Assembly (NCBI GenBank): GCA_028284905.1
Contig: JANQQU010000056.1
Location: 1-64,000, forward strand
Length of the DNA stretch: 64,000 nucleotides
DNA from: Calditrichia bacterium
GTDB taxonomy: Bacteria > Calditrichota > Calditrichia > RBG-13-44-9 > J075
Reading direction: 5' to 3'
Shown here: in pieces, positions 1-64,000 of the stretch
How the letters are laid out: every line of letters starts with the position of its first letter
Numbering within the stretch: position 1 is the first letter of the stretch
The notes under the pieces: model-generated
Database searches by the model: none
The model's input: the letters and a program-made list of their open reading frames with translations, nothing else
What the model was told of the DNA's origin: nothing
Made by a program: the position numbers and the translations under genes

Positions 1-302
1 TGCCTTTTATGTAATGCATTAGCTCTCCACATTCTTTTTTTAGCTGTAAAACGGTAGTACCAGGTTTCCTGGATTGCAAATACTTTTTACACAGTCTCGT
101 GAGTTTGGGAACGAGGGGAGAAAGTAACTGTGCATATCCAGCGCCTTTTCGATCAACGAGCAACTATCAACGAACACGATCAATTCTCTACTTGTCAAAC
201 GCCGATATTATGATTATCTTCTGAAGCTTCTCGAAGAAGCATGAAAGTCGAAAGTAAAATATACTAATCATAAATAACCTAACGCAAACCGGAGGCTGGC
301 TG
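1..302. other. Left-edge spacer
   Basis: No convincing complete gene. On the minus strand an ATG at 19 (reading M-H-Y-I-K-G to the edge) is preceded by a GGAGAG-like sequence, so a gene may run off the left side; six codons are too few to identify it. Bases 150-182 contain short direct repeats of the type GATCAACGA, related to the heptamer arrays seen elsewhere in the window. The stretch before 303 ends in GGAGG, the ribosome-binding site of the next gene. Confidence 0.4.
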
Positions 303-407
303 ATGAGCAAGCAACTGAAAAGACGCAAGAAGCGCGCCCGCAGAAAAGAGTATATCAAGCGGCAAAAAGAAAAGGTGCGTAAGTTGACTTCAGGAAAAAA
401 GTCCTAA
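303..407 (+). CDS. 34-aa highly basic small protein
   Basis: The reading frame MSKQLKRRKKRARRKEYIKR... ends at a TAA at 405-407. More than half the residues are Lys or Arg. A strong GGAGG lies about 7 bases before the ATG, and a strong nested hairpin terminator follows the stop, so this looks like a complete single-gene transcription unit rather than chance. The composition resembles small nucleic-acid-binding or ribosome-associated proteins such as the AURKAIP1/COX24-like bacterial family, but the match is from general resemblance only. The RNA-binding role is inferred. Confidence 0.6.
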   Translation: MSKQLKRRKKRARRKEYIKRQKEKVRKLTSGKKS

Positions 408-434
408 GTTATTTTTCTGCAATTATTAAGAACA

Positions 435-492
435 CCCCGTTTTTGTATCGTTTACCGGTGATTTACCGGGCGAAAGAAAAACGGGGTTTTCG
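435..492 (+). terminator. Nested hairpin terminator after the small basic gene
   Basis: The arms CCCCGTTTTT (435-444) and AAAAACGGGG (477-486) are perfectly complementary and are followed by TTTTCGTTT. The loop holds a second perfect stem, CCGGT (455-459) with ACCGG (465-469). This is consistent with a strong intrinsic terminator separating the small gene from the beta-oxidation operon. Confidence 0.8.
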
Positions 493-517
493 TTTGGCAG
501 GCTAGAAAGGAAAGGCA

Positions 518-1810
518 ATGAGGGATGTGGTTATTGTCGAAGGTTTACGGACACCTTTTGGAAAATTAGGAGGTGCACTAAGCCAGTATACGGCATACGA
601 CCTGGGAAAAATCGTCCTGCGGGAGCTGCTGGAGCGCATAGAGCTGCCCCGTCATGAGATTGACGAAATTATCTGGGGATGTTGTTTTCCCCCGGTGCAG
701 GCGATGAATATCGCCCGGACGATCGCCTTGAAATCCCGTGTACCCGCAGAAATACCCGCTTATACCGTTCAGCGCAATGGTGCGGCGGGACTGCAATCGG
801 TGGCCACCGGATTTTATCAAATTGCCAGTGGTAATGCCCGTACCGTTATTGCCGGTGGGGCAGAATCGATGAGTAATTTCCCCTTGCTTTTTCCGGAAGC
901 TTTTAAAGTATGGTTACAACAGTATCGGCAATTACGCTCCTACCGGGAAAAATTTCGTCACGTTCGTCGGTTTCGGCGCAGCCACCTGACGCCGGTAGAA
1001 AGCCTGAAGTTCGCAATCTGGGATTACGCCTGCGAGATGGATTTAAGCGGCATCGCAGACCAACTGGCCCACCAGTTTGGTATTGACCGCAACGTACAGG
1101 ATAAATATGCGCTGGAGAGTCATCAGCGGGCCGAACGGGCCAGTGAGAAGAATTGGTTTCGGGAAGAAATTGTGCCGGTCTATTTACCCGATCCTCTGGA
1201 AACCTCCACGATTCATCGCGATGAGCTCATCATACCAGCTGCCCAACCGGCTGATTTTGCCGGGGAAGACCCGCTCTTTTCCTCCATTTATAGCACCGCT
1301 ACAGCAAAAACGATTGCCCCGGTGGGGGATGGCGCTGCAGCATTGCTTTTAATGGAAGAATCCCGGGCACAGTCGCTGGTTGGTGCACCGGCGCTGGGGC
1401 GAATCAAATCGATCGCGTTTACCGGTGTGCCGCCGGAGCATGCCGGATTAGCGCCTGCCTATGCCGCGGCAAAAGCCTTGCAACAATGTGGGATGACCAT
1501 GCAGGATATCCAGGGAATGGAAATCGAAGAAACCGCTGCCTCGTTGGTTTTGGCCAATCAAAAACTATTTGCCGATCGTGATTTTTCCGCTAAAATTCTT
1601 GGTAAGCCAGGATTGTTGGAGGAATTGCCCGCTGATAAGCTGAATTCAAATGGCGGCGCTATCGCGTTGGGAAATCCGGTCGGCGCTTCAGCTGCCAGAT
1701 GCATTATCTCGATGCTGAAAACCATGCAACGCCGGCGCATGGAAACCGGATTGGTGACTATGGCAATTGGTGGGGGGCAAGGTGGCGCAATTATCTTGGA
1801 ACGGGTTTGA
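518..1810 (+). CDS. Thiolase-family protein lacking the catalytic residues
   Basis: Full-length thiolase fold (430 aa; the family is usually 390-430). It starts VVIVEGLRTPFGKLGGALS and keeps AGGAESMS, VGDGAAALLL and NGGAIALG. The residues that do chemistry are all changed. The nucleophilic Cys in the usual NRxCxSG stretch is Gly88 (QRNGAAG). The NEAF motif reads EETA. The GHP histidine is Asn386 (GNPVGAS). The C-terminal CIGGGQG cysteine is Ala416 (MAIGGGQG). A working 3-ketoacyl-CoA thiolase is therefore very unlikely. It lies 17 bp upstream of a FadB-type gene, the normal fadA/fadB partnership, which suggests a structural or acyl-CoA-binding subunit of that complex (inference). No frameshift or internal stop, so it looks maintained rather than decaying. 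Confidence 0.88.
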   Translation: MRDVVIVEGLRTPFGKLGGALSQYTAYDLGKIVLRELLERIELPRHEIDEIIWGCCFPPVQAMNIARTIALKSRVPAEIPAYTVQRNGAAGLQSVATGFYQIASGNARTVIAGGAESMSNFPLLFPEAFKVWLQQYRQLRSYREKFRHVRRFRRSHLTPVESLKFAIWDYACEMDLSGIADQLAHQFGIDRNVQDKYALESHQRAERASEKNWFREEIVPVYLPDPLETSTIHRDELIIPAAQPADFAGEDPLFSSIYSTATAKTIAPVGDGAAALLLMEESRAQSLVGAPALGRIKSIAFTGVPPEHAGLAPAYAAAKALQQCGMTMQDIQGMEIEETAASLVLANQKLFADRDFSAKILGKPGLLEELPADKLNSNGGAIALGNPVGASAARCIISMLKTMQRRRMETGLVTMAIGGGQGGAIILERV

Positions 1811-1827
1811 ACCGTTAAGGAGAGACT

Positions 1828-3993
1828 ATGGAACAGGCGTTCCATGCAGAATTTGCTGATACCGGTATTTTGAAAATTGTTTTCGATACCCCGAATAGCC
1901 GGGTGAACATTTTCAATGAAACTACCGGTTCGCAATTGAATCAGCTGATCGAAGAGTTGAAAGCCGATCCCTCCATTAAAGCGGCATTTTTAATGAGCGG
2001 CAAAGGGGAAAACTTTATTGCCGGTGCGGACATTAGTGGTATTCAGGGAATTTCATCCCCGGAGGATGCGTATGACAAATCCCGCCTGGGGCAGCAACTT
2101 TTTGAAAAATGGCGGGAACTGCGCTTTCCGACACTTGCAGCGATCAATGGTGCCTGTGTGGGAGGCGGGCTGGAATGGGCCCTGGCCTTCAGCTATCGAA
2201 TGGCCACCCGAAACAAAATTACCCGATTGGGACTACCGGAAGTAAAATTAGGGATCATCCCCGGCTGGGGAGGCACGGTGCGATTGCCTCGACTGATCGG
2301 TATGAAAAATTCCCTGAAGCTGATACTAACCGGGCAGTTGATAGATGCTGAGAAAGCATACAAGCAATGCCTGATTGACGAGATTGTATCACCGGCAGTG
2401 TTGGAGCAATCTGCACTCACTTTTTTGAAAACAATACTGCGCGATGGCGACCGCACAATTCTCCAGCGCAGACGTAAAAACCCTGCTCGGAATGGTTTCC
2501 TGGAAAAGACTCGTCTGGGGCGAAGTCAAGTGCGTAAGCGGGCTGAAAAGGATGTGCTGAAAAAAAGCCAGGGGCGTTACCCCGCACCGTTGGAGGCATT
2601 GAAGTCTGCCAGCTTTGCATTAGACAACAACCTTCATGATGCACTTATTTTTGAAGCAAAAAAATTTGCCGATCTTGCTGCCACCACAACCTGTAAAAAT
2701 CTGATCAGAGTTTATCAACTGACTGATTTTGTGAAGCAAGGCAATGCGACAGATGGTGATATTGATTCTGTCAATAAAATTGGCATTGTTGGTGCGGGAA
2801 CGATGGGGACTGCAATTGCAGAGCAGGCGGCAAAGCATGGCCATGTTGTGCGATTACGGGATGAAAGCGAAGCCGCCGTTTTACGGGCTTTTCAGCAGAT
2901 AAGTCATCATCTCCAACAGCGGGTTGAAAAAGGACGAATTAGCAAGCGCGAGGCGGAAGATTGCATCGATCAGGTTAGTTTTACATTGGATTATAGCGGT
3001 TTTGCCAAAGTTGATTTAGCAATTGAAACAGTCCCCGAAGAGCCAATCCTGAAAAGTGAAATTCTCCGAAAACTGGATAAATGTGCGCAACCCAATGCGA
3101 TCTTGGCAACCAATACGCAAAGCCTCTCAGTGAGCGAGCTTGCTGCCGCAACCGGCCGTCCTGCACAAGTAGTGGGATTCCACTTTCTCAATCCTTTTCT
3201 GAAGATGCCCCTGGTGGAAATTGTGCGCGGGAAGGAAACCAGCAGCGAAACAATATCTGTTGTTTACCAGCTGGCGAAACGTTGGGGAAGATTTCCAATT
3301 ATCGTGGAAGATCGCCCGGGATTCCTGCTCAATCGTTTGCTGAGCGTTTATTGGCGGGAAGCGTTAGAGATGATGGCCACGGGAGTGCCCATCGAAAATA
3401 TTGAAGATGCCATGCAGGATTTCGGTATGGGGATCCGGTTGCTGGAATTACTGGATAGAATCGGATTTCAAACCGCCGAACAGATAATGAGCACGGTCGC
3501 AGCTTCTTTGGGAGATCGTTTTCCGGCGAGTTCTGTTTTGAATACCTTGCTGGAAAGTGGGCGGGAGCGGGGATTTTATCCGGCGAAAAATGGACGTAAG
3601 GGAGCAGGCAGTCAGCGCAAAATTTATAAAACGCTTGGCGTCAAACCCCGTCGAAAAGTGGTCGATGAAGAAATTCAGGACCGGCTGATTTATGCTATGA
3701 TCAATGAAGCCGCCTATTGCCTGGAAGAAGGCATCGTGCAGGCACCGGAAGCAATTGATGTTGCCGCCGTATTTGGATTGGGATTTCCCCCATTTCGGGG
3801 CGGCTTACTGCATTTTGCCGATGACCGCGGGGCAGATCGTATTATCAATCGTCTGCGCTATTTCACCAATGCGTTTGGTGAACATTTTTCCCCGGCGCCT
3901 TTGCTCAGCGATTTAGCCACCCAGAAAAGCACATTCTATGAATATTGGATTAAGAGCAGTAGACTTAAGGAAGATGCTTCCCCGCAAGAATAA
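1828..3993 (+). CDS. FadB/FadJ-type enoyl-CoA hydratase / 3-hydroxyacyl-CoA dehydrogenase
   Basis: Bifunctional beta-oxidation enzyme of 721 aa, the usual size. The N-terminal crotonase domain has the oxyanion-hole stretch IAGADISGI, VGGGLEWALA and LPEVKLGIIPGWGG; both catalytic glutamates are present (Glu116 and Glu138). The NAD-binding domain begins near residue 317 with IGIVGAGTMG (about 320-325). The dehydrogenase motif GFHFLNPFLKMPLVEIV contains catalytic His452, and DRPGFLLNRLL supplies the Asn. A serine usually found in NTSSL is Gln here (NTQSL), a minor change. Expected reactions are hydration of trans-2-enoyl-CoA and NAD-dependent oxidation of L-3-hydroxyacyl-CoA in the cytoplasm. 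The ribosome-binding site AAGGAGAG precedes the ATG, and the upstream partner is the thiolase-like gene. Confidence 0.93.
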   Translation: MEQAFHAEFADTGILKIVFDTPNSRVNIFNETTGSQLNQLIEELKADPSIKAAFLMSGKGENFIAGADISGIQGISSPEDAYDKSRLGQQLFEKWRELRFPTLAAINGACVGGGLEWALAFSYRMATRNKITRLGLPEVKLGIIPGWGGTVRLPRLIGMKNSLKLILTGQLIDAEKAYKQCLIDEIVSPAVLEQSALTFLKTILRDGDRTILQRRRKNPARNGFLEKTRLGRSQVRKRAEKDVLKKSQGRYPAPLEALKSASFALDNNLHDALIFEAKKFADLAATTTCKNLIRVYQLTDFVKQGNATDGDIDSVNKIGIVGAGTMGTAIAEQAAKHGHVVRLRDESEAAVLRAFQQISHHLQQRVEKGRISKREAEDCIDQVSFTLDYSGFAKVDLAIETVPEEPILKSEILRKLDKCAQPNAILATNTQSLSVSELAAATGRPAQVVGFHFLNPFLKMPLVEIVRGKETSSETISVVYQLAKRWGRFPIIVEDRPGFLLNRLLSVYWREALEMMATGVPIENIEDAMQDFGMGIRLLELLDRIGFQTAEQIMSTVAASLGDRFPASSVLNTLLESGRERGFYPAKNGRKGAGSQRKIYKTLGVKPRRKVVDEEIQDRLIYAMINEAAYCLEEGIVQAPEAIDVAAVFGLGFPPFRGGLLHFADDRGADRIINRLRYFTNAFGEHFSPAPLLSDLATQKSTFYEYWIKSSRLKEDASPQE

Positions 3994-4054
3994 GGACTTT
4001 CTTTGGTTAGCTCAAAAAGAATTTACTCAGAAATAATCATCATTAAGTGAAGTT

Positions 4055-4765
4055 ATGGCAGTTGTTTTTCCCCGGCGTTTGGACGCCATTCAATCATTGG
4101 TGCCGCAGGATGCGCAATGCGTTGCAGATATCGGTTTTGACCACGGTAAGCTGCTCACCCGGCTGGTCGAAGAGCGACCTGCGGTGCGCGCTATTGGCGT
4201 CGATAAATCCCCCCATGCTGCCGGCAGTTTCATGAAAAGGGATGCACCGAACGATCCTGCCGCTCTGGCACGAATCTATTTGCGGGAAGGGCTGGGTCTT
4301 CAGCCACTGGCGCCCGGCGAATGTGAATGTGCTGTTTTTGCCGGTTTGGGGGAAGTGAATATTCGGGACTCACTCCTGGCATCACCGGAAATAGTTGCCG
4401 GTTTCCATACAATGGTTTTTGCGCCGGTCTATACAGCAGGAATTCTACGCAAGGGATTAAAAGAGATTGGTTGGCGGGTGAATCAGGAAAAAATCGCTTA
4501 TGAGAATAAACTGTTCTACTTGATCTACACTGCAGTTCCCGGGGAAGAGACAATGACGCATCCGGTAATGCAATATTTCGCGCCGCGTCTGTTTGAGGAA
4601 AAAGATCCCGGACTGTTTTTCTATCTTAAAGATTTAAAAGATTTACTGGCAGTAAAAATCCGCTATACCGATCGCCAACCGCCCGGATTGCGCGAGATGT
4701 GCCTCAATATCGATGCCGCCCTGGCGCTCTCAGCAGAGTTTGCCGGTGAGGGATACGTCCGCTGA
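4055..4765 (+). CDS. TrmK-like class I SAM-dependent methyltransferase
   Basis: 236 aa. The N-terminus (RRLDAIQSLVPQDAQCVADIGFDHGKLLTRLVE) matches the layout of TrmK/COG2384 enzymes, which methylate N1 of adenine 22 in tRNA: a leading helix, then SAM motif I written DIG.DH. A later FAGLGE replaces the IAGMGG usual for the family, so substrate and activity are less certain. The gene sits 61 bp after the FadB-like gene on the same strand, with a weak ribosome-binding site. The molecular function is family-level inference. Confidence 0.7.
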   Translation: MAVVFPRRLDAIQSLVPQDAQCVADIGFDHGKLLTRLVEERPAVRAIGVDKSPHAAGSFMKRDAPNDPAALARIYLREGLGLQPLAPGECECAVFAGLGEVNIRDSLLASPEIVAGFHTMVFAPVYTAGILRKGLKEIGWRVNQEKIAYENKLFYLIYTAVPGEETMTHPVMQYFAPRLFEEKDPGLFFYLKDLKDLLAVKIRYTDRQPPGLREMCLNIDAALALSAEFAGEGYVR

Positions 4766-4785
4766 GAACCATCGTTCACACCTTT

Positions 4786-5970
4786 CTATAAATGATACAA
4801 CTGATGCAGAAAGAACGAAACCGCATTGCGGATTGCTTCCGGATGTACGTCGAAATCGCCATCATGCAGACCGGCACTCATCGTATCGGTTTTAACCCCG
4901 ATGCGCACCATAGCCCCGGGTACAGCCGCGCTATAATAACTGAAATCATCGCCCCCCGGCGTGCGAAAATCATTATCTATATCCTGGGATATCCAGAAAT
5001 CTTTCTCAACATTCTGTCTTAGTTGCTGCATCAAATCCGGTTCATTGTAGATCGCCGGTGCGCCGTTGGTTTTTTTTAGCTCAATCTTGCAATGATTCTC
5101 TTCTTCCAGGTGCGTCAGGAACCTTTCAAAGTGAGCGATGAACTGTTCATCTTTTACGGGGTCGCTGATGCGTAAAGTGCCGGTTAGCTTCAGCTCGTTG
5201 GGAATGATATTATAGCCCTGGCCGGCAGAAATTTCGGTGAATGTCAAAACGACGGGGGAATCGCGCAGATCGATTTTCCGGTAAACGAGGTCGTAGCTGT
5301 CCTGAATCATCCGGCTGGCGATCCAGAGCAGATCAGCGGCTTCACTGGGGCGGGCAGAGTGTCCTCCCGCGCCTCGCAGGGTAATGTCCAGGCGATTACT
5401 TTGCATGTTTACCCAACCATCCGCAAGGCCCAGCGTTCCCAGGGGCAGGCGGGGTTCCATATGCATCCCCAAAGCGTATTTAACATCCTTGAGAACGCCG
5501 GTAGCAATCATCTTTGGCGCACCGGAGGGGATGGGCTCTTCTGCAGGTTGGAAAACGAAGCGGAAGTTGTAAGGCATTTTTCGATCCAGGCGATGCGCGG
5601 CCAGGGCGACGCCGAGAACCGTGGTCGTATGCGCATCATGCGCACAGGCATGGCATACACCTTCGTTGCGGGAGCGGTAAGACACCTCCTTTTTATCCTG
5701 CAAAGGCAGTGCATCAATGTCGGCACGAATCAGGACAAACGGGGCATTTTCATCGAAAACTATATCGACGTAACCACCAGTTTCCAGGGGCCTTTGAAAA
5801 CTGTCTATGCCATGGGCAGCCAGTTTTTCTGCAATCTTTTCAGTAGTGCGAAATTCCTGCCAGCTAAGCTCCGGATGAGAATGTAAATCCTGGCGAAATT
5901 CGATCAATTCATCAAATATTTCATTCACTGCCTGCTTCATCTGAGCGATCATTAACTGCCGTTCAGCCAT
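4786..5970 (-). CDS. M20D-family amidohydrolase (N-acyl-amino-acid or peptide deacylase)
   Basis: 394 aa, typical for the M20D/hippurate-hydrolase group. It opens with FRQDLHSHPELSWQEFRTT, followed by ADIDALPLQ and the metal-binding motif CHACAHDAHTTTVLG, then FQPAEEP with the catalytic/metal glutamates. A dimerisation insert precedes a C-terminal metal ligand region (TPGGDDFSYY). No signal peptide, so cytoplasmic. The family hydrolyses amide bonds of N-acyl amino acids, indole conjugates or similar compounds; the substrate cannot be read from the sequence. It is convergent with the preceding methyltransferase gene (21 bp between stops) and its upstream side is a heptamer repeat region. Confidence 0.88.
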   Translation of the reverse strand: MAERQLMIAQMKQAVNEIFDELIEFRQDLHSHPELSWQEFRTTEKIAEKLAAHGIDSFQRPLETGGYVDIVFDENAPFVLIRADIDALPLQDKKEVSYRSRNEGVCHACAHDAHTTTVLGVALAAHRLDRKMPYNFRFVFQPAEEPIPSGAPKMIATGVLKDVKYALGMHMEPRLPLGTLGLADGWVNMQSNRLDITLRGAGGHSARPSEAADLLWIASRMIQDSYDLVYRKIDLRDSPVVLTFTEISAGQGYNIIPNELKLTGTLRISDPVKDEQFIAHFERFLTHLEEENHCKIELKKTNGAPAIYNEPDLMQQLRQNVEKDFWISQDIDNDFRTPGGDDFSYYSAAVPGAMVRIGVKTDTMSAGLHDGDFDVHPEAIRNAVSFFLHQLYHL

Positions 5971-6009
5971 TGGGTACTCCTGGATTTTGGATCATTTGTA
6001 GCTTATATT

Positions 6010-6164
6010 TCGTTGTTCGTTGTTCGTTGTTCGTTGTTCGTTGTTCGTTGGTTTTTGCTTTTAGTGAAGATGGTTGAGTCCTTCAGAAGAAATTCTGAGA
6101 AAGCCTTATCCGCAGGCTTGACAAATTTGAAAAACGAGTAACGAACAACTAACAACGAATCACT
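6010..6164. repeat. Heptamer repeat array forming an inverted pair
   Basis: About six tandem copies of a CGTTGTT heptamer occupy 6010-6050. The reverse-complement type (ACGAACAACTAACAACGAAT) follows at 6137-6156, so the two blocks could pair as a long stem. The intervening sequence shows nothing else. The same repeat style recurs near 150, 27740, 36385 and 37625. Confidence 0.75.
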
Positions 6165-6210
6165 AAGTTTGGCAAGTTGAAAACAAAAAAACAACATTGG
6201 AATATAGATT

Positions 6211-6447
6211 ATGGAAAAAAGAAGTCTGGTCGGACGTCGCTATGAAGATTATCTCCGCAATGATATCCACATCGAACTAACAACTGACGAATTGCTCTGG
6301 CGAATGGTTCTCAACGACCCTCGCTACAATGCCCTGGTCGAACGGCGGGAAGGCCCGCGCCGGAAAGATGATGATGGGCAACAATCCCCAATGACAGCCC
6401 TCAATCCTGAAGGTGCGTTTTTGTTCATCCAGGAATTGGAGGATTAA
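6211..6447 (+). CDS. Small hypothetical protein (78 aa)
   Basis: The frame MEKRSLVGRRYEDYLRNDIH... ends ...FLFIQELED. It is rich in charged residues, has no signal peptide or membrane segment, and is probably cytoplasmic. The start has only a weak purine-rich upstream sequence. I do not recognise the family. It stands between a repeat region and a perfect palindrome, and 102 bp separate it from the ureohydrolase gene on the same strand. Confidence 0.55.
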   Translation: MEKRSLVGRRYEDYLRNDIHIELTTDELLWRMVLNDPRYNALVERREGPRRKDDDGQQSPMTALNPEGAFLFIQELED

Positions 6448-6457
6448 CAAATTTTGG

Positions 6458-6485
6458 GTAGAGACGATTCATGAATCGTCTCTAC
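6458..6485. repeat. 28-nt perfect palindrome
   Basis: The half-site GTAGAGACGATTCA is followed immediately by its exact reverse complement TGAATCGTCTCTAC. No T-run follows, so this is not a classical terminator. Palindromes built on GTAGAGACG...CGTCTCTAC are, from general knowledge, dispersed intergenic repeats in several bacterial groups. Confidence 0.8.
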
Positions 6486-6549
6486 ATATACCAAACAAAA
6501 CCCGGTGAGACCTGGCCACCAATTAATAATCCCAAACAAAAATTAAATT

Positions 6550-7356
6550 ATGAAAAACAACCTGGTCCTAATCGGCATTTGCAGCGACGAAAATTCCAGC
6601 TTTCTGCGCGGCACTGCCGCTGCACCTCCATTAATTCGCGAAGCCTTATTCAGCGACGCATCGAATACTACATCGGAATCCGGTGTCGATTTCCGAAATA
6701 ATCCTCGTATTCAGGACGTCGGCGATCGTTTAATTGCCAATGGAGAAACAGCATATTTAGGTATCGAGAGTCATATTCAGGAAATCCTGGAAAGCGGTGG
6801 AAAACCGTTAGTGCTTGGTGGCGACCATGCGATCAGTTATCCGGTTTTACGAGCGATTCATCATCATCATGGACCGGTAAACCTGCTGCATTTTGATGCG
6901 CATACCGATCTTTATAATGAATTGGATGGAAATCGCTATTCCCACGCCTGTCCGTTTGCCCGGATGATGGAGGATGGACTTTTAAAACGGTTGGTGCAAG
7001 TGGGTATTCGCACACTTACAGCGCATCAACAAGAACAGGCGGCACGCTTTGGTGTGGAGATTCATCAAATGCAGTCGCTGGTGCACACCCCTTTTCACCC
7101 CGACTTTGACGGTCCGCTTTACATCTCCTTCGATATTGATGTTTTTGATCCGGCATTCGCACCGGGAATATCTCATTATGAACCGGGCGGCATGTCCGTT
7201 CGGGAAGCCTTGACAATTATTCAGCAAATTTCCAATCCAATTGTTGGTGCGGATATCGTCGAATATAATCCCCGTCGCGATATCCATAATATGACTGCAT
7301 TTGTAGCCGCTAAGTTGGTTAAAGAAATTGGCTCACGAATATTATTAAATAGCTGA
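6550..7356 (+). CDS. Ureohydrolase (agmatinase/arginase family)
   Basis: 268 aa, slightly short for agmatinase (about 300) but with all the binuclear manganese ligands: GGDHAISYP, HFDAHTDLY and SFDIDVFDPAFAPG. A YSHACPFARM stretch corresponds to the agmatinase substrate-loop histidine. The family hydrolyses a guanidino group to release urea, for example agmatine to putrescine; formiminoglutamase is an alternative. No signal peptide. The ATG at 6550 has little ribosome-binding sequence (AAATTA), which leaves the exact start somewhat open, although the N-terminus NLVLIGICSDENSSFLRG is in the expected place. Confidence 0.85.
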   Translation: MKNNLVLIGICSDENSSFLRGTAAAPPLIREALFSDASNTTSESGVDFRNNPRIQDVGDRLIANGETAYLGIESHIQEILESGGKPLVLGGDHAISYPVLRAIHHHHGPVNLLHFDAHTDLYNELDGNRYSHACPFARMMEDGLLKRLVQVGIRTLTAHQQEQAARFGVEIHQMQSLVHTPFHPDFDGPLYISFDIDVFDPAFAPGISHYEPGGMSVREALTIIQQISNPIVGADIVEYNPRRDIHNMTAFVAAKLVKEIGSRILLNS

Positions 7357-7551
7357 ATCGATCTGTAATCACTTGTTAATCATTCGTTTTCCCACCTGAA
7401 AATCACTTTTTTGATAGAAACGTAATTTTTGTAACAGTAAAGAATGAGAACTATTTCAAAGTTTGTGCGTTATCTAATTTCACATCTTTAGGGGATTGCC
7501 CGGCAAATTAAATGTTCGTTTAATTTCTAATCGAAAAATGGAGAAATTCGG

Positions 7552-8757
7552 ATGAAGAAAATTTTGACGATGTATCAATTATTGATTTTGCTGGTAATCT
7601 CTGCGATGTCTGTTGGTATTTCCGCACAACAGACAATTAATGGTTCTATAACCCACGACAATGGGCAGCGAAGTTACACCCTCTATGTTCCGGCCAGTTA
7701 TAGTGGGAATACGCCTGTACCTCTGGTGTTAAATTTTCATGGATATACAAGCTCAGCAACGGTACAGATGAACACCGGGGACTTTCGCGCTATTGCAGAC
7801 ACCGCCGGCTTTATCATCGTTCATCCGCAAGGATCATTATTTAATGGAAATACCCATTGGAATGTCGGTGGCTGGACGGTGGGGAGTACGGCCGATGATG
7901 TCGGTTTTACCAGCGCATTACTTGATTCCCTTTCTGCCGAATATTTGATTGATCCTGATAGGGTCTACAGTACCGGATTTTCAAACGGGGGATATTTCAG
8001 TTTTAAACTGGCCTGTCAATTGGGAGACAGAATCGCTGCGATCGCTTCGGTTGCGGGATCGATGACGCCGGAAATTTATAATGCCTGTTCACCTACTCAT
8101 TCCACGCCAGTCCTGCAGATGCACGGTACCAACGACAATGTCGTTCCTTACAATGGTGCAAACTGGACTCGTTCTATAGACGACGCGATGCAATATTGGG
8201 TGGATTACAATAATTGCGAAACAACGCCGGTAACGACCGCACTGGAAGATATTAATACTTCGGACGGAAGCACTGTGGAGCATATTGTTTATCATGGCGG
8301 CGATAATGGTGCGACTGCGGAGCATTACAAAATTACCGGTGGCCGGCATACCTGGCCGGGCAATGCGCAAGGCGGTTTCGGCACAAACATGGATATTAAC
8401 GCATCGGTAGAGATTTGGCGGTTTTTTTCCCGATATGATATCAATGGTCTGATGAATCCCACCGGGATTCGGGAAATTGCTGAACAGTCACCGAATAATT
8501 TCCGCTTATCCCAAAACTTTCCGAATCCTTTTAATCCTTCGACGATTATTTCTTTCACAATTCCCGAAGCAGCTTATGTGGTATTGACTGTCTATAATAC
8601 CCTGGGTGAAAGCGTCGCAATTTTGGCCGAAGAAAACTTATCCGCAGGGGCATATCAATACGATTGGCAGGCAGAGAATTTACCCGGCGGGGTTTATTTC
8701 TATCGCCTGCAGGCGGGAAATTTTCAGTCGGTAAAAAAGGCGGTATTGCTTAAATAG
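7552..8757 (+). CDS. Secreted esterase (PHB depolymerase/feruloyl-esterase type) with C-terminal sorting domain
   Basis: Signal peptide at residues 1-26 (hydrophobic LLILLVISAMSVGISAQ). An alpha/beta-hydrolase domain of the LpqC/poly(3-hydroxybutyrate) depolymerase type follows, with nucleophile Ser144 in GFSNGG, an Asp in HGTNDNVVPY and a His in TGGRHTWPG. The last 80 residues form a type IX secretion-style sorting domain (QNFPNPFNPSTIISF ... KKAVLLK). The protein is therefore expected to be exported and anchored or released at the cell surface, cleaving ester bonds in polymers; the substrate is unknown. A clear GGAG precedes the ATG and a terminator follows. Confidence 0.9.
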   Translation: MKKILTMYQLLILLVISAMSVGISAQQTINGSITHDNGQRSYTLYVPASYSGNTPVPLVLNFHGYTSSATVQMNTGDFRAIADTAGFIIVHPQGSLFNGNTHWNVGGWTVGSTADDVGFTSALLDSLSAEYLIDPDRVYSTGFSNGGYFSFKLACQLGDRIAAIASVAGSMTPEIYNACSPTHSTPVLQMHGTNDNVVPYNGANWTRSIDDAMQYWVDYNNCETTPVTTALEDINTSDGSTVEHIVYHGGDNGATAEHYKITGGRHTWPGNAQGGFGTNMDINASVEIWRFFSRYDINGLMNPTGIREIAEQSPNNFRLSQNFPNPFNPSTIISFTIPEAAYVVLTVYNTLGESVAILAEENLSAGAYQYDWQAENLPGGVYFYRLQAGNFQSVKKAVLLK

Positions 8758-8787
8758 AAAATTTATGAGCAGCAACCTATTTTTTCT

Positions 8788-8826
8788 CCCCGTGCTCTAG
8801 TAAAGAGTGCACGGGGATTTTTTATT
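8788..8826 (+). terminator. Intrinsic terminator after the secreted esterase
   Basis: CCCCGTGC (8788-8795) pairs with GCACGGGG (8809-8816), extended by TCT/AGA, and is followed by ATTTTTTATT. Confidence 0.85.
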
Positions 8827-8934
8827 GAACCATTTATAAATCACCACCTTGTTTCCGGGGAAGTTTCAATTTAAATTCTGCCTCGTACTTTTGATCTAAG
8901 ATCGATTTTGGCATTTAACCGGAGACATATTTTA

Positions 8935-10938
8935 ATGCATATCCCCCCATTGTTAACAGATGTCGTAATTATTTTTTCTTTGGCCATCGTTGTGCTTTTT
9001 GTTTGTCACCGATTGCGTTTGCCGGCAGTAGTTGGTTTCCTATTTACCGGCATATTCGTTGGTCCATTCGGTGCCGGATTAATCAAGGATATGCACGATG
9101 TGGAAATTCTGGCGGAAATAGGCGTTGTCCTGCTTTTATTTACCATCGGCATTGAATTTTCCCTGGAAAAGTTGTTGAAGATTCGTAAGCCGGTGTTGAT
9201 TGGTGGGCCGCTGCAGGTCTTCATCACTTTCACTGCTTCCTACTTTATTGCCCGCGAATTTGGCCAGGCGGTGAATAACTCGATTTTTATCGGCTTTCTG
9301 GTGGCACTAAGCAGTACAGCAATTGTGATCAAACTTTTTCAGGATAAAGCCGAAATCGATACGCCGCAGGGGAGCACAGCCCTGGGCGTGCTGATCTTTC
9401 AGGATATTATCGTTGTGCCGATGATTCTTATTACCCCTTTACTGGGCGGCGCATCCGGCAGTGTCGGAGAATCTTTACTGATTCTGCTTGGTAAAGCAGC
9501 AGCCATCATCCTGCTGGTAATTGTCAGTATCAAATATATTGTCCCGAAATTACTTTACCAGATTGCCCGGACTCGCAACAACGAACTTTTTTTGCTCAGC
9601 GTAGTAGTGCTTTGCTTTGGGGTTGCCTGGCTGACTTCCCTGGCAGGATTAAGTCTCGCTCTCGGTGCTTTTCTTGCCGGGCTAATTATTTCGGAATCTG
9701 AATATAGTCATCATGCTTTGGGGAACATCCTTCCTTTTCGTGATGTCTTTACCACGTTTTTCTTTATTTCTATCGGCATGATGCTTGATGTTCGTTTTTT
9801 GATAGAACATGTGGCTATTATAAGCGCCATTGTGCTCGGGTCAATTCTATTGAAGGCCTTCATTGCCGGCTTTGCTACATTGCTCCTCGGGTTTTCACTG
9901 CGTACGGCGATTTTAGCCGGTCTCGCCCTGGCACAAATCGGGGAATTCTCCTTTATTCTTTCCCGGGTTGGCAGCGAGCATGGCATATTTGGTGATGTAA
10001 TCAACCAGGGCTTTTTGGCTGTCGCCGTATTAACCATGGCTTTGACGCCGTTTATCATGGCGTTGGGGCCCCGGCTGGCCGACCTGGTCTTAAAGTTACC
10101 GCTCCCCAGTAAACTCGTATCCGGAATGAGTCCTGCCCCAGCGAACCTCATGGAAAAGTTGGAAGATCATTTAGTTATCATTGGTTATGGCATTATTGGA
10201 CGAAACGTGGCGCGGGCAGCTTGCCTGGCAGGCGTTCCATACATTATTATCGAAATGAATCCCGACACAGTCCGTAGTGAACGGGCCAAGGGCGAGCCGA
10301 TTTTTTATGGCGATGCGACGTACGAATCGGTACTTCACATTACCCATATCGAAAAGGCCCGGGTAGTGGTTGTCGCTATTAACGACCCAACAGCTACCCG
10401 ACGTATAACCAGCAGGGTCCGCCGGATGAATCCCGCCTGCCATATGATTGTGCGTAGCCGTTATTTACAGGAAATGGCCCCATTGCATAAGCTGGGGGCT
10501 AATGAAGTTATCCCCGAAGAATATGAAACTGCTGTAGAAATATTTGCCAGGGTATTGGCTAAATACCTGGTCAGCAAAGATGAAATTGATAAATTAGTGA
10601 CCGAAGTACGTGCCGATGAATATGAGATGTTCCGCAGTCGCTCCCGTCCCGAGCCGATTGCTTCGGAAACGGAATTGCATCTTCATGATATTGATATTAG
10701 CGCGTTCCGGGTTGAGCCGGATTCTTCGCTGATCAATAAAACCCTGGCGGAAATAAATTTTCGCCGCCTCTATGGGGTAACGATTGTTGCCATTCGCCGG
10801 AATTGGGAAGTGCTTTCTAATCCGGGAGCGGATAGCCGGATTTACCCGGAGGATGTGTTGTTTATGCTGGGGGCGCCGGAGAAAATTACTGAAGCAATTC
10901 AAACTTGTGCGACACTTATCGATGAACAGAAGAAATAG
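8935..10938 (+). CDS. CPA2-family cation:proton antiporter with RCK domains (KefB/YbaL-like)
   Basis: 667 aa from the chosen ATG. An in-frame TTG at 8908 exists, but GGAGA at 8920-8924 is spaced correctly for 8935. The N-terminal two thirds contain about 12 hydrophobic segments of a Na+/H+ exchanger fold (for example LPAVVGFLFTGIFVGPFGAG and LSLALGAFLAGLIISES). A TrkA-N/RCK domain follows with the nucleotide-binding motif VIIGYGIIGRNVA, and then a TrkA-C-like domain. This is the architecture of potassium or sodium:proton antiporters gated by NAD(H) or a similar ligand. The next gene starts 10 bp downstream, so the carbonic anhydrase is probably co-transcribed, which would fit pH or bicarbonate homeostasis (inference). 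Confidence 0.92.
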   Translation: MHIPPLLTDVVIIFSLAIVVLFVCHRLRLPAVVGFLFTGIFVGPFGAGLIKDMHDVEILAEIGVVLLLFTIGIEFSLEKLLKIRKPVLIGGPLQVFITFTASYFIAREFGQAVNNSIFIGFLVALSSTAIVIKLFQDKAEIDTPQGSTALGVLIFQDIIVVPMILITPLLGGASGSVGESLLILLGKAAAIILLVIVSIKYIVPKLLYQIARTRNNELFLLSVVVLCFGVAWLTSLAGLSLALGAFLAGLIISESEYSHHALGNILPFRDVFTTFFFISIGMMLDVRFLIEHVAIISAIVLGSILLKAFIAGFATLLLGFSLRTAILAGLALAQIGEFSFILSRVGSEHGIFGDVINQGFLAVAVLTMALTPFIMALGPRLADLVLKLPLPSKLVSGMSPAPANLMEKLEDHLVIIGYGIIGRNVARAACLAGVPYIIIEMNPDTVRSERAKGEPIFYGDATYESVLHITHIEKARVVVVAINDPTATRRITSRVRRMNPACHMIVRSRYLQEMAPLHKLGANEVIPEEYETAVEIFARVLAKYLVSKDEIDKLVTEVRADEYEMFRSRSRPEPIASETELHLHDIDISAFRVEPDSSLINKTLAEINFRRLYGVTIVAIRRNWEVLSNPGADSRIYPEDVLFMLGAPEKITEAIQTCATLIDEQKK

Positions 10939-10948
10939 GAGAGAATAT

Positions 10949-11563
10949 ATGATTTCAGCAGTAGAGGCACTGGAAAAACTAAAGGATGGAAATCGCCGCT
11001 TCACTACAAATTCTATGAAACCGACGGCTTTAACAGATGACATCCAGCGGGAAGAATTAGTGGGAGGCCAGGCGCCCTTCGCAATTATCCTCGGCTGTGC
11101 CGATTCCAGAGTGCCGGCCGAATTGGTGTTCGATCAGGGACTGGGTGATTTGTTCGTGATTCGGGTGGCGGGCAATATTGCTTCCCCTTCGCAAATTGGC
11201 AGCATCGAATATGCTGCTGGACACCTCGGCACTCGTTTGATAGTTGTGCTGGGACATACCGGCTGCGGTGCTGTGCAGGCAACCTTATCGGAAATGGCCC
11301 AACCGCCGGCAGAGCGCTCACCGAACCTGAGTGCAATTGTTGACCGAATTCGCCCCGCGCTGGAAAGCCTTTGGTCTGAAAGAGGCAGCAAAGAGCCGGG
11401 AGATCTACTGGCTGATGCCGTCCGTGCAAATGTACAAGCCTCGGCTGCGCAACTGCGGGAAGGATCTACTATCCTTGAAAACCTGATGGATAATGATGGA
11501 TTGTTAGTAGTCGGCGCAGAATACTCGCTGGCAACCGGCGCGGTCGATTTTTTTAATAACTGA
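10949..11563 (+). CDS. Beta-class carbonic anhydrase
   Basis: 204 aa from the ATG preceded by AGGAGAG. A longer frame starting at 10784 overlaps the antiporter and is rejected. Zinc and catalytic residues are present: Cys50, Asp52 and Arg54 in CADSR, and His103 and Cys106 in GHTGCGAV. The enzyme interconverts CO2 and bicarbonate in the cytoplasm. It follows the antiporter gene by 10 bp, suggesting one operon; a proton-producing reaction beside a proton antiporter is a sensible pairing. No signal peptide, so it is not a periplasmic form. Confidence 0.95.
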   Translation: MISAVEALEKLKDGNRRFTTNSMKPTALTDDIQREELVGGQAPFAIILGCADSRVPAELVFDQGLGDLFVIRVAGNIASPSQIGSIEYAAGHLGTRLIVVLGHTGCGAVQATLSEMAQPPAERSPNLSAIVDRIRPALESLWSERGSKEPGDLLADAVRANVQASAAQLREGSTILENLMDNDGLLVVGAEYSLATGAVDFFNN

Positions 11564-11588
11564 TCTCGACATTACCTTACTTTTATAA

Positions 11589-11624
11589 CAGATGCAAATT
11601 TGCCCATTTGCAAATTTGCATCTG
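11589..11624. terminator. Long hairpin between convergent genes
   Basis: The 15-bp arm CAGATGCAAATTTGC (11589-11603) is matched perfectly at 11610-11624 around a 6-nt loop. It lies between the stops of the carbonic anhydrase and PAP2 genes. There is no T-run, so a bidirectional terminator is an inference. Confidence 0.6.
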
Positions 11625-11642
11625 TAAGTAACTACCCTCCAT

Positions 11643-12473
11643 CTAAAATCGCATCCAATGAACAATATAAGCGCTTATGGCACCCAGTGCTGCGCCGGCA
11701 AGGACATCCGTCGGAAAATGTTTGCCACCGGCGATTCTTCCTACGCCGGACATCGTCGCTGCCCCTAATGCAAAATACTTTTGAAAATCGCTGGCGTTGT
11801 TACCTTTACTAAGCAAATAGCTGGTAGAAAGCGCAAATGCAATGGCAGTATCGCCGGAAGGGAAAGAACGAAGCGCATCCCGGCGCTCTGCGCCATCTAT
11901 CTCGTTGATCTTGTCGGTAAAATAAACCTGACGGCGCCGATGGAAAGTATCTTTCAATAAGCCGGCAAAAGCAGCAGCCAACAGACTCGACTCGATAGAA
12001 GCGCGAAAATGCGAGAAACCGCGATCCGGTGTTCGCCAAACATCCACCCAGGAGTAGAGACCGAATCCGAGGAGGTGCGTCCAGCCAACAACCTGCCACT
12101 CGGTATTTTCGTTATGAATTACCCAACGGTCGTAAAAGGGGACATCCGATTTCGGGCAAGGGGCGCAATCCGGCAACTCCGGTTCATCAAAGGAATCGGT
12201 GAGCATTATTAAACCAATACTACCCGCCCAAACGCCTAATTCACCCAGTAAATTATTGTTACCAGTAGAAGCAGTTTCAGAAGAAAGCATGCTGAGCGAT
12301 AAACGCTGTTGTTGAATTGAACGGGTAAAAGAATTTGCGGATAACTGCTGGTTTTTGCCAATCAATGCCATCCGGTTAAAGCGCTGGCTGTCGATGGAAA
12401 ACTGGCCAAAACTTGCGCTGGACATGCCCAACATTAAAGCAAATACGAAAACAAACTGCGAAATGGGTTTCAT
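11643..12473 (-). CDS. PAP2-superfamily membrane protein with altered phosphatase motif
   Basis: 276 aa from an ATG with an excellent upstream GGAGG; the longer frame to 12536 has no such site. A signal peptide-like N-terminus (MKPISQFVFVFALMLGMSSASFG) is followed by hydrophobic segments and a C-terminal PAP2 domain. Motif 1 region KDTFHRRRQ and motif 3 GRIAGGKHFPTD are present. Motif 2, normally PSGH, reads FPSGD with Asp208 where the acid/base histidine should be. PAP2 proteins dephosphorylate lipid phosphates such as phosphatidic acid or undecaprenyl pyrophosphate. The histidine loss makes full activity doubtful. It is convergent with the carbonic anhydrase gene. Confidence 0.82.
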   Translation of the reverse strand: MKPISQFVFVFALMLGMSSASFGQFSIDSQRFNRMALIGKNQQLSANSFTRSIQQQRLSLSMLSSETASTGNNNLLGELGVWAGSIGLIMLTDSFDEPELPDCAPCPKSDVPFYDRWVIHNENTEWQVVGWTHLLGFGLYSWVDVWRTPDRGFSHFRASIESSLLAAAFAGLLKDTFHRRRQVYFTDKINEIDGAERRDALRSFPSGDTAIAFALSTSYLLSKGNNASDFQKYFALGAATMSGVGRIAGGKHFPTDVLAGAALGAISAYIVHWMRF

Positions 12474-12565
12474 TAAAGACCTCCAATTATTTTCCTGTGC
12501 GATTAAAAGTTTCGCCGGAAAATAGCGTTGAGGCACATTATAAATCTACCGCCTCTATAAAGTCG

Positions 12566-13684
12566 TTAGCTTTTTTCGGATAAATTTTCTTTCCGGAATT
12601 GGGTAGGGGAGGAGTGGACAAATTTTTTGAAGGCAGCATTGAAGCTGGAGAGGGAATTAAAACCAACATCATAAGCGATTTCTGCAATGGTTTTGTTCTG
12701 ATGAGTATCCAGCAATTGTTCTTTGGCATCTGCGATGCGATGACGGTTCACAAAGCCGAAGAAATTTTCCTGATACTGTTCATTGATCGATTGGGAGAGA
12801 TGATGTGGCGTTACTTCTAATAATTTTGCCAATTGGGGCAGGGTTAATTCACTGTTTCGATACATCTTTTCTTGCTGAAATTTCTTTTCCAGTAAATTGA
12901 CAATTTCCTGAGACTTCTCATTGTTCAGTGTGGAATTTTTATACTTTTTGCCAAGGGGGCGTATATTTCCGCTAAATAGAGTGGATTGCTTGATGCTGAT
13001 ATAACAAATGCCATAAACCAGGAAAGTGGTTAGTAAAGAAGGCAGGTAGCGGTTCTCCTGTCCGCCTGGCAAAAAATGCAGGGCAAGAGAAGCGATATAG
13101 ATAAGAAGGAAAGCACCCATCAAATTTTTAACCCAACGGAGGGCGATGCCCATTTGGAAGAAATTCGGATTTGCCGGGTCAGCGGTGCGAATCAGTCGGT
13201 ATGCAGCAAACCAGTAGATGATTACATGGCTGTCAAATAGAAAATAATTGACATAGTCATCCAAAGTTTTTGTTTTATTCCGGGATAATTCCAACATGGT
13301 TGCTAATTCACTGGTTGGATAAAAATATAGCGGAATTATTAACAAGCTGACCAGGGCAAACGGCAGGAAGTGAAATAACATCTTCCATTTGATAGATATC
13401 TTTCCCTGAACTAATGAACGAATAAAGAGATAAAAGGTCGGACCAACCAGCAGTATCCAAAAGCCGCCATGGTAAATAAAGCGCGGGACCATAATATAAA
13501 GTCCCGTATCCAGCAATATGCTGCGAATCATGATGATGCCGAGGGTAATTAAAAATGCTGAGAAGAAAATACTGGCTTGCCGATTTGGTTTGTCTTTGAA
13601 AGCTGTGAAAACGACCACTGCCAATAGAATACTTTGCAAAGCACCAAGTGTATTAATTATCGCCAGAAAATTTATCCGGATCAA
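12566..13684 (-). CDS. AraC-family regulator with N-terminal membrane domain
   Basis: 372 aa. The first ~230 residues contain about seven hydrophobic segments (beginning NFLAIINTLGALQSILLAVVVFT). The C-terminal ~120 residues form an AraC double helix-turn-helix domain ending DVGFNSLSSFNAAFKKFVHSSPTQFR, the usual second HTH. This membrane-tethered AraC form is common in FCB bacteria. It is thought to sense an extracytoplasmic or membrane signal and act directly on DNA. The start is a TTG at 13684 with GGGGA about 8 bases upstream; no ATG lies nearby in frame. Target genes cannot be inferred. A large imperfect palindrome lies immediately upstream. Confidence 0.87.
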   Translation of the reverse strand: MIRINFLAIINTLGALQSILLAVVVFTAFKDKPNRQASIFFSAFLITLGIIMIRSILLDTGLYIMVPRFIYHGGFWILLVGPTFYLFIRSLVQGKISIKWKMLFHFLPFALVSLLIIPLYFYPTSELATMLELSRNKTKTLDDYVNYFLFDSHVIIYWFAAYRLIRTADPANPNFFQMGIALRWVKNLMGAFLLIYIASLALHFLPGGQENRYLPSLLTTFLVYGICYISIKQSTLFSGNIRPLGKKYKNSTLNNEKSQEIVNLLEKKFQQEKMYRNSELTLPQLAKLLEVTPHHLSQSINEQYQENFFGFVNRHRIADAKEQLLDTHQNKTIAEIAYDVGFNSLSSFNAAFKKFVHSSPTQFRKENLSEKS

Positions 13685-13709
13685 AATCGGGTCCCCATTT
13701 CATACTAGT

Positions 13710-13865
13710 GCGTGCTGACAATTAATCGAAAACGCAGATTTTGGCGTTTTTTCCGCCTAATTTTGTTGTTTTTTTCGCGAGATGAACCACATCGCGGCTC
13801 AAAAAACGCCTCATTAGACGAAAAAACCTCTCAAAATCTGCTGTTCCGCCTAATTGTCAACACGC
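13710..13865. repeat. 156-bp near-palindrome, MITE-like
   Basis: The outer arms GCGTGCTGACAATTA (13710-13724) and TAATTGTCAACACGC (13851-13865) are inverted copies with one mismatch. Complementarity continues inward with modest mismatches (CAGATTTTG with CAAAATCTG, GGCGTTTTTTCC with AAAAAACCTC) to a centre near 13787. The outermost 34 bases match at 28 positions. It sits between the AraC gene and the globin gene. A miniature transposable element or a long structured RNA are both possible. The rest of the 13685-14047 spacer is AT-rich with no gene. Confidence 0.65.
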
Positions 13866-14047
13866 CCTGGCTGAAAAATAAACATTTTGTCCCAAATTGC
13901 CAGATGATTTTACGCCAATTTAAAAAATTGAGCGAGCAGATTAATTTTGCCAGAAATTAACTTCTGTGATAGCGGTAATAGGAAAATTAGAATATATACC
14001 TTATATAGGAAAAAAATTTAAACTCATGAAATTTTGACTGTGACGCT

Positions 14048-14464
14048 ATGAAGAATCCGCTGACTCCCGCAGAAATTAATTTAGTTAAGGATAGTTATCG
14101 TTCGATCCGGCCATTATCGGAAACATTTTCGATGCTGTTTTATTTACGCCTTTTTGAAATCGCGCCCCATCTGGAAACGCTGTTTACTTCCGGCATCGAA
14201 GCCCAGGGAAAAAAGCTGATGGATACGCTGGAAACGATTGTTGATGGTTTGGATGATTTTGCCGGCTTGCGGCAGGAGTTGGTAATGCTCGGAAAACGCC
14301 ACATTGATTACGGCGTAGAAGATGCCCATTATGATATCCTTTGGGAGGCATTTGCCTGGTCCCTGGAGCGGGCGTTAAATGAAGAGTTCTCGCCGGAAAT
14401 GGCTGCGGCCTGGAAAGTTGTCTATCAGGCGATCGCCGATGTCATGATCGATAAGCCCGCCTGA
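14048..14464 (+). CDS. Single-domain bacterial globin
   Basis: 138 aa, the size of Vitreoscilla-type haemoglobin. The globin signature residues are present: CD1 Phe46 (ETLF), a Gln at about 53 in the distal E-helix position, and the proximal His85 in LGKRHIDYGV, the hallmark bacterial haemoglobin motif. There is no C-terminal reductase domain, so it is not a complete flavohaemoglobin. Such globins bind oxygen or nitric oxide in the cytoplasm and support respiration or NO detoxification with a separate reductase. The ribosome-binding site is weak. The upstream region is AT-rich and holds no regulator site that I can name with confidence. Confidence 0.9.
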   Translation: MKNPLTPAEINLVKDSYRSIRPLSETFSMLFYLRLFEIAPHLETLFTSGIEAQGKKLMDTLETIVDGLDDFAGLRQELVMLGKRHIDYGVEDAHYDILWEAFAWSLERALNEEFSPEMAAAWKVVYQAIADVMIDKPA

Positions 14465-14534
14465 TTTCGAAAAAATGACCATAGCTTAAATTGCATACTA
14501 TTCTATATCTAACGAAACCAATCAAACTACAACT

Positions 14535-16244
14535 TTACTGAATCCCTTCCCCTTCCCGGATGAGAATTTCCTGCCCGATTTTAATATCCTGAAATAGCTG
14601 TTGTTCGCCATTCGGCCAGGTGACTGTTAGAGAGTCAACCAGGGAATGAGCACCAGTGCCAAATGTCAGCGTTAACTCACTCTGAGAGAGGTAGGTGCTG
14701 CCGGTCTTTACCACCATTGGCAATGACTTGCCGGCAATGCTTGCCTGCACCTGTGCTCCGATTGCATCCTTGTTCGAAGTTGTGCCCTCTAGCTTAACGC
14801 GAAGGTATCCAGGACCGACAGTATTTGTCTCGTTGATAAGGTCGTTCCGCAAGAGCAGCGCCGGACTGTTATTGTTGATGATAAGTATATCAAGGTCTCC
14901 ATCGTGGTCATAATCTGCATAGGCACAGCCGCGCCCAACCAATGGTTCCGAGAGAATTTCTCCCGCGCTAGCGCTGATGTTCTTAAACTTCCCCTTCCCC
15001 TGATTCTCGAAAAGCAGCGAGGGCTGCCGGAAAGTAACGGCTTGCTGAATCTCTTCAATTTCCGGCTGCACATGGCCATTTACCGCAAATAGATCCAGAT
15101 CGAAATCCAGATCGGCATCGAAGAGAAAAACACCAAAAGTGAGGTAGCGGAGGCTGGCATTGCCAATTTGCGAGACCGCTGCACGATCGACATAAGAGCC
15201 ATTACCAAGGTCCCGGTAAACGCCGATCATCTCATTGGAAAAGTTACCGACAAAAATGGTTTCTTCCCCGGTATGATCGACGACGCCGACATCGATGCCC
15301 ATCCCGGCGCGGGCTTTCCCGCTTTCGTCCAGGGCAAATCCGCTCATTAGCCCGATCTCGCTAAAGGTGACCTTGCCATCGGCCCCCTTGCCGTTATTTT
15401 TGTAAAGAAAATCCGGTTGTGTATCGTTGGCGATGGAGAGATCCGGCCATCCATCATCATTAAAATCCAGCAAGGCAACGCCCAAGGCTTTCCCTTTCGG
15501 ATTGAAGATACCACTGGCTTCAGTGACATCTTCGTAGCTGCCGTCGCCGCGATTCCGATACAGGCGGGAAGGCTCTCCGGTATATACCTCCGGGGTGCAA
15601 TATCCTTTGCTGTTCCCGTCTAAAGAGCACCAGATGTCAGTTTCTTCCGTCCATTTCACATAGTTGCAAACGTAGAGATCGAGCCAGCCATCGAGATCAT
15701 AATCAAAAAACATTGCAGAGGCGCTCCAGGCAGGATCGGCCACGCCAATGGTTTCCCCAACTTCCGTAAACTTCCCTCCGTCGTTGCGGAAGAATTTATT
15801 GGGTCCGACGCAGGTGATGATGAGATCGCTGTCGCCATCGTTATCGTAATCAGCGGCTGCCATGCCCATGCCATAGACGGTCACATCCAGTCCGGCGTTA
15901 GCAGTAACGTCACTAAAGGTACCGTCACCTAAATTGCGGTATAGTTTCAGTGAGGGATCATCACCGGGATTGCTTTCCCAGTTCTTTCCCTGCACCAGGA
16001 GGATATCTTGCCAGCCATCATTGTCATAATCCAGCCAGCCGCCGCCGGGACCGGCCATTTCCGGGAAGTACTTTTTCCCATAACTGCCATTGTAATGAGT
16101 AAAATCAATGCCTGCAGCTTTGGTAACATCGGTAAAAGTGAGCTGTGCGGCTGCATCAGTCGCGGTAGAAGAATTATCATTATTCGAATCCGATTGCTGG
16201 CAGGAAAAGAAAACCAGAGAGAGCAGTAATATTCGTAAGATCAT
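14535..16244 (-). CDS. CRTAC1-type lipoprotein: FG-GAP/VCBS repeats plus ASPIC/UnbV domain
   Basis: 569 aa. Lipoprotein signal MILRILLLSLVFFSC with Cys15 as the likely lipidation site. The body has repeated FG-GAP/VCBS calcium-binding motifs of the form DYDNDGDSDLIIT (for example YDNDGWQDILLV, YDLDGWLDLYVC, FNDDGWPDLSIA, YDHDGDLDILII), predicting a seven-bladed propeller. The C-terminal ~80 residues match the ASPIC/UnbV domain (KDAIGAQVQASIAGK ... SLTVTWPNGEQQ). Such proteins are extracytoplasmic and implicated in adhesion or carbohydrate binding; the exact role here is unknown. It is transcribed alone, with 373 bp to the upstream neighbour. Confidence 0.9.
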   Translation of the reverse strand: MILRILLLSLVFFSCQQSDSNNDNSSTATDAAAQLTFTDVTKAAGIDFTHYNGSYGKKYFPEMAGPGGGWLDYDNDGWQDILLVQGKNWESNPGDDPSLKLYRNLGDGTFSDVTANAGLDVTVYGMGMAAADYDNDGDSDLIITCVGPNKFFRNDGGKFTEVGETIGVADPAWSASAMFFDYDLDGWLDLYVCNYVKWTEETDIWCSLDGNSKGYCTPEVYTGEPSRLYRNRGDGSYEDVTEASGIFNPKGKALGVALLDFNDDGWPDLSIANDTQPDFLYKNNGKGADGKVTFSEIGLMSGFALDESGKARAGMGIDVGVVDHTGEETIFVGNFSNEMIGVYRDLGNGSYVDRAAVSQIGNASLRYLTFGVFLFDADLDFDLDLFAVNGHVQPEIEEIQQAVTFRQPSLLFENQGKGKFKNISASAGEILSEPLVGRGCAYADYDHDGDLDILIINNNSPALLLRNDLINETNTVGPGYLRVKLEGTTSNKDAIGAQVQASIAGKSLPMVVKTGSTYLSQSELTLTFGTGAHSLVDSLTVTWPNGEQQLFQDIKIGQEILIREGEGIQ

Positions 16245-16456
16245 GAATCCATTATTCCTTTATTAGCTGTCAATAGGGGGGAATATAAGGTCGCCCGGCA
16301 AATGAACAAAATTGAATATTTGCGATCGAAAAATTGGCGTGTTTGATGATGTAAGCGTGAATGATTAAGTAAATCTGGTCAATAATTAGATTGTTTTAAT
16401 TTTCCGGGATGATTTATAAACCGATGCTAAAGAATGTTTGTTTAGCTTACGATTAT

Positions 16457-16545
16457 GTCATTGCGAGGAGTGCAGCGACGAAGCAATTTCCATCCAACAA
16501 CAAGGAGATTGCTTCACCGGGCAAAAAACGCCCGTTCGCAATGAC
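16457..16545. repeat. REP-like dispersed repeat (GTCATTGCGAGG type)
   Basis: Begins GTCATTGCGAGGAGTGCAGC and ends TTCGCAATGAC, with GAAGCAATTTCC and GAGATTGCTTC inside, giving an interrupted inverted repeat. A related element is at 51557-51642. This family is known from many bacterial genomes as an intergenic repeat. The remainder of the 16245-16617 spacer shows no gene. Confidence 0.75.
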
Positions 16546-16617
16546 TGCATCACCTAACTCTTATTGCAGAGTAACATGATTTATAAAACGATAAATCTGC
16601 CCTGAATAAATAGAAAA

Positions 16618-17745
16618 TTATCCTCCAACAACATCATAATAGGCTTTTTCGGAGAGAACACTCCAGGCCCCGATCTGCTGCCGGAAATTGTCGAATGATT
16701 CGTACACTTTACGACTGGCCGGATCATCCGCAATAATTTCCTGGATCACTTCATCGGCATACTGTTTCAGCCCACTAAGGACATCATCCGGAAAACGAAG
16801 CACCTCGGTGTTGGGATATTCTTCGCGGATTTTTTTCAGGTAGAAATTGTTTTGTGCTTCAAATTCACAAAGCATCCAGTTATTGGCCCGTAATGCTGCC
16901 GCCCGAACGATTGCCTGTAGATCGCCGGGAAGGCCTTCGTAAGCAGCGCGATTTACGATTAATTCCAATACCGAGCCGGGCTCGTGCCAGCCGGGATAAT
17001 AATAGTAGTTGGCGACCCGCGGAAATCCCATCTTGTAGTCGTGATAAGGGCCGATCCACTCGGTTGCATCAATCACACCGCGTTCGAGATTGGTAAAAAT
17101 CTCGCCACCGGCGGAAAGCACTGCCGAGCCTCCGGCCTTCTCGATTACTTTTCCACCGAGACCGGGAATGCGCATTTTTAATCCTTTAAGATCAACGAGG
17201 GAGTTTATTTTTCTTTTAAACCATCCCCCCATTTGCACCCCGGTGTTTCCGCAGGGAATTGGCACCAGATTGAAAGGTGCGTAAAGTTCTTCCCACAACT
17301 GCAGTCCGCCTCCGCTAATTACCCAGGCGTTCATCTGTTGGGCATTCATGCCAAAAGGAACCGCGCAGAAAAATTGGGTCGCGGCAGATTTCCCCGCCCA
17401 GTAATAGGACGCGCCGTGCCCCATTTCCGAAACACCCTGGCTGACTGCCTCAAAAGATTCCAAAGCCGGCACCAGCTCACCACCGCCATACACCCGAATT
17501 TTTAAGCGCCCCGCAGACATTTCTTCCACCCATTTCGCGAAAAGCTCGGCTCCTTCTCCCAGGACCGGGAATCCCGGAGGCCAGGTCGTCACCATTTTCC
17601 ATTGATATTTTTTCCCGGTTTGAACCGCCGGCGCAGCACCATCTGCATTATTGGTTTCCCCGGATCCACAGGCAGCCAGCAGGGAACTACCAGCGGCTAC
17701 GGCAGAAGCTCTTTTCAAAAAGTCACGTCGGTTTAACTTGCTCAT
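16618..17745 (-). CDS. TRAP transporter substrate-binding protein (DctP/TakP-like)
   Basis: 375 aa. The N-terminus has a twin-arginine motif (NRRDFLKRASAVAAGSSLLAAC) whose last Cys fits a lipobox, so export by Tat and lipid anchoring are both suggested. The body is a DctP-type binding protein: an ELVPALESFEAVSQG helix, KGLKMRIPGLGGKV with the conserved substrate-carboxylate arginine, and LERGVIDATEWIGPYHDYKMGF. The last stretch resembles the 2-oxo-acid binding protein TakP, so a keto or hydroxy acid ligand is likely. No DctQ/DctM membrane genes lie in this window, which is unusual because they are normally adjacent. Preceded by a GGAGG-like site. Confidence 0.9.
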   Translation of the reverse strand: MSKLNRRDFLKRASAVAAGSSLLAACGSGETNNADGAAPAVQTGKKYQWKMVTTWPPGFPVLGEGAELFAKWVEEMSAGRLKIRVYGGGELVPALESFEAVSQGVSEMGHGASYYWAGKSAATQFFCAVPFGMNAQQMNAWVISGGGLQLWEELYAPFNLVPIPCGNTGVQMGGWFKRKINSLVDLKGLKMRIPGLGGKVIEKAGGSAVLSAGGEIFTNLERGVIDATEWIGPYHDYKMGFPRVANYYYYPGWHEPGSVLELIVNRAAYEGLPGDLQAIVRAAALRANNWMLCEFEAQNNFYLKKIREEYPNTEVLRFPDDVLSGLKQYADEVIQEIIADDPASRKVYESFDNFRQQIGAWSVLSEKAYYDVVGG

Positions 17746-18063
17746 ACTTCCTCCAGTCTAATCGGAAATTTCATTTTAGCACTTTTGTTGAAAAATTATC
17801 GTGTCTCAACCAGAGAAGGGATATGTTGACAGGCATGATAATTCGTTGAATATAATTTAATAGAAATAATAGCGGTCAGCAAAATTCCCTGCAAGAGAAA
17901 TCTCTTTCTACTGGGAGATGACATCGGAAAAATCTTCCCCGGGCACCGATTCGCACATTTCTATATTAAAGGCACTAGCAGTGAAGAAGAATAAAATAAC
18001 GCTGCCACTTGTCAGGAACAATCAGCCTTAAATAACGAGCTTCTAAGAATCTAAACGCAGAAT
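17746..18063. other. 318-bp spacer without a gene
   Basis: It lies between two minus-strand genes and presumably carries the promoter of the TRAP binding-protein gene. I see no open frame, repeat or convincing structured RNA. A TTGACA (17826) and TATAAT (17851) occur on the plus strand with a 19-bp gap but no gene follows. Confidence 0.4.
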
Positions 18064-20118
18064 TTACTCAACCTGAGCTTCTTCATCAGTTTCTTTTACA
18101 AGGAGCGTTATGTCTTCAAACGATTTCTGGGCCTTGAAAATTTCCTGAACTTCCGGATATTCTTTCGGATTGAAAAAAGCATTGTTTAATTTGAAGAGTC
18201 GCTGTATTGAAATGGTTTTATCTTCATCGAATGTTTTGAAACTAATCTGGCACTGGCCGGCTTTATTGTAAAAAACGGTATCTGACGGTAAAGCTTCGAC
18301 TATCCAGTTTTCTGGTAATGATAAATGGATGGTTTCGATAGTCTGGTAGGCATGTTCAAAGATGATCGGATATTGTCGGTTTTCAGCTTGAAAAGGATTT
18401 TCTTCTTTGCTGAACATTTCATAAGGCTTTATCATCACTCTATTTCCCATTGGCTGGCCAATAGACTCGTAACCAATCTGATATTCGGTGATTACCGTTG
18501 TGCCTCGATCATCTAACCCGGAAATTTCCAGGGAGTCGATATCGGTATTGGGAAAAATTACAGCCATTTCTTCTTTTAGATAATCGGTGCGATCCTGCTC
18601 GGAGGCATCCGATAGTAAATTGCGTAAGATAAAGGCATGATGGCCCTTATTATGTATGGCCATTGTTCCGTTAGCCTGAAACTCTTCGTCTAAAGTCAGT
18701 TTCTGTATGCAAGTGATCGAATTAGTCCGCGGTTTGGAAAAATTGACAGTACCAAATTGATCAGGTTCAATGTCGCTTGAAGTAAAAGCTTCTAATTCCT
18801 CATAGGAAAGTTCTGCCAACTCCCAGTCGACAATGAATGCAGCGACGCCTTCATTATACCAGGGCACCATTCCTGCTTGTAAATAGGGATTGCCCGGACA
18901 ATAATAGGAAAAATAATCTTGAGCATTTGCTACCGCGACTAAAGTGCGATCGAATTGCCAGTATTTGGCCTGTTTGGCAAGAATGTTTTCGTCCCGGTCT
19001 ACGGCCAGGACCATTCGGGCATCAATATTCATTTCCCGGAGCATACTACAGAAAAGCACATTAATATCCCAGCCACTTCCATACCCCCTCTTTAAAACTT
19101 CGTCAACATAATAGTTCTCTTTGTATTTCTTGCCGTCCTTTTCATCGACTACATAATTGGTGTTTTCAACATTTTCCAAGATCCAATTATAAACAGCTCG
19201 GATCTTTTTCCTATTTGATGATAAGGTGTCGAAGGCGGCAATAATATCTGCTACCCGTTTTTTCTTTTTTGCGAATTCGGCATATTGGGTGCTCATGCGT
19301 GCCTCTAGTTTCCTCCAATACGCCCCAATAGATTCTCGGCTACTGTAGTAATATCGTAACTGAGCTTTTAATGCGATTTCCGGCAGGGATTGCGGTTCCG
19401 CTTTAAAAGGGTCTGTTTGCTTCACGGTGAATACGACTCTTTTCGGATCTTCCGGTGAAGGTAAGTATTGTACATCAACAGGGTATTTGGAATATAGCCA
19501 GAGAAAGTTCGGCGTCACAAAATCGCTAACCGAATTATAGATATAGGAAGTTAAGCCGCTTCCCCGGTAAAATTCCCAGGTAAATCGACCTTCTAACATT
19601 GAAATGTCTTTCTCGATAAGCCAAACGCTTTCTGGCCCGGGTAGGCGGTAGCGAATCATATATTCGATAATGCAATCATCAGTTACACCTGCCAGTGAAA
19701 AAGATTTTTCTTTGATCTTAATTTTTTTTGTTTTAAAAACATCCTTTTCCAAAATGCGAGATTTCTCCAGCGGAATAGTGGTGCCATCCCGTAGTACGAC
19801 CCGTCCTTTTATTTCCTCAATCTTCTGTTTTTTATTAACATATGGAACCTTTACATCAGCGTGTTTACGTCCTTCCTCGCTAAGTATCCGAATCCGGCGA
19901 TAAATAGTATGGTAAACTTTATCATAGCCGAGATCCTTATGATTGGCAACCACCTCTTCGAATATCATTACGGCATTGAAGACTTCTTTCGAAGAGTCCA
20001 CAGAAACCTCCCAGTCCTTTTCGCTAACTGGATGCCATCTAAAATCCTTTCCGGATAATGGAGAAATGAAAAACCATAAACTGAAAATCAGAAAATAAAT
20101 TTTTTGATAGGTATTCAT
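18064..20118 (-). CDS. DUF3857/transglutaminase-like exported protein without the catalytic triad
   Basis: 684 aa with a signal peptide (IYFLIFSLWFFISPLSG). An N-terminal DUF3857 domain is followed by a transglutaminase-like core. In the intact paralogue next door the core reads RYGDCKDKTTLM, FDHCIVG and FFDPTDPT. Here the equivalent stretches read GYGSGWDINVLF, FDRTLVA and YYCPGNPY, so Cys, His and Asp are Gly, Arg and Cys. Enzymatic activity is therefore improbable and a binding or scaffold role is more likely (inference). It lies 15 bp downstream of the intact paralogue and is almost certainly co-transcribed with it. Location: periplasm or outer envelope. Confidence 0.85.
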   Translation of the reverse strand: MNTYQKIYFLIFSLWFFISPLSGKDFRWHPVSEKDWEVSVDSSKEVFNAVMIFEEVVANHKDLGYDKVYHTIYRRIRILSEEGRKHADVKVPYVNKKQKIEEIKGRVVLRDGTTIPLEKSRILEKDVFKTKKIKIKEKSFSLAGVTDDCIIEYMIRYRLPGPESVWLIEKDISMLEGRFTWEFYRGSGLTSYIYNSVSDFVTPNFLWLYSKYPVDVQYLPSPEDPKRVVFTVKQTDPFKAEPQSLPEIALKAQLRYYYSSRESIGAYWRKLEARMSTQYAEFAKKKKRVADIIAAFDTLSSNRKKIRAVYNWILENVENTNYVVDEKDGKKYKENYYVDEVLKRGYGSGWDINVLFCSMLREMNIDARMVLAVDRDENILAKQAKYWQFDRTLVAVANAQDYFSYYCPGNPYLQAGMVPWYNEGVAAFIVDWELAELSYEELEAFTSSDIEPDQFGTVNFSKPRTNSITCIQKLTLDEEFQANGTMAIHNKGHHAFILRNLLSDASEQDRTDYLKEEMAVIFPNTDIDSLEISGLDDRGTTVITEYQIGYESIGQPMGNRVMIKPYEMFSKEENPFQAENRQYPIIFEHAYQTIETIHLSLPENWIVEALPSDTVFYNKAGQCQISFKTFDEDKTISIQRLFKLNNAFFNPKEYPEVQEIFKAQKSFEDITLLVKETDEEAQVE

Positions 20119-20133
20119 CAGTGTGTCCCCGCC

Positions 20134-22068
20134 TTATTGTTTTTTAAAAACGATAACTTCGCCCCTTGCCCTACTTAAGGTTTTTGAAAATTTTTTGGCC
20201 GAAGAGTAATCTTCCGGTAGTATAATTTCCCCATTTTGCCGTTGAACGGTATGGTAGCGGATGATATTATCTACCGTATTTATATTCGCCGAGATAGAGG
20301 CTGCATTGCACTTATATTCGATGGTTTTATTAGCTGTTTCCGGGATCCAACCTTCTGGATAATGCCAAATAACCTCACTCTCCTCCCATAACGGTCCTCC
20401 GAACCATACTGGCTGAATGCGTTTTCGGGCGGTTAATTTGGGCTTTTCTGAGAGGTGAAAAATATCAGCATGTAATAAGTAAAGATTGCCAGCCTTTTGT
20501 AAATAACCTTTCGCCCGAATATCGAAAGACACTGCGGAGGTATCCCGCCGATCATCGACCTGATAATTTTCTATGGTAACACCGGGAACAATATTGGTTA
20601 GCATTTGTTGCCAATGTCTAATCTGTTCCGGCTCCGGCGTTGTTTCCCGATAATGCCGTATCGATGCCGCCCGAACACCGTAATCGGTAATATTTATTTT
20701 GGCAGAAAAGGAGCCGTCTGTTTCCAGAACAGCTTCCGCCCGGCTTACCCGTCGATATAAACTATCCGCAGGATAGGGAATTTCGATTAAGACGGAATCA
20801 GTTTTTTCTGCCAAAAGCACCCGGTTCCCCTGCAGGGCGGCGGGGAGCTGGCCCAATTCGATTGTGGGATCTGTAGGATCAAAAAATAACCAGTTTTTTA
20901 CAATTGCACTGTGAAAACTTTCCGGCAGGGGAGGAAGACTATCGACAGGAATGCCTACGATGCAATGATCGAACTGAAAAGCTGGTAACTCTGGTGTTAC
21001 CAGGGAGTTTACATTGGCTAGTACCGCCGCGGAAGGTATGTTCTCCGCTTTCAGCATCGCCCGCATTAACGTCGTTTTGTCCTTACAGTCTCCGTAACGA
21101 TTGTTCAGAGTGATCGTTGCCAAACGAGGTTCCCAGCGGCCTTTACCAATTGATACCGCTACATAGCGTATATCTTTCTGACTGAATCGGGCAATTTCCT
21201 GAATCTTTTCCGCGAGAGTAGTCATATTACCGGTTAGTTTTTTGGTATGATTGATAATATTATTCGTTACAACCATTCGATTGTCTGCGATGCCTTTATA
21301 CCAATGTGCCAGCGATTGCCAGTTGGAAAAATGTGCTTGCTCTATTGACTTTTCCGGATTATGGAAGGAGAGAGAAATATGCCGCTTTAAATAAGACCAG
21401 GGCAGGGAGAGTGGCTCATCGGGCTCATAGGGGAGATGATAGCCTTTCCAGGTATGAACATTATCCAGCACCTGGTAGTCGATATTCTGTAACCGTTGAC
21501 CAGATGAAACCAATTTCCAGCCTTTCGGTATTTCAACAGAATAGCGGGATATGTTTACCGGCTCCTGGGCTTGAAAAACAAAACTTTTATAAAATCCAGT
21601 CCAGCCTTTTTCGATGTAATCATATTCAAACCCGACGATATCTCCCGGTTTAACCTCCGGAAATGTGGCGACAATTTCAAAGGCGTCGGTGTAGTATCCG
21701 GTCGCAACACTGGCACTGACTTCAACAATATTATCGCGGGAAAGTTTTTCCCACTGTTTCCCTTGCGGCAATCTCCAGCCCTTCAGATTTTTCAGTTTCA
21801 GGAAAGGGCTTTTGGAAAGACTGATCGTCCCGGCATCAGTGCCATAATTATTGAGAACTTTGTACGCGATCTGGGAATGAGATGTAATTTTATCGTTGTT
21901 GCGGACCTTTAATTCTTTTACATCCCATAATACGATCATGGAGGCTTTTTTATCTACCTTGATGGATTGAGCATTGTCAGCAGCTCTTTTTAACCATTCT
22001 GGTTGAGGATAAACATAAGAAATACAGACAATTAAAAGTAGATAAATCCAGAGGGCTTTACGCATCAT
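20134..22068 (-). CDS. DUF3857/transglutaminase-domain exported protein (triad intact)
   Basis: 644 aa from the tandem ATG pair at 22068/22065. The longer frame to 22188 would put 40 residues before the signal peptide MRKALWIYLLLIVCISYVYP. The DUF3857 domain fills roughly residues 30-240. The transglutaminase/cysteine-peptidase core carries Cys in RYGDCKDKTTLMRAML, His in FDHCIVGIPV and Asp in FFDPTDPTIELGQLP, a complete triad. Proteins of this architecture are common in Bacteroidota and relatives; their substrates are unknown, with peptide cross-linking or cleavage in the envelope suspected. A C-terminal DUF3858-like beta domain is probable. It forms an operon with its inactive paralogue downstream. 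Confidence 0.87.
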   Translation of the reverse strand: MMRKALWIYLLLIVCISYVYPQPEWLKRAADNAQSIKVDKKASMIVLWDVKELKVRNNDKITSHSQIAYKVLNNYGTDAGTISLSKSPFLKLKNLKGWRLPQGKQWEKLSRDNIVEVSASVATGYYTDAFEIVATFPEVKPGDIVGFEYDYIEKGWTGFYKSFVFQAQEPVNISRYSVEIPKGWKLVSSGQRLQNIDYQVLDNVHTWKGYHLPYEPDEPLSLPWSYLKRHISLSFHNPEKSIEQAHFSNWQSLAHWYKGIADNRMVVTNNIINHTKKLTGNMTTLAEKIQEIARFSQKDIRYVAVSIGKGRWEPRLATITLNNRYGDCKDKTTLMRAMLKAENIPSAAVLANVNSLVTPELPAFQFDHCIVGIPVDSLPPLPESFHSAIVKNWLFFDPTDPTIELGQLPAALQGNRVLLAEKTDSVLIEIPYPADSLYRRVSRAEAVLETDGSFSAKINITDYGVRAASIRHYRETTPEPEQIRHWQQMLTNIVPGVTIENYQVDDRRDTSAVSFDIRAKGYLQKAGNLYLLHADIFHLSEKPKLTARKRIQPVWFGGPLWEESEVIWHYPEGWIPETANKTIEYKCNAASISANINTVDNIIRYHTVQRQNGEIILPEDYSSAKKFSKTLSRARGEVIVFKKQ

Positions 22069-22348
22069 CAACACCCACTTTCTACACGGTCTTTTAAAAT
22101 AAGAGTCAAAATCGTTAACAATCCTTAACAGCGTTGGACCAGTAACAATAAATAGACGGCTGCTTTTCCAATGGCGAATTCCTGCCACTGAAAAGCCGCT
22201 AATTTGACTACACTAAATTTTCTCTATAAAAAAATATAACAATAAATGTTCTTTTATCGAAATTGATTATAAAATGTCAACGCTAACTGCTTAAGAAAAT
22301 ATTCTTTCATCTTGGAAATTTTCCACCGGGAATTTTAATTGGCGGACG

Positions 22349-23431
22349 ATGAATAACGAACGACAAAGAGAATATCCGGCCTTCCGATTATCACTACTGA
22401 AATGGTATGCAGAGAACCAGCGAACTTTGCCCTGGCGTAGCTCCGGCAAACCCTACCATGTCTGGGTCTCGGAAGTAATGCTGCAGCAAACACAAGTCGC
22501 CACGGTGATACCTTACTATGAACGATTTCTGAAACATTTTCCTGATGTTAAGGCGCTGGCGGATGCCGAACAGCAGCTGGTTTTAAAATTATGGGAAGGG
22601 TTGGGGTATTACGCTCGGGCGAGAAATTTTCAAAAAGCAGCACAGACTATTGTTCGGGAATTCAATGGTGAAATTCCCGGGAATTATGACGACTTTCTAA
22701 GTTTGAGTGGCGTCGGCGGATATATTGCTGCAGCGGTGCAAAGCATTGCCTTCGGGCATCCTTATGCCGTGGTCGATGGCAATGTGAAGCGTGTTTTGGC
22801 AAGGTTGTTTGGCATCGAAGCACCGGTAAACGACAGCAAATTTTTGAAGGAATACCAGGCCGTTGCGGATGCGCTGCTGGATAGCGAATCTCCCGGTGAT
22901 TACAATCAGGCAATGATGGAACTGGGCGCGCTGGTTTGCCGGCCGCAAAACCCGCTTTGTGAAGATTGCCCGGTAAGAAAACACTGCCATGCTTTTGAAA
23001 ACCAGCTGCAGAAAGATCTTCCGAAAAGAAAAGCCCGAAAAAAAACACCTCACTATGATATGGTCAGCTGTGTCATCCGGCATGGCGATAAGCTGCTGAT
23101 TACCCGGCGGCCGCAGGACGGATTACTGGGGGGACTCTGGGAGTTTCCCAATGGAAAAATAGCTGATGGAGAAACGGATGAGGCAGCCTGCCAGCGGAAT
23201 ATCTTCGAAAAAACTTCGCTTCAGGTAAAACCGGCCGCCTACCTCACCACCGTTAAGCATGCATTTACCCATTTTCGGATTACCGTAAAAGTTTATTTAT
23301 GTGATTACCGCGATGGCGAGGTTGAACTAAATGGCTCCACGGATTTTCGTTGGATCCCCTTGACGGAAATCGGGGATTTTCCATTTCCGAAAGTAGACAA
23401 CAAATTCATACCGTTGATCCCAAAAGAATAA
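22349..23431 (+). CDS. mutY: A/G-specific adenine DNA glycosylase MutY
   Basis: 360 aa, standard length. It removes adenine mispaired with 8-oxoguanine in base-excision repair. Seen in order: the catalytic-helix motif SEVMLQQTQVATVIPYY with Glu42; the helix-hairpin-helix LSGVGGYIAAAV followed by VVDGNVKRVLARLF with the catalytic Asp; the four-cysteine iron-sulfur cluster loop CRPQNPLCEDCPVRKHC; and a C-terminal NUDIX-like 8-oxoG recognition domain (LITRRPQDGLLGGLWEFPNG). All key residues are intact. It is probably in an operon with the following HAD gene 19 bp downstream. Confidence 0.97.
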   Translation: MNNERQREYPAFRLSLLKWYAENQRTLPWRSSGKPYHVWVSEVMLQQTQVATVIPYYERFLKHFPDVKALADAEQQLVLKLWEGLGYYARARNFQKAAQTIVREFNGEIPGNYDDFLSLSGVGGYIAAAVQSIAFGHPYAVVDGNVKRVLARLFGIEAPVNDSKFLKEYQAVADALLDSESPGDYNQAMMELGALVCRPQNPLCEDCPVRKHCHAFENQLQKDLPKRKARKKTPHYDMVSCVIRHGDKLLITRRPQDGLLGGLWEFPNGKIADGETDEAACQRNIFEKTSLQVKPAAYLTTVKHAFTHFRITVKVYLCDYRDGEVELNGSTDFRWIPLTEIGDFPFPKVDNKFIPLIPKE

Positions 23432-23450
23432 GCAAACATCTGGAATATTC

Positions 23451-24104
23451 ATGAAAGAAGTAGCTGTTAAATACCAGGCAATAATCTTTGATTTTGATGG
23501 CGTGATCATCGATTCCGTTGCGGTAAAATCCCAGGCTTTTGCGGAATTATATCGTCCTTATGGCGAAGAAATTATGGAGAAAGTTGTTACCTATCATCTC
23601 GCTTATGGGGGGCTTTCCCGTTATAAGAAAATTCGCTATTTCCATCAAACTTACCTGGGGCGGGAAGTCGGAGATGAAGAACTGCAGCAGCTGGGTGCCG
23701 AGTTTTCCCGGCTGGTGCTGGACGAAGTATTACAGGCGAACTATATCGAGGGTGCCCGGGAGTTTTTGGAGGAATTTCATACTTTAATGGATTTCTATGT
23801 TTGTACCGGAACGCCGGAAAATGAAATTTTGGAAATTGTCGATCGACGGGATTTAAAACGCTTTTTTAAACAAGTGTATGGCTCGCCGGCGTTGAAGCCT
23901 GCGATTATCCGTAGAATCCTCACTGAGAACAACTATCCGCCGGAAAATGTGCTTTTTGTGGGGGATGCAACCACCGATTATGCCGCGGCAGAAGAAACCG
24001 GCCTTCCATTTATCGGCATCAAAAGCCCGGCGATTACCTTTCCGGATGGCACGATAGTGCTGGATAATTTGCATCAACTGCGGAAAGTTGTCGAGAGAGG
24101 GTGA
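23451..24104 (+). CDS. HAD-superfamily hydrolase (phosphoglycolate-phosphatase-like)
   Basis: 217 aa. The four HAD motifs are visible: the nucleophile motif FDFDGVIIDS, motif II Thr in VCTGTP, Lys in ALKPAIIRRIL, and motif IV GDATTDYAAA. A helical cap domain lies between motifs I and II, as in subfamily I enzymes (phosphoglycolate phosphatase, beta-phosphoglucomutase). It acts in the cytoplasm on a small phosphorylated compound that cannot be specified. It follows mutY closely and may take part in a housekeeping or repair function, but that is inference from position only. Confidence 0.87.
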   Translation: MKEVAVKYQAIIFDFDGVIIDSVAVKSQAFAELYRPYGEEIMEKVVTYHLAYGGLSRYKKIRYFHQTYLGREVGDEELQQLGAEFSRLVLDEVLQANYIEGAREFLEEFHTLMDFYVCTGTPENEILEIVDRRDLKRFFKQVYGSPALKPAIIRRILTENNYPPENVLFVGDATTDYAAAEETGLPFIGIKSPAITFPDGTIVLDNLHQLRKVVERG

Positions 24105-24115
24105 GGAACCGAAAT

Positions 24116-24282
24116 ATTGCCCGCGAAAAACGCTAAACACGCCGAAAAATTTTAGCAAAATGAAAGAATCTTAAAGTTATTTCTAGTTCATTCATTCTTG
24201 CCTAATTGTTGCAAATTGCATTATTCTACCTGTTTTTTAAATTAATTTCCTTTTCGTGTAATTCGCGTATTTCGCGGGCAAT
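24116..24282. repeat. Imperfect inverted repeat in spacer
   Basis: ATTGCCCGCGAAAAACGC (24116-24133) recurs inverted as GCGTATTTCGCGGGCAAT (24265-24282), with further partial pairing inward (AACACG with CGTGT). It lies between convergent HAD and threonine dehydratase genes. Dispersed-repeat origin is likely. Confidence 0.6.
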
Positions 24283-24344
24283 TCAGTAATGCAATAGTAT
24301 TATATCCTTATCTTAATCTGAATGGCAAATGCCTAAGTATCCAT

Positions 24345-25295
24345 TTATAATATACTTTTCAAGGTTGCCCGGTCGATATTCCCCCCGCAAATGATAACCC
24401 CAACTTTTTCTCCGGCAATTTGCTGGGCTTGTTTAATGCAGGCGGCGAGCGCCACTGCGGCAGCTCCTTCCGGCAAAAGATGTTCATAATCGATAAACTG
24501 CCGCATCGATTCGGCAATTTCCATTTCGTTTACTTTTACAGACTCATCGATCAACTGCTGGCAGAGTGGAAAGGTAATCGAATCTGCTTCCACACCACCG
24601 GCAGAACCATCCGAAAGGGTGGGCAAAGAAGGGAGATCAAGAATTCTTCCGGCAGCGATAGAATCGATCATTACTGCGGAGTTCTCCGGTGAACAGGCGA
24701 TAATTTTTACATCGGGGAAAATCGACTTGAGAAAAATCGCGACGCCGCTAATCATGCCACCCCCGCCAACGGTAACATAAAGCCGGTTGAGCGAATCGAT
24801 CTGGCGGGCAATTTCGACGCCGATTGTGCCCTGGCCAGCGATGATCGCCGAATCGTTATAAGGGGAAACATAAGCCAGGCTTTTTTCAGCAGCGTAGCGA
24901 CGGGCATGCTTTTCGGTGATAACACAATCATCTCCAAAATAGGAAACAGTTTGACCGAGCGCGGTAATCGCAGCCGTTTTTGCCGGGGATGCATTCTCGG
25001 GTACAAATATTTCCCCCTGAAAAGAAAGTTTGCCGAGGGCAAAGGCTGTTGCCGCACCATGGTTCCCGGAAGAGGCTGTTACAATACCGGCCGTTTTTTC
25101 TTTGCCATTTAACGACAACAGTTTATTAAGTGCACCACGCACTTTAAATGAACCGGTATGCTGTAAATTCTCCAGTTTTAGGTAGATTTCGCACCCCAGC
25201 TGCTTGCTAAAAAATTGGGAGTAACGAAAAGGGGTTTCCACAATGTGAGGGCGGATGCGCTGTTCTGCCTGAAGAACCGCTTCAATCGTGCTCAT
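24345..25295 (-). CDS. Threonine/serine dehydratase-type PLP enzyme
   Basis: 316 aa, the length of catabolic threonine dehydratase (TdcB) or eukaryotic-type serine racemase, with no C-terminal regulatory ACT domain. Lys51 in GSFKVRGALNKL is the PLP lysine, SSGNHGAATA binds the cofactor carboxylate, and VTVGGGGMISG binds the phosphate. Expected reaction: L-threonine to 2-oxobutanoate and ammonia, possibly also L-serine to pyruvate. Cytoplasmic. The lack of an ACT domain suggests it is not feedback-inhibited by isoleucine. Related racemases cannot be excluded. Confidence 0.88.
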   Translation of the reverse strand: MSTIEAVLQAEQRIRPHIVETPFRYSQFFSKQLGCEIYLKLENLQHTGSFKVRGALNKLLSLNGKEKTAGIVTASSGNHGAATAFALGKLSFQGEIFVPENASPAKTAAITALGQTVSYFGDDCVITEKHARRYAAEKSLAYVSPYNDSAIIAGQGTIGVEIARQIDSLNRLYVTVGGGGMISGVAIFLKSIFPDVKIIACSPENSAVMIDSIAAGRILDLPSLPTLSDGSAGGVEADSITFPLCQQLIDESVKVNEMEIAESMRQFIDYEHLLPEGAAAVALAACIKQAQQIAGEKVGVIICGGNIDRATLKSIL

Positions 25296-25663
25296 GTTTG
25301 TTCGATCCTCGGAAAGGGTAAAGTTAAAATTGGCTTGATTTTTAAATTTTGATTTAGTAAAAAGAGCATGCCAAGGCTGAGGGCGTAAGGCTCGGGAACT
25401 CCGGGGGCTAACGTGCTCAGCCTTAGCCTTATATACAATTATAAAACGGTTTATCCAAACAACATTCTGAGCGTGTGATGTATTGATAAGTTCGCGGATA
25501 AATCGCCTGACGCTTTAAATCGGTTTTACTGCATCATCAGAGTCATTACCGGCACAGTCTCACTCGGGACATCTATTGCCTTTTGGCTCTTTCCTTTTTT
25601 AGGACGCAGCAGAATCGGGCAAGATTTTTGAATAACAAAAAATAATATAAAAGGAGAACTGTA
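25296..25663. other. Divergent spacer with a GC-rich hairpin
   Basis: This 368-bp region separates divergent genes, so both promoters should be here. It contains a hairpin with the 9-bp perfect stem AAGGCTGAG (25373-25381) and CTCAGCCTT (25416-25424) around a GC-rich interior that could fold further. I do not recognise it as a known riboswitch. Nothing else stands out. Confidence 0.45.
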
Positions 25664-26398
25664 ATGAACAGAGAAATTCATAAGTGGTGGAGCCCCCGCT
25701 TGAACAAGGATATGGAGATTGTTGCTTACGGACATTATGGCTTTGCATTGTTAATGTTTCCGACGGCGGCGGCGGATTTCCTGGAATACGAACGCTTTCA
25801 CTTGATCGACGCAATTAAACCGTATATTGACGAAGGCAAGGTGAAGGTTTTTTCTATAAACAGTATCAATAACGAGAGCTGGTTGAATAATAATATGCAT
25901 CCGCGGGACAAGGCGATTCGACATCAGCAGTATAACGAATATGTCACCCAGGAAGTGGTGCCGTTTATCTACACGCACTGCCAGAGTAAAGTGCCGATTA
26001 TTACCACTGGTGCTTCTTTGGGCGCCTTGCATTGTGCAAATACCTTTTTCCGCCGTCCGGACATTTTCAGCGGCACTATCGCCATGAGCGGCAGCTATGA
26101 TCTGAAAGATTATACTAAAGGGTATTATGACGATAATTGCTACTTCAATTCCCCGGTAGATTATCTACCCCGTTGGGAAGATGAATATATGCTCAATCAC
26201 ATGCGCAACAACAAGCAGATTGTTATTACTACCGGACAGGGCAATTATGAAAGTCCCGGTGCTTCTGTGCAGCTTTCCGAAATTCTGCACCAAAAAGGTG
26301 TTCCGCATTTCCTCGATTTATGGGGACATGATATGCCGCACGACTGGCCGACCTGGCGCAGTATGCTGCCTTATTTTTTAAGTATTGTAAACCCATAA
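25664..26398 (+). CDS. Alpha/beta-hydrolase esterase family protein (COG4947-like)
   Basis: 244 aa. The start follows AAAGGAGAACTGTA, a strong ribosome-binding site. The nucleophile elbow is TTGASLGALHCAN with Ser118; the C-terminal GHDMPHDWPTW supplies the histidine. The opening EIHKWWSPRLNKDMEIVAYGHYG and the preserved MFPTAAADFLEYE are typical of small uncharacterised esterases annotated as esterase or YbbA-like. No signal peptide, so cytoplasmic, unlike secreted esterase D relatives. Substrate unknown. Transcribed alone and followed by a terminator. Confidence 0.82.
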   Translation: MNREIHKWWSPRLNKDMEIVAYGHYGFALLMFPTAAADFLEYERFHLIDAIKPYIDEGKVKVFSINSINNESWLNNNMHPRDKAIRHQQYNEYVTQEVVPFIYTHCQSKVPIITTGASLGALHCANTFFRRPDIFSGTIAMSGSYDLKDYTKGYYDDNCYFNSPVDYLPRWEDEYMLNHMRNNKQIVITTGQGNYESPGASVQLSEILHQKGVPHFLDLWGHDMPHDWPTWRSMLPYFLSIVNP

Positions 26399-26409
26399 TT
26401 GCTTTTTAT

Positions 26410-26450
26410 ACAGCCTGGGATGTTTGCGACGTCCCGGGCTGTAATTTTTA
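26410..26450 (+). terminator. Intrinsic terminator after esterase gene
   Basis: ACAGCCTGGGA (26410-26420) pairs with TCCCGGGCTGT (26432-26442) with one G-U pair; AATTTTTA follows. Confidence 0.8.
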
Positions 26451-26592
26451 GGGCAATCTCTCTGAAGGTTTTCAGGAATATCATTCCTTGCAGTTGCAAG
26501 CATCCCCCGTTAAATTTGTTTTTATTTTCAATTGAAGATCAGGTTATAAATGATCTGCCAGCATTTTAATCAGTTTAACGAAGCATCAGGTT

Positions 26593-27375
26593 ATGATTAG
26601 AAAAATAACAGCAAAAGAATATATCACCCCGCTTCGGGAAGGCGGTTCCTTACCGGCGGTTATTCGTGCAGATGATGATGAATTATATGCGATGAAATTT
26701 GTCGGCGCCGGGCAGGGGGCAAAAGCGTTAATATCGGAATTGATTGCCGGAGAAATCGCCCGTCAGCTCGGATTTCGAATTCCGGAAATTGTGTTTATTG
26801 AGTTGGACCCGGTGGTTGGGCAAAGCGAACCGGATGCGGAAATTCAGGATTTGCTGCAGGCCAGTGCAGGACTAAATCTGGGAATGACATTCCTTAGCCA
26901 CGCTTCATCTTTTACATTGCTGGCGCCCCCGAAACCCACGATCGAATTTGCCTCCCGCCTGGTTTGGTTCGATGCTTTTGTCACCAATGTGGATCGCACG
27001 CCAAGAAACGTGAATATGATGGTTCATGAGAATGAAATCTGGTTGATTGACCATGGCGCATCTCTCTATTTTCAGCATAATTGGCAAGATCATATTCGCC
27101 AGAGCGAGACGCCATTTGTGATGATTAAGGATCACGTCCTGCTACCTTTAGCTAGTGAACTTCGAACAGCAGAAGAAACATTGAAAACGAAATTGAATCG
27201 TGAAGTATTCGAAAAGATCGTAGCGGAAATTCCTGAGAAATGGTTACCCATTGGGGAGAAGTTTTCATCTGCGGAAGAATGCCGAAACGCCTATGTCGCG
27301 TTTTTGCTGCATCGTCTGGAGAATTCGGAAATTTTTCTAAAGGAGGCGGAGCGTGCCCGATCTCTGCTCGTTTGA
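26593..27375 (+). CDS. HipA-like kinase (HipA_2 family)
   Basis: 260 aa, much shorter than classical HipA (about 440). The kinase core is visible: a probable ATP-binding lysine at Lys35 (LYAMKFVG), catalytic-loop NVDRTPRNVNMM with Asp134 and Asn139, and the metal-binding WLIDHGASL with Asp153. No HipB-like DNA-binding antitoxin is adjacent. Instead the 3' end overlaps a DUF3037 gene by 23 bp, a pairing seen repeatedly in bacteria. The target of the presumed kinase is unknown; toxin activity is possible but not shown. Confidence 0.82.
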   Translation: MIRKITAKEYITPLREGGSLPAVIRADDDELYAMKFVGAGQGAKALISELIAGEIARQLGFRIPEIVFIELDPVVGQSEPDAEIQDLLQASAGLNLGMTFLSHASSFTLLAPPKPTIEFASRLVWFDAFVTNVDRTPRNVNMMVHENEIWLIDHGASLYFQHNWQDHIRQSETPFVMIKDHVLLPLASELRTAEETLKTKLNREVFEKIVAEIPEKWLPIGEKFSSAEECRNAYVAFLLHRLENSEIFLKEAERARSLLV

Positions 27376-27736
27376 ATATGCGATTATCCGCGTGGTGCCA
27401 CAGGTAGAACGGCAGGAGTTTCTTAATGCCGGCGTGGTCCTGTTTGCAAAAACCCGGAATTTTCTCGATGTCCGTATCGATAAGAACATCGCGCGTCTGG
27501 CACATTTCGCACCATCAGCCGACCGGCAAAAAGTGCAAGAGCAATTACAGGCGATAGAAACTATTTGTGCCGGTGGTGCAGCTGCGGGATATTTTGGCGG
27601 ACTGAGTCAATCGGAGCGATTTAACTGGATTGTTGCCCCAAGCAGCGATATCATTCAATGTTCGCCGGTCCACACCGGATGTGGAAAAGACCCGGCAAAA
27701 GAACTGGATGCACTTTACAAATTGTTAGTTAAATAA
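27353..27736 (+). CDS. DUF3037 protein paired with the HipA-like kinase
   Basis: 127 aa. The start MPDLCSFEYAIIRVVPQVERQEFLNAGVVLF and the downstream LSQSERFNWIVAPSSDIIQCSPVHTG are characteristic of DUF3037. It begins inside the last 23 bases of the HipA-like gene in another frame, with AAGGAGGCGGAGCG just upstream, so translation is probably coupled. Function of the family is unknown; its constant association with HipA_2 kinases suggests a partner, substrate or antidote (inference). The stop lies 15 bases into a 194-bp duplicated segment. Confidence 0.82.
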   Translation: MPDLCSFEYAIIRVVPQVERQEFLNAGVVLFAKTRNFLDVRIDKNIARLAHFAPSADRQKVQEQLQAIETICAGGAAAGYFGGLSQSERFNWIVAPSSDIIQCSPVHTGCGKDPAKELDALYKLLVK

Positions 27737-27915
27737 AGCTCCAAGTTCAAAGTTCAGAGTTCAGGGTTCAAAGTTAAATCAACTCTGAACTCTGAACTCT
27801 GAACTTATTAATGTTCTTCCTTCGCATCCCGTGCCATCAGAGCGGCCATGGCAACATGCGGATTTTTCTCATGAAAAAGCGCCTGATAAACCTGCTCGGC
27901 GATCGGCATCTCCAC
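27722..27915. repeat. 194-bp direct duplication, copy 1
   Basis: Covers the last codons of the DUF3037 gene, a heptamer array (AGTTCAA/AGTTCAG type with inverted partner) and the 3' end of a gpsA variant. It is followed without gap by copy 2. The copies are of identical length but differ at many positions and in heptamer count per arm. Confidence 0.9.
27808..27915 (-). pseudogene. Truncated second gpsA 3' end (35 codons)
   Basis: Reading leftward from 27915, 35 codons plus a stop give VEMPIAEQVYQALFHEKNPH...KEEH, identical in protein to the same stretch of the intact gpsA. The seven base differences from the intact gene are all at third codon positions and silent. The fragment has no start and no upstream part. 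The silent-only divergence shows it came from a functional gpsA of a closely related strain, not from decay after local duplication. Confidence 0.85.
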
Positions 27916-28109
27916 TTGTTAGTTAAATAAAGCTCCAAGTTCAAAGTTCAGGGTTCAAAGTTGAATCAACTCTGAACTTTGAACCCTGAACTCTGAACTT
28001 ACGAATGTTCTTCCTTCGCATCCCGAGCCATAAGAGCGGCCATGGCGACATGTGGATTTTTCTCATGAAAAAGTGCCTGATAAACCTGCTCCGCGATAGG
28101 CATCTCCAC
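27916..28109. repeat. 194-bp direct duplication, copy 2
   Basis: Begins with the same TTGTTAGTTAAATAAAGCTC as copy 1 and runs into the genuine gpsA coding region. Its left heptamer arm has one unit fewer and its right arm one unit more than copy 1. Confidence 0.9.
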
Positions 28110-29000
28110 ACCATGTTTTTGATATAGTTGATGGATAGATTTCGTCGTTGTTACCCCTTCCGCAACCATTACCATTTCGTCAAGTACCTGGGTAAGAGAC
28201 TTTCCTTTGCCAATCGCTTCGCCCACAAAGCGATTCCGGCTGTGTTGGCTCATACAGGTTACAATAAGATCACCAATTCCTGATAATCCGGAGAACGTCT
28301 CCGCTTGGGCACCCATGCTAACGCCGAGACGGGTTATTTCGGCGAGCGCGCGGGTGATCAGTGCAGCTTTCGTATTGTCTCCGAAACCGGCACCATCACA
28401 GATACCGGCGGCAATTGCAACGACATTCTTCAGAGAACCGCCGTATTCAACACCGATAATATCGTTGCTGGAATAAACGCGGAGATAGTCCGCCAGAAAA
28501 AGATCACGCACTGTCCGGGCAGTATTCAAATTGGTCGAGGCTGATACCAAAGCAGTAGGAATTTCCCGGCTAACCTCTTCTGCATGACTGGGCCCATAAA
28601 CCGTTGCAATTCGATCCATGGAAATATCCAGCACTTCCGAGATAACTTCGGACATCCGTTTTAGCGTATCGTTTTCGATTCCTTTCGATGCATTGATGAC
28701 AATCTGATTCGGAGAAATATGCGCTTTTAGTCCCTTACAGGTCTGCCGCATCGCTTGAGAGGGCACAACTAACAAGACGAAATCAGCATCTTTTGCAGAG
28801 GCTAAATCGCCGCTGAGCTGTAAATTATCCGGGAGATCGACACCGGGCAGGTAGAGCGGATTTTTCCGCTCCGCCTGCATCTGGGTAAGCTGGTCTCGGT
28901 CATAGACCCACAAAGTTACATCGAAGTTTTTTTTCGCCAGCACCAGCGCCAGGGTTGTTCCCCAGCTGCCGGCGCCAATCACGGAAATTTTTGCAGACAT
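27999..29000 (-). CDS. gpsA: NAD(P)+-dependent glycerol-3-phosphate dehydrogenase
   Basis: 333 aa, full length. It reduces dihydroxyacetone phosphate to sn-glycerol-3-phosphate, the backbone for phospholipids. Dinucleotide-binding VIGAGSWGTTLALVLA at the N-terminus, then VINASKGIE, YGPSHAEEV, the catalytic lysine region YGGSLKNVVAIAAGI and ALITRALAEITRLG. All family motifs are intact. It starts 1 base after the purC stop, in the order plsY-purC-gpsA, so glycerophosphate production and acylation are in one operon. Its 3' end is partly duplicated downstream. Confidence 0.97.
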   Translation of the reverse strand: MSAKISVIGAGSWGTTLALVLAKKNFDVTLWVYDRDQLTQMQAERKNPLYLPGVDLPDNLQLSGDLASAKDADFVLLVVPSQAMRQTCKGLKAHISPNQIVINASKGIENDTLKRMSEVISEVLDISMDRIATVYGPSHAEEVSREIPTALVSASTNLNTARTVRDLFLADYLRVYSSNDIIGVEYGGSLKNVVAIAAGICDGAGFGDNTKAALITRALAEITRLGVSMGAQAETFSGLSGIGDLIVTCMSQHSRNRFVGEAIGKGKSLTQVLDEMVMVAEGVTTTKSIHQLYQKHGVEMPIAEQVYQALFHEKNPHVAMAALMARDAKEEHS

Positions 29001-29001
29001 T

Positions 29002-29916
29002 TTACTTCCCGGTTAAAATGTTCAGGATTTCCAGATATTTGCTGGAAGTGTTTTCAATAACCTCATCGGGGAGGTGTGGTGGGGGAGGCGTTTTGCCCCA
29101 ATCGAGAGTTTCCAAATAATCCCGTAGATACTGTTTGTCATAGCTCGGTTGGGATTTGCCCGGTGCATAAAGGTCTTTCGGCCAGAAACGGGAGGAATCC
29201 GGGGTTAATGCTTCATCAATGAGGATCAAACGATCATCAAGCATACCAAACTCAAATTTGGTGTCGGCGATGATGATGCCTTTCTGTTCGGCAAAATCTA
29301 CGGCGTGCTGAAATAGATTGACGCTGATATCGCGCACTCTTGCTGCCAGTGCTGGCTCAACCAGCTTGGTCATTTCTTCAAAAGTGATATTCTCATCATG
29401 CTCACCCTGTTCTGCCTTGGTAGAGGGGGTGAACACCGGTGAGGGCAAGCGGGAAGAATTCTGCAGACCTTCCGGTAAAGGCATTTTATGCAGTGTGCCG
29501 GATTTCTGGTATTCCTTCCAGCCGGAACCGGCGAGGTAGCCGCGTACGATACATTCTGCCGGCAATGGCGCGGCCCGCTTTACCAGCATCGATCTGCCGG
29601 CCAGCAGTTCTTCATATTGATTAAAAGGCGCGGGGAAATCCGCCACGTTATCTGATACAAAATGATTCTCGACGATATCTTCGGTTTGGGAAAACCAGAA
29701 TTTGGAGATCTGGGTTAAAACGATGCCCTTAGAAGGAATGCCCTGATCCATTACCACATCGAAAGCGGAAATTCGATCTGAGGTAACAATTAGCAGGTGC
29801 TCACCGGCATCATAAATATCACGAACTTTCCCCCGGTTTAACAGTTTTGCGCCGGGTATATCAGTCTTCAAAACAACTTTGCTCACAATAAAATCCTCAT
29901 TTATTAAATCAGCCAT
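29002..29916 (-). CDS. purC: Phosphoribosylaminoimidazole-succinocarboxamide synthase
   Basis: 304 aa, close to the longer eukaryote/yeast-like PurC form. Joins aspartate to CAIR in purine synthesis using ATP. Signature stretches: [53 protein letters not shown], and [29 protein letters not shown] near the end. No missing motif. Located between plsY and gpsA with tight spacing, so it is probably expressed with the phospholipid genes. Confidence 0.97.
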
Positions 29917-29944
29917 CGATTATTTAGATGGCCCTAATCTAAAA

Positions 29945-30583
29945 TCAGGAGGTTGATTTACCAAACTTCATTTTGTTTTCTTCACCCTTTAGCAGTCGCT
30001 GGATATTTGCCCGGTGCGTGTAGATAATTAACGCCGGAACAAATATGCTGATAATCAGCAAAGCATCGGGCACGGCAATGCCTAGTGCATATTTACGAAC
30101 CAGGGTAACGATTAAAAATGTCAAAGCTGCCAGGATCGATCCGAGGGAAACATAGCGCGTTATTGCAACAGTTACAATGAATACCAGCAAACAAATGCCA
30201 ATGGTGAGCGGGGTTAATCCGAGGAGCATTCCTGCGGCTGTGCCAACACCCTTGCCGCCTTTAAATCCGGCGAAAATGGTCCAGATGTGTCCAAACATTG
30301 CCGATAGTCCGGCGATCAACTGGTAGATGATCGGCTCCCAGGCGGGGCCATCGGCCATACCCAATTGGGAAATCCACACAACCGGGATGAATCCTTTCGC
30401 CATATCGATGAGCAGAACAATTGTACCGGCAGTCGGTCCCAGTATGCGGAATGCATTTGTCGCACCGGCATTGCCGCTGCCGACAGTGCGAATATCAATT
30501 CCCTTCAACATTTTTCCGGCAATAATACTGGTAGGAATCGATCCCATCAGGTAACTAATAACGATCATCAAAATAAGCTGCAT
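29945..30583 (-). CDS. plsY: Acyl-phosphate:glycerol-3-phosphate acyltransferase PlsY
   Basis: 212 aa, five or so membrane helices. The three conserved loops are visible: YLMGSIPTSIIAGK, VGSGNAGATNAFRILG and GGKGVGTAAGMLLGL. Transfers an acyl group from acyl-phosphate to glycerol-3-phosphate to make lysophosphatidic acid at the inner membrane. Its substrate is the product of gpsA, two genes downstream in the same operon. An AAGGAGCG sequence precedes the ATG. Confidence 0.96.
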   Translation of the reverse strand: MQLILMIVISYLMGSIPTSIIAGKMLKGIDIRTVGSGNAGATNAFRILGPTAGTIVLLIDMAKGFIPVVWISQLGMADGPAWEPIIYQLIAGLSAMFGHIWTIFAGFKGGKGVGTAAGMLLGLTPLTIGICLLVFIVTVAITRYVSLGSILAALTFLIVTLVRKYALGIAVPDALLIISIFVPALIIYTHRANIQRLLKGEENKMKFGKSTS

Positions 30584-31090
30584 GCATTCGCTCCTTGCTA
30601 GAGAATAGAAAGGAGTTTAGCAAACTCGCCCTAGATAAACAATAAAGGAGGTGAAACGAGGAAAGAAAGTAGCAGTAGCAATGCAGACAATACACCGCTT
30701 CGGGCTACGGTTTATACATTTCTTTACAAACGTGTTTTTATAGCTTCATCTTCCGTAAAATGAAAACAGAATTTGGATATTAGCCACTGATATACACCGA
30801 TTTTCACTGATTTTTTCATCGTTCTGCTTTTATCCGTGCAAATCTGTGTTTATCCGCGGCTAAAAATTAAATTTATAAGGTGTTTTTGTAACATGTAAGC
30901 TTGTGTATAAACCTTAACTCTATGGAGCGTTCAACTTGCTTAAAATAAGAGCTTTAGAAAACAAGTCCCGTAGGGACGACATATTTATAGCTAAAAAGGA
31001 TTTGAATGTCATTTGAGCCCCGTGGGGGCGATATATCTTTTCTGTTTGTAAACTTATTTATAAACCATTTCCCTTCAGGACCACTGCCAC
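30584..31090. other. 507-bp spacer with dispersed repeats
   Basis: No gene seen. An imperfect inverted repeat spans 30781-30862 (TAGCCACTGATATACACCGA against ATCTGTGTTTATCCGCGGCTA-type sequence), a style widely dispersed in bacterial spacers. Two related short hairpins follow: GTCCCGTAGGGAC (30965-30977) and GCCCCGTGGGGGC (31017-31029), each followed by GACATAT/GATATAT, resembling a repeat common in FCB genomes. The promoter of the plsY operon should lie at the left end. Confidence 0.6.
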
Positions 31091-31537
31091 TTATCGGGCA
31101 ATATAAAATGCTGCCATGGAGAGTATTATCAATAGTAGATAAGGAACGACAATTGTCGGGCGAATTGCCGATTTTGCATATTCCTGTAGCAGCGCAACGA
31201 CACCACCCCGTTGACGCAGCCAGGTGGAATAAATCTGTAATGGAGGGAGTTCGCCACCGTTTGCTTGAAAATAATTTTCAATAGCGATAATTCGTTCTTC
31301 CAGACGACTCTGAAAGGTTTTCCAGATGGCCTCAGTTAACCAGAATAATCCGGAAACAGTTGCCGCAACCAGAGGCAGATACGGACCCGGCCATTCCGCA
31401 GTTGCAATCATAAGTGCAGAAAAAACAACGATAGATATGCATTTAATCCAAAGTGCACTACGATCATTCTCTTCGTAGCAGTGCTGCAAAAAAAGATATT
31501 CATCTTTCAATAAATTCGAATTCTGATCCCTGGCCAT
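31091..31537 (-). CDS. Small integral membrane protein, unknown
   Basis: 148 aa. Two adjacent hydrophobic segments in the first half (IKCISIVVFSALMIATA and YLPLVAATVSGLFWLT), then an amphipathic charged region, then a C-terminal membrane segment (IVVPYLLLIILSMAAFYIA). The N-terminal EYLFLQHCYEENDRSALWIK looks cytoplasmic. I do not recognise the family; similar three-helix proteins are often annotated as hypothetical. It stands alone between repeats and the divergent comM gene. Confidence 0.6.
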   Translation of the reverse strand: MARDQNSNLLKDEYLFLQHCYEENDRSALWIKCISIVVFSALMIATAEWPGPYLPLVAATVSGLFWLTEAIWKTFQSRLEERIIAIENYFQANGGELPPLQIYSTWLRQRGGVVALLQEYAKSAIRPTIVVPYLLLIILSMAAFYIAR

Positions 31538-31783
31538 TTTTTCCTCTTCTCATATTAATCTTGAGTGTCACAATTCATCCGATATTCATTATTATATCCC
31601 CGGATGTTCCCGGGCTGTTAATCCATAACACAGTTTTTGAAGAGAGATTTTGAAAGAAGCTGTGGATTAATGGATAAATGCGAATGGTCTTGCTTCCAGA
31701 GGAATCCGAAAACCTACCGGGTTGAATCCCCGATTTTCTAAAATTCCCCCACTGATGGTAATATCCTTAAAACAGGGGGAAAG

Positions 31784-33322
31784 ATGATTTCAAAGATAAT
31801 TTCAGCAGCTTTAATCGGTATAGATGCACACCTGGTAGATGTCGAAACCAGTCTGGAGCGCGGCTTGTTCGGGTTTGCCCTAGTCGGCTTGCCGGACTCG
31901 GCGGTGAAAGAAAGCCGGGAGCGGGTAATTGCTGCCATCAAAAACAGCGGTTACGATTTTCCTTTAAAGCGAATCACCATCAATCTGGCGCCGGCGGATA
32001 TTCGCAAGGAAGGCGCCGGTTACGACTTGCCGATTGCCATCGGTATTCTTGCTGCGTTTGGGCAAATTCCGGAAACGCGCCTGGGGGATCACCTCATCGC
32101 CGGTGAATTGGCGTTGGATGGCAGCTTACGTCCGGTGCCGGGCGTGCTCTCCATGGCCTGGCAGGCGAAACGGCGCGGATTGAGTGGTATCATTCTCCCC
32201 GAGGAAAATGCCCGCGAAGCCGCCATGGTGAAGGAAGTTGCTGTATATCCGGTAAAAACGCTGCGCCAGGCAGTGGACTTCCTTTCCCACGCAGAAGAAA
32301 TCACTCCCTTTAAAATCGACATGGAAAGTATTTTTGAAGTGAGCCGTCAATATCCGCTGGACTTTCATGACGTGAAAGGGCAGGTGCATGTCAAGCGTGC
32401 CCTGGAAGTTGCTGCTGCCGGCGGCCACAACATCATCATGATTGGCCCACCGGGCTCGGGAAAGACCATGCTGGCGAAACGCCTGCCGACTATTCTACCG
32501 ACGATGACCTTAGAAGAAGCGTTGGAAACGACGAAAATCCATTCAGTGGCTGGCTTGCTGCCTCCGGAGAAGGCGATGATCGCCACCCGCCCGTTTCGTT
32601 CGCCACACCATACGATATCTGATGCCGGGCTCATTGGAGGAGGGCGTTATCCGCGCCCCGGTGAAGTGAGCCTGAGTCATCATGGGGTACTCTTTCTCGA
32701 CGAACTGCCGGAATTCAAAAAGAATGTGCTGGAAGTAATGCGTCAGCCGCTGGAAGATGGGCAGGTGACCATCTCCCGCGCCGCATTGACGATTACCTAT
32801 CCGGCGAACATTATGCTTGCCGCGGCGATGAATCCTTGTCCTTGCGGATATGCCACCGATCCCAAAAAAGAATGCAATTGCGCCCCACCATTAATCCAAC
32901 GTTACATCGCTCGCATCAGTGGCCCTTTGCTCGATCGCATCGATATCCAGATAGAAGTACCAGCGGTGAAATACGATGAACTGGCGAAAGAAGCGGGGGG
33001 AGAAAAATCGACGGATATTCGTCAGCGAGTACAGAAAGCGCGTAGCACCCAACAGCAACGATTTAAAACAAGCCCTCACTTGTTCTGCAATGCCGACATG
33101 CATCCACGGGAAATCCGCGAATTCTGCAAAGTGGATAGGGAAGGGCAGGAGTTGTTGAAAATGGCCATCAATAAACTGGGCCTTTCCGCCCGTGCGTATG
33201 ACCGTATTCTAAAAGTCGCCCGCACCATCGCCGATTTGGCTGGGGAAAGTAATATTCTGCCGGCGCATATCAGCGAAGCCATTCAATATCGTAGCCTGGA
33301 TCGAAACTTATGGTCGGGGTAA
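31784..33322 (+). CDS. comM: ComM/YifB-family Mg-chelatase-like AAA+ ATPase
   Basis: 512 aa, standard. An N-terminal ribosomal S5-like fold ([30 protein letters not shown]) precedes the AAA+ domain with Walker [16 protein letters not shown], the [13 protein letters not shown] loop, Walker [12 protein letters not shown] and the cysteine-rich [17 protein letters not shown]. The C-terminal Mg-chelatase helical domain ends the protein. ComM is a hexameric helicase that promotes branch migration in natural transformation. Cytoplasmic. A strong AGGGGGAAAG lies before the ATG. Confidence 0.95.
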
Positions 33323-33406
33323 AACGGGGCCAGGGGGGTTGCATTTACCGCGGATTATCTCTATCTTTTCTACGTGGACAACACGTTTTAAATCAAAGGT
33401 TAAGAT

Positions 33407-36400
33407 ATGAAGCAGAGCTTTCATAAGCCCTTCCGGTTTTGGGGTTTGTGCAATTGGATATATTGTCTGTTCTTTTCTGCAGGGATATGGGCAGTGATTT
33501 ACGCCCAACCGCAAACAAACCTGCCTATTAATGAATCCGGTTTGCCCTTCATTCAAAATTTTAGTCCGAAAGACTATGGCAGCGCTCATGCCCAAAATTG
33601 GGCGGTTGTCCAGGACACGCGTGGCATTATTTACATCGCTAATAATCTGGGAATACTGATATACGACGGTGTTTCATGGCGGCTCGTTCCAACCAATTCT
33701 ACAGCGAGGGCCCTGGCAATCTCGGAGAATGGCCGTATTTTTGTCGGTTGCCGAGATGATTTTGGTTATCTGGCGCCGGATTCAACCGGGCAATTGCAAT
33801 TTGTCTCTTTACTTAAGGAGCTACCTGAAGCGTATCATAATTTTGGTGTGGTGCACGGTGTAAAAGTGACTGCGGAGGGCACATATTTTAAGGCTGCTCA
33901 AATTTTATTCCGTTGGAAAAAAGAGACAACTGAAGTTACCGGTATCACTGAGAACAAGGACGCTCCATCCGTGAGGGGGACGGTGAGCGTTTGGTCGGCG
34001 CAAACACGATTTATTCGACTATTTTCCACTCATAAAGGCATTTATGTTAATCAACCGACATTCGGGCTGATGAAGGTCGAAGGAGATTCGCTGGTTATGG
34101 CAGCAGGTGGGGAACGTTTTGCCCAGGGATCTGTCTATTTCATGCAGGATGTGCCTACGCATACCGAATCATCCGGCATGCGCATTTTAGCCGGTTCTCA
34201 CGCACATGGACTTTTTTGGTATGACGGTCGGGTCTTCGAACCCTTTTATCTTGAAGACGCTACCGCCAAGGAGTTAAAGGTGACGGGGTTGAGAGGCAGT
34301 ATATTATTGAATGATGGCACTCTTGCAGTGCGCACTCGCAGATTTGGGCTTCTGATTATCGATCAAAATGGCCGTTTGCGGCAAAAGGTAAACCGAGAAG
34401 CCGGTTTGCGCAGTCTGAATATCAGTGGTTTTTTTCAGGATCGCGAAAACGGCTTGTGGCTGGCCCAGGGCAGCGGAGTGGCCAGAGTGGAATTGCCCTC
34501 GCGTTTTTCTTATTTCGGCGAAGCATCCGGACTGTTGGGCAGTGTTCTTTCTATCAGCAGGCATAATGGAGAGCTATATGTTGCGGGCAGCCTGGGGGTT
34601 TTCAGGTTAACGACAGATATTTCAGCAAAGTCTGAGCCGCTTTTTAAGCGTTTCGAAGGTGTACTCGGCAGCACCTGGGCGCTGTTGTCAATCGGGAAGA
34701 CCCTTTTGATTGGCGGCGAAAGAGCCATTTATACTATTTCAGGTGATCAGGTTGAGAAAATAAACAGCCTGATGTCAAGGTATTTCTATCGTTCAACATA
34801 TCATCATGATTTGGTTTACGTCGGGCTGAACGGTGGACTGACAATTCTGAAAAAACAAAATGGCGAATGGTTGACTCGCCATGTTGCCGGAGTTACCGAA
34901 CAAATACGGAGTATCGTTGAGGTTAATCCCGGAGAGCTTTGGCTGGGGACTGGCAATAAAGGGGGCGCATTACATGTTAGAATTCCCGATTTGAGTAATA
35001 CTGAATCGGCCGAATTAGAATCTCCGGAGATTTTGGCAGAAGTGAAGCGTTATGGCAGTGAACATGGTCTTCCGGGCACCCGCTTCACCCGGGTTTATCC
35101 GACGGGAGGCAAAGCGATATTCGCGACAGACACTGGTTTGCGAAGCTTTAATGAAGAAAAACAGTATTTTTTCCCCGATTCTTCTTATGGTGCGATATTA
35201 GCCGACACGACCCGGATTGTCAGCCGGTTTGAGGAGGGCGCCGATGGTAAGTTTTGGGTGAAGACTACGAAGGACCATCGCCGGGAAACCGGTGTAATCA
35301 TACCGCAGAAAGATGGCAGTTATCTTTGGGATAGTAAGCCTTTTCTGCGCATCGCGGATTGGGGCAGCGTTTATTGCATTTATCCTGACCCGCTTGATGA
35401 GGATATTGCCTGGATTGGTGGCCCGGAAGGTCTTGTGCGTTATGATCAATCCATCGAGCGGGATTATGATGCTGATTTTCCGGCACTGATTCGCCGGGTG
35501 ATTGCCGATGGAGATTCGATCATCTTTTACGGAGAATCATCACCAGCAGCTTTAACAGATGGCCCGATTTTAGAATACAAGGATAATGCGCTGCGCTTCG
35601 AATATGCCGCGCCGACTCTTGATAACCCGGAAGAAAACAATTACCAGGTTTATCTCGAAGGTTTTGATAAAACCTGGTCGCCATGGACGACCGAGACCAA
35701 AAAAGACTACACGAATCTCCCGGAGGGGAACTACACATTTCGGGTGCGCGCAAAAAATATCTACGATCATCCCGGCAGCGAAGCGCATTTTTCATTCGAG
35801 ATTTTAAGACCCTGGTACCGAAGCTGGTGGGTATACAGCATTTACGGCTTACTTATTTTTACCTTTTTCTGGGCCATTCGCCGCTATGAAATGGGGCGGC
35901 AGCGCTTTAAACACGATGCCGAAATACGCGCGCAGGAAGCGGAGAAACTGCAGGAAGTTGACGCGTTGAAATCCCGTTTCTTTGCTAATATTTCTCACGA
36001 ATTCCGCACACCGCTAACCTTGATTATGGGCCAGACCGGCAATGTGCTCACGAAAGTGCAAGATCCGGATATGAAATCCCAATTGCAGATGTCCATGCGC
36101 AATGCCAATCGACTGCTTCGGCTGATCAATCAACTACTCGATTTATCGAAAATTGAAGCCGGTGGCATGACGCTGAAAGCGTCGCCGCAAAACATCGTTC
36201 CCTTGCTCCGCAGCCTGACTTCCTCATTCGAGTCTTTCGCCCGGAAAAAGGGCATCGGCCTGAAGTTTGATTGTGCTCACGAGAACATCATCGTCAATTG
36301 TGAGTTGGACAAAATCGAGAAAATTATCTATAACCTGCTCTCAAATGCGCTGAAGTTTACGCCGGAGGGGGGGACGGTGGGTGTACAGTTATCAGTAATC

Positions 36401-37618
36401 AGTAAACAGTTATCAGTTAACAGTGAACAGTTGTCAGTTAACAGTGAACAGTTATCAGTTGTCAGTGAACAGTTGTCAGATTTGGGGGGAGGGAATCTGG
36501 AGAGTCATTTATTGGTTGCTGTGCGGGATAATGGTATTGGTATTCCGGCGGATCGCCTCCCGCACATTTTTGATCGTTTTTACCAGGTGGATGCCTCGCA
36601 GACTCGGGAACAAGAAGGGACTGGTATTGGTCTCTCATTAACGAAGGAACTTGTGGAGCTTCATGTTGGCAGCATTTCTGTGGAGAGCCAGGAGGGCGTT
36701 GGCAGTACATTCAAAATTGAATTGCCGGTCTTGAGTGAAGCCGATTATAGCAGCGCGATATTGGAAGAAGAAGCCGAGGCGAGCGAGCGAGAGTTTGCGG
36801 TTGAAACAGTCTATGATGATTTTGCCTCAAATAGCAATCCCGCTGCCGGTTTGCAAGGAGAAACTGCCGGGGAGATTATTCTTGTCGTCGAAGATAATGC
36901 TGATGTGCGGGCGTATATCCGGCAAAACCTCGTAGACGATTATCGCATCGTCGAAGCCGCGGATGGGGAAGACGGATTTGCGAAAGCGCAGGAATTTATG
37001 CCGGATCTCATCATCAGCGATGTGATGATGCCGAAAGTGGATGGCTACGAGCTGGCCCGCCAGATCCGCAGTAATGAACTTACCAGCCACATACCCATTA
37101 TTATGCTGACGGCAAAAGCAGCGGAAGCGGAAAAACTGGAAGGGCTGGAAACCGGTGTTGATGCCTACCTGGTGAAGCCATTCAGCACGCAGGAATTGCA
37201 GATACGCATCCGCAAGCTGATCGAAATACGTCAGGCATTGCTAGCGAAGGTGCAGGAAAAACCGGTCATCTCTGCATCAAAAGTGATGGTGACATCCGTT
37301 GACCAGCAATTTCTTGAGCGGATGCAAAGTATTGTCGAGGAGAACATTGAAAATGAAAATTTCCAGCTTGAAGACCTATGCCGCGAAATCGGCATGAGCC
37401 GCAGCCATCTCCACCGCAAACTGTCCGCACTCCTCGGTATTTCACCAGCCCATTATATTCGCCGTATCCGCATGGAACGGGCCCGGCAACTCCTCGAAGA
37501 TAAAGCCGGCAACGTTTCCGAAATCGCCTTGCAAGTCGGCTACGCCAGCATCGCCACTTTTTCCCGAGCCTTTCGGGATACCTTTGGGGCACCGCCCTCG
37601 GAGTTTTTGAAAAAATAG
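33407..37618 (+). CDS. Hybrid two-component sensor kinase/response regulator with AraC output (HTCS)
   Basis: 1403 aa. An N-terminal signal/anchor (residues ~15-35) and a large periplasmic sensor of two-component-regulator propeller repeats are followed by a Y_Y_Y domain (about 720-800), a transmembrane helix (about 806-826), a HisKA domain with phospho-acceptor His864 (NISHEFRTPLT), a HATPase domain, a receiver domain with Asp1205 (LIISDVMMPK) and an AraC HTH domain to the end. In the HATPase domain, between the N-box (NLLSNALKFTPEGG) and the DNGIGIP box, residues ~993-1025 are a heptad repeat (QLSVNSE type) encoded by a heptamer DNA array. This membrane-spanning sensor-to-DNA arrangement often controls polysaccharide or surface-protein genes in FCB bacteria. 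The triplicated secreted-protein genes downstream are candidate targets (inference). Confidence 0.94.
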   Translation: MKQSFHKPFRFWGLCNWIYCLFFSAGIWAVIYAQPQTNLPINESGLPFIQNFSPKDYGSAHAQNWAVVQDTRGIIYIANNLGILIYDGVSWRLVPTNSTARALAISENGRIFVGCRDDFGYLAPDSTGQLQFVSLLKELPEAYHNFGVVHGVKVTAEGTYFKAAQILFRWKKETTEVTGITENKDAPSVRGTVSVWSAQTRFIRLFSTHKGIYVNQPTFGLMKVEGDSLVMAAGGERFAQGSVYFMQDVPTHTESSGMRILAGSHAHGLFWYDGRVFEPFYLEDATAKELKVTGLRGSILLNDGTLAVRTRRFGLLIIDQNGRLRQKVNREAGLRSLNISGFFQDRENGLWLAQGSGVARVELPSRFSYFGEASGLLGSVLSISRHNGELYVAGSLGVFRLTTDISAKSEPLFKRFEGVLGSTWALLSIGKTLLIGGERAIYTISGDQVEKINSLMSRYFYRSTYHHDLVYVGLNGGLTILKKQNGEWLTRHVAGVTEQIRSIVEVNPGELWLGTGNKGGALHVRIPDLSNTESAELESPEILAEVKRYGSEHGLPGTRFTRVYPTGGKAIFATDTGLRSFNEEKQYFFPDSSYGAILADTTRIVSRFEEGADGKFWVKTTKDHRRETGVIIPQKDGSYLWDSKPFLRIADWGSVYCIYPDPLDEDIAWIGGPEGLVRYDQSIERDYDADFPALIRRVIADGDSIIFYGESSPAALTDGPILEYKDNALRFEYAAPTLDNPEENNYQVYLEGFDKTWSPWTTETKKDYTNLPEGNYTFRVRAKNIYDHPGSEAHFSFEILRPWYRSWWVYSIYGLLIFTFFWAIRRYEMGRQRFKHDAEIRAQEAEKLQEVDALKSRFFANISHEFRTPLTLIMGQTGNVLTKVQDPDMKSQLQMSMRNANRLLRLINQLLDLSKIEAGGMTLKASPQNIVPLLRSLTSSFESFARKKGIGLKFDCAHENIIVNCELDKIEKIIYNLLSNALKFTPEGGTVGVQLSVISKQLSVNSEQLSVNSEQLSVVSEQLSDLGGGNLESHLLVAVRDNGIGIPADRLPHIFDRFYQVDASQTREQEGTGIGLSLTKELVELHVGSISVESQEGVGSTFKIELPVLSEADYSSAILEEEAEASEREFAVETVYDDFASNSNPAAGLQGETAGEIILVVEDNADVRAYIRQNLVDDYRIVEAADGEDGFAKAQEFMPDLIISDVMMPKVDGYELARQIRSNELTSHIPIIMLTAKAAEAEKLEGLETGVDAYLVKPFSTQELQIRIRKLIEIRQALLAKVQEKPVISASKVMVTSVDQQFLERMQSIVEENIENENFQLEDLCREIGMSRSHLHRKLSALLGISPAHYIRRIRMERARQLLEDKAGNVSEIALQVGYASIATFSRAFRDTFGAPPSEFLKK
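36385..36479. repeat. Heptamer tandem array inside the kinase ATPase domain
   Basis: Thirteen uninterrupted heptamers of consensus WCAGTNR (ACAGTTA, TCAGTAA, ACAGTGA and so on) fill 36385-36475. The reading frame stays open, so three heptamers give seven residues and the array is translated as a degenerate seven-residue repeat. Confidence 0.93.
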
Positions 37619-37624
37619 GTGAGT

Positions 37625-37774
37625 GCGTTGTTCGTTGTTCGTTCTTCGTTGTTCGTTTTTCGTAAAATAGATTGTGTAGCTTAAACTCAAGCCTACCATT
37701 CTTGGGGAAAACGATATCAACAATCAACGAATTTCGATCAACGATCAACGATCAACGAATTTCGATCAACGAAT
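37625..37774. repeat. Heptamer repeat blocks after the hybrid kinase gene
   Basis: Copies of a CGTTGTT-type heptamer at 37625-37661 and of its inverse (GATCAAC, AATCAACGAATTTC) at 37717-37774, giving an inverted pair like that at 6010-6164. The rest of the spacer up to 37915 repeats GAGACAAATTG twice (37793-37845) and shows no gene. Confidence 0.75.
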
Positions 37775-37915
37775 ATTTCCCCCCTTGAGACAAATTGCAA
37801 AGAAAATGGGACGTTTTGCAAAACCCTGAGACAAATTGAAAAATCTTAGGGAGGCCCTGCAAAGCATCCCCGGTCGTTTTCTTCTAACTTGATTCCAGAC
37901 AAGAAAAACAAGCGG

Positions 37916-38584
37916 ATGAAGAAAATGATGACGACGCCCCAAAACATTTCCCCGGATAAAAAAGAGCGTGCCGCAGACGCGCCGGCGAGCTATTCCCGCG
38001 CCCGTTCATTCTATGATCGATTGGCCTGGGGCTGCACCACGGGAAAAATTATTGCCTTTAATAATGAGCACATTTCCGCCCGTCACCTCGATATCAGCGG
38101 AGGGAACGGCAATCTCTTAGATAAATGTGTTCTCCCTTCACCGGAACCGCTGATTGCTTTGGCAGGTCCGAATGCCGGCAATCTGAAACGAGCTGCACAA
38201 CGGTTACAAGATTATAACCCAACCATTCAGGTAATCAATCCCCTCAAGCCATTCTGGATTCGCCCCGGTAGTTTCGAATCTATCGGGATGACTGCTTTGC
38301 TGCACACTTTACCAGGCGACTTGCGCAGCAAAAGCGTGGTATTTCAACACATTAAACCATTGCTCAGCCGAAGCGGGGGCGTGGTATTTGGCACAACCAT
38401 TCTAGGCAAGGGCGTCATCCACAATCCCCTGGGACGCGCCCTGATGCTCATTAATAACGCCCGGGGCGTTTTCGGCAATCACTGGGACACACCCTGGGAT
38501 TTGGAAGCTGCACTGAAAACCCATTTCCACACGTATGAGCTGCACATCGAAGGCAGTGTGGCGCTGTTTAGCGGCAAAATATAG
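37916..38584 (+). CDS. Class I SAM-dependent methyltransferase-like protein
   Basis: 222 aa from the ATG at 37916; a TTG at 37889 in the same frame is an alternative, and neither has a good ribosome-binding site. The sequence reads SYSRARSFYDRLAWGCTTGKIIAF, then HLDISGGNGNLLDKC, a motif I in which the usual DxGxGxG is DISGGNG, and FESIGMTALLHTLPGDLRSKSVVFQHIKPLLSRSGGVVFGTTILG, matching motifs IV-VI of small-molecule methyltransferases. Substrate unknown. It lies between the kinase gene and the secreted-protein array with repeats on its left. Confidence 0.7.
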   Translation: MKKMMTTPQNISPDKKERAADAPASYSRARSFYDRLAWGCTTGKIIAFNNEHISARHLDISGGNGNLLDKCVLPSPEPLIALAGPNAGNLKRAAQRLQDYNPTIQVINPLKPFWIRPGSFESIGMTALLHTLPGDLRSKSVVFQHIKPLLSRSGGVVFGTTILGKGVIHNPLGRALMLINNARGVFGNHWDTPWDLEAALKTHFHTYELHIEGSVALFSGKI

Positions 38585-38744
38585 AACGTTTCATTATGAT
38601 CATGCAATATCAGGTCTTTAAGAAAATAAGCATCTTAAACCAAAAAGGAACAATGATATGGCAGAGAAAAAAAATTCGAATAAAACGGTTGTTGATGACC
38701 GAAAAATACACTTTTACAAGCGACAAAGAATAAAGGAGAAAACG

Positions 38745-41700
38745 ATGAAAAGATTTTGGAAAAATGTTCTGGGCGCCACCATCGCACTGATCTGCTGTTT
38801 ACCGCTGATGGCCTTTGCCCAGTTTTCCCACATGTTTACAAACACCGCCCACATTGATGATGGAGGCGTTGCAAGGTGGATTTCTGTAGATGCTAATGGC
38901 ACGGTTTTTCTTTCGAACAATGATGAAGGGCTGCGCGCCTATACCTACGGAGGCTCATCTTTTACCAATACTGCACATATTGACCCGGGCGGGATTACAA
39001 AAGGTGTTGCGTTCACTGCAGACGGCACCGTAATTCTCGCAAACGGATATTCGGGTCTACGCGCCTTAAGCTACGACGGCTCATCCTTTACCAGCACTGC
39101 ATCTATTGATCTTGCAGAAGATGCAACAGCTGTCGCGGTGAATGCTGATGGTACTATTTTTGTTGTAAACTCATTCGCAGGCCTACGCGCCTTTAACTAT
39201 GACGGCTTATCCTTTACCAGCATCGCCCATATTGATAATGGCGGATCTGCAAGTGATGTCGCACTGGGGGCTGATGGCACCATTTTTACTGCGAACAGGA
39301 GTGACGGCCTGCGTGCCTATAGCTATGACGGCGTTTCCTTTACCAACACTGCACACATTAACCAGGGGGTGGCATACAGCCTTGCAATCGGTGCAGACGG
39401 CACCATTTTTGTCGCAAGCGGATATTCGGGGCTACACGCATACAGCTATGACGGCTCATCCTTTACCAATACCGCCCACATGTATAATGGGAGAGCGGCA
39501 GATGCTGTCGCGGTGGGGGCAGATGGCACCATCTTTCTGGCTAGTTTTAGAGGAGGGCTGTACGCCTACACCTACGACGGCTCGTCCTTTACCAACACCG
39601 CCCACATTGGTCAGGGTATGGATATGACTGACGTCGCTGTAGGGGCTGATGGCACCATTTTTCTGGCAAATTTTCACGACGGTATGAGTGCTTATCGCTA
39701 TTTTGAAAAAAATACCTACATCGTCACCAACACTAACGATGCCGGCAGTGGATCATTCCGTCAGGCCATTCTTGATGCCAACGCACACCCTAATATTGAT
39801 CCCAGCACGCCGGATACCATCAAATTTAATATTGATGGTGCCGGGCCGCATTCTATTCAACCGGGTTCCGCATTACCGGATATCACCGATGCGGTAATCA
39901 TCGACGGCACAACTAATCCCGACGCCAACCATAGCGCCTGGCCGCCAACGCTTTCGATTGAATTGAATGGTAGCAATGCCGGAAGCGCGAGTGGATTAAC
40001 CCTGCTGAGCGATGCCAGCGGCTCCACCATTCGCGGACTGGTTATCAACGGGTTTGATTACAACGGTATTGATCTGGTTTACAGTAGCAACAATCTTATA
40101 GAATGCAATTTTATCGGTACCAATACAGCTGGCACGGCGGCTATCCCTAACCTGGAGTCAGGCATATTGGTTAATAAGAGTACTCGGAACACCGTCGGTG
40201 GCACCAATGCTGGCGCCGGCAACCTTATTTCCGGAAATGGCGATCATGGTATCTTCATTGTTCTTTCAGATTTGACGTTGGTGCAGGGTAATTATATCGG
40301 AACGAATGCAGCTGGCACGGAGGCTATCCCCAACGAAAATATCGGTATACTTAATGATGTCGCTAACCGCAATACCATCGGCGGCGGCAGTGCTGTGGCC
40401 GGCAACCTCATTTCCGGAAACGGAGATCGTGGCATCTTGATTCGGGATTCAGATTCGACTTTAGTACAAGGTAATAATATCGGAATGAATGCAGCTGGCA
40501 CGGAGGCTATCCCCAATGAAGAATCGGGCATGGAATTGATACGAAGTGACCGCAGCACCATCGGCGGTAGCGAGGAGGGCGATGGAAATATTATCGCATA
40601 TAATAATGGAGCTGGTCTTTTTCTCGACAGCGGGCTTCGCAACCGTATTCTTGGCAATGCCATTTTTAATAACGGCACATTGGGCATCGATATTGCCGCT
40701 GAGGGGGTAAACGCCAACGATCCCGGCGATGACGACATTGGTGCGAACGATCTGCAGAACTTCCCGTTGCTCACCACAGCGAAAACGGATGATGGCGAGA
40801 TTACGATCTCCGGGACTTTTAACAGCACAGCGAACACCAACGGCTTTCGACTGGAGTTCTTCGCCAGCACCTCCTGCAACGGCGATCAATCCGGCAATCC
40901 GCAAAGCGAGGACTACGGCGAGGGCGAGACCTTCCTTGGTTACACCACTGTGAACACCGATGCGAACGGCGATGCCCGTTTTACCGTGAATTTAAGCGCG
41001 GATGTTGCCGTCGGTGCGTTTATCAGCGCAACTGCAACTTCGCCGGATAGCAGCACCTCGGAGTTTTCCCAATGTATTGCGGCAACGCCCCGATTCGTTC
41101 TGCTCTCTGCCATCGATATCGAAATCAGCGGCCTGCAATTATCAGATGGCGATATGCACGCCAATGACGATATCACTTTTAATAAAGGTCTCCCCGGCAC
41201 CCACACCGGCAACCTCAGTGCGGTTGACAACATCGATATCAGCAGTAAGAATACCATTGATGGTGATGTGAATGCCGGCGGTGATCTCGATAACGACGGG
41301 ACGATCAATGGCGCAGCAAACGGTGGTGCATCTGTCGACCCGGTTGATCTGCCTACCCTCGCCTCATTCACTGCGGGAACAGAAAATGTAACGGTGGATG
41401 GCGATGGTGATGTGACACTACCGCCTGGCATGAATAAAGATGTTGTCGTGGAAAGAGATGGCACTCTGCGCCTGAACGCCGGGGAATACTTTCTGGATGA
41501 ATTGGAATTTGGCACCGACACTCGCCTGATCGTCGACGTAAGCGGCGGTGATGTGGTGGTTAACATCGTCAGCGATTTGGAGTTTGGTCAGCGCATGGAA
41601 GTAAGCGTCAGTGGCGGCAGCACCTCCCGCTTTATTATCAATAGCATTCAGACTAAAAATATTGATTTTGGCCGGGAAGCAACGGTGATCGCTACCATTA

Positions 41701-42140
41701 TTGCTCCGGATGCGAAAGTTCGGGCGGGCAGCTATGTGCGCTTCAGCGGATCGATTTGTGCGAAAGATATCGTTTTCAGCACTGGTCCGGTGATTGTCGG
41801 CCACAATGCCAGTCTGCCGAAAGTAGTCGTCAATGATGAAGCAGATGTTGCTGCACTGCCGCAGGTTTTTGTGCTGGAACAGAATTACCCCAATCCCTTT
41901 AACCCCACGACTAATATCGGATTTCGGATGTCGGATGTCGGATTTGTTCAGCTGGCAATCTATGACATTACTGGGCAATTGGTGCGGACTTTGGTGAATG
42001 AACATCGTGCGGCTGGCAATTATACCGTCAGTTGGGATGCCACCAATGATTTCGGGGCAAAAGTGGCCAGCGGTGTTTACCTCTATAAGCTGCAAGCCGC
42101 GGATTTTGTGCAGGTGAAGAAGATGGTGCTGTTGAAGTAA
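38745..42140 (+). CDS. Giant secreted propeller/beta-helix protein, copy 1, with sorting domain
   Basis: 1131 aa from the ATG after AAAGGAG; a longer frame to 38658 would bury the signal peptide (MKRFWKNVLGATIALICCLP). Domain order: seven ~43-residue repeats with YDGSSFTNTAHID and GADGTIFLAN (residues ~22-320), fitting a seven-bladed propeller; a CSLREA-like start (VTNTNDAGSGSFRQAILDAN, ~325); a right-handed beta-helix with three GTNAAGTxAIPN units; a beta-sandwich (EDYGEGETFLGYTTV); a conserved region from ~783 (DIEISGLQLS...) resembling DUF7305; and a sorting domain from ~1040 (QNYPNPFNPTTNIGF ... KKMVLLK). Expected at the cell surface or outside. Function unknown; adhesion or matrix-building is a guess. 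First of three tandem paralogues. Confidence 0.88.
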   Translation: MKRFWKNVLGATIALICCLPLMAFAQFSHMFTNTAHIDDGGVARWISVDANGTVFLSNNDEGLRAYTYGGSSFTNTAHIDPGGITKGVAFTADGTVILANGYSGLRALSYDGSSFTSTASIDLAEDATAVAVNADGTIFVVNSFAGLRAFNYDGLSFTSIAHIDNGGSASDVALGADGTIFTANRSDGLRAYSYDGVSFTNTAHINQGVAYSLAIGADGTIFVASGYSGLHAYSYDGSSFTNTAHMYNGRAADAVAVGADGTIFLASFRGGLYAYTYDGSSFTNTAHIGQGMDMTDVAVGADGTIFLANFHDGMSAYRYFEKNTYIVTNTNDAGSGSFRQAILDANAHPNIDPSTPDTIKFNIDGAGPHSIQPGSALPDITDAVIIDGTTNPDANHSAWPPTLSIELNGSNAGSASGLTLLSDASGSTIRGLVINGFDYNGIDLVYSSNNLIECNFIGTNTAGTAAIPNLESGILVNKSTRNTVGGTNAGAGNLISGNGDHGIFIVLSDLTLVQGNYIGTNAAGTEAIPNENIGILNDVANRNTIGGGSAVAGNLISGNGDRGILIRDSDSTLVQGNNIGMNAAGTEAIPNEESGMELIRSDRSTIGGSEEGDGNIIAYNNGAGLFLDSGLRNRILGNAIFNNGTLGIDIAAEGVNANDPGDDDIGANDLQNFPLLTTAKTDDGEITISGTFNSTANTNGFRLEFFASTSCNGDQSGNPQSEDYGEGETFLGYTTVNTDANGDARFTVNLSADVAVGAFISATATSPDSSTSEFSQCIAATPRFVLLSAIDIEISGLQLSDGDMHANDDITFNKGLPGTHTGNLSAVDNIDISSKNTIDGDVNAGGDLDNDGTINGAANGGASVDPVDLPTLASFTAGTENVTVDGDGDVTLPPGMNKDVVVERDGTLRLNAGEYFLDELEFGTDTRLIVDVSGGDVVVNIVSDLEFGQRMEVSVSGGSTSRFIINSIQTKNIDFGREATVIATIIAPDAKVRAGSYVRFSGSICAKDIVFSTGPVIVGHNASLPKVVVNDEADVAALPQVFVLEQNYPNPFNPTTNIGFRMSDVGFVQLAIYDITGQLVRTLVNEHRAAGNYTVSWDATNDFGAKVASGVYLYKLQAADFVQVKKMVLLK

Positions 42141-42160
42141 TCATGCATTGCGTTCGAAGG

Positions 42161-42207
42161 CAGCCGTTTTGCGGATAGCAGCAGGCATTAAATCTGCAAA
42201 GCGACTG
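42161..42207 (+). other. Spacer hairpin between copies 1 and 2
   Basis: CAGCCGTTTTGCGGAT (42161-42176) pairs with ATCTGCAAAGCGACTG (42192-42207) with two G-U pairs and one mismatch. Homologous to the hairpin at 46088-46137. No T-run follows. Confidence 0.65.
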
Positions 42208-42258
42208 TTGCTGAGTGAAAAAATACTTTTATAAACGAGAAAAATTCAAGGAAAAAAG

Positions 42259-45200
42259 ATGAAGAGTTTTTGGAGAATCCTTAGATACGCCGCAATCGTG
42301 TTGATTTTACCGGCTACGGTATTTGCCCAGTTGTCCCATATTTTTACCAACACTGCTCATATCGATGAAGGAGGTTTTGCAATAGACGTCACGTTGGGCG
42401 CAGACGGCACTATCTTCCTCGCCAACGGCGATGACGGCCTGCGTGCTTATAGTTACGATGGCTCATCCTTTACCAACACCGCCCACATTCATAATGGCGA
42501 ATTAATAATAGGCGTCGCACTGGGCGCAGACGGCACTGTATTTGTGGCAAAATCAGAAGACGGTCTTAGCGCTTATAGCTACGACGGTTCATCCTTTACC
42601 AATACTGCCAACATTGATGATGGGGGATTTGCCGAAGATGTCGCCGTAGGTGCAGACGGTACTGTCTTCCTCGCGAATGGTGATGGCGGCCTGCTTGCCT
42701 ATAGTTACGACGGCTCATCCTTTACCAACACCGCCTTCATTAGTAATGGGACGGGATTTGCCGAAGATGTCGCCGTGGGAGCAGACGGCACTGTCTTTCT
42801 CGCGAACATAACTGAAGGCCTGGGCGCCTACAGCTATGACGGTTCATCCTTCACCAATACCGCCCATATCGATAATGGCGGGCAGGCGTTTGGCGTTGCA
42901 GAGGGACCTGATGGCACAATCTTTCTCGCGAATTTTGATGATGGCCTGCGTGCCTATAGCTACGATGGCTCATCCTTTACCAATACCGCCCACATTGATG
43001 ATGGCGAGTTTGCATTGGGCGTTACAGTGGGTGCAGACGGCACAATTTTCCTTGCGAACAATAATGGCGGCCTGTTTGCCTATAGTTACGATGGCTCATC
43101 TTTTACAAACATCGCGCACATTAATGATGGAGATGGCGCCCGTAGTATCGCATTGGGTGCAGACGGTACTGTTTTTCTGGCGAACCAGCCTGACGGTTTG
43201 CGCGCCTATCGTTTTACTGAATTAATCAATACCTTTATTGTTACCAACACGAACGATGCCGGTGAAGGTTCACTGCGTCAGGCTATTCTCGATGCCAATG
43301 CACATGTTAATTTAGACTTTGACGTGCCGGACTCCATCAAGTTCGAGATCGACGGCGCCGGACCGCATACCATTCAGCCGAATTCTGCGTTACCGGCCAT
43401 TACAGATCCGGTGATCATCGACGGCACTACGGAGCCAGACGCCAATTGCGATAGCTGGCCGGCAACTTTAGCGATTGAGCTGGACGGTAGCAATGCAGGT
43501 AACCTGGTTACTGGTTTGACCCTGCAAAGCGGATCCAATGGTTCCACTATTCGTGGGCTGGTTATCAATCGTTTCAGTTCATCCGGTATTCTCATTTCTG
43601 ACAGTGACAGCAATAAGATTGAATGTAACATCATTGGCCTGGACATCACTGGTAACATTAGTCGGGGAAATGGTGCCAATGGTATCAGAATTATAAATGG
43701 TGCCCATTCAAATTTAGTTGGTGGCATCGAATTTGGCGCCGGTAATATCATTTCCGGCAACGGCTCAAATGGCATTTTTATAAGTGGTTCAGGTGCTCGA
43801 AACAATCGTGTCCAGGGGAACAGAATTGGCACAAACGCGGCAGGGACTGCTGATATTCAGAACAATTTCGGCGGTATATCGATTTCATTTTCCAATAACA
43901 ATCTCATCGGTGGTGCTTCCAGCGCGGCGCGCAATCTTATTTCCGGTAATATGGGGAATGCTAATACCGAGGGAGACGAAATTGGCATCTCTTTTTCCGA
44001 CAGCAACACTGTGCAGGGCAATTATATTGGCACTAATGCTGCCGGAACGGCAGCGATTACAAATATTAATGATGGGATAAGTCTCTATCAAAGCAGCAAA
44101 ACAAATATTATAGACAATCTCATCTCCGGAAACGACCAGGGAATATATTCGACTTATTCAGATTCTTCAGTCGTGCAGGGTAATTTTATCGGAACGGATG
44201 CCAGTGGAACGGTGGCGATACCAAATGAAGATGGCCTTTTTCTACTGAGAAAAACTCGTGATTTCTTGATTGGTGGCAGCGCACCAGGACAGGGGAATCT
44301 GATCTCGGGTAATTTAGGTAGTGGTATCGTTATTAGTAGTGGGGTCAGAGGCAATATTGTTCAGGGCAACCGTATTGGTACCGATATAACCGGCAGCCTG
44401 GCGCTTGGAAATGACGGAAATGGCGTCTTTCTTGGCAGCCTTTTGGGTCCCCGACCTAGCGAAGGTGCCGCTAATGTTGTGGGCGGTCTCTCAAGTGGGG
44501 CCGGAAATATTATTGCGTTCAATGGTGGCTCTGGTATCGTTATAACCAATTATGGTAATATCATATCCGGTAACGCAATATTCAATAACGGGCAACTTGG
44601 TATAGATCTGGATAGAAATGGCGTAACTGCCAATGACGAGGGCGATGACGACCTTGGCGGAAATGATTTGCAAAACTATCCGTTGCTCACATCCGCGGAA
44701 ACCGACGGTGGTGAGATAACCATCACCGGCACCTTCAACAGTACACCGAACACCAATGATTTCGTGCTGGAGTTCTTCGCCAACACTGTCTGCAATGGCG
44801 ATCAGAACGGCAATCCGCAAAGCGATGATTACGGTGAAGGCGAGATTTTCCTCGGTTACACCACCGTGAGCACTGATGCTAACGGCGACGCCAGCTTTTC
44901 GGTTAATTTAACCGCAGATGTTGCCGCCGGCGCGTTCATCACTGCAACAGCGACCTCACCGGATAGCAATACCTCGGAGTTCTCGCAATGCATCGTGGCA
45001 GCTGATGGCTCGCTTCACAGCTTCCTCCTGCTCTCTGCGATGGATATCGAAATCAGCGGTCTGCAATTATCTGCCGGCGATATGCACGCGAACGATGATA
45101 TCACCTTTAATAAAGGCTTCCCCGGCACCCATACCGGCAACCTCAGTGCTGTTGACAACATCGATATTAGCAGTAAGAATACCATCGATGGTGATGTAAA

Positions 45201-46068
45201 TGCCGGCGGTGATCTTGATAACGATGGAACGATCAACGGTGCAGCAAACGGAAGTGCCTCTGTCGAACCTGTCGATCTGCCCATTCTCACCCCATTCACT
45301 GCCGGCACAGAAGATGTAACGATTCCTGGTGGTTATGATGTAACACTGCTTCCCGGCATGAATAAAGATGTCGTTGTGGAAAGAGACGGTACCTTGCGCC
45401 TGACCGCCGGGGAATACTTTCTGGATGAATTGGAATTTGGCACCGACACCCGCCTGATCGTCGATGTGAGTAGCGGTGATGTGGTTGTCAATATTGTCAG
45501 TGATCTAGAATTTGGTCAGCGCATGATCACTAGTGTGGAAGGCGGGAGCACTTCCCGATTTACTATCAACAGTATTCAGACTAAAAATATTGATTTCGGT
45601 CGGGAAGCAACAGTGATTGCTACCATTATCGCCCCGGATGCAAAAGTGCGGGCGGGCAGCTATGTGCGCTTTAGCGGATCGATGTGTGCGAAAGATATCG
45701 CTTTCAGCAGCGGCCCGGTGATTGTCGGTCACAATGCCAGTCTGCCGAAAGTGGTCGTCAATGATGAAGCGGACGTTGCCGCGCTGCTGCAGGTTTTCGC
45801 GCTGGAACAGAATTACCCCAATCCCTTTAACCCCACGACCAATATCGGATTTCAGATTTCCAACTTCGAGTTTGTTCAGTTGAAAATTTATGACATCAGC
45901 GGGCGATTGGTGAAGACGTTAGTGAATGAGCGTCGTGCGGCTGGTAATTATACCGTTAGCTGGGATGCTACCAATGATTTCGGGACAAGAGTGGCCAGTG
46001 GTGTTTACCTCTATAAGCTGCAAGCCGCGGATTTTGTGCAGGTGAAGAAGATGGTTCTGCTGAAGTGA
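42259..46068 (+). CDS. Giant secreted propeller/beta-helix protein, copy 2, with sorting domain
   Basis: 1269 aa, signal peptide in residues 1-22 (FWRILRYAAIVLILPATVFAQ). Same order of domains as copy 1. The propeller again has exactly seven SFTNTAHID-type blades (to ~320). The beta-helix region (from ~420) has five GTNAAGT/GTDITGS-type units rather than three, which accounts for the extra ~140 residues. The conserved region from ~921 (SAMDIEISGLQLSAGDMHAN) and sorting domain (~1180-1269) are nearly identical to the other copies. Ribosome-binding site AAGGAAAAAAG. Probably same function in a variant form. Confidence 0.88.
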   Translation: MKSFWRILRYAAIVLILPATVFAQLSHIFTNTAHIDEGGFAIDVTLGADGTIFLANGDDGLRAYSYDGSSFTNTAHIHNGELIIGVALGADGTVFVAKSEDGLSAYSYDGSSFTNTANIDDGGFAEDVAVGADGTVFLANGDGGLLAYSYDGSSFTNTAFISNGTGFAEDVAVGADGTVFLANITEGLGAYSYDGSSFTNTAHIDNGGQAFGVAEGPDGTIFLANFDDGLRAYSYDGSSFTNTAHIDDGEFALGVTVGADGTIFLANNNGGLFAYSYDGSSFTNIAHINDGDGARSIALGADGTVFLANQPDGLRAYRFTELINTFIVTNTNDAGEGSLRQAILDANAHVNLDFDVPDSIKFEIDGAGPHTIQPNSALPAITDPVIIDGTTEPDANCDSWPATLAIELDGSNAGNLVTGLTLQSGSNGSTIRGLVINRFSSSGILISDSDSNKIECNIIGLDITGNISRGNGANGIRIINGAHSNLVGGIEFGAGNIISGNGSNGIFISGSGARNNRVQGNRIGTNAAGTADIQNNFGGISISFSNNNLIGGASSAARNLISGNMGNANTEGDEIGISFSDSNTVQGNYIGTNAAGTAAITNINDGISLYQSSKTNIIDNLISGNDQGIYSTYSDSSVVQGNFIGTDASGTVAIPNEDGLFLLRKTRDFLIGGSAPGQGNLISGNLGSGIVISSGVRGNIVQGNRIGTDITGSLALGNDGNGVFLGSLLGPRPSEGAANVVGGLSSGAGNIIAFNGGSGIVITNYGNIISGNAIFNNGQLGIDLDRNGVTANDEGDDDLGGNDLQNYPLLTSAETDGGEITITGTFNSTPNTNDFVLEFFANTVCNGDQNGNPQSDDYGEGEIFLGYTTVSTDANGDASFSVNLTADVAAGAFITATATSPDSNTSEFSQCIVAADGSLHSFLLLSAMDIEISGLQLSAGDMHANDDITFNKGFPGTHTGNLSAVDNIDISSKNTIDGDVNAGGDLDNDGTINGAANGSASVEPVDLPILTPFTAGTEDVTIPGGYDVTLLPGMNKDVVVERDGTLRLTAGEYFLDELEFGTDTRLIVDVSSGDVVVNIVSDLEFGQRMITSVEGGSTSRFTINSIQTKNIDFGREATVIATIIAPDAKVRAGSYVRFSGSMCAKDIAFSSGPVIVGHNASLPKVVVNDEADVAALLQVFALEQNYPNPFNPTTNIGFQISNFEFVQLKIYDISGRLVKTLVNERRAAGNYTVSWDATNDFGTRVASGVYLYKLQAADFVQVKKMVLLK

Positions 46069-46087
46069 TCATGCATTGCCTTCAATG

Positions 46088-46137
46088 ACAGCCGTTTTGC
46101 GGATAGCAGCTGGGAATAAAATCCGCAAAACGGCTGT
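46088..46137 (+). other. Spacer hairpin between copies 2 and 3 (17-bp perfect stem)
   Basis: ACAGCCGTTTTGCGGAT (46088-46104) and ATCCGCAAAACGGCTGT (46121-46137) are fully complementary around a 16-nt loop. It lies 20 bp after the stop of copy 2 and about 50 bp before the start of copy 3. Possible terminator/attenuator, mRNA-stabilising stem or repeat. Confidence 0.8.
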
Positions 46138-46188
46138 TGATGAACGAAAAATACACTTTTAGAAACGAGAAAAAATAAAGGAAAAATT

Positions 46189-49100
46189 ATGAATAGATTT
46201 TGGAAACATTTTGTATGCGCTACCATCGTGCTGAGCTGTTGTTTACCGTTGACTGCATTTGCCCAATTGTCGCACCTGTTGATTAACACGGCACATATTA
46301 ATAATGGAAATACTGCGCTAGACGTGGCTACGGGCATTGATGGCACTGTTTTTCTCGCAAATATGCAAGACGGCTTGCGTGCCTATAATTACAACGGTGC
46401 ATCCTTCACTAACACCGCCCACATTGATGATGGGGGACTTGCGTTTGGCGTTGCAGTGGGGGCTGATGGTACCGTTTTTCTTGCGAATCATAATGATGGT
46501 CTGCGCGCCTATAGCTACGATGGCTCATCCTTCACCAACACCGCCCATATTGATAATGGAGGCGTTGCAAATGGCGTTGCTGTGGGCGCTGACGGCACCA
46601 TTTTTCTCGCAAACGGAGATGACGGTCTGCGCGCCTATACTTACGACGGCACATCCTTTACTAACACTGCCCACATTGATAATGGGGGGAGAGCTTTAGA
46701 CCTTACAGTTCATTTTGACGGCACCATTTTTCTTGCGAATCTGGATGACGGTTTACGCGCCTATAGTTATGATGGTTCATCCTTCACTAACACCGCCCAT
46801 ATTAATGATGGGGGAACTGCTGCTGATGTTGCATTGGATTTTAACGGCATTATTTTTCTGGCGAACAGTAGTGATGGCTTGCGCGCCTATAGCTATGATG
46901 GTTTATCCTTCACTAACACCGCTCACATTGGTTACCCGGTGAGTGATGCGCTTGGTGTCACGGTCAGTGTAGACGGCACTGTTTTTCTCGCGAACCTGGA
47001 AGACGGCCTGCTCGCCTTTCGCTACGATGACTCATCCTTTACCAACACTGCCCACATTGATAATGGAGGGGAAGGATATGATGTTGCAATTGGGCCAGAC
47101 GGCACCATTTTTCTGGCGAACAACTTTGACGGCTTACGCGCCTATCGTTATTTGGAAATCACCCATACTTTTATCGTCAGAAACACCAACGATGCCGGTT
47201 CAGGCTCTTTGCGCCGGGCCATCATCGATGCCAACGCTATACCGAATATCGCTCCTAACACGCCGGATATCATCCGTTTCGATATCGAAGGTCCCGTACC
47301 GCATACCATTCAGCCAGATTCTGCATTACCGGATATCACCGACGCCGTAATCATCGACGGCACTACGGAGCCGGACGCTAATTGTGACACCTGGCCGGGA
47401 ACACTCTCTGTTGAGCTGGACGGCACAAATGCCGGTGTTGGCGCTAGTGGCCTCACTTTAAACAGCGGCGCCAGCTTTTCGACTATTCGTGGATTGGTCA
47501 TCAACCGTTTCGATGCAAATGGTATCCTTGTTGTAGAAAGTAACAGGAGCAAAATCGATTGTAACTTCATCGGTATTGATGTCACCGGCACAGTTGATCT
47601 CGGGAATGGCAATGCCGGCGTAAAAATCGCCAATAATGCCTACGGAATTACAGTTGGCGGGATCGAAGAGGGCAGCGGTAATATCATTTCCGGTAACGGT
47701 GCTTATGGTGTTGCTATTATTGGAACGCCTGATAGTGATGTTCGGGAAAACCGGGTACTGGGTAACAGAATCGGTACAAACGCAGCAGGCACTGCTGCTA
47801 TTCCGAATGATGAAGGCGGCGTGGAGGTTGAATACGCCAAGAGAAACCAAATTGGTGGCTTCTCCGACTGGACACGTAATGTTATTTCCGGTAATGGAGA
47901 TGGCGGCTCCGACGTGAAAGGTATTTATATCGCTAATGCAGATAGCAACCTGATTCATAACAATTATATCGGCACAAATGCTGCGGGGACAGCCGCGGTA
48001 GGAAATGCCGCATTCGGTATCAGGATTAGTGCAAGTACCTTTACACGTGTTTTTAGCAACGTTATTTCCGGTAATAACGCGGGGCTGTTTATTTATTCAT
48101 CAGAGAGTACAGTCGTTCACAGTAATTTTATTGGCACGGATGTGAGCGGTACGATGGCTATACCTAATAATTTTGGCATTGTTACAACGAGAGGTACTCG
48201 TGCTTCCGCAATTGGTGGCACTTTCCCGGGACAAGGGAATCTGATATCGGGTAACATAAGATCCGGTATTTCTATGAGTAATGCTACAGACAATATTATC
48301 CGGGCGAATCTTATCGGAACGGATATAACCGGTAGTGCAGCACTTGGTAACGGTGAAGAGGGTATCGTGATTAACGGCGGAAATGCCAGGTTCGGGGTTA
48401 GTCGCAATAATTTCGTGGGAGGCCTCTCAAATGGTGCCGGTAATATTATTGCATTCAATGGCGGTAATGGTATTGGATTAAGTGATCGTGCTGGCAGTAG
48501 TAATGCTATATCCGGTAACTCTATTTTCAATAATGGATTGCTCGGGATTGATTTGGGAATATTCGACTCAATTGGTGTCTCCGCCAATGATCAAGGGGAT
48601 AGCGATATGGGCGTGAATAATTTCCAAAACTATCCACTACTTACATCAGCGGAAACGGACGGCAGCGAGATTACCATCACTGGGACCTTTAACAGCACAG
48701 CGAACACGAATGATTTCGTGCTCGAGTTTTTCGCCAACTCTGTCTGCAACGGCGATCAGAACGGCAATCCGCAGAGCGATGACTACGGTGAGGGCGAGAC
48801 TTTTCTCGGATTCACCACCGTGAACACCGATGCTAACGGCAATGCCAGCTTTTCGATAAACTTAACTGCGGATGTTGCCATTGGTACGTTTATCAGCGCA
48901 ACCGCGACTTCACCGGATAGCAGCACCTCGGAGTTCTCGCAATGCATTGAAGCAACCGACGGCTCGCTTCATAATTTTCTCCTGCTCTCTGCGATGGATA
49001 TTGAAATTAGCGGCCTGCAATTATCAGCTGGTGATATGCACGCCAATGACGATATCACCTTTAACAAAGGCTTCCCCGGCACCCATACCGGCAACCTCAG

Positions 49101-50022
49101 TGCTGTTGACAACATCGATATCAGCAGTAAGAATACCATCGATGGTGATGTAAATGCCGGCGGCGATCTCGATAACGACGGGACGATCAATGGCGCAGCG
49201 AACGGAAGTGCATCTGTCGACCCTATCGATCTGCCCACCCTCGACCCATTCACTGCGGGAACAGAAGATGTAACGGTGGATGGCGATGATGATGTGACGC
49301 TACCGCCCGGCATGAATAAAGATGTTGTCGTGGAAAGAGATGGCACCCTGCGCCTGAATGCCGGGGAATATTTTCTCAATGAATTGGAATTTGGTACCGA
49401 CACCCGCCTGATTGTCGATGTGAGTGGCGGCGATGTAATTGTCAACATCGTTAGCGATTTGGAGTTTGGTCAGCGTATGATCATTAGCGTGGAAGGCGGC
49501 AGCACTTCCCGCTTTATCATCAACAGTATTCAGACCAAAAATATAGATTTCGGCCGGGAAGCAACGGTGATCGCTACCATTATCGCCCCAGATGCAAAAG
49601 TGCGGGCGGGCAGCTATGTGCGCTTCAGCGGATCAATTTGTGCGAAAGATATCTCATTCAGCAGCGGTCCTGTAATTGTCGGTCACAATGCCAGTCTGCC
49701 AAAAGTTGTCGTCAATGATGAAGCGGACATTGCCGAACTGCCGCAGGCTTTCGCGCTGGCGCAGAATTATCCCAATCCCTTTAATCCCACGACGAATATC
49801 GGATTTCAGATTACCAACTTCGAGTTTGTTCAGTTGAAAATTTATGATGTCTCCGGGCGATTGGTAAGGACGTTGGTGAATGAGCATCGTGCGGCTGGCA
49901 ATTATACCGTCAGCTGGGATGCCACCAATGACTTCGGGGCAAAAGTTGCCAGCGGTATTTACCTCTATAAACTGCAAGCCGCTGATTTTGTGCAGGTGAA
50001 GAAGATGGTTCTGCTGAAGTAA
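46189..50022 (+). CDS. Giant secreted propeller/beta-helix protein, copy 3, with sorting domain
   Basis: 1277 aa, signal peptide MNRFWKHFVCATIVLSCCLPLTAFAQ. Seven propeller blades again, CSLREA-like entry at ~325 (VRNTNDAGSGSLRRAIIDAN), a beta-helix with five units, the conserved region from ~929 and the sorting domain from ~1187. The 5' leader (GAACGAAAAATACACTTTTA) resembles those of copies 1 and 2. The C-terminal ~350 residues differ from copies 1 and 2 at only a few positions, whereas the beta-helix is much more divergent. A strong terminator ends the array. Confidence 0.88.
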   Translation: MNRFWKHFVCATIVLSCCLPLTAFAQLSHLLINTAHINNGNTALDVATGIDGTVFLANMQDGLRAYNYNGASFTNTAHIDDGGLAFGVAVGADGTVFLANHNDGLRAYSYDGSSFTNTAHIDNGGVANGVAVGADGTIFLANGDDGLRAYTYDGTSFTNTAHIDNGGRALDLTVHFDGTIFLANLDDGLRAYSYDGSSFTNTAHINDGGTAADVALDFNGIIFLANSSDGLRAYSYDGLSFTNTAHIGYPVSDALGVTVSVDGTVFLANLEDGLLAFRYDDSSFTNTAHIDNGGEGYDVAIGPDGTIFLANNFDGLRAYRYLEITHTFIVRNTNDAGSGSLRRAIIDANAIPNIAPNTPDIIRFDIEGPVPHTIQPDSALPDITDAVIIDGTTEPDANCDTWPGTLSVELDGTNAGVGASGLTLNSGASFSTIRGLVINRFDANGILVVESNRSKIDCNFIGIDVTGTVDLGNGNAGVKIANNAYGITVGGIEEGSGNIISGNGAYGVAIIGTPDSDVRENRVLGNRIGTNAAGTAAIPNDEGGVEVEYAKRNQIGGFSDWTRNVISGNGDGGSDVKGIYIANADSNLIHNNYIGTNAAGTAAVGNAAFGIRISASTFTRVFSNVISGNNAGLFIYSSESTVVHSNFIGTDVSGTMAIPNNFGIVTTRGTRASAIGGTFPGQGNLISGNIRSGISMSNATDNIIRANLIGTDITGSAALGNGEEGIVINGGNARFGVSRNNFVGGLSNGAGNIIAFNGGNGIGLSDRAGSSNAISGNSIFNNGLLGIDLGIFDSIGVSANDQGDSDMGVNNFQNYPLLTSAETDGSEITITGTFNSTANTNDFVLEFFANSVCNGDQNGNPQSDDYGEGETFLGFTTVNTDANGNASFSINLTADVAIGTFISATATSPDSSTSEFSQCIEATDGSLHNFLLLSAMDIEISGLQLSAGDMHANDDITFNKGFPGTHTGNLSAVDNIDISSKNTIDGDVNAGGDLDNDGTINGAANGSASVDPIDLPTLDPFTAGTEDVTVDGDDDVTLPPGMNKDVVVERDGTLRLNAGEYFLNELEFGTDTRLIVDVSGGDVIVNIVSDLEFGQRMIISVEGGSTSRFIINSIQTKNIDFGREATVIATIIAPDAKVRAGSYVRFSGSICAKDISFSSGPVIVGHNASLPKVVVNDEADIAELPQAFALAQNYPNPFNPTTNIGFQITNFEFVQLKIYDVSGRLVRTLVNEHRAAGNYTVSWDATNDFGAKVASGIYLYKLQAADFVQVKKMVLLK

Positions 50023-50087
50023 CGATCGGAATGATTCAGAATAATACGGCAGGTTCTGTCGATAAATCTACCTAATCAAGTATTGTC

Positions 50088-50124
50088 AAAAAGGCGCAGA
50101 CGAAAATGTCTGCGCCTTTTTGAT
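50088..50124 (+). terminator. Strong terminator of the secreted-protein array
   Basis: AAAAAGGCGCAGAC (50088-50101) pairs perfectly with GTCTGCGCCTTTTT (50108-50121) around a 6-nt loop; the T-run is part of the right arm. Confidence 0.92.
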
Positions 50125-50275
50125 ATTTTGAACGAAAAGTGTGAAGATTCTTACTGGTTAATTGCATCGTAAGTGATATATTGCCTGGCTATGATAGAAT
50201 TATACGTTGGCAGAAAATTTACTTGTAATCAGCTAAATAGAGCAGGCTGTTCATGTTCGAACCAGTAGGACTCTC

Positions 50276-51529
50276 TTGAAAATATTAAAATCCGAATTTG
50301 CCCGCAATGTGCTCACCCTGATGACCGGAAACTCTATTGCCCTGGCGATTCCCGTACTGATTTCACCGATACTCACCCGATTGTATACGCCGGATGATTT
50401 TGGTGTTTATGCGCTATATATGAGTTTGGTAGCGGTTTTTGCAGTGATGGCTACCGGACGCTATGAGGCTGCAATCCTGCTACCGGAGGATGAAGGCGAT
50501 GCGCATACCTTATCGGGGATTTCGCTGCTTTTAACGATTATTACCAGCCTTCTCGTCTTTATCATTATCCTGATATTTAATCAGCAAATAACTACCTGGC
50601 TGGGAGATCCGAATATCTCGCTCTGGTTGTATCTGCTGCCGGTGAGTATGTTCTTGCTGGGAATATTTAACACTTTGAATAGCTGGTTTAACCGGCAAAA
50701 AGAATATCGCTGGATTGCTTCGGGGAAAGTTTTTCAATCGGGTTTTACCTCTGCTGGTCAGTTGGGATTTGGTTTGGGAAAGAGTGGGGGAGGAGGATTG
50801 ATTATTAGCACGATTGCCGGGCAGCTTGCCGCGGTGGTGGTGCTCTTTAGCGGTTTCCGAAAATATTGGCGGGCGTTCCGGGGGCAACTTAATTCCGAGC
50901 GGATAAAAATACTGGCGTCCCGCTATCGTGAATTCCCCACTTACTCGGTCGCCGGCGCAGTTGTTAACAGTCTGGCATTTAACCTGACTTACATCTTAAT
51001 ATCCGCACTTTTTTCTTCAACAGTGCTAGGGTTTTACGCCCTGGTGTATCGAGTGCTGGCGACGCCATCCGCGGTTTTTGGCAGCGCAGTATCGCAGGTG
51101 TATTTTGAGCAGGCATCCAGCGAGAAGAAAAAGAGCGGGAACAGCCGGGAAAGCTTTCGCAAAACGCTCAAGCGCCTTATTATGCTAGGCGTCCCGGTAT
51201 TTCTGTTGCTGTTCCTTATTGTACGTTATCTGTTTACGTTTATTTTTGGAGAGGAATGGGCAACGGCGGGTATCTATGCCCAAATATTGCTGCCGTTCTT
51301 CCTGGTGCGTTTTACCAGCGCTTCATTAAGTGTGACCATGACGGTTTTTGAGAAATTGAAGCAAGCATTAGTTATTCACTCAGCTATCATTTTAGCGACA
51401 CTAATTATTTTTCTGCTCAGTTATTGGCAACAATGGGATTTTCGTTTTTTTCTGTCTGTATATAGTATTGTTCTCTCTGGCCTTTACGCAGTTTTTTTGT
51501 TTTATTATTACCGGTTGTCGAAAGGATAG
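50276..51529 (+). CDS. Polysaccharide flippase (Wzx/MATE-like oligosaccharide exporter)
   Basis: 417 aa with about 12 hydrophobic segments. The N-terminal NVLTLMTGNSIALAIPVLISPILTRLYTPDDFGVYAL is the classic start of the polysaccharide-synthase/Wzx family. It moves lipid-linked oligosaccharides across the inner membrane. The start is a TTG at 50276 with AGGA six bases upstream. First gene of the surface-polysaccharide locus and convergent, further right, with a glycosyltransferase operon. Confidence 0.92.
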   Translation: MKILKSEFARNVLTLMTGNSIALAIPVLISPILTRLYTPDDFGVYALYMSLVAVFAVMATGRYEAAILLPEDEGDAHTLSGISLLLTIITSLLVFIIILIFNQQITTWLGDPNISLWLYLLPVSMFLLGIFNTLNSWFNRQKEYRWIASGKVFQSGFTSAGQLGFGLGKSGGGGLIISTIAGQLAAVVVLFSGFRKYWRAFRGQLNSERIKILASRYREFPTYSVAGAVVNSLAFNLTYILISALFSSTVLGFYALVYRVLATPSAVFGSAVSQVYFEQASSEKKKSGNSRESFRKTLKRLIMLGVPVFLLLFLIVRYLFTFIFGEEWATAGIYAQILLPFFLVRFTSASLSVTMTVFEKLKQALVIHSAIILATLIIFLLSYWQQWDFRFFLSVYSIVLSGLYAVFLFYYYRLSKG

Positions 51530-51556
51530 TGTTAAGTATATATTGCTCTTTGCCCC

Positions 51557-51642
51557 GTCATTGCGAGGCGCTTTTTGCCGAAGCAATCCCAGAAGTTGCT
51601 TCCACAGAGAGATCGCCACGTCGTTGCACTCCTCGCGATGAC
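51557..51642. repeat. REP-like dispersed repeat (GTCATTGCGAGG type)
   Basis: GTCATTGCGAGG (51557-51568) and CCTCGCGATGAC (51631-51642) frame GAAGCAATCCC and a TTGCTTCC. Second member of the family found at 16457-16545. Confidence 0.8.
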
Positions 51643-51749
51643 AGCTTGCAAAATTACTCCTTTAACACCACCATCTAAAAGATATCAGAAAAGAGGCTAA
51701 TCCACTGTTTAAACAGTTCCTAAAAAAAATATTCGCAGCTTATTATGCT

Positions 51750-52265
51750 TTGTTAACAAGAATTTTCTATCCGCAGAAAAGAGAGCTGCTAGAGATCGCA
51801 CCGCTGTTTGCGCGGGGATTTATATTGCCGCAAAAAATCTTCAATGTGAACGGATGTCGGCGCATTCCCTGGCCGGTCCATTATACTTCGAAAGTCTTTG
51901 GAAATATTACCACAGGGAAGATAACTACGCCGGGAATGTCCCCGGGGATTTACATCAACGGCATAAATGGAATTACTTTTGGTGATAATATTTATATCGG
52001 TCCCGGTGTAAAAATAATCAGCGCGAACCATAGTGAAACCGACTACCAGGCACATGTTTCCGGCCAGCCAATCCGCATTGGGGATAACGTCTGGATCGGG
52101 GCAAATGCGGTCATTTTACCCGGTGTGGAAATTGGTAGCAACGTTATTGTTGGTGCCGGATCCGTTGTTACCAAAAATGTACCAAATGATTGTGTTATTG
52201 GCGGCAATCCCGCAAAAGAAATCCGCCGCAAAGAAGCCTACCGAGGAGCAAATGATGAATCTTAA
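51750..52265 (+). CDS. Hexapeptide-repeat acyltransferase (sugar O-acetyltransferase-like)
   Basis: About 171 aa. The left-handed beta-helix repeats are clear: ITFGDNIYIGPGVKIISANH, then IRIGDNVWIGANAVILPGVEIGSNVIVGAGSVVTKNVPNDCVIGGNPAKEIR, which is the standard acetyltransferase tail with the catalytic His in SANHS. The start is uncertain: TTG at 51750 is the first conventional one, but the frame is open further upstream and AAGAGG before a CTG at 51705 is possible. Likely acetylates a sugar in the polysaccharide locus. Its end overlaps the next gene by 11 bp. Confidence 0.88.
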   Translation: MLTRIFYPQKRELLEIAPLFARGFILPQKIFNVNGCRRIPWPVHYTSKVFGNITTGKITTPGMSPGIYINGINGITFGDNIYIGPGVKIISANHSETDYQAHVSGQPIRIGDNVWIGANAVILPGVEIGSNVIVGAGSVVTKNVPNDCVIGGNPAKEIRRKEAYRGANDES

Positions 52266-53082
52266 AGAGCAGCCAGCCGGCCTGCGAACGACGATAAAAA
52301 ATGCGATACCACTGCCGCTGAAAAAAGTGCTGTGGAAAATCAAACGACTTTTTGTTCACCCGCAATATGACCCGCGCACCTACTGGAAAGAGCGGGCGAT
52401 GGAAGCAGGGCAGGCAAAAGTGTTGTGGGGAAATGAAGCTTATAATCTATGCTACCGGAAATTTCAGAAAGAATTAATCGGTGGATTTTTACCGGAAATT
52501 CACGGAAGCTTTAATGTGCTCGATATCGGCTGTGGCATTGGCGCAGTTGCTAAAATTGTTGAGCAACTGCATCCGCAAATTTATGTTGATGGGATTGATT
52601 TTCCGGAAATGATTGAAATTGCCAGGAAGGTAAATCCCTCCGAGCGGATCCGCTACATTGCCACAAATGCCGAAGAATATTCTGATGCGGATAAAACATA
52701 CGATTTTATTATTGCCTCCGCATCGCTTTCTGCCATTCGTGATCTGGACAAGCTGCGCCAGACGGTGAAGAATTGCACCGGGATGCTAAAACCGGACGGT
52801 CAGTTGTTGATGATCGAACCTTTTCATCGCTGGAAATACCTGGCAAGAGCGCGATTTAGCTCCGGCCAAATGGTCGCGCTGATGGATTCTCTCGGCTTCA
52901 AACTGGAGGCAAAGAGCGGCGCTTTGTTTTGGCCCTATCGGGAATGGTTGGCAAATTCTGAACGTTCGGCAGAATATGTCGAAAAGAAATTTGCGCAGGG
53001 AGAACGGCTATTAAGTATCCTCGGAAAACATCTCTGGGGAGATCATAAAATACTGTTCTTCACACGGAAACCTGTCGATTAA
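52255..53082 (+). CDS. SAM-dependent methyltransferase of the polysaccharide locus
   Basis: 275 aa from the ATG at 52255, six bases after GAGGAG; a frame running back to 52033 merely shadows the acyltransferase gene. Motif I VLDIGCGIGAVAKIV is followed by an acidic motif II (VDGIDFPEM), and YDFIIASASLSAIRDLDKL and MLKPDGQLLMIEP complete a typical class I methyltransferase. Overlap with the preceding gene suggests coupled translation. A sugar O- or N-methylation role is inferred from context. Confidence 0.85.
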   Translation: MNLKEQPAGLRTTIKNAIPLPLKKVLWKIKRLFVHPQYDPRTYWKERAMEAGQAKVLWGNEAYNLCYRKFQKELIGGFLPEIHGSFNVLDIGCGIGAVAKIVEQLHPQIYVDGIDFPEMIEIARKVNPSERIRYIATNAEEYSDADKTYDFIIASASLSAIRDLDKLRQTVKNCTGMLKPDGQLLMIEPFHRWKYLARARFSSGQMVALMDSLGFKLEAKSGALFWPYREWLANSERSAEYVEKKFAQGERLLSILGKHLWGDHKILFFTRKPVD

Positions 53083-53133
53083 TTATTGAAGCATAAAACA
53101 ATAGCAGAGTGAAAACAGAATTTTGAATATTTT

Positions 53134-53199
53134 GTTTAGTGGCAGTGGCAGTGGCAGTAAAAACTAAACTGCCGAGTGCTACCGCTACTGCCACTAAAC
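53134..53199. repeat. Inverted repeat built on AGTGGC units
   Basis: GTTTAGTGGCAGT followed by repeated GGCAGT units (53134-53158) faces ACTGCCACTAAAC at 53187-53199. It separates the methyltransferase and ATP-grasp genes. Confidence 0.7.
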
Positions 53200-53259
53200 T
53201 TTGATACTATAAAGAAACTTTAATATAAGAACGACCAACGGCCCTTGCCGGAAATAACT

Positions 53260-54294
53260 ATGAAGTCGGTTTTAATACTAAGTCCTCACATTGATCAGGC
53301 CGCTGCTTTTGCCCGTTTATTACGTGAATCTTCTCATGAATATCGCATCGTTGGCTGGGGTGAGCAAGATCGCCGGCCGTTTCTCCACCAGTCTTATTAT
53401 GATGACATTCTCATCCAGCCATTTGAAAAAAAAGGCGTTGAAGACGCGTATGATTTCGTCATACCAACTGGCGCAGACAGCACTTATCGTTTTGTCCAGT
53501 CCCGGGGACGGCATCATCTCGGAGAAATTTTATTTAGCGAGGAAAGCCTGAAAGTATATGATAAGCGATTTCTGTTGGCAACGGCAGCTGAAGCAAATAT
53601 CCCAATTCCCCGCATGTACGATTCCCTGAACGCAGTAACGGAATTTCCGGTGTTCGTTAAGGACGCCTATGAAAATCAACGGTCGACTCGTCAGCGATTC
53701 CTGGCGCATTCCCGGGAGATGCTTCCGGAAAGCAGTGACGATTGTTTGATTCAGGAATATATCGATTCTCCATCCACATATGGCCTGGGGTTTTTAGCGC
53801 AGGAGGGAGAAATAATCACCCACTTTACGCATCAGGAATTAGTGAGTATTCCCCGGCAGGGAGGATCCGCTGTTATTCTAAAACCGTTCTACGATTCACG
53901 GCTGGTCGAATATTCGCGGCGATTGCTGCAGGCGCTGAAGTTTGACGGATGGGGATTGGTTGAGTTCAAATATTGCCACAAACGGGATGACTTTGTTCTG
54001 ATGGAAATCAATGCGAAATTCTGGGAATCACTGGAATTTGCGCTGCGTAGTCATCCGGAATTTCTGAATCATCTGCTCGGTTTGTCCCGGAAAAAAGAAA
54101 CGCTTGGGCAAGCGATCTATTTGAAACGTTACATGATGTTGCCATTAACCGCGCAACTGAAGTATTTGAAAGCGCTGGCGAGCAGCTATCGGCTGGATTG
54201 TGATCAGCTTGGCCGCTTACTGGCCAGCCGTTATCTGCCGGAAAGTTTGCGGCAGATTGTCAAAAAAACGATGGCAAATTTTATCCGGCAGTGA
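53260..54294 (+). CDS. ATP-grasp family ligase
   Basis: 344 aa from the ATG at 53260 (CGGAA upstream); a TTG at 53245 is less likely. An N-terminal Rossmann-like fold (KSVLILSPHIDQAAAFARLL) precedes the ATP-grasp region with PVFVKDAYENQRSTRQ, IQEYIDSPSTYGLGFLAQEGE and the metal-binding LMEINAKFWES near the end, as in carbamoyl-phosphate-synthase-like ATP-grasp proteins in capsule clusters. Such enzymes join a carboxylate to an amine or thiol using ATP; substrate unknown. It may attach an amino acid to a sugar (inference). Confidence 0.85.
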   Translation: MKSVLILSPHIDQAAAFARLLRESSHEYRIVGWGEQDRRPFLHQSYYDDILIQPFEKKGVEDAYDFVIPTGADSTYRFVQSRGRHHLGEILFSEESLKVYDKRFLLATAAEANIPIPRMYDSLNAVTEFPVFVKDAYENQRSTRQRFLAHSREMLPESSDDCLIQEYIDSPSTYGLGFLAQEGEIITHFTHQELVSIPRQGGSAVILKPFYDSRLVEYSRRLLQALKFDGWGLVEFKYCHKRDDFVLMEINAKFWESLEFALRSHPEFLNHLLGLSRKKETLGQAIYLKRYMMLPLTAQLKYLKALASSYRLDCDQLGRLLASRYLPESLRQIVKKTMANFIRQ

Positions 54295-54315
54295 GATGCC
54301 TTGCCAGGAGAAAAA

Positions 54316-55281
54316 ATGATAGATGCACACTTACATGTTTCCCCAAACTTCCCGCTGCAGGCGCTGATCAATTATCTCGATGAGGAGAAGATCGATGCCT
54401 GCTGGCTGCTCTCCTGGGAAGAATCCCCGAGTGTTGATTGGCATTACATCCCCTTAACCGCCGAGCGAATTTACGAGGCCTGGCAGCAGTATCCCGAACG
54501 GATTATTCCGATGTATGCGCCGGACCCGCTGTTGCCGGATTGCCTGGAGAAATTTCGCCGTTATCATCAGCTTGGCTTTCTGGGATGTGCGGAGTTAAAA
54601 ACAGCAATAGATTGGGATGAACCGGCCCTTATTCCTTTACTGAACTATCTGAATGATCATCGCCTGCCGCTCACTTTCCACATGGAAGAGGGGAGAGAGG
54701 ACTATCGTTTTAAGGGATCATCAAATCTGGAAAGATACCTGGGCAAGCTGCTGCGTACCCCCAGGTTTGGCGGCATGCCCGGGAATGTGATAAAATCCCT
54801 GGCGAAAGGATTGCCCTGGTTGAAAAAACAAGAGATGAATCTGCGTTACGATTTTCCCGGATATATGATGGATATGGCCGGTTTGGAGAGCGCAGTGCAG
54901 AGATTCCCGGGCATCAAGTTTATTGGACATGGTCCCTACTTTTGGAAATGTATTGCAGATCCACCCGGCAATGCGCCTTATCCGACGGGGCCGGTAGAAC
55001 AACCGGGCGTCATCTGGCGCTTGCTGGAAACTTATGAAAATCTTTATGCGGATATTTCCGGGCAGAGCGGTTACCAGGCATTAAGCAGAGATCCGAAAAC
55101 CGCCGCTGATTTTTTAGACCGTTTCTCGAATAAACTGCTGTATGGCACGGATAATTATTTTGCCGGATTAAAGCCTTTATTGGAGAGCCTGCGATTAAAT
55201 GCTGCTACCTATCGCCGGATTTATGAAGAGAATGCCCGTTCCCTGCTGGAAACCGTTCTACCGGCTAGCACTGATTCATAA
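54316..55281 (+). CDS. Amidohydrolase-family metal-dependent hydrolase
   Basis: 321 aa from the ATG after AGGAGAAAAA. TIM-barrel amidohydrolase (Amidohydro_2) ligands are visible: the DAHLH motif, His in LTFHMEEG, His in FIGHGPYFW and Asp in LYGTDNYF. It lies 21 bp after the ATP-grasp gene, suggesting they work on the same substrate. Its last 61 bases overlap the 3' end of the convergent glycosyltransferase gene. Substrate unknown. Confidence 0.87.
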   Translation: MIDAHLHVSPNFPLQALINYLDEEKIDACWLLSWEESPSVDWHYIPLTAERIYEAWQQYPERIIPMYAPDPLLPDCLEKFRRYHQLGFLGCAELKTAIDWDEPALIPLLNYLNDHRLPLTFHMEEGREDYRFKGSSNLERYLGKLLRTPRFGGMPGNVIKSLAKGLPWLKKQEMNLRYDFPGYMMDMAGLESAVQRFPGIKFIGHGPYFWKCIADPPGNAPYPTGPVEQPGVIWRLLETYENLYADISGQSGYQALSRDPKTAADFLDRFSNKLLYGTDNYFAGLKPLLESLRLNAATYRRIYEENARSLLETVLPASTDS

Positions 55282-56339
55282 ACTTCTGCCGTTTTCATTC
55301 CGGATTCACCCCAGCTAAAGTGTGTGACTCTTTCCAGGCCCCGGCGAACCAGATCCTCGCGCAACGATTGATCCTGGCATAAACGGATTAGCTGAACGGT
55401 AAGATCGTTCACGCTGTAAGGGTCCGCGAAAATCGCCGCATCTGCCAGCACTTCCCGCAGGGGAGGAATATCGGATGCCAGTACCGGCACCCCACAGGCC
55501 ATCGCCTCCAGGGGCGTCAAGCCAAATCCTTCGTAGCAGGAAACCTGCAGAAATCCGTCTGCCCCTTTATAAATGCCTGCCAGCTTTTCATTGTCACAAT
55601 CAGCGAGAAAATGGATGTCGAAATCTTCCGGTAAGAAAATATCATCCTTTTTATCGACGTCTCCGACCATAACCAGCTTATGGGGCAGATCATATTGCCG
55701 TTTCGCATTCCGGAATGCCGTAACCATCCGTTCCAGATTCTTGTGATGCTTGAAATTGCCAACGTAGAGCAAATAGGGATGATCGCCAACACCGGGAATG
55801 CCCAGCGTTTCGAGCGAGTCATTTTCCCAACTGCCTTTGGTAAAAATATCCAGCACACCGTTGTGGATAACCGTGACCTTCTCCGGGGCGCATTTTGTGT
55901 ATTTCAGAATTTCCGTTTTAGCAAATTGAGAGACAGTAATAATTTGCGCGGATTTCCGAACGGCGCTGCCAAATACCAAATCCCGATACAATTTCTTCGG
56001 CAATGAATTGGCAAGTTGCGGTAGGGCATAATGAGCGGTATCGTGAATCGTGGTGATGAGCGCTCCCCGATAAGCAAGCGGAATATTGAAATGCGGGATA
56101 TGAAACAGGTCTGCGGATTTTACGATACGGGGAATTTGTAATTGTTCGCCAATGGTGTAAATGGGAATTTCACAGGGAATGATATCAAATTCGGGATAGC
56201 GTTCCGCTAACGCTTGCTCTGGTCCGATCAGGACAAATTTAAAGGGTAGATTCGCGCAATGGAAATAATCGGCGATGCCCAGCACGTAAGTCCCAATACC
56301 GGAGTGAAGGTGTCTTGCATCCAGGAATATCGTTTTCAT
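55221..56339 (-). CDS. Family 4 glycosyltransferase
   Basis: 372 aa. GT-B fold: N-terminal DARHLHSGIGTYVLGIADYF, central LLYVGNFKHHKNLERMV, and the donor-binding CYEGFGLTPLEAMACGVPVLASDIPPLREVL with the E(x7)E motif. Adds a sugar from a nucleotide donor in surface-polysaccharide assembly. It begins 6 bp after the stop of the preceding glycosyltransferase. Its 3' end overlaps the opposite-strand amidohydrolase gene by 61 bp. Confidence 0.92.
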   Translation of the reverse strand: MKTIFLDARHLHSGIGTYVLGIADYFHCANLPFKFVLIGPEQALAERYPEFDIIPCEIPIYTIGEQLQIPRIVKSADLFHIPHFNIPLAYRGALITTIHDTAHYALPQLANSLPKKLYRDLVFGSAVRKSAQIITVSQFAKTEILKYTKCAPEKVTVIHNGVLDIFTKGSWENDSLETLGIPGVGDHPYLLYVGNFKHHKNLERMVTAFRNAKRQYDLPHKLVMVGDVDKKDDIFLPEDFDIHFLADCDNEKLAGIYKGADGFLQVSCYEGFGLTPLEAMACGVPVLASDIPPLREVLADAAIFADPYSVNDLTVQLIRLCQDQSLREDLVRRGLERVTHFSWGESGMKTAEVYESVLAGRTVSSRERAFSS

Positions 56340-56345
56340 AGAATA

Positions 56346-57458
56346 TCACTCGCTCATTTCAGATGTATGGATAATTTCCTGCGTTAATTCTTCCCAGCTT
56401 AAAATTGGCGGTTGAGCAGGTTCTTCGTTTGGGGTGAATGTCAATGCTGCTTCGAAACAATCTTTGATTGAGGTTTGCTCGCCGGGGTGATAATGGAAGA
56501 CATTTTCCCGGCTGGAAGGAATAAAATTGGGCATGATAATCGGAAGGCCGCAATGGCTGTATTGAAGCACTTTCAGACTATCTGTAGATGATTCCGCACC
56601 TCGCACGTAACTAACCGGATGAAGCCCGATGTCAGCATGCTGGAGAAAGGGGATCGTTTCCTGAAAGGGCATTTGGCCGTAAATTCGGATATTTTCCCGG
56701 GAAGGAATTTCCGGCGTATCGCCGATAATATGAAACTGTAAATCGGGAAACAATTTCGCTGCAGTATGCAGACATTCGCTGTCTAAATAGGGATGATTAC
56801 CCACATAGACTGCATTGGCCGGGGATTTATATGGCGACGCATTGTTCTTACTGAAGAGGTCTTTCGAAAGCCCGTGATATTGCAAGCGCGTGGTCGGCAA
56901 ATGAGAAAACCGTTGATAGAGGAATTCGCTGGGGACGCTTACCAAATCAAAATACGGCAGCAGCTCGGTTTCGGCAGTAATGACCATGGGATGTAAATCC
57001 AGCAGACGGATGTCATCGGAGACCCGATAAACTATTTTTGCCCGGGAATTGATTTCTCTTACCTGTTTAACCAGAAGCAACGCCGGCGTTGATTCAAAAA
57101 CGATCATGTCGGCATTTTCGATGGTTGAGTTCAGCGCTCCCAGTGGCAGGCGGGCGTAACGTGCCACCAGCGGTTGCAGCAACTTGTTCAGGAGCGCTGA
57201 GCGAAAATTTGCCGGGTGGATATTACTGAACAGCACATAACTGAAAAATCGCTCCCGTATTTCCCGCAGGCGATTGGCCTCGCTGCGCACCGGGTATTGA
57301 AAGCGGAAATTACCGCTCAAGCGATGCAGCCAGCTGACCGGTGCGGTTACGAAAACCACTTCCCAGCCTTGTTGCCAGAAAGCATCGGCCAGCCAATGAA
57401 ACCCGGCACGGCGCTGCGATTGGTAATAATGATATGAGAAGAGAACGATTCGCTTCAT
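56346..57458 (-). CDS. Glycosyltransferase, GumK-like (GT70)
   Basis: 370 aa. The N-terminal stretch LFSYHYYQSQRRAGFHWLADAFWQQGWEVVFVTAPVSWL and the later VYVGNHPYLD, HADIGLHPVSY and KVLQYSHCGLPIIMP fit the GT-B glucuronosyltransferase GumK group. Acts at the cytoplasmic side of the inner membrane on a lipid-linked oligosaccharide. Donor specificity is an inference from overall resemblance. Starts within the last 4 bases of the WbqC gene (ATGA overlap). Confidence 0.8.
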   Translation of the reverse strand: MKRIVLFSYHYYQSQRRAGFHWLADAFWQQGWEVVFVTAPVSWLHRLSGNFRFQYPVRSEANRLREIRERFFSYVLFSNIHPANFRSALLNKLLQPLVARYARLPLGALNSTIENADMIVFESTPALLLVKQVREINSRAKIVYRVSDDIRLLDLHPMVITAETELLPYFDLVSVPSEFLYQRFSHLPTTRLQYHGLSKDLFSKNNASPYKSPANAVYVGNHPYLDSECLHTAAKLFPDLQFHIIGDTPEIPSRENIRIYGQMPFQETIPFLQHADIGLHPVSYVRGAESSTDSLKVLQYSHCGLPIIMPNFIPSSRENVFHYHPGEQTSIKDCFEAALTFTPNEEPAQPPILSWEELTQEIIHTSEMSE

Positions 57459-58165
57459 ACTTGCTCGACTGCTTCATTATGCCGTTGAAAAAAACGCCGG
57501 CAATCCGGGCCTTCATTAAATAGCAGATCAATGATTGACAGTCCTGGGATAAAATCCTCAAATTGCTGAGTATAAGTGGGATGGGAAAATTCGTCAAAAT
57601 CGAGGGTGATTCCTGCTTTCTGAAATAAATCTTCCTGCAAATAATTTAAGCTGCCGCCTCGGCCGGAAATATACGTTGATCCACCCATCGCCTTCACCAT
57701 ATCGATAATCCGTTCGCTGGGATTCGTAGCGCGAAGGGCCAATTCCGTATTTCGGAAAATAGGTGTTTGAATCCCCAAAAATCCCCGAATTAGTTCCAGA
57801 AAACTGATATTTAGGTCTACCAGAAAATCCCATTCTTTTTCATAAATTTCTTCGAAGTAAGGCGCATATTCTCCGAAATAGGGACTGCTGCTGTAATTCA
57901 CTTGTAATGACTGCCAATGTTTTTGCTGCCAGTTTTTACTTTGGTCGATGCGAACATCTTTGATGAGCGGAAAACCAAGTCCTTTGGTAAGGACAGGGAC
58001 AGTCAGCCAAAGTTTTCCACGGGCGGTTTTAATACGCGCGCGGTTGGTATAACTTTGCGAAGAATATTGGACATCATCTGCCAGGACAAATTTATCCACC
58101 CAGGCCATTTTATGAAAATAGCCGATCCAGGGAATATAGTTCGGTTGATGGGCGCTGATAATCAT
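57455..58165 (-). CDS. WbqC-family protein
   Basis: 236 aa. The opening AHQPNYIPWIGYFHKMAWVDKFVLADDVQYSSQSYTNRARIKTARG is the diagnostic start of the WbqC family, found in O-antigen and capsule clusters. The biochemical role of the family is unsettled. It overlaps both neighbours by 4 bases (ATGA), so the three genes are translationally coupled. Confidence 0.92.
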   Translation of the reverse strand: MIISAHQPNYIPWIGYFHKMAWVDKFVLADDVQYSSQSYTNRARIKTARGKLWLTVPVLTKGLGFPLIKDVRIDQSKNWQQKHWQSLQVNYSSSPYFGEYAPYFEEIYEKEWDFLVDLNISFLELIRGFLGIQTPIFRNTELALRATNPSERIIDMVKAMGGSTYISGRGGSLNYLQEDLFQKAGITLDFDEFSHPTYTQQFEDFIPGLSIIDLLFNEGPDCRRFFQRHNEAVEQV

Positions 58166-59319
58166 ACATTAACTCCTTCTCGCTGAAGGATAACAGACAA
58201 TCCTTTGCTTACTTGTTGAACCGCTTCATAGGGCATGTCCGGATAGATCGGCAGGGCGAGGGTTCGATCGAGAATATCTTCCGCTACCGGGAAATCGCCC
58301 ATTTTGTAGCCGAATTCATCCATGTAAAACGGTTGGAGATGGCACGGTGGCCAGTAGATGCTGCCACAGCGTACGCCATGCGCTTTTGCCATTTCCGCGG
58401 CAACTGCGCCCCGGGAGCCTTTCTTTTCGAGCAGAATCGGATACTTATAAAAACTATGGGTTGCGGATGCCGGGATGGGAAAAAGTTGTAATCCCGGTAT
58501 ATTGCTCAATGCTTCTTGATACCAGGCGGCAACCTGCCCCCGTTTGCTCAATGCTTCGTCCAAATACTTTAACTGATAGTAGCCAACGATAGCTTGAATC
58601 TCGCTCATTCGCCAGTTGTAACCAAGGCGTACAAGCAGATTGCGATTGGCGCCGGTATTTTCTTCTCCGATAGCGATGCCATGGCAACGCAGCGAACGGG
58701 CAAGATGATCGCATGCCGGATCGTTAGTGGTGATCATCCCACCTTCCCCGGTAGTCATTGGTTTAGTCGGATAAAAGGAGAAAGCGCCGCCGTCTGTCAA
58801 GTTGCCGGCTTTCACGTTGTTCAGTGCAGCGCCGGGGGCGTGAGCGGCATCTTCAATTAGATATAGCCCCTCGGATTTACAAATATCACGAATCTCATCT
58901 ATTTCCGGACTGACGAGTCCGGCGATATGCACAGCAATTACGCCCTTGGTGGCGGGGGTGATTTTTCGCCGAACTTCCTCCGGATCGAGACTTAGAGTGT
59001 GTGGAGAAATATCGGCCAGCACCGGTTTGCCACCGGCAAAAATAACTGCATTGCCGCTCGCCAGAAAAGTGTTGGTGGGAACGATAACCTCACTATTGGT
59101 TACATCATAATAGCGTAAGAGAATTTCCAGCGCGCTGGTGCCGGAATTCACTGCAATGGCAAAATTCGCTTTCGTATACGCTGCAAAAGATTGTTCGAAT
59201 TTTTCGATCCAGGGGCCCTGGGTTAAGCGGCCGCTTACCAGAACTTTAACGATCTCATCGGCAATCTGTGCTTGCACCGCCTCGGGGAAATAAGGCTTAT
59301 TGGCAGGGATTTGTAACAT
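58162..59319 (-). CDS. DegT/DnrJ/EryC1/StrS-type sugar aminotransferase
   Basis: 385 aa. PLP-dependent: Asp157 in LIEDAAHAPGA, PLP lysine Lys186 in AFSFYPTKPMTTGEGG, and NSGTSALEILLRY near the start. Converts a keto-sugar nucleotide to an amino sugar using glutamate. The ribosome-binding site is weak, but the start MLQIPANKPYFP is in the expected place. Neighbours WbqC and an SDR fit synthesis of an N-modified sugar. Confidence 0.94.
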   Translation of the reverse strand: MLQIPANKPYFPEAVQAQIADEIVKVLVSGRLTQGPWIEKFEQSFAAYTKANFAIAVNSGTSALEILLRYYDVTNSEVIVPTNTFLASGNAVIFAGGKPVLADISPHTLSLDPEEVRRKITPATKGVIAVHIAGLVSPEIDEIRDICKSEGLYLIEDAAHAPGAALNNVKAGNLTDGGAFSFYPTKPMTTGEGGMITTNDPACDHLARSLRCHGIAIGEENTGANRNLLVRLGYNWRMSEIQAIVGYYQLKYLDEALSKRGQVAAWYQEALSNIPGLQLFPIPASATHSFYKYPILLEKKGSRGAVAAEMAKAHGVRCGSIYWPPCHLQPFYMDEFGYKMGDFPVAEDILDRTLALPIYPDMPYEAVQQVSKGLSVILQREGVNV

Positions 59320-59361
59320 AGAACGATTCCTGTTTTTTTGCTAAAAGCATATTTATCAATA

Positions 59362-60357
59362 CTATATCTCTATTCGCTCAGCTCTACTATATGCTTGCTG
59401 CAATTCCTTAAGATACGCCGCTAAATTTTCCTGAGTGGATTTGGGGTGATAGTCCAAATCCCGGGAAGCAGCGGTGATATCGAAAAAAAACTGGCGGGGA
59501 TGGCCGGAAGGAGTATCAACAATCTTCACATTTTTTGCCCCGCTTAGTTGACGAATAATATTGGCCATCTCTGCGACGGATGTAGCCTTCTCGCTGCCGA
59601 TATGATAGGTCTTTCCGGAAAGTTTGTTTCCATCGCCGTTGAGCATTTTCGCCATCGCGAGCATATTTGCATTTACCGTATCCTGAACGTAAAGGAAATC
59701 CGATTTTCGGTCACTCGGCGCTGTAATGGTTTCGGCTGCATCGCTAAGGCATAGCCGGGCAAATTTGGCGATTGCCCCACCATCTTTCCCGCTGCCGTAA
59801 ACGCCGGGATAGCGCAGGATAAGATATTGTAATCCACAAGTTCTTCCAATATAATGACAAGCTTGCTCAGCCAAAAGCACGCTCATCCCATTAACTTCTA
59901 CCGGTGCGGGAGGTTGCTGTTCGCCGATTGGCACTGCGGAAGGCTGACTGATATCAAAAATCATCATCGCCGAGCTTTGAATCCAGATCGGTGATTGATG
60001 GCGGGTGGCAGCTTGCAGCAAATTCAAGGTGCCCTCATAATTGGTGCGATAGGCGGATGTTTCCTGAAAAAAAGGCGCTTTTTCCTCCTGGTTTTTTCCG
60101 GGAAAGTAGCGCTCGACAGCCAAATGAAAAACAACCTGAAAAGGTTGTCTTTGAAAGAGATCGCTCAGGAATTCCCGATTATGAATATCGCCTCGTAGGA
60201 GATTGAGGCGAGGATGATCGAGTATTGCAGCCAACAATGCAGGCGCTTCGGAACGGGTTAATGCCCAGACATTAAACCCTTCCCGAAGCAGGCGTTTACA
60301 AAGATGATGACCGATCAATCCGTTGGCACCGGTAACCAGAATATTCACATCCTTCAT
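59362..60357 (-). CDS. Extended SDR (NAD-dependent epimerase/dehydratase) lacking the YxxxK dyad
   Basis: 331 aa. NAD-binding ILVTGANGLIGHHLCKRL at the start, DIHN and the Ser in IWIQSSAMM are present, and ILRYPGVYGSGKDGG continues the fold. Where the family has YxxxK (usually P-Y-G-x-S-K-x-x-x-E), this protein reads VNGMSVLLAEQ: Asn156 and Val160 in place of Tyr and Lys. Normal redox chemistry is unlikely, although the NAD site remains. The start codon overlaps the stop of the upstream oxidoreductase gene (TAATG). Confidence 0.87.
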   Translation of the reverse strand: MKDVNILVTGANGLIGHHLCKRLLREGFNVWALTRSEAPALLAAILDHPRLNLLRGDIHNREFLSDLFQRQPFQVVFHLAVERYFPGKNQEEKAPFFQETSAYRTNYEGTLNLLQAATRHQSPIWIQSSAMMIFDISQPSAVPIGEQQPPAPVEVNGMSVLLAEQACHYIGRTCGLQYLILRYPGVYGSGKDGGAIAKFARLCLSDAAETITAPSDRKSDFLYVQDTVNANMLAMAKMLNGDGNKLSGKTYHIGSEKATSVAEMANIIRQLSGAKNVKIVDTPSGHPRQFFFDITAASRDLDYHPKSTQENLAAYLKELQQAYSRAERIEI

Positions 60358-61589
60358 TATTCAGCCTGAATAATTAAACGATGACTGGAATTATTGCCAT
60401 CGGCGTTTTCCAGCGCCGTTTCTTCCAGGAGCGGCTGAACTTCGCCGGCGCTATCCGTTGCACGAACATACAATCCAAATTTTTCCTCTTCATCCGGCAC
60501 TTGAAGGTCGTAGCGCCACAAACACCAGACGTATGGGGCTGGATAGTTACCGGGGCCGCTAATCCGGGAGAGTGCTTCCGTGAAAGCTGCACCATTAGAA
60601 TCATCATAAACGGGGCGATCGCTGGCATCGGGGGCATCCAGTATCGTTGCTTCCTGGTAAGCAATTTCACCAACCGGCTGGTCGCGATCTTTAACTTTGA
60701 CAATACCGACCTCTACTTTCTCAACCGGATTGGTACCGCTAACGGCGACGCCATAAACTGTAAATGTCGATCCTCTCGGCACTTTTTGGTAATTCACCGG
60801 GGTATAAAAGCGCGAATTGATTCGCAACGGCGGTATGTCTGCCCAAAGAATATCCGGCTCTGCGGAACGCACCGGGCGGCTCTCCCAGTAGCCATCTTCC
60901 TCATCCCGGTCGCTTACTTCAATTTCCATGATCGCTTTCGGGCTTTTCATGCCAAGCATCTCCGGTACTACCATTCGCACCGGATAACCATGTGCGAGGG
61001 AGCCATCCCGTTGTTCGCTGTAGGGAATGCCGTTGAACTTGTATGCCAGGAACGCCGGGCGCGGATCGTCCATCATAATGCGCTCTTTGAGGTGATTGGT
61101 AAAATAGCCATCATAACAGTGGAAATAAACTCGTTTTGCCTGTGCCCAATCCACACCAAGCACATCTTCCAGGTAAAGACGAAGCGGTGCACCAGTAAAA
61201 TAGCCGTTGCTCATCTGAAAGCCGCCGTTGTTGTTTCCAACACACTGAAAGGTTTGAAAGAATGATTCCTCTGCCATTGGATAGCGAGTGGCGATATCGT
61301 CGAAACTCAACTCTGCTTCTTTGATGGTTTGCCCGCCAACAGTTTGCGTCAGCTTTAGCCGCCAGGTGTTTAAATCCAGATCTGCCGGGCGATACTCCCG
61401 TCCATCAATAAACTGGATATAAAATCCCCCTTCTTCCTCCGGCATATCAACCGGCGAACAAAAATTCAGTTTGATGGGATCGAGGGTTGGCTCGATGCTG
61501 TTGCGGGTACAGCTGAAGAATCCCGCACCGGAAATAAAAAACAAAGCTGCGCCACTGGCACCGGTTTTCAAAAAATCTCGTCTATTCAT
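60357..61589 (-). CDS. Molybdopterin-dependent oxidoreductase (sulfite-oxidase/MsrP fold)
   Basis: 410 aa. N-terminal twin-arginine-like signal NRRDFLKTGASGAALFFISGAGFFSC. The molybdenum ligand Cys116 sits in FFQTFQCVGNNNGG, the sulfite-oxidase-family motif, followed by HCYDGYFTNHL and GYPVRMVVPEMLGMKSPKAI, and a C-terminal Mo-co dimerisation-like beta domain. No haem domain. Expected in the periplasm, reducing or oxidising a sulfoxide, sulfite or similar small substrate. It is coupled to the SDR gene and follows the outer-membrane protein gene by 35 bp, an odd setting for this enzyme. Confidence 0.9.
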   Translation of the reverse strand: MNRRDFLKTGASGAALFFISGAGFFSCTRNSIEPTLDPIKLNFCSPVDMPEEEGGFYIQFIDGREYRPADLDLNTWRLKLTQTVGGQTIKEAELSFDDIATRYPMAEESFFQTFQCVGNNNGGFQMSNGYFTGAPLRLYLEDVLGVDWAQAKRVYFHCYDGYFTNHLKERIMMDDPRPAFLAYKFNGIPYSEQRDGSLAHGYPVRMVVPEMLGMKSPKAIMEIEVSDRDEEDGYWESRPVRSAEPDILWADIPPLRINSRFYTPVNYQKVPRGSTFTVYGVAVSGTNPVEKVEVGIVKVKDRDQPVGEIAYQEATILDAPDASDRPVYDDSNGAAFTEALSRISGPGNYPAPYVWCLWRYDLQVPDEEEKFGLYVRATDSAGEVQPLLEETALENADGNNSSHRLIIQAE

Positions 61590-61624
61590 TTATTTCTCTC
61601 CAATTGGATATCATTCTCGTTCAA

Positions 61625-62434
61625 TCATCTTTTAAAAGCAATGCCAACAAATATTTCGTCTGATTTGGGAATGTTTTTTCCGGATGTGGTTTTTAAATAG
61701 GTGATGTCAAACTCCAGCTTTGGGCTGAATAGCCAGATAAATCCACCACCGAGGCGAGTTCTTTCCTGATCCAGTGGAAAGCCAAAAAGATTGCTTTCAC
61801 CGGATGCGCTGCCGCTCGCTTTAATCCCGGTAGTAAGAAAACGCAGCAAAATTTTCTTACGGAAAGTATAGCCGGCCTCGAAGCTGTAGTTAATTTCATC
61901 AAGAAAATCTCCGCCACGCACCCGATAGCCAATATCGCCGGTCATGTAAATAGGGGTGGGATAGAGAGAGGTGCCCAACAAAAGTTTCGCATCAAAATCG
62001 GTTTCGCCGTTGCCAAGGGGAGGAATATCTGCGATGTCGTAAGCAACCGGCACTTTAGCACCAAGCAGGGCAGAGGCAACTACCGGACTATCGAGGAATT
62101 GGTATTTGGCCTGAAGTTCGATATCGCCGGCAAAGTATCCGGAGGAATTGCCGCGAATAAAGTTCGCTTCATTTTCGGAATTCTTAAAGAAGGGCGTATT
62201 CAGGATAACCGTTGCCCGGTCGATTAACCCATATTCAGTATAGAAGTAAAGTGCGTAATCGGTAAACTTGGTTGGGGAATTTACGCCGAAAACGCCACTA
62301 GCGTCTGAGTAAATAAGGGTGAATTTAGAGTAATAATGCCCCCGGGCCTGTGCCCAGGCGCCTGCCTGCAACATCGATGGTGCAAAGATAAAAATGCCCA
62401 GTATGATAATTATTCCGTTTCGCACTTTGCTCAT
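61625..62434 (-). CDS. Outer-membrane beta-barrel protein (porin/transport-like)
   Basis: 269 aa. Signal peptide (IIIILGIFIFAPSMLQAGAWA). The rest alternates polar and aromatic residues in short strands typical of a barrel (ARGHYYSKFTLIYSD, YALYFYTEYGLI, GYFAGDIELQAKYQF, FDITYLKTTSGK) and ends FVGIAFKR. Similar to the broad transporter/MetA-like outer-membrane family. Ligand unknown. Promoter presumably in the AT-rich spacer to its right; GGAAAG precedes the ATG. First gene of the long minus-strand operon. Confidence 0.75.
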   Translation of the reverse strand: MSKVRNGIIIILGIFIFAPSMLQAGAWAQARGHYYSKFTLIYSDASGVFGVNSPTKFTDYALYFYTEYGLIDRATVILNTPFFKNSENEANFIRGNSSGYFAGDIELQAKYQFLDSPVVASALLGAKVPVAYDIADIPPLGNGETDFDAKLLLGTSLYPTPIYMTGDIGYRVRGGDFLDEINYSFEAGYTFRKKILLRFLTTGIKASGSASGESNLFGFPLDQERTRLGGGFIWLFSPKLEFDITYLKTTSGKNIPKSDEIFVGIAFKR

Positions 62435-62914
62435 TACTTAACACTTTCCGTTTGAAGTTTCATTAGTGGATTAGAAGTTACTGCCACATTTTCGATTTCC
62501 GATATATTTACGATAAGTTATTCGAAAAAAGAAGCGCAAATAAACTATGAGATAAAGTTCACAGAAGTATAAACTATTCCTAACAAAGAGATAAAATTTA
62601 TTTTTCTATTGAAAAAATGTTTCGTTAAATATCTGTTTATAATGACTCTGCGTGTTTTTCTGTTTGCATTTGATTTTGCTGTTTTAAGTGCCATCATTAA
62701 CCCTGACAAGATACTTTCGTGATACTTTTTATCATTTTATGAATATTTGCACCTAACGTCTTATTGTTGAACTGAAAATGGATTCGGGTTAAGGAATGAA
62801 ATCGCTCGTTGCCCGTTTTTTTCGGTAGAATAGTTTTTTCGTAGGTTTCAATATTTTGATTGAAATTTGATTTTTGTGAAGAGCTGAGAAGGGGAGAGCG
62901 GGAGGAAATTAAAC
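62435..62914. other. 480-bp AT-rich spacer
   Basis: No gene, repeat or clear hairpin. It separates two minus-strand units and should hold the promoter of the operon that begins with the outer-membrane gene and a terminator region for the glycosyltransferase gene to the right. Confidence 0.45.
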
Positions 62915-64000
62915 TTAAAAATTCTTGCTGGTGTAGACCTGCTCATAATTACGAACCATTTTAAGCAAGGTAAAAGTTTTGATTGCATGATTCCGGGCAT
63001 TTTTTGCCAGGCGCTCACGGTAGGTTTGATTTTCCTTGAGATGATGAATGGCTTTGGCAAGTTGAGTATCATCATCACTGGCTACCAGCAGACCGGTCTG
63101 TTGATCGTTGATCAATTCCGGGTTGCCGCCAACATTCGTGGCGATAATCGCTTTCTCGGCAAACATTGCTTCCTGGATAACGTTGGAGCAGCCTTCGCTG
63201 AAGGAGGTGAGAGCAAATATATCGAATCCGTTCAGAATCATATTGATATCCGCCTGGTATCCGATCAGGTGCACATGCGCTTCAATCTTTAATTCACGGG
63301 CAAGGACGGCAATATCGGTTTCATTTGTGGGAAATCCGGCAATAACAATTTTTAATGATAGACCCTGATCAAGTAACTTCGCTGCCGCCCGCAACAACAT
63401 CGCATGATTCTTCACAGTTGCCATTCGCCCGACAGTGCCGATGATGAAATCCTGATCTGATAATCCAAATTTTTCCCGAAAATTTTGGCGTAAGCGATCA
63501 TCCGGGTAGAATTTCTCATCATCAACGCCATTGAGTATCGCCTGAATGTTTTCCAGTGGAAATCCGGTTTTTGCAGCGAGTTTTTTGTTTAATTCCCTGG
63601 AAACGGAAAGCATTTTATCGGCACGCCGCCAGAAAAAATTCTGTAAACGGCAATGTAAACTTCCCTGGGGAAATGTGCCATGCTCCTGATGAATAATCAT
63701 TGGAATACCGGCTAATTTCGCGGCAATTACGCCTTCTAATAAAGTGTTCCAGGAATGGGTGTGGACGATATCGAAACGATGGTCGGTAAATATCTTCCTC
63801 AGCTTCAATGGCAGTTTTATGCTATTGCCGCCCATATGATTCAGGCAAATTACCTGCGCATCCGGTAAGTTGATCGTAGGACCTTCGTAAATAACCCCGA
63901 TAACAACGATAAAAATCTCAAATTTTTCCTGATCAAGGTTGTCGATAAGCTTCAATATGCCAAGCTCTTTTCCCGCGGGACCAATAACGTGAACGAGATG
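62915..64000 (-). CDS. Family 4 glycosyltransferase, N-terminus beyond window
   Basis: The frame is open to the right edge; codons from 64000 inward read HLVHVIGPAGKELGILKLIDNL, the usual start region of a GT4 enzyme, so the first few codons lie outside. Conserved parts: HTHSWNTLLEGVIAAKLAGIP, TVGRMATVKNHAMLLRAA, and TSFSEGCSNVIQEAMFAEKAIIATNVGG with the E(x7)E motif. At least 361 residues. Retaining sugar transfer in polysaccharide assembly. Confidence 0.92.
   Translation of the reverse strand, partial: HLVHVIGPAGKELGILKLIDNLDQEKFEIFIVVIGVIYEGPTINLPDAQVICLNHMGGNSIKLPLKLRKIFTDHRFDIVHTHSWNTLLEGVIAAKLAGIPMIIHQEHGTFPQGSLHCRLQNFFWRRADKMLSVSRELNKKLAAKTGFPLENIQAILNGVDDEKFYPDDRLRQNFREKFGLSDQDFIIGTVGRMATVKNHAMLLRAAAKLLDQGLSLKIVIAGFPTNETDIAVLARELKIEAHVHLIGYQADINMILNGFDIFALTSFSEGCSNVIQEAMFAEKAIIATNVGGNPELINDQQTGLLVASDDDTQLAKAIHHLKENQTYRERLAKNARNHAIKTFTLLKMVRNYEQVYTSKNF

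What the first reader, a model, noticed from the sequence alone, without database searches (positions are those of the whole stretch)
518..1810. A maintained thiolase with every catalytic residue replaced
Cys (Gly88), the NEAF asparagine (EETA), His (Asn386) and the second Cys (Ala416) are all gone, yet the frame is intact, the fold motifs persist and it sits directly before an intact FadB-type enzyme whose own catalytic residues are present. This implies a selected non-thiolase role, for example a scaffold, an acyl-CoA-binding regulator, or an oxidation complex that stops at 3-ketoacyl-CoA and hands over to another enzyme.
Basis: partly seen in the sequence, partly recalled or inferred. Interest (0 to 1): 0.75.

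Follow-up and report, generated by a model that had tools for sequence, protein, structure and literature searches.

The report
Dead thiolase in fat-burning complex
A bacterium keeps an intact gene for a fat-burning enzyme whose four catalytic residues are all gone, next to a partner in which only the hydratase part looks fully intact; the pair may survive as a hydratase built on a lifeless scaffold, although nothing has been tested in the laboratory.

Summary
ORF 518-1810 is a full-length, open FadI/FadA-type thiolase in which Cys, Asn (NEAF), His and the second Cys are Gly88, Glu337, Asn386 and Ala416. The replacements need at least seven base changes, so sequencing error is unlikely. Orthologues elsewhere in the class keep all four residues (19 of 19 fully read). 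All four orthologues found in the window's own family are altered, each differently: one other lost both cysteines, and two of one genus lost only the Asn.

FadJ (1828-3993) keeps both hydratase glutamates, but its dehydrogenase half is eroded too: the essential Ser is Gln431 and the PMGP loop is gone. Of positions invariant in canonical orthologues, this pair changed 9% in the hydratase, 31% in the dehydrogenase and 35% in the thiolase. The genome has five other canonical thiolases, two of them in FadI-FadJ operons.

Best reading: a trifunctional complex reduced to its hydratase, with the dead thiolase kept as its dimeric core. The erosion and its location are shown; the scaffold function is inferred. 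Late decay of a redundant copy is the main rival. New variant of a known kind (pseudoenzyme subunit).

The parts
518..1810 (+). Thiolase-fold protein (FadI/FadA type beta subunit), 430 aa, all four catalytic residues replaced
   Evidence: AlphaFold2 pLDDT 83, pTM 0.85, best PDB matches are thiolases at TM 0.84-0.85
779..781 (+). Codon GGT: Gly88 in place of the nucleophilic Cys
1526..1528 (+). Codon GAA: Glu337 in place of the NEAF Asn (EETA)
1673..1675 (+). Codon AAT: Asn386 in place of the GHP His
1763..1765 (+). Codon GCA: Ala416 in place of the CxG Cys
1811..1827 (+). 17-base gap between the two genes, holding AAGGAGAG (1817-1824) before ATG 1828; consistent with one operon
   Evidence: read
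1828..3993 (+). FadJ/FadB-type alpha subunit, 721 aa (ECH + HAD)
   Evidence: AlphaFold2 pLDDT 86, pTM 0.83
1828..2397 (+). Enoyl-CoA hydratase domain (residues 1-190), 4 of 44 canonical invariant positions changed; Glu116 (2173-2175) and Glu138 (2239-2241) kept
2758..3942 (+). 3-hydroxyacyl-CoA dehydrogenase part (residues 311-705), eroded: 34 of 110 invariant positions changed; GxGxxG, His452, Glu464, Asn502 kept
3118..3120 (+). Gln431 in place of the dehydrogenase Ser (NTS to NTQ)
3430..3441 (+). Residues 535-538, PMGP loop replaced by GIRL

Best explanation
The locus encodes a beta-oxidation trifunctional-type complex (thiolase beta subunit plus FadJ alpha subunit) that has lost its thiolase site completely and probably most of its dehydrogenase activity, while keeping the enoyl-CoA hydratase site. 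Shown: the substitutions, their concentration in thiolase and dehydrogenase rather than hydratase, an open frame over a long branch, and intact alternative complexes in the genome. Inferred: the dead thiolase is retained because its dimer is the core on which alpha subunits assemble, so the complex works as a hydratase (perhaps also enoyl-CoA isomerase) that releases 3-hydroxyacyl-CoA to the intact FadI-FadJ complexes.
For: Canonical-invariant positions changed in the window pair: ECH 4/44, HAD 34/110, thiolase 50/143 (Fisher ECH vs thiolase p=6e-4, ECH vs HAD p=0.004). End-branch lengths of the window: ECH 0.35, HAD 0.84, thiolase 0.77, while single-genome branches of the other class families run about 0.2-0.6, 0.2-0.6 and 0.1-0.3. 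The same split (ECH 9%, HAD about 30%, thiolase 22-37%) is seen in G003 and G005. About 17 stops expected if the thiolase's replacements had been neutral, none present. Variant thiolases of G005/G006 have dN/dS 0.15. Within the thiolase the N-terminal core is least changed (7/41) and the loop domain that shapes the CoA pocket most (23/43). Thiolase and alpha genes stay adjacent in G003 and G005 although the genes around them differ. Two intact FadI-FadJ operons in the genome. In known complexes the thiolase dimer is the core of the alpha2beta2 tetramer (PMC11301753).
Against: No direct evidence of expression, assembly or hydratase activity. His452, Glu464, Asn502 and the NAD motif of the dehydrogenase are kept, so it may not be fully dead. 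No genome of the same genus is held, so present-day selection on this very gene cannot be measured; dS is saturated or nearly so against all relatives. G005 has lost about 38 residues of the thiolase loop domain, which looks like ongoing decay.
Confidence: 0.55

Rival explanations
1. Redundant copy in slow decay: with two intact FadI-FadJ operons present, the whole locus is losing function, and the open frames simply have not broken yet.
For: Different alterations in each genus, roughly 3-4 fold longer thiolase branches than most canonical orthologues, an in-frame 38-residue loss in G005, no orthologue detected in three family genomes, and a second eroded thiolase-FadN pair in the same genome.
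Against: No stop in 430 codons where about 17 would be expected under neutrality for this number of replacements; the hydratase domain evolves at a normal rate; the partner's frame is open too. A recent onset of decay is not excluded.
Confidence: 0.25
2. Regulator or acyl-CoA-binding partner: the dead thiolase still binds CoA esters, or mixes into hetero-oligomers with the active FadI/FadJ paralogues and tunes them.
For: Fold kept; pseudoenzyme subunits that regulate partners are known in general (background knowledge).
Against: The loop domain and the TAGN-S pantetheine loop that shape CoA binding are the most altered segments; no regulatory gene was recognised among the next four genes.
Confidence: 0.1
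3. New catalytic activity, as in the thiolase-fold aldolases (Ltp2, Sal) that work without thiolase chemistry and use new residues of the NEAF-equivalent loop.
For: Precedent of thiolase-fold enzymes with changed catalytic residues that work beside a hydratase (PMC12329534).
Against: The NEAF-equivalent loop is EETA here, HEST in G003, GEAF or SEAF in G005/G006: no shared new residues. No DUF35 partner is seen next to it; its nearest relatives are FadI/FadA type.
Confidence: 0.07

Closest known systems
FadI-FadJ / FadA-FadB beta-oxidation trifunctional complex (E. coli anEcTFE, Pseudomonas, mycobacterial and human TFE)
   Same: Gene pair, domain order, whole-length homology; best PDB matches by sequence are FadI (8bnu, 8bnr) and FadJ (8bnr, 6ysv).
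   Different: All thiolase catalytic residues and the dehydrogenase Ser and PMGP loop are lost; only the hydratase site is intact.
Thiolase-like protein 1 (TLP1) of Mycobacterium smegmatis
   Same: Thiolase fold with Cys to Gly and loss of the NEAF, GHP and CxG motifs; no thiolase activity (PMC3406046).
   Different: TLP1 is a monomer with an extra C-terminal barrel and its altered motifs (YSCF, GGL, NGG) are conserved among homologues; here there is no extra domain and the altered motifs differ between genera.
Steroid side-chain aldolases Ltp2 and Sal
   Same: Thiolase-fold proteins without thiolase chemistry, paired with a hydratase subunit (PMC12329534).
   Different: They carry defined new catalytic residues (paired Tyr in TcLtp2, Tyr302/Cys304 in CtSal) and bind a DUF35 domain; neither is seen here.
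BbsCD, a dehydrogenase with inactive pseudoenzyme subunits in anaerobic toluene degradation
   Same: A beta-oxidation-type enzyme that keeps a dead homologous subunit (title cited in PMC10818641; the work itself was not read).
   Different: Different fold family (short-chain dehydrogenase); not a thiolase.

Membership tests
Thiolase family (fold and sequence) | Thiolase_N and Thiolase_C domains over the full length; thiolase fold | tested here: met
Catalytic thiolase (acetyl-CoA C-acyltransferase) | Nucleophilic Cys, NEAF/HEAF Asn or His, GHP His, CxG Cys | tested here: not met
   G88, E337, N386, A416
Catalytic thiolase (acetyl-CoA C-acyltransferase) | Thiolytic activity | not testable with these tools
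   needs the protein
FadI equivalog (TIGR02446, NF006516) | Score over the curated cut-off | tested here: not met
   256 vs 712 and 321 vs 560 bits; only the subfamily model TIGR01930 is passed
FadI-FadJ type trifunctional complex | Adjacent thiolase and ECH-HAD genes | tested here: met
   17-base gap, same strand; same pair adjacent in relatives
FadI-FadJ type trifunctional complex | Two hydratase glutamates | tested here: met
   E116, E138, invariant in A2
FadI-FadJ type trifunctional complex | Dehydrogenase Ser/His/Glu/Asn | tested here: not met
   Ser is Gln431; His452, Glu464 and Asn502 kept
FadI-FadJ type trifunctional complex | alpha2beta2 assembly | not testable with these tools
   no complex prediction available
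Ltp2/Sal thiolase-fold aldolase | New catalytic Tyr/Tyr or Tyr/Cys in the NEAF-equivalent loop | tested here: not met
   loop is EETA
Ltp2/Sal thiolase-fold aldolase | DUF35 partner | tested here: not met
   none in the protein, FadJ or the next four genes; not searched genome-wide
TLP1 subfamily | YSCF, GGL, NGG motifs and C-terminal barrel | tested here: not met
   motifs EETA, GNP, AIG; protein ends after the thiolase domain

The most novel reading that the evidence does not exclude
A trifunctional beta-oxidation complex converted, within one bacterial family, into a single-function hydratase that keeps the dead thiolase dimer (and a weakened dehydrogenase) purely as assembly scaffold, part of a wider habit of this family, which also holds eroded thiolase-FadN pairs.
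Probability: 0.35. Interest if true: 0.65.

Novelty: new variant of a known kind. Interest (0 to 1): 0.55.

Why it matters
Trifunctional complexes are understood as channelling machines in which three sites work together. A family in which two of the three sites erode in parallel while the third is preserved gives a natural series (intact, half lost, fully lost) for testing whether the thiolase dimer is needed as a scaffold apart from its chemistry. It also warns that homology alone would annotate 518-1810 as an acetyl-CoA acyltransferase (it passes the TIGR01930 cut-off), which it can hardly be.

Tried and rejected
Sequencing error or frameshift: rejected, multi-base codon changes and a clean frame. 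Contaminant contig: not specifically tested; the thiolase and FadJ trees both place the genes with the window's own family. Shared dead ancestor of the window and G003: left open; the thiolase tree (84/65, with a long-branch warning) and rpoB (80/77) pair them, but FadJ pairs the window with G005 (92/88) and narrowly rejects window+G003 (p 0.043). A scan of named genomes found only a distant canonical thiolase. No structured RNA in the window; the promoter/terminator scan was uninformative. Paper searches found no report of a catalytically dead thiolase subunit in a trifunctional complex; the library is partial.

Full report
Observation. The frame 518-1810 is a complete, uninterrupted thiolase-fold gene of 430 codons, matching Pfam Thiolase_N and Thiolase_C and the NCBIfam subfamily TIGR01930 over its whole length. 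Alignment with E. coli FadI and with close relatives shows Cys, Asn of NEAF, His of GHP and Cys of CxG replaced by Gly88, Glu337, Asn386 and Ala416. AlphaFold2 on 16 orthologues gives a confident model (pLDDT 83, pTM 0.85) whose 50 best structural matches are all thiolases; the weak part (161-172) lies in the loop domain.

Relatives. The window's genome is an 8.55 Mb, 93-contig assembly and the window starts at the beginning of contig C67. Searches of the class (40 genomes held) give 24 recognisable orthologues including the window's own and the split match of G005; the others are 39-53% identical to it. Of the 20 outside the window's family, 19 can be read at all four sites and all have Cys, Asn, His, Cys; the twentieth (G027) has an in-frame stop after the first site, which is canonical. 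In the window's family the orthologue is found in four of seven genomes, and all four are altered: the window (G, E, N, A); G003 (G, H, H, A); G005 (C, G, H, C, with a 38-residue in-frame loss in the loop domain); G006 (C, S, H, last site not covered). The family clade is supported in the thiolase tree (98/95) and the FadJ tree (100/99). Whether the window and G003 share a dead ancestor is not settled.

Partner. FadJ at 1828-3993 starts 17 bases after the thiolase stop. Its hydratase domain keeps Glu116 and Glu138, 22 apart as in the mycobacterial enzyme (119/141, PMC11301753). The dehydrogenase part keeps GxGxxG, His452, Glu464 and Asn502, but the Ser reported as essential in FadB2 (Ser122, equal to Ser137 of human HAD; PMC6333283) is Gln431, and the PMGP loop is GIRL. 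G005 has lost the dehydrogenase His and Ser; G003 has TTS for NTS and EQGP for PMGP.

Where the erosion lies. Counting positions invariant in 11-12 canonical orthologues, the window changed 4 of 44 in the hydratase, 34 of 110 in the dehydrogenase and 50 of 143 in the thiolase; G003 and G005 show the same split. Fisher tests give p=6e-4 (hydratase vs thiolase) and p=0.004 (hydratase vs dehydrogenase). End-branch lengths say the same: 0.35, 0.84 and 0.77 for the window, against roughly 0.2-0.6, 0.2-0.6 and 0.1-0.3 for single-genome branches of the other class families. Within the thiolase, the N-terminal core changed at 7 of 41 invariant positions and the loop domain at 23 of 43. The loop domain shapes the CoA pocket (PMC3406046). 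That the N-terminal core carries much of the dimer contact is my background knowledge, not tested.

Is it maintained? At the observed number of replacements about 17 stop codons would be expected without selection; none is present. dN/dS between G005 and G006, both with altered NEAF motifs, is 0.15 at dS 0.23. Against the window itself synonymous sites are saturated or nearly so, and recent relaxation cannot be excluded. The genome has five other thiolases with canonical residues, two of them in FadI-FadJ operons on contigs C7 and C2, so fatty-acid oxidation does not need this one.

Mechanism. In known trifunctional complexes the thiolase dimer is the core on which the alpha subunits sit (PMC11301753). 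A dead thiolase dimer can therefore be kept for assembly while the hydratase does the chemistry. The pair stays together in G003 and G005 although the genes around it differ from those in the window and in the sister family. This makes the scaffolded hydratase the best reading (0.55), with late decay of a redundant copy as the main rival (0.25). Regulation and new chemistry are less likely: the CoA-shaping segments are the most altered, and the replaced residues are not shared between genera.

Wider pattern. The same genome carries a second eroded pair on contig C4, a thiolase with Cys kept but His to Asn and Cys to Ala, followed by a FadN-type protein with a broken GxGxxG and one hydratase Glu lost; G006 (C392) has another eroded thiolase-FadN pair besides a canonical one on C73, and a FadN-type protein of G002 (C19) also looks eroded. 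In G017 the dehydrogenase domain of the orthologous FadJ has lost its motifs while hydratase and thiolase sites are intact. Loss of single sites from these complexes is thus recurrent in this class. From genome size and single-contig form I suspect G017 is Caldithrix abyssi and the phylum Calditrichota; this is from memory and was not tested.

Known or new. Thiolase-fold proteins without thiolase chemistry are known (TLP1, Ltp2, Sal), and dead subunits in beta-oxidation-type enzymes are known (BbsCD). I found no report of a dead thiolase subunit in a FadI-FadJ type complex, in a partial library. I file it as a new variant of a known kind.

Noticed in passing
G000 contig C4, L089:7772-11311 (thiolase 7772-8962, FadN-type 8966-11311): A second eroded pair in the window's own genome: thiolase with Cys kept but His to Asn and CxG Cys to Ala, and a FadN-type partner with broken GxGxxG (GANSLG) and a hydratase Glu replaced by Ser.
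   Followed up: partly
L128 (G006:C392) and L123 (G002:C19): Further eroded members: in G006 a thiolase with Cys to Gly, NEAF to DESF and CxG Cys to Gly next to a FadN-type protein; in G002 a FadN-type protein with altered motifs.
   Followed up: partly
L076:9024-11033 (G017): FadJ orthologue whose dehydrogenase domain has lost GxGxxG, NTS, His and Asn while the hydratase glutamates and the adjacent thiolase sites are intact.
   Followed up: partly
L086:7289-8575 (G027): The orthologous thiolase is split by an in-frame stop; could be assembly error or a fresh break.
   Followed up: no
L071:5948-7138 (G005): In-frame loss of about 38 residues in the thiolase loop domain compared with G006 of the same genus.
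   Followed up: no
L087, L097, L098 (FadJ of the FadI-FadJ operons, contigs G000:C7, G003:C26, G005:C160): The Asn of the dehydrogenase NR motif is Thr (YTTRVLAP) in all three, though the other sites are canonical.
   Followed up: no
window 303-407: Small lysine/arginine-rich ORF (MSKQLKRRKKRARRKEY...) upstream of the thiolase, possibly an AURKAIP1/COX24-type small protein; from reading the sequence only.
   Followed up: no

Follow-up and report, generated by a model that had tools for sequence, protein, structure and literature searches.

Two copies of a 194-bp unit lie in direct tandem in a genome of 8.55 Mb assembled in 93 contigs. Both contain the 3' end of gpsA, in one case as part of the complete gene and in the other as a truncated tail, and the locus raises the question of how the 35 codons that these two ends share came to diverge at silent positions only. 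The window analysed was the whole 64,000-nucleotide stretch carrying the locus (positions 1 to 64,000 of contig C67, genome G000).

Structure of the tandem unit

Tandem Repeats Finder reported a repeat of period 194 at 27722-28109 (2.0 copies, score 625) and self-comparison of the window returned the pair with an E value of approximately 3e-64. Together with alignment of the copies, this confirmed the tandem duplication of equal-length units proposed in the original prediction. Each copy is 194 bp in length, 0 bp separates the two, and the unit runs from the stop codon of a DUF3037 gene through a heptamer hairpin to the 3' end of gpsA. Copy 1 (27722-27915) comprises the last four codons and stop of the DUF3037 gene, a hairpin (27743-27806) folding at -38.8 kcal/mol (z -9.9) and a 5'-truncated gpsA tail of 35 codons followed by TAA TAA (27805-27915, minus strand). 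Copy 2 (27916-28109) comprises the repeated DUF3037 end, a hairpin (27937-28000) folding at -41.1 kcal/mol (z -8.7) and the 3' end of the functional gpsA. The copies meet between positions 27915 and 27916 at a novel junction, CATCTCCAC followed by TTGTTAG, where the flanking bases share no match and hence no microhomology.

Both flanking genes are intact by Pfam despite the duplication. The gpsA gene (27999-29000, minus strand) encodes a full-length NAD-dependent glycerol-3-phosphate dehydrogenase of 333 amino acids with PF01210 and PF07479 over cut-off; its closest relative found, in the Calditrichia MAG L024, is 66% identical. The convergent DUF3037 gene (27353-27736, plus strand) is intact to its end and matches PF11236 across the full 118 positions. 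The truncated gpsA copy is not assigned any function. The hairpins matched only microRNA models of Rfam, below gathering scores, and these matches were taken as chance; a scan with strict loop and T-run rules gave no intrinsic-terminator-like site at either hairpin.

The first 36 bases of the unit, including the DUF3037 stop codon, are identical in both copies and 36 bases is also the length of the longest exact match between them. The shared gpsA portion (VEMPIAEQVYQALFHEKNPHVAMAALMARDAKEEH) differs in 7 of its 35 codons, and the alignment bore out the earlier statement that all seven differences are silent and at third positions. Two features had gone unmentioned. The last gpsA codon and stop read TCG-TAA in the functional gene and TAA-TAA in the truncated copy, a change of two substitutions that moves the stop codon, and the hairpin arms differ by one substitution and two 7-bp indels of opposite sign. 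Since these indels compensate one another, the equal length of the copies is a coincidence. Over 26 bases, the left hairpin arm of copy 1 and the right arm of copy 2 are perfectly complementary.

Silent differences in the truncated gpsA tail

A plain local tandem duplication followed by drift would leave the truncated copy free to change, and the silent pattern would then be a chance outcome, singled out by a reader in search of it. For these 35 codons, the probability that a random change is silent is 0.254, and it rises to 0.405 per observed difference when one copy is free and the other constrained; under the latter condition, seven silent differences out of seven have a probability of 0.0018. 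In how typical its Pro, Ala, Val and Leu codons are of the genome, the truncated copy surpasses 97.6% of gene tails, the opposite of decay, while the tail of the functional gene stands at the 24th percentile. These figures support the original contention that drift in a truncated copy would not yield silent changes alone. On the other side, diverged near-tandem duplications occur often in the sampled genome, one of them (C21:9933-12857) has acquired a frameshift, in line with drift, and the density of differences at the gpsA locus is alike in the coding part (7 of 105) and the rest (3 of 76; P = 0.52). Drift after local duplication is considered unlikely, given the silent pattern and the preferred codons, albeit with a real share of the probability.

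The truncated tail could also be what is left of an earlier duplication of the entire gpsA gene, selection having acted on both copies before one lost most of its length by deletion. Silent divergence would fit two functional genes, and some further tails of this genome resemble remnants of paralogues (the histidine-kinase tails of C64 and C21:1075-2634). Such a history requires a long-lived duplicate and a deletion whose endpoint coincides with the repeat unit, however, and when the 8.55-Mb genome was searched with the duplicated region, no second gpsA tail was placed elsewhere among the matches listed; the other listed matches fall in or near the query's heptamer hairpin. We regard an older gpsA duplication as improbable.

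Assembly and the source of the second tail

The observed layout is also what two strain contigs placed one after the other would produce, and the fusion of two strains at an unresolved overlap, one of the two alternatives of the original prediction, had to be weighed for a genome in 93 contigs. Exactly 99 bases were common to contig ends in 48 pairs among the 157 ends compared, and no gap Ns occurred in 160 sampled stretches; Ns were confined to ten wholly-N short contigs and two further stretches, which were taken as masked. This combination has the appearance of an unscaffolded de Bruijn assembly with k = 99. The contig name of L024 begins with k99, a form of name given by MEGAHIT. A false join would require either a scaffolding step or a recurring junction word able to mislead the graph, and in the window no word of 12-21 bases spanning the junction occurs a second time. 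Arrays of period 7 cluster at contig ends, as graph breaks would lead one to expect: 9 lie within 250 bases of an end, a density of 2.28 per 10 kb, compared with 0 to 0.25 in more internal sequence. No allelic contigs of a sister strain stood out in the sampled part of the genome. An end-to-end assembly join is thus unlikely, and only a small residual chance stays with it.

The other alternative, recombination with a sister lineage, is the one that we favour. On balance, the tandem duplication is probably real and chromosomal, with one of its gpsA tails derived from a different functional allele and the donor presumably a diverged sister lineage of similar codon usage. None of the 30 genomes searched was of the same genus and a sister-lineage origin is thus favoured rather than proven; the selection of this case for its silent pattern also weighs against it. 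By one route, incoming allelic DNA would have been integrated by homologous recombination at one side and joined at the other without homology. By a second route, a plain duplication would have come first, and a later homologous exchange with another strain would have replaced the tail of one copy.

The distribution of differences bears on the choice between these routes. According to hand-made site counts, 7 of 15 four-fold degenerate sites differ, compared with 0 of 16 two-fold sites (P = 0.0024). Outside the 35 codons, hand counts gave 3 substitutions, two of them located in the last codon, in approximately 76 aligned bases, in addition to the two 7-bp indels; by the same counts this remainder differs from the four-fold sites with P = 7e-5. 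Divergence is much lower in the intergenic part than at the four-fold sites, which counts against import of the whole unit from a diverged strain, so that either the second route or homogenisation of the hairpin would be needed. An exchange of one gpsA tail after duplication, ending near the hairpin, would fit the low intergenic divergence. Alternatively, template switching might homogenise the hairpin arms, a process described for RNA hairpins (PMC8794818).

The genome contains genes for ComEC and DprA, both of which also match in non-competent controls such as E. coli, and a ComM/YifB-like gene of the Mg_chelatase family at 31784-33322; ComM is linked to transformation. These three genes at most make DNA uptake possible. 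Ku was not found in the genome. Elements of the icd type are integrated into the 3' end of a gene, whereas 0 bp separates the two copies of the unit here, with neither an integrase nor an element between the gpsA tails. Homology-facilitated illegitimate recombination (HFIR), with its one-sided homology and blunt novel junction, would give the gpsA layout. HFIR belongs to naturally competent hosts; ComEC and DprA make competence here no more than possible, both also matching in the non-competent controls. HFIR junctions are described as mostly having 3-10 bp of microhomology and a deletion similar in size to the insertion (PMC3240628). The gpsA layout works like HFIR yet lacks both of these usual features, as its junction is without microhomology and the locus has a net gain of 194 bp with intact flanking genes. 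Transformation-generated merodiploids, described as tandem duplications of approximately 100-900 kb arising through uptake of homologous DNA and use of a chromosomal repeat (PMC3784515), are likewise tandem, but the gpsA unit is 194 bp long and has no repeat at its junction.

Repeats and tail duplications elsewhere in the genome

Period 7 was over-represented among short-period arrays, with 35 arrays in the sample compared with 0-14 for periods 5, 6, 8, 9, 10, 11 and 13. Families included CAACGAA, CAGTTAT, GGAATTC, AGGCTTT and AACTCTG, located at 6009-6050, 36381-36479 and 37626-37774 of the window and on further contigs of the genome; one array is read through within a histidine-kinase gene. 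A large repeat region at 38690-50020 of the window contains 126-base units and multi-kilobase diverged copies. Heptamer direct repeats of the TAACTGA type have been described in Beggiatoaceae, Cyanobacteria and Bacteroidetes (PMC4679880). Intergenic period-7 arrays are similarly scattered in this genome and some units are TAACTGA-like, but here there are multiple heptamer families, some of which form hairpins. A literature search for heptamer STRR repeats with all terms combined gave no paper. As far as shown, the heptamers are the filling of the duplicated gpsA/DUF3037 unit and not its cause. Hairpin-driven duplication was rejected: inverted repeats were somewhat better in 13 hand-picked near-tandem pairs than in 120 random intergenic segments (of 382), a difference that was not significant (P = 0.065).

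Among 1104 genes with flanks, a match to the 3' end was found downstream in six (four at ≥93%, two at 71-74%) and a match to the 5' end upstream in two (74-77%); four tails against no heads at ≥93% were too few to claim a 3'-end bias. Codon counts covered the four recent tails and two older ones that were added, the two matches at 71-74% being left out. Beside gpsA, the recent tails were those of a sulfatase (C57:143311; 4 silent, 2 replacement), an M16 peptidase (C21:9933; 1 silent, 0 replacement and a frameshift) and C55:5293 (2 silent, 0 replacement), while the older tails were C21:1075 (9 silent, 9 replacement) and a histidine kinase (C64:642; 6 silent, 4 replacement). Pooled, the four recent tails had 14 of 16 codon differences silent (P = 1.5e-4). 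The three others, which were picked without regard to silent changes, gave 7 of 9 (P = 0.027; counting the frameshift, 7 of 10 and P = 0.059) and lean in the same direction as gpsA. In control genes tail duplications numbered 0 of 292 against 4 of 1104 here, too few to contrast, and among 57 gpsA loci of relatives the sole tail match was a weak one on the opposite strand (L035, 47%), which was not taken for a duplication.

The idea that gene tails are retro-copied to remote places in the genome was also rejected: comparison of 1389 tails with non-gene space gave no convincing distant copy; in approximately a quarter of the genome, the distant matches were repeats, contig-end matches and one paralogous kinase tail. 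Four histidine-kinase-like 3' tails, not all of one gene, stand in a row with hairpins between them at approximately 4080-4600 of C64 (L148), and the contig of the gpsA duplication also carries a 308-bp intergenic near-tandem pair, 93% identical (C67:101873-102494, L071).

A broader reading, in which this lineage would repeatedly stack 3' ends with a diverged functional allele by one-ended integration of sister DNA at intergenic ends rich in hairpins, sparing 5' ends and with gpsA as one of at least four cases, seems to us a long shot. Most likely, the locus is a scar-like tandem duplication with an allelic second tail, modest and ordinary in kind. If the truncated copy is a sister allele, divergence cannot be used to date tandem duplicates and, in this uncultured lineage, scars of this type document recombination among diverged strains. 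Overlaps of contig ends together with junction k-mers offer a way to distinguish a scar like this from an error of assembly.

Follow-up and report, generated by a model that had tools for sequence, protein, structure and literature searches.

The heptamer array in the catalytic domain of the HTCS sensor kinase studied here appears to be a copy of the heptamer hairpin repeats that are dispersed in the host genome. This copy would have come to lie, and have been kept, in the turn that links the N-box to the G1 box. A probability of roughly three in four is assigned to this reading. It is supported by the abundance of the repeats in the genome, by their near absence from the interior of other genes, by the recurrence of inserts in the same turn of paralogous and related kinases, and by structure models with and without the insert.

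The kinase gene and its heptamer array

The window, i.e., the whole stretch of 64,000 nucleotides that was analysed, represents contig C67 of an 8.55-Mb genome of the phylum Calditrichota. The kinase encoded in it is an HTCS protein according to Pfam, as a propeller repeat, Y_Y_Y, HisKA, HATPase_c, REC and an AraC-type HTH are united in one chain (Table 1). The array is preceded by base A at 36385 and consists of 13 complete units and a final CAG. The NRW triplets of the units read TAT, AAT, AAA, TAT, TAA, GAA, TGT, TAA, GAA, TAT, TGT, GAA and TGT. TRF reported a period of 7 with 12.9 copies, and a period of 21 performed better (87% matches). A 4-unit CAGTNNN pattern matched the array ten times perfectly, with overlaps, and twice imperfectly; in dinucleotide shuffles of the window, the same match averaged 0.12 and never exceeded 1. 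The translated array, VQLSVISKQLSVNSEQLSVNSEQLSVVSEQLS, is flanked by NALKFT and RDNGIGIP and lies inside Pfam HATPase_c. The preliminary description, which had reported thirteen in-frame heptamers within the HATPase domain, is thus borne out by the units, TRF, the shuffles and Pfam.

Table 1 Features of the window and of related kinase genes of the same genome (contig names given for features outside the window and for loop inserts)
Feature	Position	Strand	Basis
HTCS-type hybrid sensor kinase gene, 1403 aa	33407..37618	+	ORF; Pfam: Reg_prop, Y_Y_Y, HisKA, HATPase_c, REC, AraC-type HTH_18
HisKA domain, aa 855-919	35969..36163	+	Pfam
HATPase_c domain, aa 968-1108, encloses heptamer array	36308..36730	+	Pfam
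First beta-hairpin strand, aa 990-1001 (model 151-162), predicted; +3 residues vs insert-free homologue (151-159)	36374..36409	+	AF2
Thirteen CAGTNRW heptamers + CAG, in-frame QLSV.S. repeats, single (+) arm	36386..36479	+	sequence, TRF, fold
Low-confidence hairpin tip, aa 1002-1030, insert proper, predicted; 3-residue turn in insert-free homologue	36410..36496	+	AF2
Return strand, aa 1031-1041, predicted; runs into G1 box DNGIGI	36497..36529	+	AF2
B-family array (CGTTGTT), directly after kinase stop codon	37626..37663	+	TRF, array survey
B-family opposite arm (ATCAACG), same intergenic inverted pair	37716..37774	-	TRF, array survey
Heptamer hairpin inside HTCS gene, N-box/G1 loop	C40 173830		hairpin scan
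Heptamer hairpins inside HTCS gene, loop and HATPase-REC linker	C37 4598		hairpin scan
Heptamer hairpin inside HTCS gene, HATPase-REC linker	C89 171382		hairpin scan
Heptamer hairpin inside HTCS gene, HATPase-REC linker	C1 41051		hairpin scan
CAGTNRW-type loop inserts	C67 (window), C37, C66 (two), C42, C91, C40		loop survey
GGAATTC-type loop inserts	C13, C89, C12, C1, C60, C45		loop survey
CGGATTT-type loop insert	C39		loop survey

From the N-box to G1, the window kinase has 67 aa, compared with a mode of 34 aa and mostly 34-40 in the named homologues. The core of the window protein was modelled by AlphaFold2 with a pLDDT of 87.5; model residues 151-162 and 192-202 were predicted as strands, and the tip that separates them has low confidence. 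In the model of the insert-free homologue L225, the strands (151-159 and 163-170) are joined by a 3-residue turn. According to these models, the insert is placed exactly at the turn, both strands are about three residues longer and a low-confidence tip of about 29 residues is added. The loop position that the preliminary description had proposed for the array is supported by this modelling with and without the insert, as had been suggested there, and is placed at the tip of the N-box/G1 beta-hairpin. It had also considered that homologues might all have an unrelated loop of equal length. Their loop is indeed unrelated, but it is not equal in length, a short turn being found instead. Among solved structures, HK853 and kinases of the WalK/YycG type come closest. 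The window array differs from most of its two-armed counterparts in having no opposite arm and no hairpin fold (folding z = +0.1), and a hairpin in this copy was rejected on the basis of the fold value.

Heptamer repeats in the genome and within genes

In the genome, the 4-unit CAGTNRW pattern was matched at 139 places in forward and 114 in reverse orientation, and at none with the reversed control. Three of 40 Calditrichota genomes are positive, and no match was found in the six other genomes of the host's family. The commonest unit is CAGTTAT (116/273), a rotation of TCAGTTA. TRF and hairpin scans were applied to a sample of 1.25 Mb, composed of C39, C40, C37:1-80k, C89:1-260k, C1 and the window; these contigs were picked for holding HTCS genes, and genes were called by a simple script. 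TRF revealed further heptamer families in this sample, namely CGTTGWT (B), GGAATTC/GCGGAAT (C), AGTTCA/AGAGTTC (D) and CGGATTT (E). The families are mostly intergenic and mostly arranged as inverted pairs. In the array survey of the 1.25 Mb, neighbouring arrays of one family show the + arm first and then the - arm. Considering all families, an inverted repeat with a seed of 13 or more is present in 29 of the 60 spacers between convergent genes, in 48 of the 289 between tandem genes and in 4 of the 73 between divergent genes. This distribution, rich in convergent and poor in divergent spacers, is as expected for elements excluded from promoters.

An unbiased inverted-repeat scan of the sample yielded 115 cases, i.e., 98 intergenic, 9 at gene edges and 8 in gene interiors. 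Five of the 8 interior repeats are made of heptamers, all of them in four HTCS genes; the HTCS-focused choice of contigs overstates the density of loop insertions, not the restriction to HTCS relative to other genes of the same contigs. The remaining three, each with a single seed and without heptamers, appear to be chance cases. By summed gene lengths, HTCS genes account for roughly 5% of the sample's coding sequence. Apart from the HTCS arrays and the one at C39 195699, other in-gene arrays of families A-D detected by TRF lie within about the first 31 codons, and the simple gene calls may begin too early there. The array at C39 195699 merely has a short motif in common with the heptamer families.

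Other repeats were noticed in the window. The inverted CGTTGTT/ATCAACG pair behind the kinase gene (37626-37774) is possibly a terminator-like hairpin. At 27722-28109, a unit of about 194 bp, an AGTTC/GAACT heptamer hairpin, is present in two tandem copies (89% matches). TCGGATG heptamers at 41917-41943 code for the turn in a C-terminal sorting domain (NIGFRMSDVGFV); among the 51 YPNPFNP genes of the sample, 4 show a TCGGATG-like turn sequence, with no added length. Tandem repeats of 126 bp (42 residues) occur in genes for secreted propeller-like proteins at 39057-39287, 42395-43130 and 46337-47151.

Recurrence of inserts in the kinase loop

The genome contains 63 Y_Y_Y matches, and 35 kinases were aligned. 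Heptamer-derived sequence was found between the N-box and G1 in 14 of these 35, comprising seven CAGTNRW-type, six GGAATTC-type and one CGGATTT-type inserts. Several two-armed copies have extreme loop folding energies (z down to -9.4). The preliminary description had referred to short tandem heptamers as known in cyanobacteria mainly from spacers. The repeat nature of the array stands; its appearance as an isolated oddity does not, as the genome is full of inverted pairs and the loop is a recurrent home. In G000, at C39:130951-131011, an HTCS gene has a TAA between Y_Y_Y and HisKA, and the loop of its kinase part has CGGATTT-type heptamers.

Palindromes without heptamers occupy the same loop elsewhere. 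In another HK type, encoded on C64 and C69, it holds the CCCCCTTCAAAGGGGG palindrome (P); the genome has just three copies of P, these two included. The relative G005 has 44 P sites, including three HTCS loops. Palindromes encoding PPSKGG...PPFEGG are found in this loop in G005 and G006, and PPVSPLPSGHRTGMHKGG palindromes in G008 and G014, with a variant in G012. In G008, the CCGTCTGGNNACCGGACAGG core has a single exact copy, which sits in such a kinase loop. Outside loops, the sampled palindrome sites of the relatives mostly have no long ORF across them, and the few ORFs across G005 sites look like chance. Moreover, the near-identical orthologues G006:C436 and G005:C83 carry different loop inserts. 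In the genus G003, none of 79 copies of an abundant perfect palindrome was found in the loops examined; loop entry is therefore not automatic. A contig scan with a single protein as query found no relative.

The relationship among the kinases was studied with a tree from which the columns of loop and linker had been left out. The 14 kinases with heptamer-derived loops are spread across the kinase tree. On this tree, the CAGTNRW state needs 5 changes, at least 4 of which are forced by well-supported branches, and the GGAATTC type needs 3. The CAGTNRW carriers fall into 4-5 lineages that are separated by insert-free kinases from other genomes. The window kinase groups with four others in a fully supported clade of five rows, and none of these four has a CAGTNRW insert. 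The six two-armed CAGTNRW inserts have a common non-heptamer spacer, AAGRGATAAAAAACTG, which is absent from the intergenic hairpins examined. Since this private spacer is shared, the six inserts probably spread from kinase to kinase, and the idea that each CAGTNRW kinase acquired its insert de novo and fully independently is weakened. The DNA of their 3' arms is 74-89% identical, compared with 43-78% in the far flanks; identity of the near flanks is also raised, but the protein is conserved there, so that this does not demonstrate conversion tracts. The first bases of the window copy are those of the C37 insert (GTGTACAGTTATCAGT), the codon register is the same, and a second arm is lacking.

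As for the means of movement, the genome has two Y1 transposase genes. No inverted arrays were found beside either of them, and no mobilising enzyme was identified; mobilisation of the RAYT/REP kind, with a Y1 transposase flanked by repeats, was therefore rejected. One of the two genes adjoins a gene (L178 319-1170) whose protein consists largely of ASPEFRAAL repeats.

Origin of the insert and comparison with known systems

A dispersed heptamer repeat of the genome probably entered an HTCS kinase at the turn that connects the N-box helix with the G1 box. Following a single entry or a small number of entries, the CAGTNRW insert would probably have spread among paralogues by recombination or gene conversion, and it most likely expanded and contracted in 21-bp (7-residue) steps. 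The exposed turn would tolerate inserts that have a length divisible by three and a stop-free reading, and the CAGTNRW orientation would usually be stop-free over short lengths. Insertions elsewhere in genes would be removed by selection. The window copy is probably kin of the two-armed inserts that lost its second arm or never had one. The effect of the insert on signalling is most likely near-neutral. A broader reading is conceivable, although it is rather less likely than not. The N-box/G1 turn of sensor kinases may be a general landing place for bacterial palindromic repeats, where those of each lineage would settle, pass between paralogues, lengthen the beta-hairpin if two-armed and diversify the regulator family.

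The preliminary description had suggested that copy number could tune the kinase or shift its frame, and the array might accordingly be a contingency locus in which slippage in heptamer number switches the kinase on and off. The unit length is indeed not divisible by three. If the window array gained or lost 1-2 units, the protein would be truncated at aa 999-1075, with REC and HTH lost, and a change by three units would keep the frame; this consequence is as expected for a phase-variable locus. However, the repeats are not uniform. Adjacent units are never identical (0/12) and the best period is 21 bp, so that single-unit slippage is disfavoured. Furthermore, all seven CAGTNRW-type kinases are in frame. 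The suggestion is not supported by these features, and such a switch is considered very improbable. Unit identity at lag 3 amounts to 4/10 in the window array (permutation P = 0.025), with other arrays of the genome favouring lag 2; the lag-3 pattern weakly fits growth or constraint in 7-residue steps. Strong selection on frame openness was also considered and discarded. With third-unit stop codons counted, about 93% of the resampled 13-unit arrays had one open frame or more, and openness alone therefore proves nothing.

The insert could instead be an adaptive module, a beta-hairpin extension that diversifies or insulates paralogous HTCS kinases. Two-armed inserts encode alternating beta-type strands (VQLSVNS ... 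KLITDNCLLIT) that are symmetric about the turn, and occupancy is high (14/35), with the insert common to paralogues. Nevertheless, many kinases have short turns, the tip of the window protein is modelled at low confidence, and the proline/glycine-rich palindromes at the same turn of the relatives point to tolerance rather than to a particular structure. A selected function is considered unlikely. The odds are similarly low for one ancient insertion before the HTCS expansion that was lost in most members. The spacer and register shared by the six two-armed inserts agree with it, and the copies carry no date, so common ancestry with many losses would fit at the cost of more changes. It is at odds, nonetheless, with the scattering of carriers among insert-free members of other genomes, with the absence of the pattern from other genomes of the host's family, and with insert DNA that is more alike than most of the flanking kinase DNA. 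Repeats are prone to misassembly, but independent in-frame inserts, derived from different repeat families, were found in the same loop of 13 further kinases encoded on other contigs, and other assemblies show comparable cases. An assembly or sequencing artefact is hardly credible.

Repeats that are mostly intergenic and supposedly non-coding would thereby be linked to the way in which a large signalling-enzyme family has evolved. The histidine-kinase catalytic domain is seen to have a location that tolerates long insertions. Kinases with the same domain and turn, different inserts and insert-free kin form a natural series in which the effect of repeat-derived segments could be measured. They also provide a case for the movement of small palindromic repeats with no obvious transposase.

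Cyanobacterial STRR arrays are likewise tandem heptamers dispersed in the genome. Spacers and RNA genes are the main places where they occur, and they are not known to recur in a kinase loop as found here. The TAACTGA repeats of Beggiatoaceae, Cyanobacteria and Bacteroidetes consist of the same heptamer (TCAGTTA being the reverse complement), and have a similar translation (LSVISYQ) and one stop-rich strand (MacGregor 2015, PMC4679880). As described there, they are mainly direct repeats upstream of starts, with in-gene copies mostly at protein ends. In contrast, the tandem units studied here form inverted pairs that are commonest between convergent genes rather than just upstream of starts (divergent spacers 4/73), and in-gene copies lie in the middle of a catalytic domain. 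No kinase-loop example is described among the in-gene cases in the section consulted. A partial survey of the literature on palindromic repeats and histidine kinases likewise found no report of the N-box/G1 site.

PARCELs are 25-residue repeats that form tandem tracts, and most of the ORFs with such tracts have no assigned function (Roske et al. 2010, PMC2996958). PARCELs resemble the present case in that dyad-symmetric DNA encodes a structured protein repeat, but they are not insertions in the turn of an enzyme. Borg coding tandem repeats are direct repeats of archaeal extrachromosomal elements (PMC9879509). They similarly add flexible segments within genes, without a paralogue-wide kinase-loop site. 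Rickettsia palindromic elements are about 150 bp long, encode a conserved peptide and occur in many unrelated genes (Ogata et al. 2000, 2002, via PMC10969869). The repeats studied here differ from them, being heptamers or lineage-specific palindromes whose in-gene copies were nearly all found at a single turn, and at a single linker, of sensor kinases; within the 1.25 Mb, in-gene heptamer hairpins are confined to HTCS genes and do not form a conserved element of about 150 bp. What both have in common are small palindromic repeats that lie in frame in protein genes and are apparently compatible with function (PMC10969869). This likeness extends to the two-armed copies and the palindromes of the relatives, not to the one-armed window copy. 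The best reading is that of a repeat-derived insertion tolerated at an exposed turn, by analogy with the Rickettsia palindromic elements.
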